Made by a program: the position numbers and the translations under genes. A stretch of DNA of 64,000 nucleotides. Origin: Sipunculus nudus. Lineage: Eukaryota > Annelida > Sipuncula > Golfingiida > Sipunculidae. The DNA is taken from the NCBI GenBank assembly GCA_026874595.1, contig CM049306.1:43524019-43588018 (forward strand). The letters run 5' to 3'. Below the pieces are notes generated by a model that ran no database searches, was not told the origin of the DNA, and worked only from the letters and a program-made list of their open reading frames with translations. Position 1 is the stretch's first letter, and each line of letters starts with the position of its first letter. Shown here piece by piece: positions 1-64,000 of this stretch.

Positions 1-1170
1 TTTGTGGCGATGTGCTTTTATCTGTAAAGCAAAACAATTCAACTATGGAATGTTTTTTCTTTATCATATTATTTTTTAATCGAAAATTCATAATAAAAAA
101 AGGGAAAAGAAATTTGTTCTTCCTCATTGAGAACCCAACCATTTTAAGCCTCAGTGGCTCATATCAGTCCTGTTAGAATGCCTATTCGACAACTATCTAC
201 ACCAGGTGTGAAACTCGATCGGTTAGACAAATAACCGAAAAAGCACCAAAAATGCTACAATATTTCTACTTATTAATGGTCATTAGTAAATATTTTGTCG
301 AATTTTGTAAAAATAATTACGTACTTTTCAAAATGATCTGCTCAATAATAGCACTATTATCAACAATCGCCGGGATCATCTAAAGGCTAGGATCATTTAT
401 TGCTCGTATGCACCGCTGACACCTGGTGGCCACTTATCTTACAAAATCACCACGAGCCCGATCACAGTTGTCAGTATTTCGGTTATGTTGACAATCTCTG
501 TTTTAACATTTTTGAAAGCTGACAAGATTTTGACAGTACCAGATTCAGTCTAACGTACTATTTAAGACAACTTGATAATCTAGGTTTTTTTTCCCCTTTT
601 TGGTGCGTTTCGGTCCTTTTCGGTTATTAGTATGACCCAAACTAGATTACCGAAAATCCTATATCTCATTACTTTCTTGCTGGCTATTTTAAATTTTCAT
701 TTTACAATAAGTCGCTCATCACAGATTCGTGATATGCTCTCACTCATATAGAAATGAAAGACAAAGAAGAATCATTTATAAAATATATTTGATATAAATT
801 AATGACGATCCGTACAGAATATACATACAATTAATCCGTTTATCCATGTTTTTTCATGGAACGTTTTCACTATATTTGACTCAATCTTGTAAATATTTCA
901 TACCTTTCATATTCATTTTACCTATAACTATACTACATACTATTTTACTATGTTAAAATCTTACTTTGTGATACTTGTGCAGGTTTGAATAGTGCTTTAA
1001 CAAAGTGCAGTCCAGGGAGAATAATTATTTTTCTACTATATATAATAGACGATTCCCAAAATCGTAGTATTTGAACATTTCAACATTGACTAAAGCTATT
1101 AACGTCAACGAGTCCAAAAGTTGCAATGTGTGTTGTTTGGTGTATGCGATATGAATGTTGAAGTGGATAA
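1..1170. other. AT-rich non-coding DNA downstream of the first homeobox gene
   Basis: No open frame of note and no recognisable RNA gene. It is AT-rich sequence beyond the 3' end of the minus-strand homeobox gene. Confidence 0.5.
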
Positions 1171-1174
1171 CAAA

Positions 1175-1180
1175 TTTATT
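1175..1180 (-). terminator. Poly(A) signal of the first homeobox gene
   Basis: TTTATT on the plus strand reads AATAAA on the minus strand, 23 bases after the stop codon at 1203-1205. It is the nearest canonical signal. Confidence 0.5.
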
Positions 1181-1202
1181 CAGTCCATAGTATTTATATA
1201 CT

Positions 1203-4200
1203 TTAGTCTTTGTTGAACTTGCAGCTTGGCCAGTTGTCTGTAGGATCAGTGGAAACTGGTGTAGTTATGCTGGGTAACGTCACTGCATCTGGCAATGTCC
1301 ATGGAGCGAGCGCCTCGTCAGTGGGGCTGCAGACAGTGTCCTCATCAGCCGACAGGGGGCTCTGCTGTACAGGCAGCTGCTGTCTGGGCGCACTCGGCGT
1401 GGGCGGTGTGACGTATCCATACTGGTACCAAGGCAACCACTGAGGTTGCTGTGGAATCATCCCTGCTGTCCAGGGATACGCACTGGTCCCGGCGGCAGGT
1501 ATCTGTATCGTCATTTGAGAATAAGGCGTCACGCTGCGTCCTTGACAATATCCGGCGACATATCCAGGGTGATAAGTTGGAAGATGAGGCGCCGCATAAC
1601 TTGACGACGGGGAGGTTTCGGGCGTTGACTCTGCAGATGATGGCGAGGATTTTCCACCAGCAACAGTTCTCTCATAAAAAGCCTTGGCTTCCTTGGACTT
1701 GACGGCGGCCATTTGGTACAGGATCGGATACGAACGACCTCCAGTCTTCACCTCCTCGGCTTTCTGTTCAGTATAGGCTGCGTCTGACTGACCCCGTTTC
1801 CTCAGTCGCCCCCTACAAAATATGTAAATATGTTTTACTTTGCTGGATAGCAAACTGCATTTTATTAAATTTCTTGAAACGCAATGTAAACAGAGCCCGA
1901 TATATCGAAATCTACACATGACAGAGCCTAATAATGAGTTCGGTGGCCTCTCCATGGTCAAATTTGGGCATAATTTATAGTAATGTTTCTACTTTTATGT
2001 TAACTTTTTAAAATATCCCAGACGTTACCTTTGGATTAAAAGAATAAGGATACAGGTTTATTTGCTCACGTTAATAATTCCATATCCAATGAAATTATAT
2101 ATTCAACAGTTCAGTTTTCATGAAGCATGAAGAACCGAATCGCTAAGTCAATGTTATCCCACCATTTTGCTCCAGATGGCACACACAAAAACCCCTACAA
2201 GTCATGTTCCCAGGGCCCTGTATTGTAATATTGGTAATAAGGTTATACAAAAATACTCGTCCTTAATCAGAATTATCATGTATGGCAGCATTATCATTGT
2301 ACAATAATATTAACATCATATATTAAATAATATAATATAATATAACATAACATAATATAATATTATATAATTTTATATATCATATTATTTTACATCATAA
2401 AAAGGAAAATTCTGCAATCGTCGACCGATCGCAAGGAAAATCTATCATTCCCAACAATCTTGATTTAAACGGGCCATGGCTATACGCCCTTTTAAAATTA
2501 CCATAAATATAAAGACTTGTATCCTAGGACATAATGGTTATATGGGACATAACAGTTCCTATTTTAATTATAGTTATAGACAATCTAAATGAAAGTGGTT
2601 TAAACTTAAAGTGGTAATAATGATTATTATTATTTAATTAGCATACCTCCCTGGTCATACAAAGGAACCATGAGACTACATTCATATATTAAACCATCGG
2701 TTCCCGGGAACTTTCTAGGCAGCATCCCAATTTCCAAAAATAATATCATAAATATTACATCATCGAATTTTAAATTAAATATAGTTAACCTAAATTATTA
2801 GATGAAAAAAATAAATACCTTCTGTTCTGGAACCAGGTGAGAACCTGTCTCTCTGTGATGCCCAGTTCTCGTGCCAGTTCCCGCCTTTCCTCTCTCGTGA
2901 CGAAGGATTTCTGCGTGAAGCAAGACTCCATTACTGCCACCTGGCGTCGGGAGAACACAGCTCGCTTGACTCTTGTGCGCCCGAGTGTCGTCTGCTGTAC
3001 ATTTGGCGCCTCTGGTGTGTACTGGCTGTTACGCGCCTGCTGAGCGGAGACTGCTAAGTTAGTGGCTGTCGGTGGCGTAGTCTGAAGATCTAGAGACTGG
3101 CTGGCTTGTCGATCCTCTGGACTGTGGGCCACTTGTGTCTGATAGTGCAGCAGTAGAGACTCAGGCTGTTCAAGCTCTGAGTTCTGGATTGTTTGATGAC
3201 GTAACGGCGGCGGACTTTCATCCAAGGCAGGCAGACTACAGATGGGTGCTGCAGAGAAATTAATTAACAATTAAGGAAAGAGAGCTTGGAATAATTATTA
3301 TTGATTTAGTCTTACAAGTCTAAACTTTAATTTAAGTCTTCAAATCTTATTGGGTCATTTCTAAGAAAGGTTTTAAATAATGAGTTACTTAATTATTATA
3401 TTTGAGGATATTTTCTGTAAGAGTAATTTAATCATTTAAGGTTCACAAGTAGAAATATAGTATTTCATTAATGAATTCCTATAATAGCCCATATCACCAA
3501 ACCTAGAAATAACGTATAGTGCAGCAGCTCATTAAAATAAATTATGTAAATTAAATCCAAATACTTGCTCCTTTAGCTTGTATCGAAATTTCATTCAAAC
3601 TGTAAGATAACATAAATTTATCATTATTTGTTTTGATAATGAAAGGCTAAACTAGTACTTATGATTTTGATAATAAAAATAATTCCTATTGTAATTTCAA
3701 TGATTTGTTCACACCAACGCAAAACACACTCACGTTTTGTCGAACTAAACAAGCTGTTGCATTTATCCTGAATACTGAAGTAATTGATGACGTACATTTA
3801 GACGTTAAATTGTTTTTGTTCATTTGAAAAATAGGATGAATGGCCTAGTTTTATGTATCAAACTCTAGTATTTGTTTACGAAAATAAAAACTCCATAAAT
3901 ATCCTTAAATAACATTTCTAAAATATGAAGTTTCAAACTAGAAACTAGAAAATTTTAATAAATTGTTTCCATGCATTCAGCGTATACTGGCTTTATTAAT
4001 CACTTTTAATACACAAAATAGTTTTGCGCATAACACCTTTATACAACAACCCCTTTGTTGAACGTGATTTGTTCTTTATTTGTACCAGCATGGAGATTGT
4101 ATCTCCATGGTTTACATGCATACTAATGACATAAGAGCCGATTTCAAATCTGTTTTACACTTCTCTATGGGTGTAATATTTTCACATGATAATTACAAAA

Positions 4201-5777
4201 CACAAGGGTGGATTTAGGATGGGTGTCCTCCTTTTCAACCTAAACAGTCTAGTCAAGAACAAAATAAGGGCATAATTCTTAAAAATAGACCAATCATCAT
4301 TGTGCTTTTTCAAAACCTCCCCAGATAACGCCTTTGCAGCTTCAATTTCCAAATATTTCTACCCTATATGGAGGAAGTTGTTTGTCCACCCCCCCCCCCC
4401 CCACCCCCTTCGTTCTAATTTTTCAAATATACGGATACAAATCACTGTAGTTGGATAGACGCAAACTTAGCTGCATAGTGGTGTGTTTCGGGAGTGGCGC
4501 CACTGTGATACGCTTATACATAGCTTAAAATTTATATAAGAACTGAAAATGACACTCCTTAGCTTAGAAGACGTGATTATATTTTCCCCAGTGAACAAAT
4601 GTTCAAGATACATGCTGAAACAGAACATTATAAGGCAGTCACGCGCGTCCAGCAAGTGTGTTGAGCTAATAAAGGCTACACTTGTGCAGTGCACGCAAAG
4701 ATGGAAATATATTTGCTCTGGGGCACAAGTTCAAATTGCAGTCGAGGGAGGGAGGGGGGTTAACTATCGGCACGTTAAGTTGGCGACTTGCATATCCTCC
4801 ATCTTTTTAAAGTGGAGTAGGATACTATATATTTCCCATGCAGCCAATCCCTGTATATTGTTACTTACAAAGATGTTATTTTCAATAAAGGATGCAAGTT
4901 CTCATATTTCCACGAAAAGTGTATATAATACTTTATTATTTAATAATTTAATTTTTATAAATTTAATTTTTAATCAACAACCTAACCTTCTTAAATGTTC
5001 ATGGGAGTCTTCAATGATGGTGACTATAAAATTAAAAGTAATAATTCAGGCAGACATATTGAAACCATATTGTATAATATTTGTACCACATATTCCAGAC
5101 TGTTATTCCCCAAAAGCCCATATTTTACGAATAAAAGAATGTTATTTCTCAATAAAAATTAAGCTTTGATTCAAATCCTATATATCAATAATATAGAATG
5201 TTCAATAGCAAAATATATTAATACCAATACTTTTTGCTTTACCAAAGCCTTTATTTTTTTAATAACAATATTTTAATATGTTAATGACTTAATTAGTGCT
5301 AATTTGAAAAAGAAAACTAAAAAATATGTTTACATAACATGACAGGTTCAGCGTTATTAGGTACAAACGAAATGTGAACCGTCTCCTCCAAGAACACTAT
5401 ATCATATATGTACTAAGGTATAATTGGTTGTTTTAAGTTATTTATGGGTAGGAGAACCTGTTAGAGGTTAATCAGTCCACAAAGACTATATGCATTTGCC
5501 ACAAATATTAAACGTATACCTGTACAATGCTCTCTAAGTGGGGAGACTTGTTCCTCGAGCGCTCTATGGTTTTAGCATCCTGGAAACCCCGCCCCAGAGA
5601 ACCCACCCACTCCACACCTGGGCGACTCACATATATCACTAAGATGTTATACAAGACTGCATGAGCTTTATACTTTTGGGTGAATGTTAAAACATTTCTC
5701 TGGTAGTGTTTTACTGTTGGATACAACAAATTTGACATGATATAAATATTATAAGTAGTAGAATTGGCATAAATGAA

Positions 5778-5819
<42 letters not shown>

Positions 5820-6318
5820 CCGATTATTTGCTATATAATCGGTTTCTTCTGCATGACAATGTATGTAGAGTACATCAAGCAAACAATGATATAATCGAAC
5901 TTATCACATGTTTATGTGACTTCTTAAATGCATGTTAAAAACGGGTGTAAACCTTTTGTAATATATGTATGGTGAATTTTACCTTTGCGCACACTGCACT
6001 GCCCTGTATTGCCTACACTCGTGAGAAATTACACTCAAACTAATCAAATAATTATTCACCTCTATACACGTTTTAGGTTACCGTCTTGTAGCCCATTTGT
6101 GTTTATTAAAGATATAAATGCATAAAGGATTAGATACAGTGTCTGCAGTACGTTGACAAAACAATCATCTGCATGCAGTTTGTAATTGTTCAGCTAGTTA
6201 ACCTAAAAGGGGTTTCAAATTCCTAAAGTCCTATCCAGACTTAAAGTAACATAAAGTTTCATGTGATAATTTTTGGTGATGATTTCTCACCTGTGTCTTT
6301 CTGTACAGGACTCTCCAT
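1203..6318 (-). CDS. Divergent homeobox transcription factor, three coding exons, 355 aa
   Basis: Coding exons read 6318-6291, 3248-2819 and 1812-1203. All junctions are GT-AG (GTGAGA donor and TGCAG acceptor; GTATTT donor and TTGTAG acceptor), phases fit, and the total of 1068 nt gives 355 residues plus stop. Residues 101-160 form a homeodomain: Arg5, Phe8, Met16, Phe20, Trp48, Phe49, Gln50, Asn51 and Arg53 align without gaps, so a nuclear DNA-binding regulator is expected. The intron splits the codon for homeodomain residue 53 after its second base. Position 16 is Met instead of the usual Leu, positions 46-47 are Leu-Thr, and position 54 is Gly. I cannot place it in a named family. The N-terminal ~100 residues are Gln/Ser/Pro-rich; the C-terminal ~195 residues are Pro/Ser/Tyr-rich and look like a disordered effector region. 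The short first exon (nine codons plus one base) rests on a good donor and frame match but has no independent support. Confidence 0.85.
1813..2818 (-). other. Intron 2 of the first homeobox gene
   Basis: It interrupts homeodomain codon 53. Positions about 1950-2010 match a dispersed repeat also seen near 15090, 60790 and 61455 (a CCATGGTC.. motif followed by a ..GGGCA-AATTTA.. motif). The rest is AT-rich. Confidence 0.6.
3249..6290 (-). other. Intron 1 of the first homeobox gene
   Basis: AT-rich intron of about 3 kb with a poly-C run near 4389-4402 and an (AT)n tract at 5780-5818. A 206-codon plus-strand frame at 4549-5169 has AT-driven composition and no domain, and I do not accept it as a gene. 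Confidence 0.5.
5780..5818. repeat. (AT)n microsatellite
   Basis: About 19 uninterrupted TA dinucleotides. Confidence 0.95.
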
Positions 6319-6946
6319 GGTCTTAGATGCTGTGACGGTGTACCTCGTGAACTCTGAGAAGATGTTGACGGATCAGGAGCGAACTCCACAGTGATTGAAA
6401 ATGAAAATATGCCCGGGTATAAGAGCTATGCGGATTTTAATTAGCTGACGTTTTTACAACCTTTGCCCGCCTTGTCTGTGATTTATTATCAGATTATAGG
6501 GATATATGTTTATACAGGAGTAAGTCTACGCTCGGCAAATAATGTGCAGGAAAGATACAGCACTGTGGTCTATATTGTTAATTACCTAACCGGCTAACGA
6601 GCCTCTAATTGTCTGGGACCCTCGTGTCGCAATACGTGAATGCGTAGGAGACGATGTCTAGTCAAACCTGATAGTAGCCCAGACTCCTCCCACCAGTATA
6701 CTATCTCAGGGTTTAGTCGGAATGGTAAAACAAACAGCGTCTTGATTCAAATAGGATCAAAGATATGGGCTGTAAGGAGAAGAATAGAGGTCGTCAGTCC
6801 CGTCAAAACATATCACCGTCTGCTTTTCTTCTGTGGACCCCAATAGTGTCATACGTAAACGCACACAGCAAATTAATTTACTGGATTAATATCTGATTAA
6901 ACACGTGCAAATACAAATGCGTAGAAATTCACTGATGTTCAAACTC

Positions 6947-6996
6947 CCTCTCACTCACTGTTCGTCTCTCTCTGTTCGTCTCTCTCTCTCTCTCCG

Positions 6997-7039
<43 letters not shown>

Positions 7040-7568
7040 GTCTGTCTCTCTCTCTGTGTTCGTCTCTCTATCTGTTCTTCTCTCTTACTCTCTCACTCTC
7101 TGTTCGTCTCACTCGCTGTTCGTCTATCTTTCTGTATTTTTTTATTTCTTTCTTACTCTCTATTTTTTCTCACTCTTTTCGTCTCTCCTTCTTTCTCTCT
7201 CTCTCTCACTCTCTGTCGTCTCTCTCTGTTCGTCTCTGTCTGTCTTTCTTTCTCTCTTTCTGTCTGTCTTTCTTTCTTTTTTTTTTCTCTCTTTATTTCT
7301 TTCTTTCTTTTTCTCTTTCTTTCTTTCTCTTTCTCTTTCTTTCTTTCTTTTTTTTCTTTCCTTTTCCGCTCTTTCTTTCTCGCTTTCTTTCTCGCTTTCT
7401 TTCTCTCTTTCTTTCTCTCTTTCTTTCACTCTCTCACTCTCTGTTCGTCTCTCTCTTTTTTTCTGACACTCTCTCTTTTTCTTCTTTTTTCTGTCCTCTC
7501 CCTCTCTTTCTTTCTTACTCTTTTTCGTTCTCTCTCTCACTCTCTGTTCGTCTCTCTCTCCTCGTCTT

Positions 7569-7613
<45 letters not shown>

Positions 7614-7773
7614 TTCTTGCTCTCTTTCTTTCTGTCTATCTCTCGCTCTCTTTATTCGTCTCTTTTTCTTTCTCTCTCTCCCTCTCTGTCGGCTCTCTCT
7701 TCGTCTCTTTCTTTTTTTTTCTTCCTGTCTTTCTTTCTTTCTCTCTCTCCATCTCTTTCTCTCACTCTCTGCT
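6947..7773. repeat. Long polypyrimidine tract, (CT)n/(CTTT)n with GT interruptions
   Basis: About 830 bases of nearly pure C/T on the plus strand, with short TCTGTTCGTCTC-type interruptions that recur. It begins about 630 bp upstream of the start codon of the minus-strand homeobox gene. Long frames on both strands here (Ser/Leu/Phe-rich forward, Arg/Glu/Lys-rich reverse) are by-products of the simple repeat. Confidence 0.95.
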
Positions 7774-7790
7774 CGAGGTGGGGGTTCATT

Positions 7791-10700
7791 CATTTATTAA
7801 AATAAGGAATTAATTCACTTTTATTTACATGTAATGAATTTTGTACATTACATCTAGCGTATTAATGTAATAAAATTACATAAACATCAAATACCAACAT
7901 ATGACGGTGTATTTTTATATCATTTTTTAAGTAGACCAATTATCGAAAAAAAGTTTAGTTGGATTTATTCAGAAATCCTGCCCATTTACTGCTAAAAAAT
8001 ATCCGCCATTCACGTGACGTAGTGGTTATTCCAGTGAGGTCAAAGGTCGATTTTGAAGAGTGAACATCGCTGGAATCAGACCCGCCCGAATCAGACCAGG
8101 ATGATCACATCAGGAATACATACAATCTTAGTGTTTCACCTCTGATAGACGGAATTATTTTGTCTTTCGCCTACTTAGCTTGCGTTCCTGAATTTATATG
8201 AAACGTCAATCACTTGTTTATAAGTCTACGAATTGGATGCCAGGAACATTATTTCTGTGTCATTTTCGGAAAACTTTCATTTGTCAACAGAGCAAGTTTT
8301 CATTTAACCTTGACATACGGTGCTAGGGTGTTCCAATGTACATCATATTTTAACTCGAAGTTCGTTAACACATCCCGCAATTTCGAATATTTTTAAGATT
8401 GTAAATGGTTCAGATAAAATATAATAGATGTGTAATTTCTTCTCCTTACTTTTTTCTGTGTCTTTAGAATTGTGCCATTTCTTCGTGTCATTACCCCTCG
8501 CAGCGCCCTCTGGTGGAGAATGTGGCAGTTTGGCTGAACTTCGTTCTGAGAAGCTAATTTCGTAGATTTTTGTTTTATTATTGATTTCAAGTGTTATCTC
8601 ATCCAAATCGTCGTAAAAATGAGATTATTTTATACATTAGTATACATAATAAAATATTGTTTAAGATTGCATCATAAAACAAAACCTATGCCACAAGTGA
8701 CAACGTATAAAATCTTAACACCCGCATATGAGGCATATTTCTCAAGCTCGGTTCTGTAATCACGCAGTAAAATCAGAAATTTGCGTATCGTGATTTTTTT
8801 TAAAACTTATTAAACGGGCTTTAAAATAAAACAACAATATAACAAGTGTTCTCCCTTTATTCTAATATCCTCAAAAAAGCAAATACAATCGAGGCTTTGG
8901 AGGAGGGAGAGGGAGGAGATGCTTCCTGGAAAAAAAGTATTCTTTGGGCGCCATTTTGACGTGCCATTTTGTTTGAATTCTCATCTCCTCTAAACATTTA
9001 ATACAGTCCTTTCGAATATGTCAGTTCCTCAGTCAAAACCGTATATTAATTATATATCGGTACACCCAACATTTTATTCCTGCACTCAGCTCTTCGTAAT
9101 CATTTCCTACATTTTGAGAATTCAGTATTATTTTTGTTGCCAATCGTTTATTTGTCAACGTTACTGGTAATTTACTAATAATCGATTATTTCATCCACTT
9201 TTGTCCACATAAAGTCTCCACGCCGCTGCTTATTCCAAGTGGCACCCTCTAGGGTTTCAATATGAAGTCACGAACAGTGCAAGTGAAGGGGGGACAGGGG
9301 GGGGAAGTGCAACCCTGGGGGACAGGGTTTAGTTGGCTATTTCCTTGTATACTGAGGCTCTTTTATTTTTTACATCAGTTTATCATTTGCAATAAAAAAT
9401 CATAAGGGGTATTGTCAGCTTGTTTGTTTTACATTTCGAAACCCTCGTGAAAACCTTTTTTTTTTAATATTTTTATCTTGGTTGGGGGGGAGGGGGGCGG
9501 CGCACATAAGTTACTTGTTATCAACTCTTAACACATGAAGTTTAATATAGTGAAAAACAATAAATATAGGGAAACATCCATATTTTAATTGTCACATAAC
9601 TCCTTTGTGGTCTCGCCTCTGATATGCATTTTTTATATTGAAGTTTCGGGAAAGATGCAAAGTGTGTTCTAGGGGGCCATTTTCCATATTTTTCCATAAA
9701 GCCTGAACATTTTAACATCACTTTTCCAAGGAGCTATCGCAGCGCCATCTATCAGGAACTTCGACCGTGTGTCATTTATGAATGTGAAGGATAAACATGC
9801 AAAATAGATATGGACCCTGCGCTAAAGGCTAGACCGACCTATTCTGCAGCCCACTGTGTGATGTTTAACACTCTGTCCATTTAAAAATATATCTACCCTG
9901 TTTCCGGCACAATTATGATATTTTCCTAGCTCCTAGGACAATACACTATTTAATTCAACCCAGAAATACATATCATGTGTGATTGGTTTTCGCGTTATTA
10001 ACTTGTTTTCATTGGGAGCTCCAGATGGCAGCACTGCGCTGAACAATTCATAGAATTTTAACATCATTTACTGGCCGTTTCACTGTTTCGCTTATAGTCG
10101 CTCTAAATTTACAAAACAGGTGTCATAAAATAGCTAAAAAGATTCATTACCAGATACCATAATGGGTAACTGCCCTGTTGCATTCTGCAATATTTACGAG
10201 AGTCTTGAAGTGCGGTATTGCATTCGGCTCTGTCCTGTCAAATCCTACACAGAATCTCCAGGCACGCCGCTACGTCAGTGTAACCTAAAGACCGGGACTG
10301 TGGCTGACCTTGCAGCGCCTTCTGTCGTATTTGGAATGAAACATCGATATTCAGGCGCAGAATAAGCAATATTATAGCAGGGTTATTAGCTGGTAATTGT
10401 ACAAATAGGTTGATTCACAACTCAAGGCACAGAATATATTGCCTTTTACTCAGGAGTGGTTCGATGTATTCACCTGAAAAATTGAAGTCCATAGATCTTT
10501 GAATGGGTTAATCTTGCACTAGCTGATAAACCCGTTAACAGGGCTTTTATTCGTTGGAGGATGTATCAAATGAGATGGGAAATGTTAGCTCTATTGTTTT
10601 TGCTAAAAGTTTAAATAAATTAAAGATAGTCCATTGGCCCAGATTTAATTTTCCACATATTGGTACCACCCAGGGTGGCAAAACTTAAGTAGGTTTTTCT

Positions 10701-11170
10701 TATAGGTCTATGTCTAGGCTATAGATGATATTTTGGTATGATAATTGATCCAGAGTGGTCGCTTAGTCATAGTTATCCTCTACTGAATGTAGTGACCCTG
10801 CATGAAAATTTAAACTTTAAGCTGCATCGACTTTTTCACAGTATTTAGTTAATAACTTACTTCATGAATATAAAAGATATCATAACAAATTTGGTCTCAA
10901 ATAGATAGCTAAGACCCTGGGCTATTTGATGGTGTGTCATATGTGGCATGTTCTGCATTTATCATCAGTTGCAGATACTAATATTTACCCCTACCCCTTA
11001 TAAAACTGTCGAAAATTTGGTAATTTTATTCATTTAACTTAAGATTGCAGGAACTTATGACAGTTTTGCTATTGCCTTTTATTCTTTGATTGAATCTTAG
11101 GTACCAGCTTGGTTTTCCTTGTCTCTTTTTAATTTTTTTAAACATTCAATCTAACACGTTAGTCCATCCT
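7791..11170. other. AT-rich intergenic region
   Basis: No gene that I can support. It holds poly-G runs near 9293-9303 and 9484-9498, and several short motifs of the GCGCCxTCT type (near 8501, 9740 and 10314). The first is a close match to the CTCF core and is listed separately. Short frames at 8214, 8343 and 10162 show no domain. Confidence 0.5.
8501..8516 (-). promoter_or_regulatory. CTCF-core-like motif
   Basis: The plus strand reads cagcgccctctggtgg. Its reverse complement matches the vertebrate CTCF core (CCACCAGAGGGCGCTG) throughout. Function in this organism is inferred only. Confidence 0.35.
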
Positions 11171-12368
11171 TAAACAAGGGACTCGTAGGTCACTGCGCTC
11201 AGCTGAAGTTGACCTCGAAAGTAAAAATCCAAAATAATATCATATGGAGATAAATTCTGAGCGTAAGAGGTAATATAGGCCATGGTTGGTTGATATGATT
11301 GGTTTTTATTGATGAAAAAGGAATTGTTGCATATAATATTTTGTGACCTGACCATGTGTTTCCTAAGCATGTGAGCAGTTTGTGGACATGAGATTTATAT
11401 ATTATTACTATGATCATTGGATGGCTTTTTGATAAACTGTTGATAGTTCAGCAGTTTACACATTTGTTCAATTAAATTATTCTGTAAATTATATTATTAA
11501 ATGTACATTTTTTATATATTTTATAAAATGTATACAGTTGCAATATAACTGATGTCTCCAGTCCACAGGTGCAAGGCCTTAGTGGTGGGGGCAGGGGAGA
11601 TGGGGGGATATGGATTGGTTGGGGGTGCAATGATGGGAGTTATAACATCTCTGTACATACATACAGGATGTTCAACAGTGCTTCCAGGATAAAAAACAAA
11701 GTTCATTACTGAATATTTAAAAATCGACAGACAGACTGGTGGACAAACAAAGCTGATGACTAAGTCTCCAAATCTGCTGAGGCAGGAAAATGATATATGA
11801 AGTTTCAATTTATAGATATTATTTTTTTATTATATCATTTATTTTAAAGTTTATTAAGTGTATACATTTGCAATATAACACATCTGAATATATACGTTGC
11901 TTTCAGACTTTAATAGCTTAAATCCACATACATACAGCATATGAAAATTTATTTTAACAGTGCGTATGGGATTTTTTCATAATTAATATATATTCAATGA
12001 TAACGGAGAGATGATGGAGAGACAGAGCTGATCACTTTTGTTATACTTCCCTAACGCAAGAATTCAATAAGATCTTAATTTTTTCTAATATTCATTTTGT
12101 TTATTCAACAAATTTTACGCATTTGCAACAAAACTAATGTTACAACAAAACAAATACACAGGTGCAAGGAATCAATAGCAGGGAAGGGGGGCAATGATGG
12201 GAATTACAACACCTCTGCATAGACATACAGGACAGACATAGCCTTACTTCTCATTTTGCTTAGGCAGAAAATAATAAACAAATGTTCATTGGATCCTCGT
12301 TTTTTTATTTCATAGATTTTTTACTCCTTGAATTACCATTTATTCTCCACCTCAGCGGAGCTGAGGAT

Positions 12369-12563
12369 ATAGTGATCAGTGATCAGCCCTGTCCGACTTT
12401 TCATCCGTCCGCCCGTAAACAATTGTAATGCGACGCGATATCTCGAAATGAATTACTAAGACCTACGTCTAATTGTTGTAGCAGGGGCCTCTTATTGATC
12501 TCGAGAACTGATTAGATTTTGGTCACGGTTTAATTATTTTAATTTTTTTTTATTACTTGTTTA
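12369..12563 (+). repeat. Left copy of a 195-bp direct repeat flanking the LINE fragment
   Basis: It starts ATAGTGATCAGTGATCAG and ends ..CTTGTTTA. It matches 13856-14050 with only a handful of differences. It may be an unusually long target-site duplication. Confidence 0.85.
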
Positions 12564-13855
12564 TTGATTGATTGATTGATAGTCTTTATTTCCTCCAGTG
12601 ATGAAGATATACAATCAATATATATATGCGTGAAAGCAGAAAATTCAGTAATATGCAAAGATACAAAAGTGCGACATATAAGAAGATAAAGAATTACCAA
12701 ACGTAACACAAGGAATTAAACAAAAGGAATTGAACTGAGAATTGTTACTTTTAAAATATTATCTAGAAACACGCTTCATTATAGTTATAATAATGAAAAT
12801 ATACAGTGACAGCCATATGTTAGCACATATTCCAGTGCATACAATAAAGCATAATTAAACAGTTGGTACATGTATTAAATGACACTAAATGCAAGCAAGC
12901 ATGCATGCTTCATGAGGTAACTTGAACTGAAAAATATATGAACTTAGTCCATATATATAAAAAGGTAAAATATTCCTCGTCCCCAAGAAATAAGTCGTCT
13001 GGCATAGGCCCTCCTAACACGGCTTCGATCAATATATTTCGATCTAAAACTAAATAATCAATTAAAATATCTTGCATGTTCAAACGCATTGTGGTCCAGA
13101 TTTTTTGTCTCTTGCCATTTAAGGCATTGCAGTCAAATACACAGTGTTCTACTTTGAGACCATGCAGCCACATTGTATACAAAGTTCATTATCAGTATAA
13201 CGTAGCCATGCATGGATCTACTAGCAGTCGAGCTAAAAACATGAATACGAACAAGGAACGCGGAAAGTAAATGGCTGCTCTCCACAAAGGAGATGGTTTG
13301 ATACAACAAAACGGCATGACTTTATTAAAATTTGTAAGGTGGGCATCCCCGGCAGCATTTTCTTCGAAAATTAGTTGTTCATTCGACGCTACCGCTTGCA
13401 TAACAACCTTTTTCCAGACTTGTTTTCCAGGAAACAGCCCATAACTGAGGAACTGCTCTAACGTGTACATTAAGTTGTATTTCTTAGGGATGTCAATAAT
13501 GTCATTAGCAAAACCCTTACTTCTTGACCGTTTGCAAATACTGACTTGATAAAATCTTGAAAAGAAAATGGTCTTACATGGATTTCCTATTGGTAAACAA
13601 CATAACCGGTGCAAGAATAAAAGTTTGGAAATGTCTATAAATCCTCGCATACTGAAAAACCCAAGCAAACTGGATACACATACCGAACGTGTGCGTTTAC
13701 GAAAACCCTGAAAAACTTTAAGGCAAAATCTAAGCAATCGTTCCAGTTCTAAATACTCTGTCTCGGAGAGACAGTTCCATAATTCACACCCAAATAACAC
13801 CCGCGGTAATATTACTGACCGCAGGAGCTTACCCATAGTAATAGGATTAAGTTTC
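12564..13855 (-). mobile_element. 5'-truncated non-LTR retrotransposon (LINE) with a (TCAA)n tail
   Basis: On the minus strand, 13857-13192 encodes about 220 residues resembling the C-terminal region that follows reverse transcriptase in mollusc LINE polyproteins (LPRVLFGCELWN, then LERLLRFCLKVFQGFRKRTR). A frameshift or stop near 13160-13190 separates this from a second stretch (13182-12910) that keeps a zinc-binding-like Cys/His segment (VEHCVFDC). The reverse-transcriptase and endonuclease portions are absent. The 3' end carries AATAAA followed by four TCAA repeats (12564-12580). It is a dead copy. Confidence 0.75.
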
Positions 13856-14050
13856 ATAGTGATCAGTGATCAGCCCTGTCCGACTTTTCATCCGTCCGCC
13901 CGTAAACAATTGTAATGCGACGCGATATCTCGAAATGAATTACTCAGACCTACGTCTAATTGTTGTAGCAGGGGCATCTTATGGATCTCCAGAACTGATT
14001 AGATTTTGGTCACGGTTTAATTATTTTTATTTTTTTTATTAATTTGTTTA
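13856..14050 (+). repeat. Right copy of the 195-bp direct repeat flanking the LINE fragment
   Basis: Partner of 12369-12563. It has the same length and roughly 97% identity by eye; differences are clustered near 13973-13990. Confidence 0.85.
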
Positions 14051-14680
14051 CACAATTTTTTACATTTCATATGCGACACCTTTCTTTAAACGTTTTGGTG
14101 TGATCTACTTCTAATTATAGAAGCAGTTGCATCTTATGGGTCTCCAGAGCTGATTAGGTTTTGTTCACACTTGGTTTCTTTTTGGATTTTGTTATGAATT
14201 CTTACATTTTTAAATTTTTTAAATGAATTTTGAAATCATTTACATATCAAATGCAATGCAAGCCTGGAAAAAATTCACATAAATGCATGTCTTCTTAAGA
14301 TGGTGGGCATATCTTAAAGGTCTTCTTACCTGAACAGGTTTAAGTCACAGGCTGATGGATTGTGGGATTTTTTTATGAATTTTTATGTCTAATGTCAAAC
14401 ATTTATATGCAATGCAGTATCTTACAAAGTGTTATTAAAAATCATTTTTTATTAACCAGGCAGGTATATTTTTTATTTGATTAGATTTAGGTGCATTCGT
14501 AGTTTATTTTGTAATTATTTTTCTACATGCGGTATCTTTATCATGTTTCAGATTCGATTACAAGGCAAAGTACACATTTCTCACATAAGTCACTTTCCGT
14601 ACTGGCAGCAGATTAGGTTTTCCTGATTCAGCTTACACGAAGTGGACCTTTATTGTTTTCGGTCAATTCTGTGAGTGTTT

Positions 14681-14702
14681 GTGTGTGTGTGTGTGTGTGT
14701 GT
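14681..14702. repeat. (GT)n microsatellite
   Basis: About 11 GT dinucleotides. Confidence 0.9.
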
Positions 14703-15360
14703 ATGTACAGTTTTCTTACAATCCCGTTTTGCGGGGGATCCAGTCCTCTGGACATGTTTTATTTCAAGGAAAGTTTTGTATATTGGTGCGGAAACAGTAT
14801 TACTATTTAAGAAACACAGTCGGACAATAACAATTACAACATGACACTTGGGGTGGGGCGGATTGGGGAGGAGTGAGGGTGGGGGTTGACACGAGAATAA
14901 CTGTACATCTGTCACAGCAGTGCCCCATTACAAATCAAGTACCCTGGTACAGTACTAGTGAATACAAGAATCTAAAAATATCAATAACTAGCCCACTTTT
15001 GTTGCTTTTATTATCAAATTTCAGATTTAAACAGATTAAATACGTTTACATGCAGTGAAAATTAAATCAACAGTATTTAAGGGGGGGAAGTGCCATGGTC
15101 GAAGTTTGGCATAATTTAAGGTACTGATTTTATATTTATGTTAATAATAGTAGGCCAGCCAAACTCTGAAAAGTCCTCCAGAATTATTTTTTTTACGGCA
15201 CCGCTTGTTAATAGAATGCATCCATGTGGGATCTGTCCAATGTTGGGGGGGGGGTGAAAAAGCTGGGGGTGGATGCCATCGCATAATTTGAACGTGAAGG
15301 TCATTTTTATGGTCATTTTTATTTCATTTCGGTGTTTTCCTTGTTTGGTGTAATAGGCCA

Positions 15361-17619
15361 CTTTTTTCCATTCAAGATGTCAATCAAGATGTCCATAATA
15401 TCCAAATATTTTGTTGATTGCAAATGAAAATTGTGAATTGTAAACTGATAAACTTATAATGATAAAAATGTAGATAATTTACTACATAGGACTTTGATTT
15501 CACTGAATTTGTAACCCTGTGTCTGCACTGTACATAGTCTGATCGCCCTGTCTGTGGGTTTGGGTGTTTGTCTCTCACTCTTCTCTGAGAAGTCTGAATT
15601 CAATAATGATTTGGTAATTTGACTGACTTGGTCATTTTATGATGTATGGGCCATATTGGAACCCTATTGTTTTCTATACGACCGTGGCAACCAGGGGGCG
15701 CCGGTGACTATGAGACGGCTACCTTATATTTTGCTTTTGATGTCAGTTTGTTCTCAGTGTTAACATATATTGACAACTTGACTGCAGCTTCTTGAACAAT
15801 ATTAAGTTTTTATACTCCTTCCATTGTAGTGATATCAAGTTATTTTCTTTCTTTCTTATTGTCATGAAACAGATTAATTCTCAATAGGACGCATTCTGCA
15901 TTTTTATTTTCATGTGTGATAGTGCTAATTAGTGTATAATCATCCTTATACTGTTTTAATAGAGAAATCTGCTATGCCGACTATAGTGTTAAGAATAAAA
16001 AAATATGATAAAATATTATGACATAATGTTTGTCAATAAAAATATTTATTATTGAATATCCATGACTGATTAATCGATTGCTTGCAGGGTTCATTTCTAA
16101 ATAACTTGAATGAAAGTCCCTGGTGTATGAAAACAGTCATATGCAAATATGATGACAGTTATAATTACAAATAATAAATATATTAATTTGGTAATTAGAC
16201 TGATATTATCCTCAAAAGCTCTACCTTTTATTATTTAGTTCAAATATATCATCTAGCAGGTTTGGTGATATACCATGTACCAGTTTTGTACTTTGATTAT
16301 TGGTCAACCTGAATGCTGTTAATGCAATATTTTGTGTTTCTTTTAGTTAAAAGACCCCAATATAATCTGTTAAAACCTTGATATACAAACCTTGATGCTG
16401 TTTTGAGCTATAATCAATTAACACCTTGTGAAGGTAACATCCATGTACATGGTGCCTGCTGATGATGTGCGTTGGTAAGGATACAAAAGTTGCATTAGTA
16501 AAATAGAGCTTTAATTTATTAACTTCTTGTAAAAGTAACATCAAGATGCGTGCTGATGATATGCGTTGGTAAGGATACAAAAGCTGCATTTCGAAAATGG
16601 AGCAGTAATCAATTAACTCCTTTTGAAAGTAATATTGAATGATGTAGCATAATATAAATAAGTAAGGTACATAATTAGTCAGCTACACAGGTATATAGGA
16701 AGAGATAGACTTGGCGTCCTACATTACATGGCGAGAGCTTGGTTAAGTGTGATAGAGCGTATATATACTTCAGGCTAGGATTAGTATACTAAATTAAGAA
16801 TCTACCGTCTCAACTAGTTACCAATATAAGTTATATAGTCATATTCGGTATACATATGGAGCTTCCTACATTAAGTTTCAGTGTTTGGTATTTTTGCATC
16901 CAAAAGGTGTAACTTTGATGTTCAGCTGGAATGTGTGACCTTTTGATCATCAGTAGTGTTCAATAAATGCTAAGTTACCAATCCAGTCCAAATTTGTTCC
17001 TTTTGACCTTGAATATGACAGTGAGAAAGTTACTTGGACCCTTCTCTATGTTTTCATTACAAAAAAGTTGTATATTAAATAAGGGGCACTGTAAAAGCGG
17101 TATACAGGCGATAAAGGTTCTAAAGATACCAACATCCTGGTCAACATACCGACTATCTTGGTCCAATAGATTTATTACCAATAAGCTGAAGCACATTTGA
17201 CCGTGTACTTGCTCTTGAGCACATTGACGCTGTGTGTATCTAATTAAACTGAAATCATTATCAAAAGATACCCCAAGTAATTTTACAGATTTATTATAAA
17301 TTATTTCTATGAGTTAGTTGTCGAACTGTATAATTACATTAAAACCATCCATCGCAAATGTTTTAAATTTATCTGGATTAGCTTGTTATTATACAAGTAT
17401 AGCTCAACCATTTCCAAGTGGTAGATGATTCTGACATAAAGTATCTCTTTTAACACTACGATTTCACTATTATACTTATAAAGCCCAAAACACATCAACA
17501 CAAGTGTTGTGCATGAATCTTAAAATCTGGTGAAAGTCGCTTCTGTTTATTTATCTGATTATCCTTAGCAATCTGCAGATCGGACAGAAACCTGACAGGC
17601 ACCCCCCCCCCCCTCAAAG
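15361..17619. other. AT-rich intergenic DNA with a short tandem duplication
   Basis: No gene supported. Positions about 16406-16640 hold a 94-bp tandem duplication (the TGCTGATGATGTGCGTTGG block at 16457 recurs at 16551 and decays after that). A CTCF-like core (CCAGGGGGCGCC) sits at 15691-15702, and a poly-C run at 17602-17613. Confidence 0.5.
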
Positions 17620-18290
17620 TTTTGTTTACAGGATAGATACCAGTGCTTCCCGGAGGAAAACATAGTCGTATGAGTTTTAATTATAGGTTAGATACCAGTA
17701 CCATCTGTCGGAAAACCTGGGCGTATGAGTTTTGTTTACAGGTAAGACACCAGTGCCACCTGGCGGAAAACATAGTCGTATGAGTTCTGTTTACAGGTAA
17801 GATACCAGTGCTACCTGACGGAAAAAATAGTCGTATGAGTTTTGTTTACAGGTTAGATACCAGTGCCTCCTGGAGGAAAACATAGTCGTATGAGTTTTAA
17901 TTATAGGTTAGATACCAGTGCCAACTGTCGGAAAACCTGGGCGTATGAGTTTTATTTACAGGTTAGACACCAGTGCCACCTGGCGGAAAACATTGTCGTA
18001 TGAGTTTTGTTTACAGGTAAGATACCAGTGCCACCTTGCGGAAAACATAGTCGTATGAGTGTTGTTTACCGGTTAGATACCAGTGCCATCTGGCGGAAAA
18101 CATGGTTGTATGAGTTTTGTATACAGGTTAGATACCAGTGCCACCTGGCGGAAAATATGGTTGTATAAGTTTTGTTTACAGGTTAGATACCAATGCCAAC
18201 TACCGGGGGAAAATACACGTATGAATTTGCTTTCGAGTTAGATACAAGAGCCACCTGCTGAAAATATAACCGAATGAGCTTTACTTTTAG
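17620..18290 (+). repeat. 55-bp minisatellite, about 12 units, with a 220-bp higher-order period
   Basis: Units start every 55 bp (17620, 17675, ... 18170). The shared core is ACAGGTTAGATACCAGTGCC followed by ACCTGGCGGAAAACATAGTC. Variant units repeat in order: unit 2 (17675) and unit 6 (17895) share TTTTAATTATAGG and CCTGGGC, units 1/5 share GGAGG, units 3/7 share GACACC, and units 4/8 share GGTAAGATACC. This gives a four-unit, 220-bp higher-order repeat. The last two units decay. Confidence 0.9.
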
Positions 18291-18627
18291 GTCAACTACC
18301 CCCTTCCCCTATCTACTCAATACGAACCTCAGCTAGTTACTTTGAGGTGGCCGGGACAACATGTCTCAGCTGTCAAAATTAAATTTGTTACATTCCAAGG
18401 TTTATCTTCTTGCATTTCACATGCGCATGCTTACAGAACTTATGCCCTAAAACCGGCCTTGAAACGATTCTTATCCAAAGTAATGGGACGGATTACATCA
18501 CCATCCTCACTACATTTATATCTCCGGCGCTTGTGTATTTAATTCAATTTAATTTTAATGCCCATAAACCTAACCAGCGGAGTCGTGCCCTAAGGTTCTA
18601 AGCAAATGTCCTTAGAAGCATGAAATA

Positions 18628-18642
18628 AGGTCAACGTGACCT
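18628..18642 (+). promoter_or_regulatory. AGGTCA-n3-TGACCT palindrome (estrogen-response-element type)
   Basis: The sequence AGGTCAACGTGACCT is a perfect inverted repeat with a 3-base spacer. It lies in a tandem repeat far from any start codon, so a regulatory role is conjecture. Confidence 0.4.
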
Positions 18643-19002
18643 ATATTCCGCGACCTATAGGAATAGATGTCATATAAACACCTAGACAGTCATGGTGATC
18701 TATATTCTGCGACCTATAGAAAAAAGATGACATATGAGCACCCTGAATCTCAGATGGGCACAAACTGTATCTGTTAGGCCTTCAATCTTCTTACGCAACA
18801 TCCAGGGAAGTTCTAGGAAAATCTCCTTGGAAATCTGAAATTAAGTCATGGTGACCTATATGTTGTGACCTATACGGATCGAAAACATGATTTTGAGAAC
18901 CCAGACAGTCAGACGGGGCACAAATTGTATTCATTAGGCCTATAATCTTTTAACGTAAGATTCTTTGAGTTCCTGGGCAAATGTCCTTGGAAATATGAAA
19001 TT

Positions 19003-19017
19003 AGGTCACCGTGACCT
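19003..19017 (+). promoter_or_regulatory. Second AGGTCA-n3-TGACCT palindrome
   Basis: AGGTCACCGTGACCT, a perfect inverted repeat with a 3-base spacer, in another unit of the same tandem repeat. Confidence 0.4.
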
Positions 19018-19460
19018 ATATTCTTCTAACTATTGGGAAAGATTTTATATGAGCACACAGACAATAAGATGGGACACATAATTGTATTCATTAGGCCTAG
19101 AATCTTCTTATGTAAGATTCTGAGAGGTCCTGTGCAAATTTCCTTGGGAACATGAAAAGAGGTCTCCGTGATCTATATTCTGCGACCAATAGGACAAAAT
19201 GACATATTATCACCCTGAATGTCAGATGGGCACAAATTGTATCTTTTAGGCCTCGAATCATCTAATGCAACATCTAAGGGAGGTCCTTGGCAAATCTCCT
19301 TGGAAACCTGAAATTTGGTCATGGTGACCTATATTCTGCGAGCTACGGACCAGAAATGTGATTTTGAATACCCAGACAGACAGGGTACAAATTGTATCAA
19401 TTTCCGTTTGAACCCTCTATTGTAAAATCATAGGGGTTCCTTGGAAAATCTCCTTTGAAT

Positions 19461-22400
19461 CCTGAAAATTTCTTATAATACATGTCAAAATAAAAAATTA
19501 ATACAAATTTTATTTTCCGTCCGTTTTACAACATAGTAACATTAGCCATAGGCTATTCCCACAGACAATATATATAATAACATTAATAAAAGAAATGAAC
19601 ACCCAGTCAAATTCAGCTGAGCGTTTAACCCACTTGTTCTGGTTATTATCACTATGGAGAATGAATCTATAACGGTCTCCAAAACCTATCGCATGTTAAT
19701 GCGATAACTACGGAAATACATTGCCCCTCTCACTATATTTAAAACCCGGTAGAATCAGCTGATCAATCCGGAGGAACATTCTCCAGTGAAAAAAAAGAGC
19801 TTTATTGGGAGGAGACATTTTTCTCTATTACCTTCTGTGGTCTATACTTTTCATTATTTTACTTTGACTGAAATATCAATCTGTCCAAATCTGAATGCAT
19901 ATATGTGTGGGTTGGGGGGGGGGGGGGGTGAGTGTGGAATGAGAGGGCCACCCTCACCAAGCAATTATATTAATTAGTGAATAAAATAAGTAATGATTAA
20001 GCACAAATGCTTTATTATCAACAATAATTTTAACATCGTGGAAAATAATGCAGAAAACCACATATGAAAATTTTTTGTAGGTGTGTGTGTGTATTTGTGT
20101 TATAAATTTGCTTTACTTATCATACTGACATTTATTTTACACTGTCTGGTTTAGTGGAAACCATACCTTATCTATATGTGGATCTTATTTTAAATAATTT
20201 TATTGTTACTAGCATAATACAAAAAAGCCGTGACATTTATTCTGCCTAATTAATCTAAATGTATACAGCTACAATTTTAGATAAATGCTAATGACATTTT
20301 ATAATGTTCCATGAAGTATTTCCATGTAGTACAAGTCAATCAATTCTGATCGCGTTCATATTTATAAACATTCTACCTGAGATCATACCCCCCATTTTCC
20401 ATAATGGTGATCCTTCACAATTTATAGTCTTTCTGAATATATTACTTCGCCACCAATAATATAAATTAATGTCGATATAAAAACAAATGTTTTATTTACA
20501 TTAATCTTTAATATCTGCCCACAGTATGTTAACCTTTAAGTACTTCTATAAACTGATCATCAACTATCAAGGGAACATAATCGAAGTGTAGTATTTATAG
20601 CATAAACAATCGTCATTGTTCGCAAAAGCAATAATTCAACGAACGTATATACAAACGAAACTCTTACGCTAAGTCGTCCTTTTGTAAAGGACCAGCAGTA
20701 GGTCGTCTGCCACATGAAATGTGTATGATCAGTGACGTCATAAGTGGTGCGCACTTATTGGATGTTTCATGTACCATTGGGTAATTAAAGGCGCCTGGGA
20801 CAGGGCGCTTTCATCAGGATGATGTTAATTAATTGTTAATTGCTCGCGACTCCTTGTGGCAGTATCCATGCATTAAGTTTGAGTGTGGTTTTAATTTTCC
20901 GGGATCCCAAAGAATAGAAGTACTATATTAGTAACCATACATAGACCTGTGTATGTTTGTATAATTGTATATACAGCAATCATCATCAAACCACTGTTCT
21001 GACTAAGAAACAAAAGTAAATGTAGAAGTTCCTCTCTCCCTCTCTCTCTCTCGTGTGTATTTGAACAATAGTGTATGGTATGAATACTCAAAGAAGTTAA
21101 GTGTCTTTTTATCATTATATATTATAAATTTTATCAAAATGAGAATGGAAAGTTTATTTAAGTCAAGTAAGCATACAGAATATAGGGAAATGATATTTAC
21201 TGGAAAATATATTTTCAAATGGGCTATTTATATATTTATATGCGATTACGTTTTTGCAAGAAAGGCGGTAACATATATATTATAAGCTGTCATATAGATG
21301 AATCATGAGGGATTCGTATTATGGGGATGTCGCTATATGTGAATTTTCGTTTAAGGCCTAAAAGAAGCCTGGTAGGAGTATCATACTTATTATATACAAC
21401 GACATTGGTGTGTTCGAAATATACGGTTTTGATTATTTCACGGGTGTCATGATTTTACATTTTATTCATCACACCACACGTTCGATCCATATATAAATAG
21501 CAGGTTTCAAAGTTGCCAACAATTGTAAATGGGACAGTGGGTCCGGCAAGACAGAAAAATTATCGAATCCCAAAGGATTTAACTCGAATCCGAAATGAAA
21601 AGAAAACTTTTTTTTCGAAAATACGATTCAAAAGATTAATTTGATCGCTGTATGCTTGAGAATTGACCATATGATACGATCAGCCTTTTACAGCGCAGAA
21701 TTTAAATATATATGCATGATTCCCGCGAAAACGCAGACGTGAACCAAACCTAGCTCCCGAATCTCCCTTAAACTGCTTGCATATTCCAGTGGTCTGGTAT
21801 TGATTTCGAATCCTTTTGTAAATATTTCAATAAGCTGGTGCTTCTCATTTTAAAATATGATTTTCTAAATTGAATAATATTTTATCCATACTTTCAATAA
21901 AATGTCGTGATTAAATTTGTAGTGAGTGAGTATATATAGTCATATTTGGCCCCACTGGAAGCTGTATTGACAAACAAAAAAATACAGAGCATTGTATTTT
22001 TTAAGCATTAACCTAAAATTTAAATTCTTAAAATTACACATTTTATATTCGTACATCGTGGGGGTACTGGTTTTGTCGCCATAGAACATACTAATGTTTG
22101 CAAAAATAAATAACCTATATATACACACTCCTTGTGTTAAGTCTACAGACAGGAGTTAGTGGTTTCGCCTATATATTGCTGAAATATGACTTGCGGAGAA
22201 AATAAAAAGCCTTCAACAATTTAAATGACCATATCAATTGAGTCCGTGTAACAATACGCTGACCAGAGATCCAAATATTTTTTCAACCATGATATCATAT
22301 AAAAAAAAGGTACATGGACTTCACTTTAAGAAAACTCTTCAATCTGTCAATAAATATTTTGAGAGCGTAAAGGAGAAATATTTTTTTCAACATTGTCATT

Positions 22401-22555
22401 GAAAACTTTAAAAAATTGAGCATTTTTTTATTTTATAAACGTGGGACTGAAATCAGAGTCAAATTAAGGAGGTTTTTTTAAAATTCAATTGAAAGATCTG
22501 TCAAACTGAATCCGCAACAACCAGAACTAACCTTAACAAAAAGGATATAAGAGAG

Positions 22556-22605
<50 letters not shown>

Positions 22606-22643
22606 AGAGAGACAGAGAGAGACAGAGACAAAGACAGAGAGAG

Positions 22644-22685
<42 letters not shown>

Positions 22686-23940
22686 AGAGAGAGAGAGAGA
22701 GAGAATGAAAGCTTACAATTTGTGGTTATAATTTTAATCAATTCATCCTTAATATACGTTTTTTTTCGCAAACAAATAACTGTATATGAAATCAAATATA
22801 AACCTTATCCTCTTTGGTACATTATTTTTTTTAAATATAAAATACAGAACATCACTATTGACACAAACCAGGGAGAGGTTAATCCATGTGTTGGCTGTGG
22901 TCTTGTGGCGTATGGGGATAAAATCGGGTAAATCAGCCTGACTTCCCGATAAGAAATAATGACGATTATTTGATGTTATCGGTGTTTATGATACTGTAAG
23001 CTCGGCGATCTTCATTGTGAACGTGTCAGGGAGAGCAGGGGCTTTAAAGTATTAAGTATAGCACTGGTCAAAACATCTCGTGGCCTCGGGATTAAAACCC
23101 CCCATCGTAAGTACTCTGGTTCCTGAAATAGCCAAGAGTGTAGCAGTGACAGCGAGTTTAGAGTTCAGTTAAAGGTAAGTGTCGGCGAACAAAGATGTAT
23201 CGCCTTCACAATGATTACACTAATGAGGTCCTTCACAGTTTGGGGAAACGTTCAGCGTTTTGAAATAAGTGGGCAGAGCTTTAGGGTCGTTACTTCAATA
23301 TATACTTCAACAGTGTGTACATCCTTTGTTTTTCGTTCTTATTCCAGGGTGGGTTATAATTGCAATTGGATAAGTTGTAGGTATACACGTGAGAGTGGCA
23401 GGTATTGACGTTAATAAGGCAAGGTTGTTTTGTTCAGAACAAAACTGTGATAAACATACGTGCTTGCTGACAAAACACGCTTACCGCATTAAAGCCCCCA
23501 AGGAACCCCTCGTTGCCGAATAGAATACAATAGATTTGCGCGTCTTTGGTACGGGTATTGTTCCGTACAGTGCGATTGCAGCAAGTGACCATCATCTACT
23601 TATACTAAGACCCCCACAGAACTGCTGAAACAGCGAATTAGGTATCGGGGCCCAGTTGAGCCGCAGGTGCCCGCTATCAATTGCATGCTAAACATATTTC
23701 CAAACAAACTTGTCGGTAAATAGGTTCAGGATTGTCGTGAAAACGGCGATAATCGCACCCACTTATAATGTGTCATCGTTGGCAGGGAAAGGACTAAACA
23801 ATTGGTAATCAACAAGTTTGTATTCCTTCTGATTCCTAATTAAACGTGGAGAGCAAGCATTCAATTAAGTGTGCATTCCTGGAGATTTACCTGAGCCGGG
23901 GGAAGGCGCGTCAGCTCATCAAAATCAGTGAGGCGTTATT
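19461..23940. other. AT-rich intergenic DNA upstream of the second homeobox gene
   Basis: No gene supported; short frames at 19786, 20560, 21055, 22478, 22722 and 23211 have no domain. A poly-G run lies near 19914-19928 and a (GA)n tract at 22552-22705. The last kilobase, 22950-23940, is less AT-rich and could hold regulatory DNA for the downstream gene. Confidence 0.4.
22552..22705. repeat. (GA)n microsatellite, about 150 bp
   Basis: Nearly pure GA dinucleotides with GACA and AATG interruptions. Confidence 0.95.
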
Positions 23941-23949
23941 TCGATTATA

Positions 23950-23985
23950 ATATAAAACCGTGATCTCGCGACGTCGGGTCATTCT
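23950..23985 (+). promoter_or_regulatory. Putative core promoter of the second homeobox gene
   Basis: TATAAAA at 23950-23956, with an initiator-like TCATTC around 23979-23984. This places a transcription start near 23980, 30 bases after the TATA box and about 285 bases before the start codon at 24266. Confidence 0.45.
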
Positions 23986-24265
23986 GGTTTCAACACTCTG
24001 GGATTACGTACTTGTTTTATGGTATATCTGGTTATAGGAGGACTGAATACGCTACTTATACCCCGCGCTTGTAACTTCACTCTCAGTGAAACCTTGACAT
24101 TTTAACCAATCCAAATCTACTGGACAACGCCGATATACATTTGTGTGGTTTCACCTTCACATCCAATCTCACTTTGGTTAATTTATAAATTCTACTTCTG
24201 CATTGGACAAGGCAAAGAGACCCACAACTGATACAAGGTATATCTGCAGAAATATTACAATTGGA

Positions 24266-26387
24266 ATGGAAGCTAAGAAAGGATTATTCCCGTTTTCCAT
24301 TGAAAACTTGCTGGCAGAGAAACATGAGCGACGACCTCTGACTGAACGGGCCCAGCTTCATACCCGGTCAGATCAAGCTCTGCAGTATCAGCCGGGAACG
24401 CATGAGGTGAGTTTTTGTTTTTAAATTTAACATCAATGAATAATTGTAACACTTATTTGTAACACGATTTTATTGCATTGCAGTGAACCTAATATAATGC
24501 TTTCCACGAATCTGCATGTGTACTCCATATAGGTTTTAAAACTTTCAAACAATAACTAAATGCATAATACGATTAATGTTTAAATGTACATATGTACATG
24601 TATGCATACAGCTACATTATGGAATATTCAGGTGATCAAATATTTTGAAAGTGGCGGGTGATTGGGTGAATAATTTTCTTTTAATTTTGCATGCATCATA
24701 TTTTTGGATATAGAAGTAAACGCCTCATGAAAGAAAACTGAGAAAATTGACGTTGACGTTTTTGTGTAAACTATTGCAAAAATCTTACGCTTAATTCTTA
24801 TCTATACAGGAGAGGAATTAAAAGCTTAATTGAGGTGGAACAACCTTATTAACGTCGCCATTTATGATTTTATGATCTATGATAAGGTCTGCTTTTAAAT
24901 GTAGAGATCTTTTTCTTTAAATAAGTATTTACATCAAAGGAGACTGGAGAGTTTGATAATAAACTTGGACAATGTAATTATTTTACCCGTGGTCTATTTA
25001 ACAAAAACACTTCGTTTGCATTGCCAATCAACTTCTGGCTAATTGATTTGAAACATCTGGTATAGGTGCTAATTGTTGTTTACACTGTAACGACCAAGCT
25101 ATATACAATGGTAAAAGAAAATGCCACTAATTGCATATCTGCTGACCATGTCAATCATAAAAGATCTTCATTGTGTGTTCAGCAGACCGAAGCCTCCGTC
25201 ACTCCCACGGGATATCCCCAGGTGGCGCCACAGCCGCGGGGTGTCAAGCGTCCCGGTCTTCCAGATTCCGAGGACAAAGAGAATGGAGAGACAGACTCCG
25301 ATCGCGCGTCCCCTGGTGTTACCTCTAGTGGTAAGTCCTTCTGTATTGATACTCAATATTACCAAAGAACATATTTTTATAAATATAATAAAACTTCATT
25401 GAGCGTAAACACGGCATGACCAAGTGTATTTTGTGGGCTATCTTAGCCCCCTTAAATCTTTTTGGTACAACTCCATGTCTCTGGTATCCATCCCGCATTC
25501 CAAGCATGATCAAGGTCATCCACTTAATGAGTGACCTTTTTTCGTTTGTGTATGACAAACTTTGATGAACTGCCATCTTTCTAGAGTGAGGATAAGCAAC
25601 CTCATCTCAGGTGCAAGCACTTATTATACTGAGCACAACTTATACGATCTCAAAATTTAGATGCCAGGACCGTGGAAGCTCCTCAATCTGTTTTCCCGCA
25701 TTTGCATATTATCTTAGTTTAAAAGGAAATGAAATACAACATCGCGGTGAGAACAAAATGAATCACGCTTTTTTATTGTTCATTAAAAAAGAGCACAACA
25801 TATAGAGAGGAGAATTTAACGAGTTTTATATTTTTATTTTGTTTCATTTTAGTTTCAGACACGTCGGCGATAGATATTCTCCATGAAAACAGTGCTCCAA
25901 GAAGAAAGAAAAAGGCGCGAACCTCGTTCTCAAACGACCAGTTGATGGAGCTTGAGAAGCGGTATCGTCTGCAGAAGTACGTGGGAGCAGACGACAGGTC
26001 GCGACTAGCAGACGAACTCGGGCTTAGCGACCAACAGGTACCAAATTCTAACATTTTATGTTTCATATATAAGCAAACCGTTAACAAATACATGTTAAAA
26101 ATTAAACCTTAAAAAATGGCTGTTGTAAAAATGAGTATATAAAGCTTCTGTGAATTTGTCCTCCCTTCAGGTTTGTAAAATTGAACTGCATAAAATTTAG
26201 CATTAACACAATGTACTTTAGAAGCACCATAGGGATGGAAGCACAACTTCTCCAACTTAAGCATATATATTAGATATTTTGGGTCATCAATCTTCACTTG
26301 TTTATTTCCTCTCTTTGAAACATGTAAAGCATGTATAAAATTTTGTGGCAGTGTAAGACTTGAATAAACATAACATATATAAACAAG

Positions 26388-26458
<71 letters not shown>

Positions 26459-26916
26459 TCTGCGTTTCAAACTGGAGTTAGTGTAATTATCTATATGAAA
26501 ATATTATGTTTTAGGTAAAAACATGGTTCCAGAACCGAAGAATGAAAGAGAAACGTCACTTCCGAGAAGTCGAGCAGTTGCAAGGAATCCCGTTTGGCGC
26601 CGGTATGCTACCAGTAGCGACATCTATGACGCCGGGCAGCTCCATTCAACAGACGACCATGCCGGTTCCCGTCACATCAGTCGCAGGTTCACTCATTGCG
26701 CCTTATGGATACCCACCATTTGGATCCGGTTTATCGCAGGATCCGCTTTCACGCTTGCAAGAGGCGACTTCAAAACACAACATACATGCTGGTTTTGTGT
26801 CTGCTCAGGCCGGACTATCGCAATTATTCCCCTTCCCAGCACCCGCCATGTTCAGTAACTTGTCTCGATTGCCGTGCCCACTCCCGATGCACCCAGCGAA
26901 ACCTGCAGCGTCTTGA
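24266..26916 (+). CDS. NKL-type (Bsx/Vent/Msxlx-like) homeobox transcription factor, four exons, 291 aa
   Basis: Coding exons are 24266-24406, 25183-25330, 25853-26037 and 26515-26916. All junctions are GT-AG, phases fit (0, 1, 0), and the 876 nt give 291 residues plus stop. Residues 115-174 are a canonical homeodomain: Arg5, Phe8, Leu16, Tyr20, Trp48, Phe49, Gln50, Asn51, Arg53, ending QVKTWFQNRRMKEKR. Lys46-Thr47 and RRMK are typical of the Bsx, Vent and Msxlx groups of ANTP-class NKL genes. The intron between homeodomain residues 44 and 45 is the common NKL position. Near the N-terminus (residues 7-17) LFPFSIENLLA resembles the eh1 motif that recruits Groucho/TLE, which suggests repression. 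The C-terminal ~115 residues are Pro/Met/Ser-rich. The first in-frame ATG of exon 1 is used. Exon 2 begins at a tandem CAGCAG acceptor, so one Gln may be optional. The exact family is unresolved; Bsx-like is my first choice. Confidence 0.9.
26390..26461 (+). repeat. (CT)n tract in the last intron of the second homeobox gene
   Basis: About 70 bases of CT dinucleotide ending 53 bases before the exon 4 acceptor at 26513-26514. It may act as, or extend, the polypyrimidine tract. Confidence 0.9.
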
Positions 26917-27041
26917 TGACGTAACCGACACATCATACCACTGTACATATTTGTTACGAGATGATGCTAAAAATACCACTGTCAACAAGTTATTTCAAAT
27001 AATATAATGTTTATTTTGTTATACATCAATTATAAACTGTT

Positions 27042-27047
27042 AATAAA
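27042..27047 (+). terminator. Poly(A) signal of the second homeobox gene
   Basis: AATAAA 126 bases after the stop codon. It is the first canonical signal on this strand downstream of the gene. Confidence 0.6.
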
Positions 27048-27059
27048 ATACCTAAACGT

Positions 27060-28263
27060 GTGAATTGGACATTATATGCCTGCCCGACGCGGGCATTATT
27101 TTTGTTGCTTCTGTGTGTGTGCGTGTTTCGATTTGTGTGCATGTGTACCCGAGAGATATCTTATGAATATTTGCATGGATCTAGATGAAATATTACAGTT
27201 ATCTGTCACGTGGATACCCAGAAGTTATCAAATTTGGCGACAAATCCATTTAAAAATTGAAAGTTTGAAAAATGTTAATGTTTTATTTCATATCCATTAT
27301 CATTGTTTATCCTTAACAACAGAGAGCTATAGGCAAGTACAGAGTGCATAATGGAAACGTTAGTAGAAACGATAGACAATAACTTCAATAATATTAATTC
27401 TGCCTGTAATTTGTTAATATTGTATGTATTCTTTATGAATAATAACAACCTTTATCGTATATATTATCGACGCAATGCCTCAGCTTGGCTATGCACATTC
27501 AGGTTCATCTCTTACTCTTAGTGTCAGAATCAGGTGCAAGATGGCAGCAGAAGACGATCTGCAAACTTATTTCCTTTGGCCAAAAACAATCCTGCTGGAT
27601 GTTTCATCACTCGGGTCAACATCAAAACTTTATCGCATGTTCCCAACATTTTAATCTACGTCCATTCAGATTGCAATTTGAACCTATTTCAGGACACGTC
27701 AGTGGCATATTTTTGGTGCCACATTGTTTTTAGTTACATGTGGACAATCGAAACGATTGTGCTATGATATAAGTTTTACAAAGAACAGTTCTAAGTGCGT
27801 GTAGTTACTATATACATGTACACTGGTGTGTATGACATCGTTCCCTTGGTTACACCCTATTAGCCACCGACGTGTCGCTGAGCCATACTAATTATAAATT
27901 AGAAAACATGTAAATGTTTGCATTGGCACAAAACCACACGGCTCATTGCATGTAACGTTTGTCGGGCTTTTCTTGAATGTTAAAATAATCATTCAATTAA
28001 TGACAAAATTTTACTTGCCATATTTGAATTTTTTCTTGCTTGGGATACCATTTTAAACCGGGGGCGGATCCAGGATTTTAGAAAAGGATTGGTCTAACCC
28101 AGGAGGACTTATGACAAAGCCTAAAACAGGTCCCCAGGTCCGGGAAAAGGCGGGGGGGGGGGGGGGTCCCGACCGCAAGAATTGGTCTGAATGGAGCATG
28201 ACCCCCTGGATGGCCTCTGCGGCCCCCTCCGGCGATATTGCAATCTAAAAATGATGAAAATAT

Positions 28264-28327
<64 letters not shown>

Positions 28328-30600
28328 TTTATTTATTTAAAGTCACTCAAGCAAGACTGAAGGGAATACGATACTCTGCTGTCATTCTGACTGATCTCCA
28401 AAAATAACTGGACCGCATCCAATAAAAATCTCGAATTCACAATGTTATAAAGCATCAGTTTATTTATCCTTTTTTCCATACATATAGACAATAAAATAAC
28501 TGCGACTTTGTTTTATAATAATTCCAAATTGTGTATATTCGCCTATAAGTATTACTTTTTTATACACGAAACTATATACAACTATATTGGGGTCAGAATC
28601 ACCAACGTTTCATTTATCATGAACGATTTACAGCGCCCAATATATATCACCAACAGCTAAAAGCAACTGGGTTTACGAACGTAAATCAAATTGCTGTTAA
28701 CAGCTTAGTACCAACTGTATTGTAAAACACGTGGCCCACTTGCCACAGCGTGCAGCAGTATTTGAAGCCAGAATGCGGCTTATCTTGTTTTCGTACTGAA
28801 GACCGGATAGAAGTCTCCCAAGTTGACTGTGGGGTGGAAATGTTTTAATTAGTACACATAGTGACTTGGATAATGAATTATTAATAATTAACTGGGAACA
28901 GAATATTCTGCATGTGTACAGACAGGATTATAAAGATTTACTGCATGATCTGAAATTTCAGGGCCGTATGCCTATATGAGTATCATATTATATATTATTA
29001 TATAACATATATGATATGTGCCCGTCGGATGAGCAGCCAGGGAAAGGGAATACAATGTACTTGCGAAGGTCATATCTATAGTTCGGAGCTGTTTATCTAA
29101 AATACATGTAAAATACTCTAAAATAAAAAAAGTGTACGTGGCACCACAAAACTATCCAAAGTCACTTAGCATGCTAAATTTCAGGACAGTCCATGAACCC
29201 TCTGAGGAGAAACTGATACAACTCATTTAATTTTAGTCTATATAATTCTTTTAAATTTGCTTGGAAAATCCATGTATGGGCAAAACTAGTCTAAAAATCT
29301 CTGATTTTCACGGTTAACTTCTCCAAGATCGATATATATAGCAAATTTAATGGATATCCATGCTCAGGCCATTGCTGAAAACTAACTAATGGTATTTATA
29401 GGGAGTGTAAATTACTAATATGTCAAAATCTAATACGCATGAAAACTTCATGACTGTCCATGCATTAACTTTTTAGATATTGGAGTTGTTTTAAAATCTT
29501 TCTCAAAATGAACCAGTCGGATTGACATTTAAACAATTAAAGTGACCTTTCTGTAGAATAGGATAAGCCGACTCTGTTCATACATAGGCTGCTGCTAAAA
29601 TGTCTAAATGTGTAGACAAGACACATTTAAATTTACAAATAAAAATGTATTCATCAACCTTGAATACTAAGACTTTCATTGAGCTCAGAATCATGTTTAA
29701 GTCCCAAAGGGATTTCCCTTGATTTAAATCTGAAGTTCTAGGTCAAATGACTTCGACTGGCCATGTGAATAGATGGCTGGACAGAAGGCCATCGCTATAG
29801 CTTTGATGACTTTCAGTTTTACCTTAAATTTTACATAATTGCTGTCAATAGGCAGTAGATTAAAAAAAACAGGTAAACGTGTTCAAATATTAAACAATTG
29901 GCACCATTAAAAGTTAGCAGTTAACAATAATCCCACGAGGTATCAGGACAACCCATGGACACACTGCTGAGAAAATGACACAAACTGTTGTAATATGCCT
30001 TAAGAAAAAAAATGTAAATAATGATATAAATGTAGATGGCACAATAAATCATTCTAATCAATCACCGATAAAACTATCTTCGATCAATAAATATCCTAGT
30101 TTCAGGACAATGACAGAATCCAAACTCAGGCATTCAAGCGATTGCTGTGATGGGCAAATATAAGATACTTCTACTTTTGTGTGAATAATGAATGGATTAT
30201 AACGGAGGCATTAGTTTTGATATAAGCAAAGCTAAGCAAAGTAAAGATCTAGGTATGAACTTTTGAGATACCGGCCCATCAGGTTTCACATGAAAATATT
30301 ACTATTATTACTGAACAAATGGATGGGTTTATTTAAGTTGCAGGTGCCAAGGAGATTTCTTCGAGTCCCCGGGTGAACAAAGTTGGAATTGCCCTATTAT
30401 CGGACAACCGGACGGCTAGACACGCACGGATTTACAGTGTGATAGCTATAGACCAGATAACTTTCACTTAGCTGAACTAAAATATGCGCAATAGAACTAA
30501 CATTTTTCAATCTGGTAAGAACAAATCACTTAATAATACATGAAAGCTAACGGAAGTTGTTGCTAGATGCTTTACTCATTAATATTAGAATCGTTTATGT
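27060..30600. other. Intergenic DNA with degenerate interspersed repeats
   Basis: No gene supported. It holds a poly-G run at 28150-28166 next to CGGATCCAGGATTTTAG (a degenerate repeat also glimpsed near 43115) and an (AT)n tract at 28269-28325. Positions about 29150-30480 read as a decayed element: phrases such as TTCAGGACAGTCCATG recur in altered form, and its right end (30440-30477, ..ATAGCTATAGACC..TTAGCTGAACTAAAA) resembles the right end of the element at 59461-62074. Confidence 0.4.
28269..28325. repeat. (AT)n microsatellite
   Basis: About 28 TA dinucleotides. Confidence 0.95.
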
Positions 30601-33600
30601 TTATGTTGTTTGAACAAACCATCTCTCCAGTTGCTTGTATTTTTGTTGCAACCAGTCGATGTTTCGTTGAATTGACGAAGGGGCGTTGTTCGAACCAGGG
30701 AGAGTCTCATTCTTTGGGATAACCCCAAGGAAACACTTCATTTCCCGAAGCTGCACATCTGTACTCATCGTGTTGGCGTATGCTGTCAAGTCTCGGCCTG
30801 TATTACCAGATCCCAGAATCTTAACATATGTCCTCCAGTTCTGTCTAAACCATAACCAACCAAAGTGGTAACCGACCCTGTTACCTGTTAGCGAGACCAC
30901 TGCTCTTCTGAACATGTATTGTTCATTCTTTGGAGGGTCCAGACTCATCTGTAACAGTTTATAGATCAAACCTACGTCTCGAGTGCATGCAAGTGCGTCC
31001 ACTATCATATTAAACTCCTCTGAAGACGCATTATTGAGAAGATATTGGCTCAAAAAGTGCCATCGACTTCGGCTTCCTCTGCGTATGGCTGCACACATAG
31101 CCACGCTCCTTATGTCTGGGTGGAATGGGAGTGACTGTGGATTTGACATCCAATCGTGAAAGTCTCTGCCAACGTCAGCAATACATTCTTCTAACTCTGC
31201 TTCACAAGCATTATTTGTTACGAGAGATTTTTTCAACTGTTTATCCATCAAATGCGGTGGTCCTTCGTACCGGTTCACTGCAAGATAAGACTTACGGATG
31301 AATCTTCTTATAAAGTTCTGGAAATCATCAAAAAGAGGCGTCAAGATAAGTTTTTTACCTATGGGGTACAGTACTTTATCTATAGTAGCCAGAACCACAT
31401 AGTCCTCTTCTCGCGGGATGTACCTCAGCAGCGAAAGTAAAGTGTTAAATTGTAACATGCCTTCTTCCACTAACACCGCGGCATCGTTGATCAGTTGCGC
31501 TCGGTTGTACACTGGGATAACCCGATGGTCCACCTGAAGCTGTCTGGAGAGCTGCATCCAAGAGGTTTGGTCATAATTCACTCTGTAATACCCTGACTGG
31601 TTAATATTTAACAAGTACCACAAAGCCTGTCCATTCAGGTTGTTGAGAACCATGTAATCGTTGGTCATCCAGGTAAACTTCCCGTCCCAACTGGTGTTGA
31701 TGCTATTAACGAAGGATAGTGGGATATTCCATTTCTCTCTTGGCGAGGGTGAGTTTATTTTGTTTTCCGTAATGAAACGTTCTTGTTTTAACACTAAGGT
31801 TCGGTTTCCAGGGCTCCATGTAGCATGCACTACGGGATATCCCGGTTGCATGATCCACGGTGTCATAAGATGAGACAAGTCGAGGCCCAGTCCAGTCTTA
31901 TTGGCTTCAATTTGGAAGGCATCGATTAAATCCATTCTGGTGACAGTGCCAAAGGCATGTAATCTAAGCAAGTTCTGCAAGGCTTGCCGAAAGAAGTTGT
32001 CTCCCAACAGGTAGTTCATCATTCGATAAAACGCTGCACCTTTATGATATGGAATTGAAGTAAACATTCCTTCTATTTCCGCAGAATTGTAAACATTTGG
32101 TACATGAAGCGGTTTGGTGTCACTCCGGGAGTCTCTGACCATTATAGCATGGATCCCTCGGCTCGGATGAACCAAAAACAGACCTTCAGCGTCAACAGCC
32201 GGATACATTAACTTAAAGATTTTAATTTGCAAATAAGTTGCAAGCCCTTCCTTTATCCACAGATCGGACCACCACCGCATGGTTACCAGATTTCCAAACC
32301 ATTGATGTGCTAGTTCGTGGATATGGATGTTGACACTCTGCTGATACACAGAGGTTTTTGTTTTATCGACCTGGTGGGATAGCAAGTAGCTTAAAATGTT
32401 AATCAACCCCCAGTTCTCAGTTCCGGTGAAAAAGTGATTGATGCTGACGATATCCAGTTTTGACATCTGGTAGGGATGATCAAGATAGCTTATAAGCGTC
32501 TCAAATCCCTTCTTATAAATGTCTAAATATATATTTGCACTACTGAGCATATCATGTGGGGTCCATATGCGGATAGGTATTCTTGTATTTGTACTTGCAG
32601 TAATGCTTGTATAATTACCGACGAAAATGTTAAGCAAATATGTGCTCATTTTTGCGGTTATATTATACGTATCAGCGAGCCAACCGTTTTCCTTTGTTTC
32701 AGTTTTAAGTAAAACTTCATTAGACAGGGAAACCAATGGAAGTTTCCGCAGGATTGTAACCGCAAATGTCGCTTTGTATTTGGGTTCATCGAAGCACGGG
32801 AACATCATTCTAGCATACGTTCCTTCAAATAATGAAGCGACAGCGTAGTGCTTAGTTCCATTCTTAGTATTATGAACATCATAAAACAAACCGAAGTGAT
32901 CGTTGTTGAGTTTACCTGTAAATTCAAGTTGCACATTATATCTTTTTCCAACTGGCAGAGTATGAGCGAGATAAAGGTGTAGAAATTCTTTTGCCTTTTC
33001 TACTTTCACACTTGTAACTGGTACAGCTTTTCTGTCCAGCAGATTTGTCACGACTAATTTACTAGGTGGAACTGTTAATCTTAGCATGTGCAAGGTGATG
33101 ACGTTTGTGTTTGCTTTCACGTGTACTCGGATATTCACGGATCCATCAAACGAATGATTCTTAGGGTTTGAACTGTATATATCTGGGGCTATGTGAAGAT
33201 CATAATGTTCTGGTACAAGAGATCCGGATAACATCAGGTCACTTCCTACAGGAGGTTTTGTCGGGAATAATTGTGGAGACGTTGGGGGTGGGGGTGTGCT
33301 GCTTGTGCTTGTGGTCACCCGTGCAGTTGTTTTCTTCCCGGACCCACCAGGCTTAGTTGGGTCACATGTACCAGTCGTCAAAGAGATGTCATCAAGGGCA
33401 ACATCTCCCTGATAGTCTTTCCCTATAATCCCAACAAACTGTAGCTCTGTAATGTCAGAGATAATCATTATTACCCCCTGTCGCCAGATGTCGCCCTGGG
33501 AGCCTGATATACTGAAGAGTGTTCGTTTTCCAGAGCCAGATAATCCTTCAATGACCAGACTTCCCACATGGTCACCCATCATGTGATACCAGAAGCGAAG

Positions 33601-34470
33601 ACACTTTTTATCAGCGTGCATGTTGATCCTCATGATCAGCCTGGCCTCCTGTCCGACTCTTCGGGGACTAGACGCTTCAATATACATGAAGTATCCGGAA
33701 CCTGTGGTATGGTCAGCCTTCGGACCTGTGTTTCCACTTGGTGTGGCACGATTCAGCCGAGTCCAATCAAAATCGTCTGATGCAGACTGGATGATATAAC
33801 CAGAGCATGAATCTTTGTCAAAGTTACAATCTATTAGAATAGTTTCATATATTTCACATGCATCTTTTGTGATCAAGATGTCATCGATTGCAATATCACC
33901 GGTGTAACCCGCACCGACGACCCCGGTAAACTCAACATTTTGTACTCCCACAGGTAATACACTACCGGCTTTTATCCAGTTTGGTCCTTGATTTCCTGAG
34001 ATTCTCATCAGCTCAGTTATATTGTTGTGAGAACGCACAGAGACCACCAGGGTACCCATATCCCTTCCAGACATATGATACCAAAAACTGAGACAGAATG
34101 GGCTGGTCGAGGCGGGTAGTGCAGGTGTGTAGGCTTGGGCCTTGTCGCCCGGTCTTCGTGGGGAAGAAGACTCGATATAAAAGTAAAACCTGTTACCGGT
34201 AGTGTGATCTCCTGAAGGGCCTGTTCCGGAGCTTGGTGTTTTTCCATGGTGGCGTGTCCAGTCAAATTGATCTGTTCTCGCCTGATTCAGACATGGGCTC
34301 TCTTCAAAACTGCACTTATAAATGAGTGAGGCTTGTCCACCCGATTTAGGCTGTCCATGACCCGTCCCAATGGCTAGCAAAAATATTACTAGACAGCGGG
34401 GTAAACTCAATGTTCTCCACCTGGGCATATTGCTCTCAGTCCCGACGCATTTATGGCTTGTAATGACCAT
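30601..34470 (-). CDS. Secreted MAM-MAM-M1 zinc aminopeptidase, intronless, 1289 aa
   Basis: A single open frame. A signal peptide is likely (hydrophobic residues 25-37); Met15 at 34428 gives a more typical signal peptide and may be the true start. Two MAM domains follow (about 53-205 with Cys53, 60, 126, 205; about 215-369 with Cys215, 222, 290, 369), then a Thr/Pro-rich linker (370-408) and a full M1 metallopeptidase unit to the C-terminus. The zinc site is His718-Glu-Leu-Ala-His722 with Glu741, correct HExxH-x18-E spacing; Tyr808 fits the catalytic tyrosine. The exopeptidase motif GAMEN is altered to TGTEN (682-686), keeping the Glu-Asn pair that binds the substrate amino terminus. M1 enzymes remove N-terminal residues from peptides. 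MAM domains mediate adhesion or oligomerisation. No membrane segment follows the signal peptide, so the product is probably extracellular. The lack of introns in 3.9 kb suggests a retrocopy or intron loss. There are no internal stops, so it is probably active. Confidence 0.93.
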   Translation of the reverse strand: MVITSHKCVGTESNMPRWRTLSLPRCLVIFLLAIGTGHGQPKSGGQASLIYKCSFEESPCLNQARTDQFDWTRHHGKTPSSGTGPSGDHTTGNRFYFYIESSSPRRPGDKAQAYTPALPASTSPFCLSFWYHMSGRDMGTLVVSVRSHNNITELMRISGNQGPNWIKAGSVLPVGVQNVEFTGVVGAGYTGDIAIDDILITKDACEIYETILIDCNFDKDSCSGYIIQSASDDFDWTRLNRATPSGNTGPKADHTTGSGYFMYIEASSPRRVGQEARLIMRINMHADKKCLRFWYHMMGDHVGSLVIEGLSGSGKRTLFSISGSQGDIWRQGVIMIISDITELQFVGIIGKDYQGDVALDDISLTTGTCDPTKPGGSGKKTTARVTTSTSSTPPPPTSPQLFPTKPPVGSDLMLSGSLVPEHYDLHIAPDIYSSNPKNHSFDGSVNIRVHVKANTNVITLHMLRLTVPPSKLVVTNLLDRKAVPVTSVKVEKAKEFLHLYLAHTLPVGKRYNVQLEFTGKLNNDHFGLFYDVHNTKNGTKHYAVASLFEGTYARMMFPCFDEPKYKATFAVTILRKLPLVSLSNEVLLKTETKENGWLADTYNITAKMSTYLLNIFVGNYTSITASTNTRIPIRIWTPHDMLSSANIYLDIYKKGFETLISYLDHPYQMSKLDIVSINHFFTGTENWGLINILSYLLSHQVDKTKTSVYQQSVNIHIHELAHQWFGNLVTMRWWSDLWIKEGLATYLQIKIFKLMYPAVDAEGLFLVHPSRGIHAIMVRDSRSDTKPLHVPNVYNSAEIEGMFTSIPYHKGAAFYRMMNYLLGDNFFRQALQNLLRLHAFGTVTRMDLIDAFQIEANKTGLGLDLSHLMTPWIMQPGYPVVHATWSPGNRTLVLKQERFITENKINSPSPREKWNIPLSFVNSINTSWDGKFTWMTNDYMVLNNLNGQALWYLLNINQSGYYRVNYDQTSWMQLSRQLQVDHRVIPVYNRAQLINDAAVLVEEGMLQFNTLLSLLRYIPREEDYVVLATIDKVLYPIGKKLILTPLFDDFQNFIRRFIRKSYLAVNRYEGPPHLMDKQLKKSLVTNNACEAELEECIADVGRDFHDWMSNPQSLPFHPDIRSVAMCAAIRRGSRSRWHFLSQYLLNNASSEEFNMIVDALACTRDVGLIYKLLQMSLDPPKNEQYMFRRAVVSLTGNRVGYHFGWLWFRQNWRTYVKILGSGNTGRDLTAYANTMSTDVQLREMKCFLGVIPKNETLPGSNNAPSSIQRNIDWLQQKYKQLERWFVQTT

Positions 34471-34527
34471 AGTCTATAGCATACTATGAGTGTTTCGGTA
34501 ATACTCAAAGTGAAACCGTCTACCACG

Positions 34528-34552
34528 TATTATAACATCATGCATGACGTCA
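34528..34552 (-). promoter_or_regulatory. CRE and TATA-like element upstream of the MAM-M1 peptidase
   Basis: TGACGTCA at 34545-34552 is a perfect cAMP-response/CREB-ATF palindrome. On the minus strand TATAATA at 34528-34534 follows it and could place transcription start near 34500, just ahead of the start codon at 34470 (or 34428). Confidence 0.45.
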
Positions 34553-34559
34553 TAATTGA

Positions 34560-35476
34560 ATAATCAGAGCACATCAGGTGTTAATTTTGGGAATCAGTCC
34601 AGTTTTTATGGTATGAATCTTCAAATGAAATGATCGATTGTTCTTTGCTAGATTTTTGTACCTCTTCTTGTGATGTGTTAGGTCCTGTGACAAATAAATG
34701 TTAAATGACATATTATGAATACATTTGCACATCAATGAACAGTAAACGCACAATAGGCTATAATAACATAAGGAAACGGATACCTTGAACCGCTGTTGAT
34801 GAATCGTGACTTGAGTGTAGCAATACATAAGTCGTCCCAACCGGAGTAAAAGGGCGTACAATATAACAGTACATGTACATAGAAATTGACATATGCTGCG
34901 GTTAAATTAGATATGGCCTGATTATTATTGCCACATTAGAGGAGCTATAAGAAACGTCAAGATGTAGTCGAATGAACTCATGTCCAGGCACCGTGTGTGA
35001 CAACCCTTGTTAAAACATATTCATTTCCTCTGGATTGTGCAAATATCACTCGTGATTCATATAAATACTCTCTAAGCATACTGTGATTGGCTTAATATTC
35101 GGGGGTTTAAACTTTCGCGATGTTCGCCTTTTCAGGGTTTCGCGAGGGTTCCATTTCGCGATCTCGCAATACAAAACAACAGTACACTAAGCATAATAAT
35201 ATTATGTGAATTAATTATATAAAATTTTATATGAACAAACTATTATTAACAAAAAAAAATTATTTTCGTTAATGGAAGACAACTGGAAAGACCGGATATC
35301 ATTTAAAATATCAATCTGTGAATGTACTCGATAATTATCTAAAATGTCAATAACTAGCTTTGCCTTCAAGATGGGACCTTTTATTCACGAAGGATATATT
35401 TTCGCGAATTTGAAACCCACAGTACATATGCAATGGTGCAATTTATGCAAATTCATCGTGAATGTTTATGCCATGA
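34560..35476. other. AT-rich intergenic DNA
   Basis: No gene or repeat that I can support between the peptidase promoter and the AT microsatellite. Confidence 0.4.
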
Positions 35477-35478
35477 TA

Positions 35479-35526
35479 ATATATATATATATATATACAT
35501 GTATATATTAATATATAAAAACAATG

Positions 35527-35594
<68 letters not shown>

Positions 35595-35599
35595 TATAA
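35479..35599. repeat. (AT)n tract abutting a transposon end
   Basis: Interrupted TA dinucleotides ending directly before the left inverted repeat of the pogo/Tigger-type element. TA is the insertion target of that superfamily. Confidence 0.9.
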
Positions 35600-35600
35600 A

Positions 35601-35987
35601 CAGTGAAACCGCATTGTGTCGAACTCCCGAATGTCGAATTCCCGCTTGTGTCGAAGTCGAATGTGGAGTCCCTGCAAAGGACATTAAAACCATATTAATT
35701 TAACTTCTTTTGTGTGGAACTCGGATGTGTCGAAAAACGGATGTGTCGAGGTGTTTTGTTGGTCCCGAGCTAGTATTTGTATCGCTTAACTCGAAGTCAT
35801 GTCGCTTGACTGCTTGGATAACAGTTGTGCATGGTCCGTCATTTGCGACTGCATGGGCCGTGAGGACCATTTATTCGTTATTAATACAGGCAAGGTTTTT
35901 ACTCATCAAGCGCGATGGCTCTGACGCTCGACTCGAGGTTCATGCCGCTTGTTTGAATAACAGCTGTGCACGCTCCATCATTCATAC

Positions 35988-36051
<64 letters not shown>

Positions 36052-36752
36052 CACGGTTGTGACGACCAGTTACATAATTAATACCGGCAAGGATCTTTCA
36101 TATCAAGCGCGAAAGTTTACACATCTGGTCCGTTGTTTACCTGTTTGGCCAATTAGTCACTCATGATCATATGCCTTTCTTCTGTTACCGACAAAGCATT
36201 AATTCGAAACGGGAATTAAGTTATTAATAAACCAACCATATAATGGAATCAATTAGAGGGGCTCTTGAGATGTGCCGCAAGCTGATGCAGCTGTTACAGT
36301 CGTCAGAGAGCGCGTGTGACTGCTTCAAATTCCTGTCAGGAATTGAGAACTTTGTTGCTGACCAGGAGCGTTCTCGTATTAAGCAAAGGACTATTACCGA
36401 CCTTTTAAGATGTTCTTAGCAAATCATTTGATGATCTATGTGTTTTAATAGATGCAAGTGCTCTTATTTCACTTTCCTGATTTACCTAATCATATTTTTG
36501 GTGGTCCTTGTGTCCTTTTTTCATTATTAATAAATAAATTTATCATAAAAGTTGTGTTATTCTTGTAATAAGTTCTTTCACTGAAAGATTTGTGAGAACT
36601 ATATAATACAGGCCCCATACATGTGCAGTATTTATCGATAATAATTAAGGCTAGAGAAGGTTGAATATAATGAATATCGAATGTCTCGAACTTCGGTTGT
36701 GTCGAGGTAAATTCACCAGTCCCTTCGAGTTCGACACAACGAGGTTTTACTG
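35601..36752 (+). mobile_element. Pogo/Tigger-type DNA transposon, internally deleted (1152 bp)
   Basis: The left end reads CAGTGAAACCGCATTGTGTC then GAACTC. The right end, read in reverse complement, is CAGTAAAACCTCGTTGTGTC then GAACTC. These 26-bp terminal inverted repeats differ at only four positions. They start with CAGT, and TA follows the right end; both are typical of the pogo/Tigger group. Subterminal GTGTCGAA-type repeats follow on both sides. The middle has lost most of the transposase gene but keeps a C-terminal remnant (36243-36419). An (AT)n tract has expanded inside (35991-36045). Confidence 0.8.
36243..36419 (+). pseudogene. Transposase C-terminal remnant (pogo/Tigger type)
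   Basis: An open frame of 58 residues. Its end, RIKQRTITDLLRCS, resembles the KQ-x-x-ITDFF tail of Tigger/pogo transposases, and the preceding ALEMCRKLMQLLQ fits their C-terminal helix. The DNA-binding and DDE catalytic parts are gone. Assignment rests on the flanking inverted repeats plus this short tail. Confidence 0.55.
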
Positions 36753-36762
36753 TATATATTTA

Positions 36763-36763
<1 letters not shown>

Positions 36764-36795
<32 letters not shown>

Positions 36796-36796
36796 C
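36764..36796. repeat. (TTA)n microsatellite
   Basis: About 11 TTA trinucleotides just outside the right end of the pogo/Tigger-type element. Confidence 0.9.
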
Positions 36797-37269
36797 ACCT
36801 ACTTATGAAGGAATATATCATCCTGCTGTTCCGAATCTTCCCAGGGTCTCGGTGGTCTCTGTGTGTATTCTTTGTAAACTTACTAACATCTATCGCCGTT
36901 AGTCACTGCTTCCATGACGGGTCTCAAGGGTTCAGTAGACATGCAGGTGTAATACAGAAACAAATATACATTTATACAGATTATGATGATGAGAGCTGTA
37001 TGCGTGATGTAAATACAAAACGAACACCTGTACTTAGTGTATGGCAGATGTTACAGCCTACTCTAACCCGCTGTGATTTATCCAGGTCGAAAGTGGACTG
37101 TTGCTTATTTGCTCAATGATCTATTCACGGGAAACCTTTCGCACTTGCATACGTAATACTAATTTAAATATTTTGTGGAAGGTAACTGTACATCTGCAGA
37201 ATTCCATTCTGGTTTCGGACTACGTGACAGGGCAGTATCACATGCTTCCGTTCATTTTATATCCTGTGA

Positions 37270-37490
37270 CTACTGCACTTGCGGGCCCTGGGTGTGTAAT
37301 CGTCCCCATTGAAATCGTCATGATTGAAACCCGGCCGTTGGTTTCGGCCTTCCGTTTAAGCCTGCAGAGCGCTCACCCTTAGTGGGGGCCGACCGTTAAG
37401 AAATCTCACCGCCTCGACTGAGATCGAACTTAAGATCTCCTTGATTCCTCTGCTCAGCCGCTGAGGCACAGAAGCCGGTTGTATACGTTA
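37270..37490 (-). mobile_element. tRNA-derived SINE-like element
   Basis: On the minus strand, GCCTCAGCGGCTGAGCA (37459-37475) resembles a pol III A box, and AGTTCGATCTC (37421-37431) resembles a B box at tRNA-like spacing. The preceding bases (AACCGGCTTCTGTGCC) would be the 5' end. A GC-richer body follows to about 37270. No anticodon stem or complete tRNA fold is evident, so I call a SINE rather than a tRNA gene. Confidence 0.5.
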
Positions 37491-37499
37491 CACTTATTA

Positions 37500-39557
37500 T
37501 ATTTAAAAAGAAACCCATGTTGTCAAATGCCCACATTATGTCTTTATCCACGGTGACGGTGCATGAAACCATACGTAATTCCGCCCTCCCCCCCCCCCCC
37601 CCCCCCCCTTCTTTCTATCAGCGTGATATCCTGCGTAACAAAGAATCTTCAATTATTCCATTGAACATTGATAACAATAGCAATATTGGTGTCAATTAGG
37701 TTATTTACAGTTGCTGCGCACTAGTGAAAGCTTTTTAAATCCAATTCCAGTATTATATCACACAGATATATTGATAAATCAATGCTAAAGATCATTGAGG
37801 TGATCCTGAAATAATACAGTTTGTATACTGCAGGCCAGTTTACCTATTCACTCTGCTAAATGATCAGGACAATCTTTTGACAATATACACGTTACCAACC
37901 ACGTTATTGGAGATCCTTGGCGCAAATTCAATATAAGAATCTATGGATCATTGTTAATATACGCAGCATGCTCATATGCAGATAGATTAAACAAAAAGAA
38001 TAATCGCCCAATAAACATGGACCCCTGCTATAAGTATAGCCAGTGTATGAGTGTTTGTTTTTTGCCTGTTCTCCGCATTACACAAAAAAAACTGAACCAA
38101 TTTTAATTAACCTTGTGGAGGGTAGAACATGCTTGGATATTCATCAGTTACATTCAACATTTGATGTACAAAATCAGATTGAGCTGTACACATGCACTTT
38201 ATAGACGTATGGGAGGACTATTTCTACATATGTAGCCATATACATGCAGTTTGTAATAATTCTATTTGTGCCCGGAAGGGAACAGAACAAATACTTATTC
38301 GGAAAAACATTACGGCTTCAAGTCCAAAGTTCCAAAATACACAAGTTAAATATATAATGTCAAAGAAAACATTCCATTTCATGCTTTAAATAAAAATAAA
38401 AAAATTCGGGTAACAATAAACTAAACAGTAGAAATATATATGATTAATAATAAATAGTAAAGAAAATGAATGTAAGGGGTACTTTCAAATATACTCATGT
38501 TTTTTCTTGAATATCAAAGAAATGTTTCTGACAAATTACCATTTTCCCCGACATATCAAGGAAATGTAACCAATAACTTATTCGCCTTGAAAAGAATTAG
38601 GAGATCTACATATCGATTCACATATCTGGCTTCCCTATTATTATAATAAATTTTAATTTATTGAATCGTACCCGTTTCAGTAAATTTATCTAGTGCTCAA
38701 ACGTCGATGATATCAAAATAAACTTATTTTTCAGCATATCACGATGTTTGGCACGCCTTTTTTCTCGAAATTAAAAGTGCGAGTTTGAACTACAATGATA
38801 GCAAGTGCCCCTGCCTTGTATTGGGTATAGCAGAGGTTTTGTAATACATTGCATGCGTTATTTAAGAAAATTGAAACATGTTACATATGTATGCATGATT
38901 GATGGTCGCCAACGATTCTACGACTTTCATTTTTGGCCTAATAAGGAAGATTATCTCAAATCAGTATATGTTTGTTTATTCTAAGTAGAACTCAATCATA
39001 ATTATATACTTTAAAGTATACATACAGTGAAACCTGTGAAATACGACAACCTGTGGGGAACTGGCCAAAAGTGCTCTTTATTCCCAGGTGGTCTTTTCAG
39101 ACAGGTAAGTTATGTATGTATATATTTGTGGTATAGGAATTGGTTTTAAAAATATAATCGATGATTGAACAATAAAAACGACAGTTGGTCGATTATTAAT
39201 CGATTATTTGATGTACTTTCTATATTACCTTGAAAGCTGCTGTATACTAGTACCTAAAGTAGTGACCCAAGTAAATAAGTCTGACATGTACATCTATATT
39301 CATAATGAAACAATTAATCCGCCCACAGAAGAGGTCGCCTTGCCGTAGGACGATTCTTGGCTGCGCAAGGTTCCGTTTTGATGCTGTTCGTTACAGTGTG
39401 TTCTTATATCTCTGACAGCATTAGATTCTTTGCAAAGGCAAACATTATCGCTTTTAATCGATTATACAAAAAAAAAGCAATCAATTTATAATTGATTCTG
39501 AAAGAAAACAACCATTCATCGACTTAATCGATAAATCGGCACACCCATAATAATTAA

Positions 39558-39590
<33 letters not shown>

Positions 39591-40135
39591 ATATATATAT
39601 CATACCTGCATCTACCTAAACTAAGTAAATGAATATATATGTAGATAGTATCACTATCTATATCGGGCTGCACTTTAATAAAGGATTTTATACATACATA
39701 TATATCTACTTTGCTAATGAGATGTAGTTTAACTTCTAACTGACATGATATTCGGGTAAACTTATAACCTCTGCGAGACAAAAGACATGCTTGATATCAT
39801 TATGGCCGTCAATGCACAATCGGAGTATCTTTCGTTGATTCTCCATTCATCAATATATAGGTTTTTCCCCTGTAAAACCATTATGTGCGAAACCGATGAA
39901 AATAATATGTATTTTCATTGCACTGGATCTCAATGGTTCCTTCTTTGAATACTGCAGTGAAACATATATTCGTTTGTTATCCTTGATGGCACAACTGTTT
40001 AAGATCAATTAAGTTATTTTCAATGTATTACTGGGCACAAACAAACATTATTCCTTGCATAATACTTATTCGAATGAAGAAACCCACGTGAATTGATAAA
40101 TGATAGTTATAAATGTAATGTGTCAGTCTAGTTCA
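37500..40135. other. AT-rich intergenic DNA
   Basis: No gene supported. It contains a poly-C run at about 37588-37608 and an (AT)n cluster at 39559-39600. Near 39026-39110 is a CAGTGAAACCTGTG.. block that resembles a single DNA-transposon end without a partner. Confidence 0.4.
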
Positions 40136-40139
40136 AACA

Positions 40140-40145
40140 TTTAAT
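40140..40145 (-). terminator. Possible poly(A) signal of the basic-protein gene
   Basis: TTTAAT on the plus strand reads ATTAAA on the minus strand, 85 bases beyond the stop codon at 40230-40232. It is the common variant signal. Confidence 0.4.
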
Positions 40146-40229
40146 AACGTTACTTTAAATGAACATACACTGAGTTTGTACAGGGCTCTGACGTAATTTT
40201 GGAAATCATTGTTTTACCACTAGATGGTG

Positions 40230-41507
40230 TTACAGCTTTCTCTTGTTCATTTCCGACTTGGTCGGTTTCAGGTAACCAGGTCTCTGTTTCTTCTTCTTCT
40301 TTACCTTTAAAATCTTTTTTCCAAAGGGGTCGCAGCCTCCCAGCTGGGCCTGGATGCTGTCAAGTTGTGTTGGATCAATGTCAAACTGTAATGACCTGCG
40401 TCTCAGCCAGCTTGGTCGCGTATCATCGTTAGACTCCTCTGAATAAAGCCTTACCCGCTCATGAGGTTTCTGGATACATGCTCCATTTAGGAAACTTTTC
40501 TCCGTCCCTTTTGGCGGAACCGGAGCGTCCAGAAAGAATATGGGAGGAAATGCGTTTTCTCCCTTCCTTGCCACATCCGGTAAAATATGCTCTTCCGGAA
40601 TGCTTTCAAGGTCGTTTGACCCGCTGCTCAGTCGGTGGCTCCGTTTTCTTGACTTTATATTTACCGCTGGTTTTGTTGAAACACCTCCTTGGCACTGTCT
40701 CTGGGCCGTCTGGTTAATATTGGAGTCTTGTGTTGGATTAACCTCATAGAAAACACAATCTGTCTCAGAACCATAAACTAACCATTCATTTACGCGATCA
40801 AGGGCCACTTTTTCTTTTTCACTGTTGACATATATTACATCCTCCTTTGTTTCGTCACGTGTCCCATGTCCATTCGATAACGGAAGAAGAAAAGCGCTCC
40901 CACGCCTTCGGCTCAGCTCAGCATTCCATCTTTCTGGTTTGTCCTCGGTATCTTCTTGATTGTCTCTCCACGCTTTGTCCTCCCTGTTTTGTGTTTCTGT
41001 GACAGAAGAAACAATTTGCTTTTTGAATGACAACGATTCTGGTTGCAAAACCGACTTCCGAACACCACTGTTTTGGTTAGTTAGGATAACTCTTGGTGAC
41101 GAACATACTCCGTTTATTTCTGCCTTGCTATCATTCTCTTTGTGCGTGCTCTCACCCGATGCATTTGCTTCACCGGAGCTGGTACCATGAATTGCTTTGG
41201 TCTCTTGTTTCGTTGTTTCGCCAGAGGAAGAGTCTTTGATCTTCTTCTGCTTGAGTTTTGCGCCAGCTTTAGGCTGACCACAGCGGGTCTGTTTCTTCTC
41301 GGGTAATTTCAAACCCTCGAGTCGGGAGTACTTCTTCATGATCTGTTTGCGTTGTTTTTCAAACAACAGTTCCCACCTCATGTGTGTTTTCAGAAGATAA
41401 TGCCTCCGTCTCAAACTCTCTCCCTCCATTGTTTTACATTTAATGGCCAAGTCTTGCCTCGCTCTAGAGCTCAGAGCAAACATTGCCTTCCTCTTTAGTA
41501 GGTCCAT
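40230..41507 (-). CDS. Uncharacterised basic, low-complexity protein, intronless, 425 aa
   Basis: I do not recognise this protein. The frame opens at 41600, but a TATA-like box lies at 41579-41589, so the Met at 41507 (MDLLKRKAMFALSS..) is the better start. Residues 1-70 are rich in Lys/Arg/Leu and probably helical (RHYLLKTHMRWELLFEKQRK). The middle is Ser/Thr/Glu/Lys-rich and looks disordered. The C-terminus ends in a strongly basic tail (KILKVKKKKKQRP..) that could be a nuclear or nucleolar signal. No Cys/His cluster, membrane segment or catalytic motif is visible. The length of the frame, its non-repetitive composition and the flanking TATA and ATTAAA signals favour a real gene. It may be lineage-specific. 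Confidence 0.7.
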   Translation of the reverse strand: MDLLKRKAMFALSSRARQDLAIKCKTMEGESLRRRHYLLKTHMRWELLFEKQRKQIMKKYSRLEGLKLPEKKQTRCGQPKAGAKLKQKKIKDSSSGETTKQETKAIHGTSSGEANASGESTHKENDSKAEINGVCSSPRVILTNQNSGVRKSVLQPESLSFKKQIVSSVTETQNREDKAWRDNQEDTEDKPERWNAELSRRRGSAFLLPLSNGHGTRDETKEDVIYVNSEKEKVALDRVNEWLVYGSETDCVFYEVNPTQDSNINQTAQRQCQGGVSTKPAVNIKSRKRSHRLSSGSNDLESIPEEHILPDVARKGENAFPPIFFLDAPVPPKGTEKSFLNGACIQKPHERVRLYSEESNDDTRPSWLRRRSLQFDIDPTQLDSIQAQLGGCDPFGKKILKVKKKKKQRPGYLKPTKSEMNKRKL

Positions 41508-41578
41508 GGCTAACAAATATAGAACTCTTATATAGCAGCAGCGGAATAAATCGTGATTGAGCTCATCGGCTAAAAATA

Positions 41579-41589
41579 TTTTATATATA
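41579..41589 (-). promoter_or_regulatory. TATA-like box of the basic-protein gene
   Basis: The minus strand reads TATATATAAAA, 72-82 bases upstream of the start codon at 41507. It predicts transcription start near 41555, downstream of the more distal Met at 41600. Confidence 0.45.
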
Positions 41590-41599
41590 TACCGCAACA

Positions 41600-44500
41600 A
41601 TAACTTTATGTTTTACCAACTGGTAATGTTTATTGTATGAAAGAGGAGAGAGTGCATGAACGTTATAAAGTATTACGTACACAATGTGTTTGATGAAAGT
41701 GTGGTGAAGCTTAACATATGCTTTAAGTTGAACAAGTACAACAATTAAGGGAACATACCAGAATAATTTCGGTTTGATTAGTTGTTGACCAGGGGTGACA
41801 TTGGCTTTAAGAAAGCGAGGCGATTAATTAGTGTGGTAACCTTGACGTTAAATCGCTTTCGCCTGTGGGTCTGTCGGTGACGTTTTCCAGACGCGCGTAC
41901 TCTTTGTTTACGTTTTGATATTGTTGACGGAAAATGATGAAATGAACCGACTATTTATGACCGAGTCGATGTATTTACTCCAAGTCCGTGCAGCATTTAA
42001 AGCCTTGGCATTTTCTGTTCTGTGACTGCTCTAAATAAAGTCGTTAAAATTTTAAAAATTTCCACGCAAAGCACATGTACAATACATGGCGATGAAAGTT
42101 AAGCAGAAATATGCATGATGGTACATGTGAGTTTATCTTATTGTCTAGGGAATCTGGTAAATATTATTATATTATGAAGTTTAGAGGAGAGTATTCGTAG
42201 TCTTAGAAAAAGAAGGGGGGGGGGGGGGGGGGGCAGCACCCTAGCACAGGTGAACCCGTGTGACGGGTGTGCTAGTCGCCATGACAACCCGACTCGGTAG
42301 GCACTAATAACTGGGCTGGTAAGCCTACTTGAGTCGTGATACAAGCAACATCGAGGAATGCATCGCTGTGGTCTTCCATCATGTTGTATTCATATTGTGG
42401 TAAACACCAACGGATGGTGAATTAGAACACAAGTGAATACATGTGAACTCACAACCCAAACTGGAACTCCGTCTCTGTATCGCGTACAAGTTGGCTGCGG
42501 CCAGTAACCCTTGAGAGCCATGCCTGTATTCATGCGTTCAGAAATGCACCAAACATGTGGAGAGGTTTACCAATGCGGAGTTAAAACGGAACTTTTTTCG
42601 ATCATGTTTGGAGATGTTAGAAAGTATGCTAAAATAGCTAACTATTAGTTTGGTTTATGTCAATTGACAGTGTACATGTAGACCATGAGGCGTTTAATGA
42701 CAAAAATGTTTGCATCCTCATAGAGCCTTATAGTGCGTTCCTAGCTGAAGGATGTAACGACACTCTCACAGCCAGTACTCTGGTCGTAGACTAATGTGAG
42801 AGGGCCGGGATGGCGCTAGTGTGCCAGAAGACTTTATACATAACCCACATTTATCGGCATAAAGTGTATATTTTTCTGTTTCCCAGATATTTGAGTCCAA
42901 ATAAGAGAGGGCGTGTCCTCTAAATCCGCTCTGGCCTGTGTGTGAAATGTTACCTTTACTCATAGCAAGCCACGTGCTCTTGCAATTTATAAGGGCCCCG
43001 CGATGGCTGGGATCTTAGAGTAATTTCCATTCATCTGTCTGCCGCTTCTTTTCTACGCGCACATTATCTCGAGAACTGTTCTTACGATTGGCGTTTATGA
43101 TACTTTTAACAGTGGCGGATCCTGAAATTCGAGAACGGGGGGGGGGGGGGGGGGGTGGTAATACTGGGTTGCCGTTTGACAGGTATTATGAAAACTTATT
43201 AAATTGTGGATTTAATTTTTGTTTTGTAAATTATATATATAAGTATATATATATATATATGTATGTATGTATGTATGTATGGAGAAAGATATTGCTTGCA
43301 CACTGAGATTTTGCTTACAGACAGGCTAATAGGAAGGCGGTGCCTCACTCCCTGACGAGTGCGATTTGGGGGGGGGGGGGTTCTTAGGTATTATGATCCA
43401 GCAGTGTAATAACGTATAGAACCCTCCCTCGTTATAGAAATAATTAGATACTATATCCTAACGGAGCAAATCACACAGCTGTTCTTTTATATCTTTTTAT
43501 ATCCCTAATTATTTTGAAATTAATAAATAAAAAAAAAAAATTGAAAAATGAAAATGAATCACGAAAATTGGGAAAATAAATATATAAAATAAGAGATGCT
43601 GCAGCTCAAGCGGGGGGGGGGGGGGGGGGGCGGAGGAGGGTTGCTCTTAATTTCTTCTTTGCAAGTTCTTCCCCGTGAAAGGATGCGCTGTCAAATTTCA
43701 GATCTATCATATTTTTAAGATGTGCGCAAGGTATACTTGAATTCATTGTATACACACACTCCTTGCGTAGAAGTGCATTTCGACGATTTGTAAGTCATGT
43801 TTATTGAGTCCACATGACCCATATAACGGTACGGCCAGGATTTGTTTATAATGAGGTTTATTTTACATGGCCATTTAATTAACCTGCACGTCGATTAACT
43901 GCAACATTTATGTTTTCAATTATTAAAGGTATTTATTTACCGATTTTGTGAGGCGAATATACACAAATCTGCGCCAAGAGCAAACTGTTTTCTTAGCCCA
44001 TGTCCCACTTTTACATTTTCTCATTCATACGTTTGCACATACAGAGTTACCTCCCACGGTACTAGCCCTCTCTGGTACATTTTTTTTCAACAAACAAATC
44101 AAGTCCTTTCATGCGTTTCAATTACTGGTGGCCCATTACTGAATTTAATAGATCACCGGAGGATATAGCACATACACGGAGGACATGCATAGTGACTTCA
44201 TCCGAGATTTCATCCGAATGTTACGGTAACCACAAAATGTCTGCGAATGAAAGTGCCCCGCTAAGGGTCAGACGTCTTATTTCTGATGTATAAGAACCTG
44301 TCTCTTAACTCACGGAATATAGATCACCTTGATTTCAATTCAGTTATGTAGAGAAATCTCATCTTGCCGTGACATAAAGCTTGAACTTTTGAGTCCAACA
44401 CCAAAAACAAAATCATATGCAACAAATTTACATATTTCATGCTCTCTCTATATCTGCCTCTATCTCTCTTTCTCTCTGAACACAGGTCAAATTAAGCTTG

Positions 44501-46580
44501 AAATTATATTTAAGTAACACCACCAACATATGAGAGTTGTTTATTGAGACAACACAACAAATATTTCAGGTATATTAAACTGGACGGTCTCTATACTTGG
44601 TGGGACGGATATGTCACTCCCTTAAGCCACATGATCCATTCAAAACAGTAAATCATAGGGCATATTGCATGACGGCACTGACAAAGTTCAAAACTGTAAA
44701 AGAAATATAATCCTTAAAACATATGTAATAAATCAATAAATACGACATCCAACTTTTTGATATGTTAGTATCAATCACTTATATGAAAAATATCTCCGTT
44801 TACTTTTTACTTCGAAGAAATGCTATATAAACACAGATAGTGTACAACACAGGTACGTAACCCAAAAAAAAGCATATTAACCACGGTAATATGGAAACAT
44901 GCATCCTTTTATGCTGGGGTTATTCAAAGCTGGTGGTGAAATCGAAATCACACTTGGTTTCTTTAGGATACTGAGTGCAAAGGGCACAGGAAACGAAGGT
45001 TACTGTACGAACTTTATCACAGCTGGGCCAATTTACCTGACGTATAAAAGATATGGTCTGTAGTTAATGGGATTTCTCCGTGGGTGTGCGAGTGCATTGT
45101 GTGAGTAAGTACATCGCCTGGCCATAATATATTTTAAAAGCAAAGGCAATTTTCTTAGAATTTGTACCAGATACGTTGATAGGCATAAACCGTTATTGCA
45201 TTTCAAATTACGGGAAAATGAATAACTTGAACTTTTAGTACAAAGTGAAACTTTGTTGTTAGTTCTTCTTAAATGTAGAAGAAAAAAAAACACTTTTCAC
45301 TTTTGAGTCAGTTTTCAATTAAGCGAAATATGTAGATAATTCTAACAGACTGTTAAAATTAAAATTTAATGAAACCGGATCCTTGTGTACATTCTTTAGA
45401 AAGACCATCACAATTCTGATTTAGGGCTTAATGAAAAATATCCTGAATTATTATGAGATCCCACAAATAATACAGGTACTTGTTGGTATATCAGTAACCA
45501 CACAGAATCCTAACTTTATGTTCATAACATGAACCCGTGTTTTAATGACCTGTGATGTCCACGTTTTAGTGTGTATGCAAAATGGCAGCCCCCATGAGCA
45601 GTTTCAACAAGCTGGGAGAAATTAACATGACAGTTATGGTGATGCCACACCAATGTACTCCAAGGAAAGCAACCAGACAAGAATCTAGATTGGAGTAAGT
45701 TTGGGGGCAGGAGATTTGTATCAGCAAAGTTTGAAAAGGAATAACACATTTTTTGGACCCCCCCCCCTCAACATCCTGAAATCATGGTACCAAAATATTA
45801 CACCTGCACAATATTATTTTAAAGTTTGTTTCAGTAATAAATGCCTATGTATCCCTCCTTGAATTTTTATCTATATCTCATGATTATACAAACAAAACAT
45901 AACTATCAGCAGTCAAAAACTGCATAACATTAACATATGCTGATAATTATCCAAATATTTTAAATCAATTTAACATATTTGTAACATAATAATAGAGATC
46001 ATCTGGTGACATCACTGCTGGATGGAACAATTCTCTTCAAATTTAGAGACTATTAACAAATAAGTCATAAACAATTAAAAAAAGTGAAGACATCATTTAG
46101 ATTCTATATCAAAGACATAGAAGAAGTCACAGAAGACATATTAAGATCTATTATTGCATTTACCACCTGAGAACATAATGAAACCCATGTACAACACCCA
46201 GCCATTAGCAGGAAAGTCATTAAGGCATACTTAAAACATTGTATGTAAATATGAACCGGACAAATGATATCACAGTCAACTGATTAATAGTCAACACCTG
46301 GTATGATAAAACTTTCAAGAATTTCAGTTTTACAGAATTCAAAAAGCAATTTAGACAAACATCGTACAACCCTTTTTATCTGTAGCAGCCTAAACTATCG
46401 CAGGAAAGTTTAAATGATGCTGTTTCGCATAATTGAGGAATGAAGCTTTCTTTTTTTATATCTCCAAAATCAATTTTATGTCCAATGACCTAAATTCTGA
46501 CTGGCCATAATATAATGTGTACATAATATCTATAGATTTTAGACCTAAATCCTGAGCATTATTGATTTCATTTAGTTTCT
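41600..46580. other. AT-rich intergenic DNA with homopolymer runs
   Basis: No gene supported. Poly-G runs occur at 42217-42233, 43138-43155, 43369-43380 and 43612-43630, and a (TATG)n tract at about 43240-43280. A 39-codon plus-strand frame at 45582-45701 (MAAPMSSFNKLGE..) has a good start context but no known domain. The part nearest 46580 may be 3' UTR of the FANK1 gene. Confidence 0.4.
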
Positions 46581-46777
46581 ACATTTTATTTTTTTAAAAA
46601 TTTTTCACTACAAATCTTGTTGTATTTACTATATCAACTGTTCTAACCTGTTAAATCAGTATCAGCGTATTTAAAATTAAGACACAAAAGCATTAAAGCA
46701 CTTCTAAAGATGTTTTTCCTCATGTAACCATGGGGTCATTCATTGCCATGGATGGTGACCTGATGACAACCGCAGTG

Positions 46778-46790
46778 CTGCCCCCTGGTG
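46778..46790 (-). promoter_or_regulatory. CTCF-core-like motif
   Basis: The plus strand reads ctgccccctggtg. The reverse complement CACCAGGGGGCAG matches the CTCF core. A weaker second copy (ctgccctctggctgg) follows at about 46811, just past the FANK1 stop codon. Confidence 0.3.
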
Positions 46791-46836
46791 CCCTAGTGAT
46801 GACTGCTGTGCTGCCCTCTGGCTGGGTATATCACAA

Positions 46837-49800
46837 TCACAGGTACTTGATTCCTTTCTGGTCCATATGTTCTTCAAGTGTTCGTATAATTCTCTGCACA
46901 GCCAGAAAATAAATAATGAAAAACATAAACCTTGCTGCAAAAATGATTTAATGTACAGCATTCTAGAAATGAATCGAATCATTAAAGTTTGATATTTCTG
47001 CAAATGTTTAGCTATTCACAAGCACTGGTCATTTTTAGGTCTTGAAAAACTAGGGCACCGCAAAGTGGAGCATCCCCTCACATGGGAGCATAATTAGACT
47101 GGGTGAATGACAGAGTGTGAAAATCAAGAGGGGAGCTCTGTGACCTTTACCTTTGACCCTGTGACCTCAAACTTGACAGGGTTCTTCATCTGTGGGTGGG
47201 TGAACGATGTGTGAAAGATGAAAGTTTTGGTCAAAATGTTTGGCTTAAAATACGTCCACAAGCTTTTAAAAGAAGTGACTCCTGTGGCCTTGACCTTTGA
47301 CCCTGTGACCTAAAAAACAAAAGGGTTCTTCATCTGAGAGTGGGTGAGGGATGTAAAAGATGAAAGGTTTTGGTCAGACAATTTGGTTTAAAATGGCTCC
47401 ACAACCTTTTTCAAGAAGTGGATGCCCTGGCCTTGACCTTCAACCCCATGACCTCAAATTGATGGGGTTCTTCTGTGAATGGGTGAGCCAATTGTGAAAG
47501 GAGAAAGGTTTAGGTCAAATGACTTGGTTTAAAATCAATCCACAAGCCAATTCCAAACAGACAGACAAGACAACAACAGGAGGAATTACATATCCCCTCC
47601 TACATTTGATGCATGTGGATAATAAATATAATAGTCAAGAAGAACATATTTAAGTATCTGACTTATGATTTTGTTTGTCCAACTACTTATTAAAACAGTC
47701 TTGAAAATGTACGCACAAAAACTGTCCTCCAGGGAAAGTCATTTTTTAAGACATGATGTCATGGCTTTAGTGCAATATTTGAAATCACTGTTTTCATTAA
47801 TAAAATAAAAAAAAACCAGAAAATGTGGGCCTGAACATACCCTTCTTTCCATTGCTAAGGCCATTTCATAAGCTGTCTTTCCATACTGTAAGGAAATAAA
47901 AGAAATATGAATTAACAGGGATTAACATTACACCTGGAGGATCTACATCATGAAGTGAACTTATATAGCAAAACTACTCAAAATTTACTGCAGAACTGAA
48001 TATGTGTATTTTATATTCAGTAAAACACAATATGGTTTGTCTGTAGAAGTTGATCAGCGTGAATGCAGTCCTGCCACCTATTGGGCATAAACAAAACTAC
48101 CTGGAAGCATACAAATGAGCATTAATTGCTACCGGTTCTATGACTATAAAAGTTTATAATGACACTTTAATTTTACAGCAGGTTAGATTCCTTAATATTT
48201 CTTTCTAAACATTGAAACAGATTGTGGTTATGTGTTAGTTAAATTCAATTTCATGACATGGAAGAGATCCTTACAAGAAGTATTAAATCATAATATACTC
48301 CCTCACCTCATTTTGTATGCTCAAATCGGCTCCTTTATTTAACAGCAGTTCAACCAAATTTTGATGACCGTTGACCACAGCTATCATCAGCGTGGTTTTG
48401 CCGTCTTTATCTCGAATATCAAGATCAGCACCTTTCCGCAAAAGAAGAAAGGCACAGTCTCGGTCCCCTCCCACAGCCGCTAAAAATAAAACACAACATA
48501 AAAAATATAAGTTTAAAGTCTAGCTTATATTTAAAAGAAACACAAAGGGAAATATACATCTTCTCCCTTGGTAATTAGCAAGTTGATGACAAGTGATCCA
48601 AGAGTCATCATGCCCAGCTGATTGCTAAATTAGCTCCAGTGGTAATAGAATATATCTGTCAAGTGGCTTGTACATGTTTTTTTGTCTGGAACATCACATA
48701 AATGATAAATCTTTCACAAGCAACTTAATTTATCACCTGAAATGATTTCACTTCAGTTGTTTATCTACTCTTTGTAAAATTAGGTCAGACTAACCTAGTT
48801 TTTGGTGTGGTAAGAGGTGATAACGTCACTCACCCACTCTGAGAAGTGGTGTCCAGCCGTTGTAGTCTGTGGCAGTTATGTCAGCTCCGTCATCGATCAT
48901 CCACTCAATCAACTCAAGATTTTTCCCGTCCATGGCCCAGTGGAGTGCTGTGGAGCCACCTTTGTCCTGCATTTCGTACTTTGCTCCATGATGCCGGAGT
49001 TCCTTCACTGATTGCAACTTGCCTGAATATGCTGACATCATTAAACTGCAAACGTAAGAACTTTTTAATCACATCACACTTAAGCATAAAAATGTACAGA
49101 TTAATGTTATTTAAACCTTTTACTCCTGGGCAGTGGAATGATAAAACAGCCCTCTCTGCTGAGTGGTTTATAACCGCCCATATGAGGTAGGTGGGTTTTC
49201 TTCAGATCCTCCTGGTTCCTCCGTCTCTAAAGATTACCAAATACCACCATCCAAGCCATGTCAAGTGTCTTGCCTTAGTTACCATAACCAGTGAAACAAT
49301 CTAGGTAAATAAATAAAGTTTGGGCAAAAAAAATAAAAGGTATGGTTCTCGGGCACCGCCCGCATAAATTTTAAACTACTACATCAAACATTTTATTTTG
49401 ATTTTCAACAGAAATATTTAGCTCCAGCCGCTAGGACATTTCTTTCAAGAAGATAAAATCATCATTTTTGATAAAATTTCCTTTGTTTTACTTGTTTAAA
49501 AATAAATCTGTTATTATCATGCTTTCCCTTATCATTTGACATTTTTATCAAAACAAACAAAAAAAAAATAAAAAAAACTCCCGCCCGCATTGATTTATGA
49601 AAAAAATGTGTCTGAGCACCTAACCTTATTTTTTTGCCTTATAAAACCATAAAGTGTTCTGAGGGCTTCTCAGTATAAGACTGACACCTATATATAACTC
49701 TCATGTTTATAGATATTTTGAAATCTTACTTACTGCACCATATGTGGTAACTAATGAAATCTGGTAATGGTACTTTGAATGCAGGTTGATACACTACCAG

Positions 49801-50257
49801 TACTTTGAATGTATAGATTACGAGCTGGTCTCAAATCTAAATTAATCTCAAGAGTAAAGGATCAAAGCAACCAGTGAAGGCACAATATCAATTTTTTAAC
49901 CACATCAACAAATGCTACAGAACACTGTATCTGAAAATTATCATATTTTGTAAACAAATTGTATAAACTGATCAATTAGATGGTTCATCAAATATTAATA
50001 AACCTATTCTAAGCTTACAGTATATCTATTGAATGAGTGTATACAATATTTGGTCATGTTCCAACTGGCAGAAAGGTGGGTGCACAAGATGAACGCAACC
50101 AATACACTGAGCTCTTGTATTGCATCTTTAATTATATTCTGCCAAATGGTAGAAATGTTAGAATATAGTCATGACAAATCCTGTTACTTACGATGTTTTT
50201 CCAGCATCATTCTGGTAATTAACATCTGCCCCTCTCTTCACCAACAAGTCAATCATT
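46837..50257 (-). CDS. FANK1: FANK1 (fibronectin type III and ankyrin repeat protein 1), 3' five coding exons, 5' end outside the window
   Basis: Coding exons are 50257-50192, 49045-48834, 48479-48307, 47885-47841 and 46893-46837. All junctions are GT-AG and phases agree (2, 1, 0, 0), reading to a TGA stop at 46839-46837. The 553 nt encode about 183 residues of ankyrin repeats. Segments such as GGSTALHWAMDGK, EWMIDDGADI, GWTPLLRV, DIRDKDGKTTLMIAV and NLVELLLNKGAD align through the last repeats of vertebrate FANK1 in order, including its short C-terminal tail (YGKTAYEMALAMERR). FANK1 is a male-germline-enriched protein in mammals with an N-terminal FN3 domain and ankyrin repeats. The FN3 domain and first repeats are not in the window; 50.3 kb onward is repeat DNA, so the next upstream intron spans at least 13 kb. 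Introns here contain tandem repeats (47090-47540). Confidence 0.88.
47090..47560 (+). repeat. ~142-bp tandem repeat, about three units, in a FANK1 intron
   Basis: The block CCTTGACCTTTGACCCTGTG (47144, 47287 and a variant at 47429) recurs every ~142 bp, together with GGGTTCTTCATCTG and GGTGAATGA-like blocks. It ends in an ACAGACAGACAA stretch like the repeats downstream. Confidence 0.75.
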
Positions 50258-50619
50258 CTGTCAAGAAAAGAACAAGGTTTAGTTTATTGGTTACACACCA
50301 GGTGCAAGCCCCTAGTGAGGTTTACACATGGTTGTGATAAAGCTGCATCCATTACACTTTTTGATATATTACAGGCAACATCAAGGTCTGATCAGTGACT
50401 GTAATTCAAAGGCTCCATTGTATGTGTAACCTAGAAACATAAGAATGCACAGGATTTTTTATGATTTTTTATTTATCTAAAATTCTACATAAACTGAGAT
50501 GATGGTTTCTTTAACAGGGAAGTGTCTTATTCTATAATTTAAAATTACTTATGATCTAAACAAGCAAATTTGTGGAATTAATGTCCCCCGCTTTGGGATC
50601 TTGTTGTTTTTCATGCTTG

Positions 50620-52060
50620 ATAAAGGACAGACAGACAGAGTGACAGCCAGACAGACAGACAGATGCCAAACACTACAAAACAAATCCCAACCAGGGTAAG
50701 CATGAGAGCAATCACTGACCAAAATTTGAATGAAATGGGATAATATTTAGAAAAATTATCCCAAAGAAACACAAAACCTGACAAACTGACAGACTGAGTG
50801 ACAGACAGACAGAAATAAGCCAGACACTTCAAAAAAAATCCCAACCAAGGTTAGCATGAGAGCAATCACTGACCGAAATCTGAATGACATCAGATAACAT
50901 TTAGGAAAGTAATAGCAGGGAAACGAAAACATGACAGACGGACAGATAATGTGACAGACAGAAAGACAAAAGCCAGAGACTCCAAAACTAATCCCAACTA
51001 AGGTATGTATGAGAGCATTGTCTGACCAAAATTTAAATGAAATCAGATAATATTAAGGAAAGTAATGGCACAAACACGAAAACCTGACAGAGGGACAGAC
51101 AGAGTGACAGACAGACAGACAGAAGCCAGACACTCCAAAACCAATGCCAACTAAGGTAAGCATGAGAGCAATCACTGGCCAAAATTTGAATAAAATCAGA
51201 TAATATTTAGGAAAGTTATCACATGGAAATGAAAACCTGAAAAACAGACAGACAGTGACAGACAGACAGACAGAAGCCAGACACTCCAAAACCAATCCCA
51301 ACCAAGGTATGCATGAGAGCAATTACTGACCAAAATTTGAATGAAATTGGATAATATTTAGGAAAGTAATCGCACGGAAACAAAAACTTGACAGACAGAC
51401 AAAGTGACAGACAGACAGACAGACAGACAAAGGCCAGACACTCCAAAACCAAACCCAACCAAGGTAAGCATGAGAGCAATTACTGAACAAAATTTAAATG
51501 AAATTGGATAATATTTAGGAAAGTTATCGCACGGAAACGAAAACCTGACAGACAGACAAAGTGACAGACAGAAGCCAGACACTCCAAAACCAATCCCAAC
51601 CAAGGTAACCATGAGAGCAATTACTGAACAAAATTTAAATGAAATTGGATAATAATTAGGAAAGTTATCGCACGGAAACGAAAACCTGACAGACAGACAA
51701 AGTGACAGACAGAAGCCAGACACTCCAAAACCAATCCCAACCAAGGTAAGCATGAGAGCAATAACTGAACAAAATTTAAATGAAATTGGATAATATTTAG
51801 GAAAGTTATCGCACGGAAACGAAAACCTGACAGACAGACAAAGTGACAGACAGAAGCCAGACACTCCAAAACCAATCCCAACCAAGGTAAGCATGAGAGC
51901 AATTACTGAACAAAATTTAAATGAAATTGGATAATATTTAGGAAAGTTATCGCACAGAAACGAAAACCTGACAGACAGACAAAGTGACAGACAGAAGCCA
52001 GACACTCCAAAACCAATCCCAACCAAGGTAAGCATGAGAGCAATTACTGAACAAAATTTA
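50620..52060. repeat. 141-bp minisatellite, about ten units
   Basis: Four right-hand units are exactly 141 bp apart (CACGGAAACG or variant at 51530, 51671, 51812 and 51953). Left-hand units are more diverged and longer where the (CAGA)n part has expanded. Each unit carries AACCTGACAGACAGACAAAG, ..CCAGACACTCCAAAACC.. and ..GAGAGCAAT-ACTGA... The 225-codon minus-strand frame (51358-52035) exists only because 141 is divisible by three. Confidence 0.92.
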
Positions 52061-52464
52061 AACTAGATGACCAGAGGTCACGCGCTTGCCGGAAATGACA
52101 CTAAGTTAGACAGATGAACGAGCAGTGTCAAAGTGAAAGAAAATAATCCATAGTTTGTGAAGAAAGAACCAATATTAACAAAGTTCTAAAGAAAATAAGA
52201 TTTTGATATATTTTGATCACCTTGACCTTGACCTTTGACTTATTTGAATAATAAACATAGGACTTCCAGATATCATCACGATATATGACAAGTGTAATTT
52301 ACAAAACGATTCCTTCAAAACTGTGGCCAGTAGAATGCTACATGTGAGACGCAAGAACCAGGAAGCAGGCGAAATTGAGGACAACTGACAAACAGGCAAA
52401 CATACTGACCCAAGATTGAGAACAGATGACTTAATCATGTTATGAAGAAACCTAAGAGGAAGAT
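52061..52464 (+). repeat. Leader of the downstream repeat family
   Basis: It opens with CTAGATGACCAGAGGTCACG then CGCTTGCCGGAAATG, a block also at 54126 and 63720. It also includes CCTTGACCTTGACCTTTGAC and the GTGAGACGCAAGAACC block that recurs in the following units. Confidence 0.7.
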
Positions 52465-53640
52465 AATAAGCTATAATTTATGTAAATGAGGTTAATAGTT
52501 TTGGAGATATGGCCAAAAAATGACATGTTGTGCAAGTTTGAGTGCACCGCCCCCTAGCGGCCAATTCTGTAAAATGAAAAGTCGGTTTCGAGATATTAGT
52601 GTAAGACATAAGATGTAATAGTTTTAAAAGGATTCTTTCAAAACTGTGGCCTGTAGAATGCTATATGTGAGACGCAAGAACTGGCAAGCAAGCGAATTTG
52701 AGGACAACTGAGAAACAGACGGACACACAGACAAAGTGACTCAAGATTGAGACCAAATGAATACACCAGGTTTTTGGAAAGACCCAGAGGAAGAAAATAA
52801 GCTATAGTTTATGTAAATGATGTTTATAGTTTTGGAGATATGGCCAAAAAATGATATGTTGTGCAAGTTTGAGTGCACCGCCCCCTAGCGGCCAATTCTG
52901 GAAAATGAAAAATCGGTTTCGAGATATTAGTGTAAGACATAAGATGTAATAGTTTTAAAAAGATTCTTTCAAAACTGTGGCCTGTAGAATGCTATATGTG
53001 AGACGCAAGAACCGGCAAGCAAGCGAATTTGAGGACAACTGAAAAACAGACGGACACACAGACAAAGTGACTCAAGATTGAAACCAAATGAAAACACCAG
53101 GTTTTTGGAAAGACCCAGAGGAAGAAAATAAGCTATAGTTTATGTAAATGATGTTTATAATTTTGGAGATATGGCCAAAAAATGATATGTTGTGCAAGTT
53201 TGAGTGCACCGCCCCCTAGCGGCCAATTCTGGAAAATGAAAAAATTGATTTCGAGATATTAGTGTAAGACATAAGATTTAATAGTTTTAAAAGGATTCTT
53301 TCAAAACTGTGTCCTGTAGAATGCTATATGTGAGACGCAAGAACCGGCAAGCAAGCGGATTTGAGGACAACTGAGAAACAGACGGACACACAGACAAAGT
53401 GACACAAGATTGAGACCAGATGACTAAACGAGTTCATGAAGAAGACTTAGAGGAAAAAAATACAATATAGTTTTTGTAATTGAGGCTTATAATTTTGGAG
53501 ATATTGCCAAAACATGATATGTTGGAGAGGTTTGCACCCAGCGCCCCCTAGCGGCCGAATTAAAAAAATGAAAAATTGATTTCGAGATAATAGTGTAGGA
53601 CTTAAGATATGCCAGTTTCAAAAAGATTCCTGCAAAACTG
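52465..53640 (+). repeat. 331-bp tandem repeat, about 3.5 units
   Basis: The block ACCGCCCCCTAGCGGCC starts at 52546, 52877 and 53208 (331 bp apart), with a diverged copy near 53540. Units also share GTTTTGGAGATATGGCCAAA, TTTCGAGATATTAGTGTAAG and GTGAGACGCAAGAAC. Confidence 0.9.
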
Positions 53641-56020
53641 TGGCCTCCAGGGCAAGATTACTGAAATCTCGAAATATCTCGTTTGACGAGATATTATACG
53701 AGATATTGCGAGACTCTTAATAGAATCTTGTAGTACTAGGTGAATGCTACCTGAAGCAAAAAACTAGACCTCTGTAGCTTTAAAACTGACAAATTTAGAA
53801 AAATATCAGCACTTTTCCCCAAAAATGCGTTACCATGGTTACCGCAAATTGTGTCAGCTACACACCAGAAAACAGGCCTTGGAATGACGATTAAAATGAG
53901 CTACTGTTGAAGTAGATACGACCAATATTAACACAGATATGAACAAAAAACCGTTTTGTATACTTTCGATGACCTTGACCTTGACATTTGACCTATAATG
54001 CCCAAAAACAATAGGCCTCCAGGACTTTTGCTTGTCTACCAGCTGTATAAGTTTGAAAGCAATTGCTGGAAAATTGTGGCCTGTAGAGAGTACACAGACA
54101 GACAGACAAACAAACAAACAAACAGACTAGACGACCAGAGGTCGAACGCTTGCCGGAAATGGCTGGAAATAAGACAGCGAAACAAGCAGGACAAACTGTC
54201 GCTTTTCTATCAATTGAATGACTTTCAGAGCGATTGCTGGAAAGTTTTGCATGTTGAATGGCATATATCACACAAGAGACCATGAAAGTAGACTTGGCTC
54301 AAAACAGACAGATATACTGACACACCTGAGATAACAGACTACCAGAAAAAAAGTTGGGAACGTAAATAGAAGCAAAATGAGCTATAGTTTTAGTAGGTAG
54401 AGTTTATAGTGTCGGAGGTATGGCCAATATATGGTAGCGGCCATATCCCAAACATTAAAAATTTCTTTTGAGACTTTAATGTAAGAAATAAGATGTTGTT
54501 CCAGTTCCAAAAGGATTCCCTCAAAACTGTGTCCTGAAAATTGCTAACTGCAAGAAGCAAGGTCCAGCAAAGCAGGCGAAATTTAGGATCACTGACAAAC
54601 AGACAGACATACTCAAAAAATGACACAAGAATAAGACCAGATGACCTACTCAGATTATCGAGTAGATTCAGAGGAAGAAAATAAATCATAGTTTTCAATT
54701 GGCTACACTGCTTTTTTAAAGTTGCATTTACCCAATCTCTTCTTATAAAACTGGCAGAAACCTACCATAGAATAATTCTTGTAAAGTTTAAACCAATCAG
54801 CCTAACAGTTTCATCATAAAACAGAGTATAACCTGGAGTCTAAAATAACATTTTCCCTTGTAAAAAACAGATAAATGCAAGTGGCGCCACCAATACCTCA
54901 ATTTCAGATATGCCATATGAGACAAATATAGGTATAAAATTTGGTAACGACAGCTCTAGCCGTTTCTGAGATTTTAATTTTAGTTTGGCAGATGACTAAG
55001 TTCAACCTCCTGTTTAATCTCCGAACTGAAACCAATCGAACAAACTTGAGATAGATTGTTCAAGAGATCATTTCTTAGAAATATTGGCCTATTTGGCCGG
55101 ACAGTTTCGTAGAAGAAAATTTTTAAAGCTTTTTTAGCTTTTTCCCTATATAATCTCAGTAAATGCAGAAAGCCAAAAAATAAATAAAATCCGATAGTGC
55201 TTTTCAGATGACTGTTTATTTACAAAAAAAATTGGTAATGCTAGTTCCTGCCGTTTTTGAGATAACTATGGTTAACCTACAGACGACGGACGATGCTGCA
55301 CCATAGCATAAGCTCACAGATTCGCTAATAATCTGTTTCGAGATATTACTGTAAGACATATGATTTAATAGTTTAAAAAAGATTCTTTCAAAACTGTGGC
55401 CTGTAGAATTCTATTAGTGAGACGGAAGAACAAACAAGCAGGCGAATTTGAGGACAACTGACAAACAAACAGACATACTGACAAAGGGACACAAGATGAA
55501 GACAAGATGACTTAACCAGGTCATGGGGAAGACTCAGAGGAAGAAAATAAGGTATAGTTTATGTAATTGAGGTTTCCAGTTTTGGAGATATGGCCAAATA
55601 ATGATATATTGGGGATGTTCGACTGCAGCGCCCTCTAGTGGACATATCCTGAAGACGACAAATGCGTTTCGTGATATTAGTGAATGGCATAAGATGTAAT
55701 CGTTTCAAAAGGATTCCTCAAAAAATCTTGCTTGTTGATTGCTATATGTGAGATGCAAGAACCAGCAAGTAGGCGAATTTGAAGATAACTGACAAACAGA
55801 CAGACATACTGACAAAGTAACACAAGATGGACACCAGATGACGTTACCATATTTTGCAGAAGGCCAAGAGAAAGAAAATAAGTTACTGTTTGTGTAACAT
55901 AGGTTTACTCTTACGGAAATATGTCCAAAAAATGATTTGTTTGGATGTGTCTAGTGCAACGCCCCCTAGCAGCCATATCCGGAAAATGAAACATAAGTTT
56001 TGAGATATTAGTGTAAAACA
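53641..56020 (+). repeat. Degenerate relatives of the 331-bp and 1270-bp repeats
   Basis: 53650-54120 resembles the ..TCTCGAAA..CTAGACCTCT..TTACCATGGTAACC.. part of the 1270-bp unit. 54120-54400 matches 63715-64000 closely. 55330-56020 holds two decayed units of the 331-bp type (GCGCCCTCTAGTGG at 55628, ACGCCCCCTAGCAGCC at 55960). 54700-55320 is less clearly repetitive. Confidence 0.65.
55626..55641 (-). promoter_or_regulatory. CTCF-core-like motif
   Basis: The plus strand reads cagcgccctctagtgg, so the minus strand reads CCACTAGAGGGCGCTG, a full match to the vertebrate core. Confidence 0.35.
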
Positions 56021-56920
56021 TAACAAACAAACAAACAAACATACGCAACTGACCAATATGCTTGCGGAAATCGAAGATTTCCGGCAAGCAATAAAGTTTG
56101 GATTGACTGTGCCTCCAACATGTATGATCATAGACAGGGCCCGGAGAGGCCGTCACGCACCGCTGCACACGCCGGCCGCCCACCGTAAGGACCCTGTCGC
56201 CACTTGCGGCAATTGCGCGGGTCTTCGTGGTTTGGCGAAAAACGGCGCGAGATTTGACGAGACTTACAATATGACCCCTGAATGTGACTGCGAGTGTCAG
56301 GCGCTACCCAACGCTGAAAACCATGTGTCTGTAGCGTAAAAAACGACAGAATTATAGGCATTTCTTTGAATGGTCTCGTGTTCTCGTTTCACGAGAAACG
56401 GTGCGAGATATGACGAGCCTTTCTATTGAATGACTAAGAAGTAAACTAATGCTATCTAACGCCAAAAACCAGAGCGTTCTATCGCAAATATTGACAGAGA
56501 CAGAAGCAGGAACACTCCGTATTTCAGATTGTCAAGTTTAACCCCAAAATTTGGTAACCATGGTAACGGCAGCACAAGGCTAAATGTACGAAGGAATAAG
56601 GCAATGATCCTAGTTTTAGATGCGACAAAAAAAATTCTTCTATGCTAAATATTTTTTTAGATATTGCGGAAAAATGATACGTTGTAGTGTTTCCAGTACC
56701 ACGCCCCCTGGTGGCTATTTCCGAAAAATGAAAAAACAAGTTCGAGATAATACAGAACAACAGAAAATATGTCACTTTCAGAACCTTAGCTGTAAAACTG
56801 CCACCTGTAAATCATATTTAATGAAATCTCGAAAAGTCTCATTTGACGACAAATGGCACGAGATTTTGCGAGACTTACATTAATTTCGCATAGAGCATAT
56901 TAAATGCTACGCAATACAAA
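56021..56920 (+). repeat. 1270-bp satellite, truncated first unit
   Basis: It begins in the AAAC/CAGA simple repeat of the unit and runs through the GC-rich core to ..GCAATACAAA. It carries the best-preserved hairpin (56059-56090). Confidence 0.9.
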
Positions 56921-58190
56921 AAACTAGACCTCTCTAACTTGAATAATGAGAAATTTGGAGGGAAATTTTCGAATTTTCTGAATTTCCCCCAAAAATACGT
57001 TACCATGGTAACCATTGACCGGAAAAATTTGCCAGCACTTGGAAAGCTAACATAGTGAGGAATAAAATGAGCTACAGATTATGCGGCTACGATTATTATT
57101 GACAAAGATATGAAGAAAGTAAAAATTTTAGGTTTTTTAGTGACCCTGACCTTGACCTTTGACCGATCATGACCAAAAACAATAGGCTCCGAGGAGAACC
57201 AATCTTACACTTGATGCATAAGTTTCAGAGCGATTGCTTAAAAACTGTGGCCTGTAGCGCGTGTACATACAGACAAACAGACAGACAAACAAACAAACAA
57301 ACAAACAAACATACGCGGGTGATCAACATGCTTGCGAAAATCGAAGATTTCCGGCAAGCAATAAAGTTTGGATTGACTGTGCCTCCAACATGTATGATCA
57401 TAGACAGGGCCCGGAGAGGCTGTCACGCACCGCTGCACACGCCGGCCGCCCACCGTAAGGACCCTGTCGCCACTTGCGGCAATTGCGCGGGTCTTCGTGG
57501 TTTGGCGAAAAACGGCGCGAGATTTGACGAGACTTACAATATGACCCCTGAATGTGACTGCGAGTGTCAGGCGCTACCCAACGCTGAAAACCATGTGTCT
57601 GTAGCGTAAAAAACGACAGAATTATAGGCATTTCTTTGAATGGTCTCGTGTTCTCGTTTCACGAGAAACGGTGCGAGATATGACGAGCCTTTCTATTGAA
57701 TGACTAAGAAGTAAACTAATGCTATCTAACGCCAAAAACCAGAGCGTTCTATCGCAAATATTGACAGAGACAGAAGCAGGAACACTCCGTATTTCAGATT
57801 GTCAAGTTTAACCCCAAAATTTGGTAACCATGGTAACGGCAGCACAAGGCTAAATGTACGAAGGAATAAGGCAATGATCCTAGTTTTAGATGCGACAAAA
57901 AAAATTCTTCTATGCTAAATATTTTTTTAGATATTGCGGAAAAATGATACGTTGTAGTGTTTCCAGTACCACGCCCCCTGGTGGCTATTTCCGAAAAATG
58001 AAAAAACAAGTTCGAGATAATACAGAACAACAGAAAATATGTCACTTTCAGAACCTTAGCTGTAAAACTGCCACCTGTAAATCGTATTTAATGAAATCTC
58101 GAAAAGTCTCATTTGACGACAAATGGCACGAGATTTTGCGAGACTTACATTAATTTCGCATAGAGCATATTAAATGCTACGCAATACAAA
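56921..58190 (+). repeat. 1270-bp satellite, complete unit 1
   Basis: From AAACTAGACCTCTC to GCAATACAAA. The order within the unit is: AT-rich part with TTACCATGGTAACC, the nuclear-receptor-like block TGACCTTGACCTTTGACC, a (CAGA)/(AAAC)n stretch, a ~260-bp GC-rich core (57335-57610), a hairpin TTCTCG-TTTCA-CGAGAA, and a CTCF-like motif (ccacgccccctggtgg). No accepted gene. Confidence 0.95.
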
Positions 58191-59460
58191 AAACTAGACC
58201 TCTCTAACTTGAATAATGAGAAATTTGGAGGGAAATTTTCGAATTTTCTGAATTTCCCCCAAAAATACGTTACCATGGTAACCATTGACCGGAAAAATTT
58301 GCCAGCACTTGGAAAGCTAACATAGTGAGGAATAAAATGAGCTACAGATTATGCGGCTACGATTATTATTGACAAAGATATGAAGAAAGTAAAAATTTTA
58401 GGTTTTTTGGTGACCCTGACCTTGACCTTTGACCGATCATGACCAAAAACAATAGGCTCCGAGGAGAACCAATCTTACACTTGATGCATAAGTTTCAGAG
58501 CGATTGCTTAAAAACTGTGGCCTGTAGCGCGTGTACATACAGACAAACAGACAGACAAACAAACAAACAAACAAACAAACATACGCGGGTGATCAACATG
58601 CTTGCGAAAATCGAAGATTTCCGGCAAGCAATAAAGTTTGGATTGACTGTGCCTCCAACATGTATGATCATAGACAGGGCCCGGAGAGGCCGTCACGCAC
58701 CGCTGCACACGCCGGCTGCCCACCGTAAGGACCCTGTCGCCACTTGCGGCAATTGCGCGGGTCTTCGTGGTTTGGCGAAAAACGGCGCGAGATTTGACGA
58801 GACTTACAATATGACCCCTGAATGTGACTGCGAGTGTCAGGCGCTACCCAACGCTGAAAACCATGTGTCTGTAGCGTAAAAAACGACAGAATTATAGGCA
58901 TTTCTTTGAATGGTCTCGTGTTCTCGTTTCACGAGAAACGGTGCGAGATATGACGAGCCTTTCTATTGAATGACTAAGAAGTAAACTAATGCTATCTAAC
59001 GCCAAAAACCAGAGCGTTCTATCGCAAATATTGACAGAGACAGAAGCAGGAACACTCCGTATTTCAGATTGTCAAGTTTAACCCCAAAATTTGGTAACCA
59101 TGGTAACGGCAGCACAAGGCTAAATGTACGAAGGAATAAGGCAATGATCCTAGTTTTAGATGCGACAAAAAAAATTCTTCTATGCTAAATATTTTTTTAG
59201 ATATTGCGGAAAAATGATATGTTGTAGTGTTTCCAGTACCACGCCCCCTGGTGGCTATTTCCGAAAAATGAAAAAACAAGTTCGAGATAATACAGAACAA
59301 CAGAAAATATGTCACTTTCAGAACCTTAGCTGTAAAACTGCCACCTGTAAATCGTATTTAATGAAATCTCGAAAAGTCTCATTTGACGACAAATGGCACG
59401 AGATTTTGCGAGACTTACATTAATTTCGCATAGAGCATATTAAATGCTACGCAATACAAA
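58191..59460 (+). repeat. 1270-bp satellite, complete unit 2
   Basis: Same length as the previous unit, with only scattered single-base differences by eye (for example 57421 T versus 58691 C). It ends exactly where the 2.6-kb insertion begins. Confidence 0.95.
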
Positions 59461-62074
59461 CAAGGGACCTATGGGTCACGACGCTCAGCTGTTATATATG
59501 ATAAAAAAATATTATTTAGAAATGAGGCACATGCTGGTTTTGTGTGGTAATAAATATAAGCTGTATTATGAGTTGTTGTTGTTTAGCTTATGTATGATTT
59601 TGATAGATAGGGAAGAGGATTGATTTCATTTATTTTATTAACAAATGGAGTACTATTGTCACACAGATTTTGACTTGGCCATATAACTTATAAGCAGAAC
59701 ATATAATATAAGAGTTTAACTATTTATTAAAAAAATTACAAATATTGTCCCAAATATAATTTTTATTAAAAATAATAAGAGAATCATATGCTTTTTAAAT
59801 GAAATATAACTGATATGATTATTAAAATAATATTAAAGAATATATTCATGAATGCATTCATGAATACATTTTGAAAGTATTTGCACGAGTATTCATATAC
59901 TTTCATTTTTACCTGAATTCCCATTCTTTATGCATGAAATTTTATAATGGAGTACATAATCATATTCGTATTTAAATACAATTACAAAGTATTCGCACCA
60001 TGTCTGGTATTTATTCAGTTTTCACCAAACAATGATGTTGAGAATCCAGAATATACAAATTTCACACATTTAAATAATGATCATAAGTACCTGGTTTTAT
60101 GGCTTTTATTTATATTAAAAAATAACTGTAAAAAATTCATTTTGGACTAATTTCACATCAATGTACACACTAGACACAGTAGGAATCTAGATTAATATTA
60201 TCAACTGCATCTTTGTCTATCATTAATTTCCTTCATATAATCCTTAATGATTAGTAATGAATAATATGATTTACTTCTGTATCATTAAAAATGAACTGAA
60301 AAATGCCATAGGTGACTGCATGGTGTTATTTGGAATATGTGACATTCTACCCATCGATACAAGATTCTTATATCATCAGTAACTGCAAGTTAATTTCCTG
60401 TTATTATAAACTAACAAATTCCTTTTCTATTTTTCTTTAATTTGTTATTAAAAACCAATAAAAATTTATTAATTTATTGTTTATTGTTATGTTGTTGCTT
60501 AAAACTACTAGATGAGTTGGGTTGAACACCTGGATCAACTGTGGCTGGCCATAAGCTGCCTGGATTCTCCCCTCAAGCGTGCATAATTTGATGAAAGGTC
60601 AACAAGGTCAACATACAGGTGACTCAAGAGGGGCTGGAGAGAGCCAAAGTCTGACAGGGTCTCATAAAAAACATTAATAAAAGCTACAATATTTGGCAAA
60701 TTTCTTTCAGCTTTCTAAACTAAAAAGCTGAAATCCTTATGTGTGCATGATATGAAAATTATATTAACAGTGCTCACGGGAAACAAACGTGCCTTGGTCA
60801 CAGTTGGGCAAAATTTAAGGTACTAATTTTATATTTATACTAATAACTTTTAAAATTTGAAAAATTCAGAACTAATTTTGGGTATTCAATTGAATCTTGA
60901 TTAAATAATGTTACATCCCTGACAAAAAAAATCTCTAGCTTCAGCAATCCCCTTGTTAAGGGAGTAAATATATTTCTTGATTTTTTACAAAGTGCATTAT
61001 GTTTGGGCCCATAACTTAAAAAAAATACACAATACTGACATCATTTCTGGCATGTGCATAGTGAATGTATACAAAAATATGTTTATTATATATGATCAAA
61101 GCCAGATCAGTGGTTTTGATATTAGGCAGTCTTAAAGTGTAACATTGGGTTTTTAATGGAAAAATGAAGTTTTTCATTGATATCTTGAAGGAATTAAGTC
61201 CTAGTGACCAAATTCTTGGCATGGTAGGGGATTTTGGAGAAATCTAACTGTATGCCAATTTAAGAAACTTAGAGCTGAAGCTCGGGAGCTGAGCTCTAGC
61301 AAACTGCATAACACTAGCAATATGTGACATGGTGCTTGAAAACTTGAATAAAATCTACAGTTTTTGATCAACTGGTTTCAAATTTTTGGTGTTAACTGTT
61401 GAAATGCTAACAAAAACATGCTGTGAAAATTAAATCCACAGCAGTTACAGCAAAAAAACGTGCCATGGTCAAATTTGGGCAAAATTTAAGGTACTAATTT
61501 TTTATTTTTGCTTATATTTTTAAAAATTTAAAAGATTTTGATCTAATTTTGGGTATACAATTTAATTTTGATTAATAAAAGTAATATTACTGGAAAAAAA
61601 GTGCTTAGCTTTAACAAGTTTTGTGTTAAGTATTAAAATTTCTTTCCTGATTATTTACAAAATGCATTATGTTTGGGCCCATCACTTTTTTATTTTAAAT
61701 AATACAGACCTAATTTCTGGCATGTACATAGGAATTATATAGAGGATTATTTATAGGAAATATGAGGAAAAACAGATGAGTGGTTTTGATATTAGGCAGT
61801 CCTAAAGTGTGAAAATAGGTTTTTAATAAAAAATTGAGGTTTTTCCTTAATTTCTCAAAGGAATGAAGTCGCAAAAACCCAGTTTTTGGCTTGGTAGGAG
61901 ATCTTGGGGACATCTAACATTATGCTGAATTTTGGATTCCTAGGTCTTACGGTTTCAAAACGTGCCACATCTACGGACGGACGGACGGACGGACGGACGG
62001 ACGGACGGACAGACGGACGGACGACGGACAATGGACCACGACTATAGCTCAGATGACTTATAGTCAGCTGAGCT
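59461..62074. mobile_element. 2.6-kb non-autonomous element inserted in the satellite
   Basis: It interrupts the unit precisely at GCAATACAAA^AAACTAGACC, leaving two extra A bases (62075-62076), consistent with a tiny target duplication or an A-rich end. The left end is CAAGGGACCTATGGGTCACG with CTCAGCTG; the right end is ..GACTTATAGTCAGCTGAGCT. Both carry CTCAGCTG in inverted orientation. Inside, 60780-61440 and 61440-62000 are diverged tandem halves (..GGGCAAAATTTAAGGTACTA.., ..GTGGTTTTGATATTAGGCAG..). An (ACGG)n run lies at 61974-62030. No transposase or other coding frame is present. The superfamily is unknown. Confidence 0.75.
61974..62030. repeat. (ACGG)n microsatellite
   Basis: About 13 ACGG/CAGACGG repeats near the right end of the inserted element. 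Confidence 0.9.
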
Positions 62075-62076
62075 AA

Positions 62077-63347
62077 AAACTAGACCTCTCTAACTTGAAT
62101 AATGAGAAATTTGGAGGGAAATTTTCGAATTTTCTGAATTTCCCCCAAAAATACGTTACCATGGTAACCATTGACCGGAAAAATTTGCCAGCACTTGGAA
62201 AGCTAACATAGTGAGGAATAAAATGAGCTACAGATTATGCGGCTACGATTATTATTGACAAAGATATGAAGAAAGTAAAAATTTTAGGTTTTTTGGTGAC
62301 CCTGACCTTGACCTTTGACCGATCATGACCAAAAACAATAGGCTCCGAGGAGAACCAATCTTACACTTGATGCATAAGTTTCAGAGCGATTGCTTAAAAA
62401 CTGTGGCCTGTAGCGCGTGTACATACAGACAAACAGACAGACAAACAAACAAACAAACAAACAAACATACGCGGGTGATCAACATGCTTGCGAAAATCGA
62501 AGATTTCCGGCAAGCAATAAAGTTTGGATTGACTGTGCCTCCAACATGTATGATCATAGACAGGGCCCGGAGAGGCCGTCACGCACCGCTGCACACGCCG
62601 GCCGCCCACCGTAAGGACCCTGTCGCCACTTGCGGCAATTGCGCGGGTCTTCGTGGTTTGGCGAAAAACGGCGCGAGATTTGACGAGACTTACAATATGA
62701 CCCCTGAATGTGACTGCGAGTGTCAGGCGCTACCCAACGCTGAAAACCATGTGTCTGTAGCGTAAAAAACGACAGAATTATAGGCATTTCTTTGAATGGT
62801 CTCGTGTTCTCGTTTCACGAGAAACGGTGCGAGATATGACGAGCCTTTCTATTGAATGACTAAGAAGTAAACTAATGCTATCTAACGCCAAAAACCAGAG
62901 CGTTCTATCGCAAATATTGACAGAGACAGAAGCAGGAACACTCCGTATTTCAGATTGTCAAGTTTAACCCCAAAATTTGGTAACCATGGTAACGGCAGCA
63001 CAAGGCTAAATGTACGAAGGAATAAGGCAATGATCCTAGTTTTAGATGCGACAAAAAAAATTCTTCTATGCTAAATATTTTTTTAGATATTGCGGAAAAA
63101 TGATACGTTGTAGTGTTTCCAGTACCACGCCCCCTGGTGGCTATTTCCGAAAAATGAAAAAACAAGTTCGAGATAATACAGAACAACAGAAAATATGTCA
63201 CTTTCAGAACCTTAGCTGTAAAAACTGCCACCTGTAAATCGTATTTAATGAAATCTCGAAAAGTCTCATTTGACGACAAATGGCACGAGATTTTGCGAGA
63301 CTTACATTAATTTCGCATAGAGCATATTAAATGCTACGCAATACAAA
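62077..63347 (+). repeat. 1270-bp satellite, unit 3 (1271 bp)
   Basis: It resumes at AAACTAGACC after the insertion and matches units 1-2 nearly base for base, with one extra A near 63223 that breaks a shadow frame. Confidence 0.95.
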
Positions 63348-63719
63348 AAACTAGACCTCTCTAACTTGAATAATGAGAAATTTGGAGGGAAATTTTCGAA
63401 TTTTCTGAATTTCCCCCAAAAATACGTTACCATGGTAACCATTGACCGGAAAAATTTGCCAGCACTTGGAAAGCTAACATAGTGAGGAATAAAATGAGCT
63501 ACAGATTATGCGGCTACGATTATTATTGACAAAGATATGAAGAAAGTAAAAATTTTAGGTTTTTTGGTGACCCTGACCTTGACCTTTGACCGATCATGAC
63601 CAAAAACAATAGGCTCCGAGGAGAACCAATCTTACACTTGATGCATAAGTTTCAGAGCGATTGCTTAAAAACTGTGGCCTGTAGCGCGTGTACATACAGA
63701 CAAACAGACAGACAAACAA
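63348..63719 (+). repeat. 1270-bp satellite, partial unit 4
   Basis: It follows the unit as far as the (CAGA)/(AAAC)n stretch, then switches to the CTAGACGACCAGAGGTCG family at 63720. Confidence 0.9.
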
Positions 63720-64000
63720 ACTAGACGACCAGAGGTCGAACGCTTGCCGGAAATGGCTGGAAATAAGACAGCGAAACAAGCAGGAGAAACTGTCGCTTTT
63801 CTATAAATTGAATGACTTTCAGAGCGATTGCTGGAAAGTGTTGCATGTTGAATGACATATATCACACAAAAGATCATGAAAGTAGACTTGGCTCAAAACA
63901 GACAGATATACTGACACATCTGAGATAACAGACTACCAGAAAAAAAGTTGGGAACGTAAATAGAAGCAAAATGAGTAGGTAGAGTTTATAGTGTCGGAGG
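63720..64000 (+). repeat. Copy of the 54126-54400 repeat, running off the window
   Basis: It starts CTAGACGACCAGAGGTCGAA then CGCTTGCCGGAAATGG and follows 54126 onward with few differences. Confidence 0.85.

Follow-up and report, generated by a model that had tools for sequence, protein, structure and literature searches.

The MAM-MAM-M1 gene and its product

The window (the whole 64,000-nucleotide stretch of Sipunculus nudus DNA that was analysed) contains an intronless gene at 30601..34470, read from 34470 down to 30601 on the minus strand, in which the open-reading-frame listing gives a single unbroken frame of 1289 codons encoding a protein of 1289 amino acids; the genome search recovers the same gene in a stop-free frame of 1290 codons. 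The sequence-only reading had described this uninterrupted frame without its strand, and its statement that the gene is intronless holds for the coding part; the 5′-UTR may have an intron.

All features of the protein are encoded on the minus strand. Met1 and Met15 are both possible start codons, and a signal-peptide-like segment, predicted from sequence and hydropathy, spans residues 15-40 (34351..34428). It is followed by two MAM domains (Pfam MAM in two stretches, E 4.1e-70, 235.1 bits), of which the first (residues 53-205; 33856..34314; E 6.1e-31 in the genome MAM search) contains cysteines C53/60/126/205 and the second (residues 215-369; 33364..33828) cysteines C215/222/290/369, with 62 of 153 aligned residues identical between the two. 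No other MAM match in the window is better than E 5. Additional MAM exons upstream were considered and rejected, since Pfam searches of three minus-strand frames across 34.5-48.4 kb yielded only ankyrin; on the other side, at 15.6-30.6 kb, the Pfam scan covered one minus-strand frame. A scan of the window for Rfam families (gathering threshold) and tRNA returned none.

A Thr/Ser/Pro-rich linker (residues 370-413; 33232..33363) connects the MAM domains to an M1 region in which three Pfam domains score over their cut-offs: Peptidase_M1_N (PF17900; residues 419-612; 32635..33216; E 3.4e-41, 141.8 bits), Peptidase_M1 (PF01433; residues 649-872; 31855..32526; E 6.2e-49, 167 bits) and ERAP1_C (PF11838; residues 951-1248; 30727..31620; E 2.8e-60, 204.9 bits). 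The zinc site, HELAHQWFGNLVTMRWWSDLWIKE (residues 718-741; 32248..32319), is an intact HExxH-x18-E with H718, E719, H722 and E741, and together with the complete domain set places the protein in the M1 family. Alignment to solved aminopeptidases identifies a SIPYHKG motif (32038..32058), whose Tyr808 is presumably the catalytic tyrosine. In the C-terminal domain, C1089, C1096, C1126 and C1162 align with cysteines of one solved aminopeptidase. The N-terminal M1 domain contains FEGTYAR, and E549 within it maps to, and would be the counterpart of, the amine-binding Glu215 of glutamyl aminopeptidase, a residue named in work on that enzyme (PMC2919393). The four-cysteine MAM domains, the linker and the full M1 domain with its zinc site are thus as the sequence-only reading had them.

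That reading had also proposed a secreted product. In a 19-residue hydropathy scan, the top windows were 1.62 at residue 332, inside the second MAM domain, and 1.44 at residue 21, at the N-terminus, and no hydrophobic tail was found in the C-terminal 60 residues. Secretion is a reasonable prediction from this hydropathy profile.

The closest known enzymes share the M1 part of this architecture. Aminopeptidase N (CD13/ANPEP, MEROPS M1) has the same three M1 domains, HExxH-x18-E, YxKG and the aligned C-terminal cysteines, and most of its chains score 339-373 bits against the window protein among the best 60 PDB matches listed; it differs in its type II membrane anchor and in a GAMEN motif of normal length. 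Glutamyl aminopeptidase (APA/ENPEP) scores lower overall (292 bits). ERAP2 and IRAP/LNPEP, which have a full-length GAMEN, are the best PDB matches over the segment that includes the loop and the zinc site, and the KEG around the third ligand is found in ERAP2 as well. None of aminopeptidase N, APA, ERAP2 and IRAP is known to have MAM domains. Meprins and enteropeptidase are extracellular MAM-bearing proteases, both among the 17 solved MAM relatives, but their peptidases are of the astacin and trypsin types, respectively, and neither is M1. MDGA1, which has the nearest solved MAM domain (E 4.6e-30), is GPI-anchored according to its PDB name and is not known to contain a peptidase.

A second intronless copy and the origin of the pair

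A search of the 1.43 Gb genome revealed a second intronless MAM-MAM-M1 gene on a different contig (G000:C4:48746994-48750827), with a stop-free frame of 1292 codons and a product 63% identical to the window protein (803/1270); the MAM cysteines are kept in this copy as well (alignment, by eye). Between the copies, the NG86 method gives dN 0.24 and dS 1.07 overall (dN/dS ~0.23), with synonymous sites close to saturation at such a dS. The dN/dS ratio is 0.15-0.30 in the two MAM domains and the M1_N, M1 and ERAP1_C domains and 0.78 in the linker, which has the lowest identity (33%) of the six parts compared, whereas the M1 catalytic domain is the best-conserved part (68% amino acid identity, dN/dS ~0.15). 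Both copies are under purifying selection, and a dS of about 1 implies that the family is old. Neither the paralogue nor the loop deletion discussed below figured in the sequence-only reading. That the window gene is a decaying pseudogene or an assembly artefact is scarcely credible: none of the analyses made gave evidence for it, its 1289 open codons compare with 176 for the longest open run across 200 mononucleotide shuffles (each read in three frames), and a second, diverged copy that shares its anatomy and has a low dN/dS largely contradicts it.

The other relatives in the genome are organized differently. The M1 search gave 67 matches, and nowhere but in the two intronless genes does the whole M1 domain lie in one frame; at least 150 of the 158 MAM positions are in an open frame in only four of 149 MAM matches, all four within the same two genes; the remaining M1 and MAM matches are mostly exon-sized pieces. 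Inspection by eye of the splice sites in two multi-exon M1 paralogues puts the acceptor of the GAMEN exon at the Asp of D-MIA and its donor after HExxHQ, and the window gene lacks coding introns where these relatives have them. The homeobox and ankyrin genes of the window are spliced. Together with the second copy, these observations lend the earlier proposal of a retrocopied or intron-lost fusion gene more support than the sequence-only reading could give. However, a multi-exon MAM-M1 parent was not found, the closest MAM to another M1 match lying ~0.75 Mb away (C13; 150 of 314 MAM candidates scored), which leaves retrocopying from a gene still present in the genome a conjecture. No poly-A run of at least 8 was found within 2.5 kb downstream of the window copy, and the direct repeats within 2.5 kb are AT runs and four 11-bp matches, none a convincing target-site duplication. 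An old copy would be expected to have lost such marks. In their absence and that of a parent, the route of retroposition is one that we infer from the missing introns.

The same missing marks and missing parent would fit a different history, in which introns were lost in place, by recurrent loss or by cDNA-mediated gene conversion, and an old interchromosomal DNA duplication produced the second copy with no retroposed founder. We consider this unlikely, given that all the introns expected across two MAM domains and a whole M1 region are absent together, at two loci. Nucleotide homology between the copies extends from 135 bp inside the window coding sequence to 18 bp short of its end. Outside this span, nothing is shared between the flanks (6 kb on the window side compared with 2.5 and 3.6 kb around the second copy) except AT repeats, a 21-bp match and, within an AT-rich stretch, a match of 34 bp. 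This also speaks against in-place loss, although age could explain it, since flank erosion would likewise hide a duplication at the DNA level.

Intronless MAM-MAM-M1 genes might be common in the phylum, with the short loop as the normal variant of the clade. This possibility, which is compatible with the retrogene explanation favoured here, is a substantial one that we nevertheless rate somewhat below even odds. It is favoured by the presence of two copies with dS ~1 in one genome and by precedents from some animals in which retroposed intronless families are routine, as with the nAChR genes, where 44 of the 132 C. gigas genes and 120 of the 217 P. f. martensii genes are of this kind (PMC6896357). 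Against it, no description of a MAM-M1 fusion was found in the open-access literature, although such silence counts for little; that literature likewise yielded nothing on the loop of laeverin or on intronless aminopeptidase N. Beyond animals, a scan of bacterial genomes gave five loci whose best segments show 25-33% identity, which served as loop-length controls and of which four were also used for alignment, and a search of viral contigs with the full protein produced no match.

The shortened loop at the GAMEN position

The exopeptidase motif of the window protein reads TGTEN (residues 682-686; 32413..32427). The sequence-only reading took this for GAMEN with three residues substituted, a register slid by one: PDB alignments and spacing counts reject the substitutions, and the actual change is the loss of one residue (TGAMEN versus TG-T-EN). 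A gap falls between T684 and E685 in all seven PDB alignments displayed (out of >100 matched chain sequences), which represent three kinds of molecule. The KxD-to-EN spacing is 16 in the window protein and 17 in 11 of the 12 relatives from bacteria or viral contigs (six of these 11 being near-identical viral-contig copies and the 12th, L012, being without the motif), as well as, by manual count, in aminopeptidase N and APA. HExxH follows the motif Glu at a distance of 33 residues, compared with 32 or 33 in relatives. MAFFT alignment of five sequences sets the gap a few residues earlier, which makes the site of the deletion ambiguous but leaves no doubt that one residue is lost. After the loop, aminopeptidase N and APA read YRE and the window protein NILS.

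The second copy has a short loop too (FFPALEN versus FFTGTEN in the window copy), and an in-frame sequencing artefact was rejected as the cause of the deletion on that ground. Both intronless copies have a D-to-EN spacing of 14, against 15 in 25 and 16 in one of the other 26 M1 exons measured; none of these 26 has the short loop, the sample being the exons recovered by the genome M1 search, so that a short-loop exon of another M1 gene could be missed. Both copies are thus one residue short of a GAMEN-type motif, with only Glu-Asn kept (TGTEN/PALEN). Since the motif letters also differ from GAMEN in nine of the 26 other exons, membership in the M1 fold stands, and it is the designation as an exopeptidase that has to be lowered. 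The window loop, although shorter, shares with APA the Thr-Gly ahead of the loop Glu, as in TGAMEN, and the Thr of APA is tied to specificity in the APA work (PMC2919393). APA-like acidic specificity was nevertheless rejected: the paralogue has Pro-Ala at this position, and Thr-Gly is therefore not a feature of the pair.

A proposed enzyme with a remodelled cleft

The function of the loop in known M1 enzymes is treated in several reports (PMC3244404, PMC2604898, PMC8047434), according to two of which (PMC2604898, PMC3244404) this stretch takes part in binding the substrate in IRAP and PfA-M1. The loss of a residue here is among the arguments for the main competing explanation, a pseudoenzyme whose M1 fold, presented by the MAM domains, is kept for binding or dimerisation while the short loop no longer positions peptides. 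The letters of the loop differ between the copies (TGT versus PAL), which could reflect relaxed constraint, and the window copy has Gln both at -7 from HExxH and at +7 from the third ligand, where mapping places the Arg-Glu second shell of PfA-M1. The genome also contains a degenerate M1 paralogue (L062) with FAMES and HAIAN. We nonetheless regard a pseudoenzyme as rather doubtful. HExxH-x18-E, the Tyr of YxKG and the Glu-Asn of the motif are kept in both copies, at -7 the second copy retains an Arg (alignment inspected by eye), the Lys before the third ligand occurs in ERAP2 as well, and the catalytic domain is the part on which constraint is strongest. The window protein is likely to be catalytically active.

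The explanation that we favour, with a probability of roughly 0.6, is a selected pair of retrogenes for a secreted, MAM-tethered M1 zinc enzyme with a remodelled exopeptidase loop and a changed substrate preference. Under this scenario, the MAM-MAM-M1 fusion would already have existed in a gene whose spliced mRNA was reverse transcribed, giving rise to both intronless paralogues. The product would be made with a signal peptide and secreted, and its two MAM domains might hold it near cells or matrix. The M1 part would function as a zinc peptidase in which E719 activates water with the assistance of Tyr808. With one residue fewer in the loop and Glu-Asn kept, the cleft around the first residues of the peptide would be reshaped, and the enzyme could prefer substrates unlike those of aminopeptidase N or A. 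The altered substrate preference proposed in the sequence-only reading is plausible on these grounds, for a different reason, namely the shared one-residue deletion and not a TGTEN substitution. A bolder version, in which the pair belongs to a new selected clade of secreted MAM-MAM-M1 enzymes that spread by retroposition and whose cleft, opened past the first residue by the deletion in the widely conserved loop, accepts blocked, cyclic or internal peptide bonds, so that the M1 fold would have shifted from aminopeptidase action to a different peptidase mode, appears improbable.

The GAMEN loop helps to set amino-end recognition in M1 aminopeptidases, and the missing residue may alter what this enzyme cleaves. 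Two old paralogues with a naturally selected loop shortened by one residue provide a ready-made test of whether the exopeptidase identity of M1 enzymes needs the loop. The MAM fusion suggests another, anchor-free way of positioning an aminopeptidase extracellularly, and to judge from the intronless pair, a large multi-domain ectoenzyme may survive as a retrogene.

Two intronless genes with MAM and M1 domains

The window gene (34470..30601, minus strand) is a single uninterrupted frame of 1289 codons; when the bases of this frame were shuffled 200 times (mononucleotide shuffles), the longest open run was 176 codons. The Pfam domains of the encoded protein follow in the order MAM, MAM, Peptidase_M1_N, Peptidase_M1 and ERAP1_C, and the frame reading and Pfam matches together confirm the sequence-only reading of a 1289-codon frame combining two MAM domains with an M1 part. 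Each MAM domain contains four cysteines, and the two are identical at 62 of 153 aligned residues; the closest of the solved MAM relatives are, nearest first, MDGA1, enteropeptidase, an SR-C-like scavenger receptor protein, neuropilin-1 and meprin alpha. For the M1 part, the top solved matches are three chains labelled simply ‘Aminopeptidase’ (383 bits), followed by Aminopeptidase N (up to 373 bits) and ERAP1 (up to 348 bits) and, lower, by LNPEP (316), ERAP2 (300) and APA (292). Close to the N-terminus, three Arg residues and a brief hydrophobic segment are followed by a polar stretch and then MAM 1; hydropathy peaks in MAM 2 (1.62), at the N-terminus (1.44) and at residue 1025 (1.26), and the scan reveals no hydrophobic tail at the C-terminus. 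Given this combination of termini, the protein is probably secreted, although the N-terminal segment may instead be a signal anchor.

In the genome (1.43 Gb, 153 contigs; the window is C1:43524019-43588018), the M1 family search scored all 77 of 77 candidates and yielded 67 matches. Only two of these extend from position 6 or earlier to position 218 of the domain in a single frame, one in the window gene and the other in a gene on contig C4 (M1 match at C4:48748236-48748898, within a frame of 1292 codons). The C4 frame encodes two MAM domains, the linker and a complete M1 part, and matches residues 11-1286 of the window protein with 63% identity; all other matches to the full protein are pieces (36 of 288 candidates scored). 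C1 (111 Mb) and C4 (98 Mb) are taken for different chromosomes.

The two copies encode identical residues at 803 of 1270 aligned codons, over which the NG86 method gives dS of 1.07 and dN of 0.24. With 57% of the synonymous sites differing, the dN/dS values are rough: 0.25 and 0.15 for MAM1 and MAM2, 0.30, 0.15 and 0.19 for M1_N, M1 and ERAP1_C, and 0.78 for the linker. Even so, both halves of the fusion are clearly under selection.

The exopeptidase loop

The sequence-only reading had GAMEN replaced by TGTEN (residues 682-686), which did not survive alignment: the motif is one residue short. Lys-x-Asp to Glu-Asn spans 16 residues in the window protein vs 17, by hand count, in APN and APA. The spacing is also 17 in 11 of the 12 relatives from bacteria or viral contigs; of these 11, six are viral-contig copies that hardly differ from one another, and four of the remaining five come from Acidobacteria-type MAGs. 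The twelfth (L012) lacks such a motif. From the motif Glu to HExxH there are 33 residues vs 32 or 33 in these relatives. The gap falls between T684 and E685 in all seven PDB alignments listed (an ‘Aminopeptidase’, ERAP2 and LNPEP) and a few columns earlier in a MAFFT alignment of five sequences. The shorter spacing and these gaps indicate that one residue has been lost from the loop, at a position uncertain by a few residues. The C4 loop reads FFPALENWGL vs FFTGTENWGL in the window and is of equal length.

We surveyed 29 stretches of other M1 genes picked from the genome matches; the motif is visible in 27 and measurable in 26. The distance from D to EN is 15 in 25 of these 26 exons, 16 in one, which by its letters we take to be LTA4H-like, and 14 in both intronless copies. 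Among the sequences measured, all of them similar enough to be picked up by the genome search, only this pair has a shortened loop. Substitution, in contrast to shortening, is common in the M1 exons of this genome: GAMEN occurs in 17 of the 26, GGMEN in three, and DAMEN, YAMEN, GATEH, DGMEN, AAMEN and FAMES in one each. Contig C9 has clusters of multi-exon M1 matches at 4.25-4.41, 12.68-12.98 and 17.10-17.25 Mb, and the motif is altered in some of these (e.g., DAMEN, YAMEN, DGMEN). One C9 exon (L062; C9:17181598-17181756) has FAMES for GAMEN and HAIAN for HExxH and probably belongs to a catalytically dead paralogue.

Intron history and origin

Matches in the remaining M1 genes of the genome are mostly exon-sized. 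Reading two of these genes by eye places the acceptor of the GAMEN exon at the Asp and its donor after HExxHQ. The MAM search (149 matches from 150 of 314 candidates scored, the scope of all MAM comparisons here) shows that elsewhere most matches stop around profile positions 41 and 100-112, though some run further; only four matches cover at least 150 of the 158 positions in an open frame, all in the two intronless genes. Neighboring genes in the window are spliced: a homeobox gene (25762-26112 and 26515-26916, plus strand) has an intron with GT/AG ends inside the homeodomain, and an ankyrin-repeat gene, presumably FANK1-like, has two exons with splice-like ends (48283-48519 and 48826-49068, minus strand).

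The window also contains a second homeobox gene (2785-3270, minus strand), a 456-codon open frame (40230-41600, minus strand) that matches no Pfam family at E 0.01, tandem ~1.27-kb units of ~99% identity at 56016-59460, recurring a few kb further at 62075-63721, and, by self-match offsets, arrays with periods of ~150 bp (50626-52062) and ~55 bp (17618-18290).

The fusion lacks every intron expected in either half, which suggests that the spliced mRNA of an already fused gene was reverse-transcribed. The earlier proposal of a retrocopied or intron-lost fusion thus stands as far as the introns are concerned, but other marks of retroposition were not found. Comparison of the M1 and MAM matches revealed no multi-exon MAM-M1 parent: apart from the two intronless genes, no M1 match has a MAM match nearer than ~0.75 Mb (the closest is on C13). 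At the window copy we found neither a poly-A run nor any target-site duplication that convinced us. Outside the coding region, the flanks of the two loci (6 kb at the window, 2.5 and 3.6 kb at C4) have in common only AT repeats and two single matches, one of 21 bp and an AT-rich one of 34 bp. On balance, origin by retroposition is likely, and the second copy may have arisen by another retroposition or by duplication of the DNA long ago. Numerous intronless retroposed nAChR genes are described in molluscs (PMC6896357), so intronlessness alone would be unremarkable if the host is such an animal.

No description of a fusion between MAM and M1 or aminopeptidase domains was found in searches of open-access text, where four papers mention the two families separately (PMC5460417, PMC4398375, PMC6733828, PMC5237233); this silence is a weak indication of novelty.

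Predicted function

In known M1 enzymes, the Gly/Ala backbones and the Glu of the loop hold the substrate, and the preceding residue likely influences specificity (PMC3244404); APA specificity is tied to a Thr at that position (PMC2919393). In IRAP, binding depends on G428, A429 and N432 (PMC2604898), and cleavage of cyclic peptides is related to loop conformation (PMC8047434). Loss of one residue would be expected to alter the shape of the cleft on this side.

The window protein retains the loop Glu-Asn, the zinc ligands, the Tyr of YxKG and the Glu of FEGTYAR. Two features count against full activity: YRE after the loop is replaced by NILS, and the two positions that we mapped to the Arg-Glu second shell of PfA-M1 (PMC3244404) are both Gln, the Arg being present in the C4 copy (alignment read by eye). 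The M1 part might accordingly be a pseudoenzyme that only binds, which we consider rather unlikely but rank second. Because the zinc site is intact and the catalytic domain is the best conserved part, we rank first catalysis with an altered preference, to which we assign a probability of about 0.6. The MAM tandem would most likely localise the enzyme, with meprin and enteropeptidase as functional parallels.
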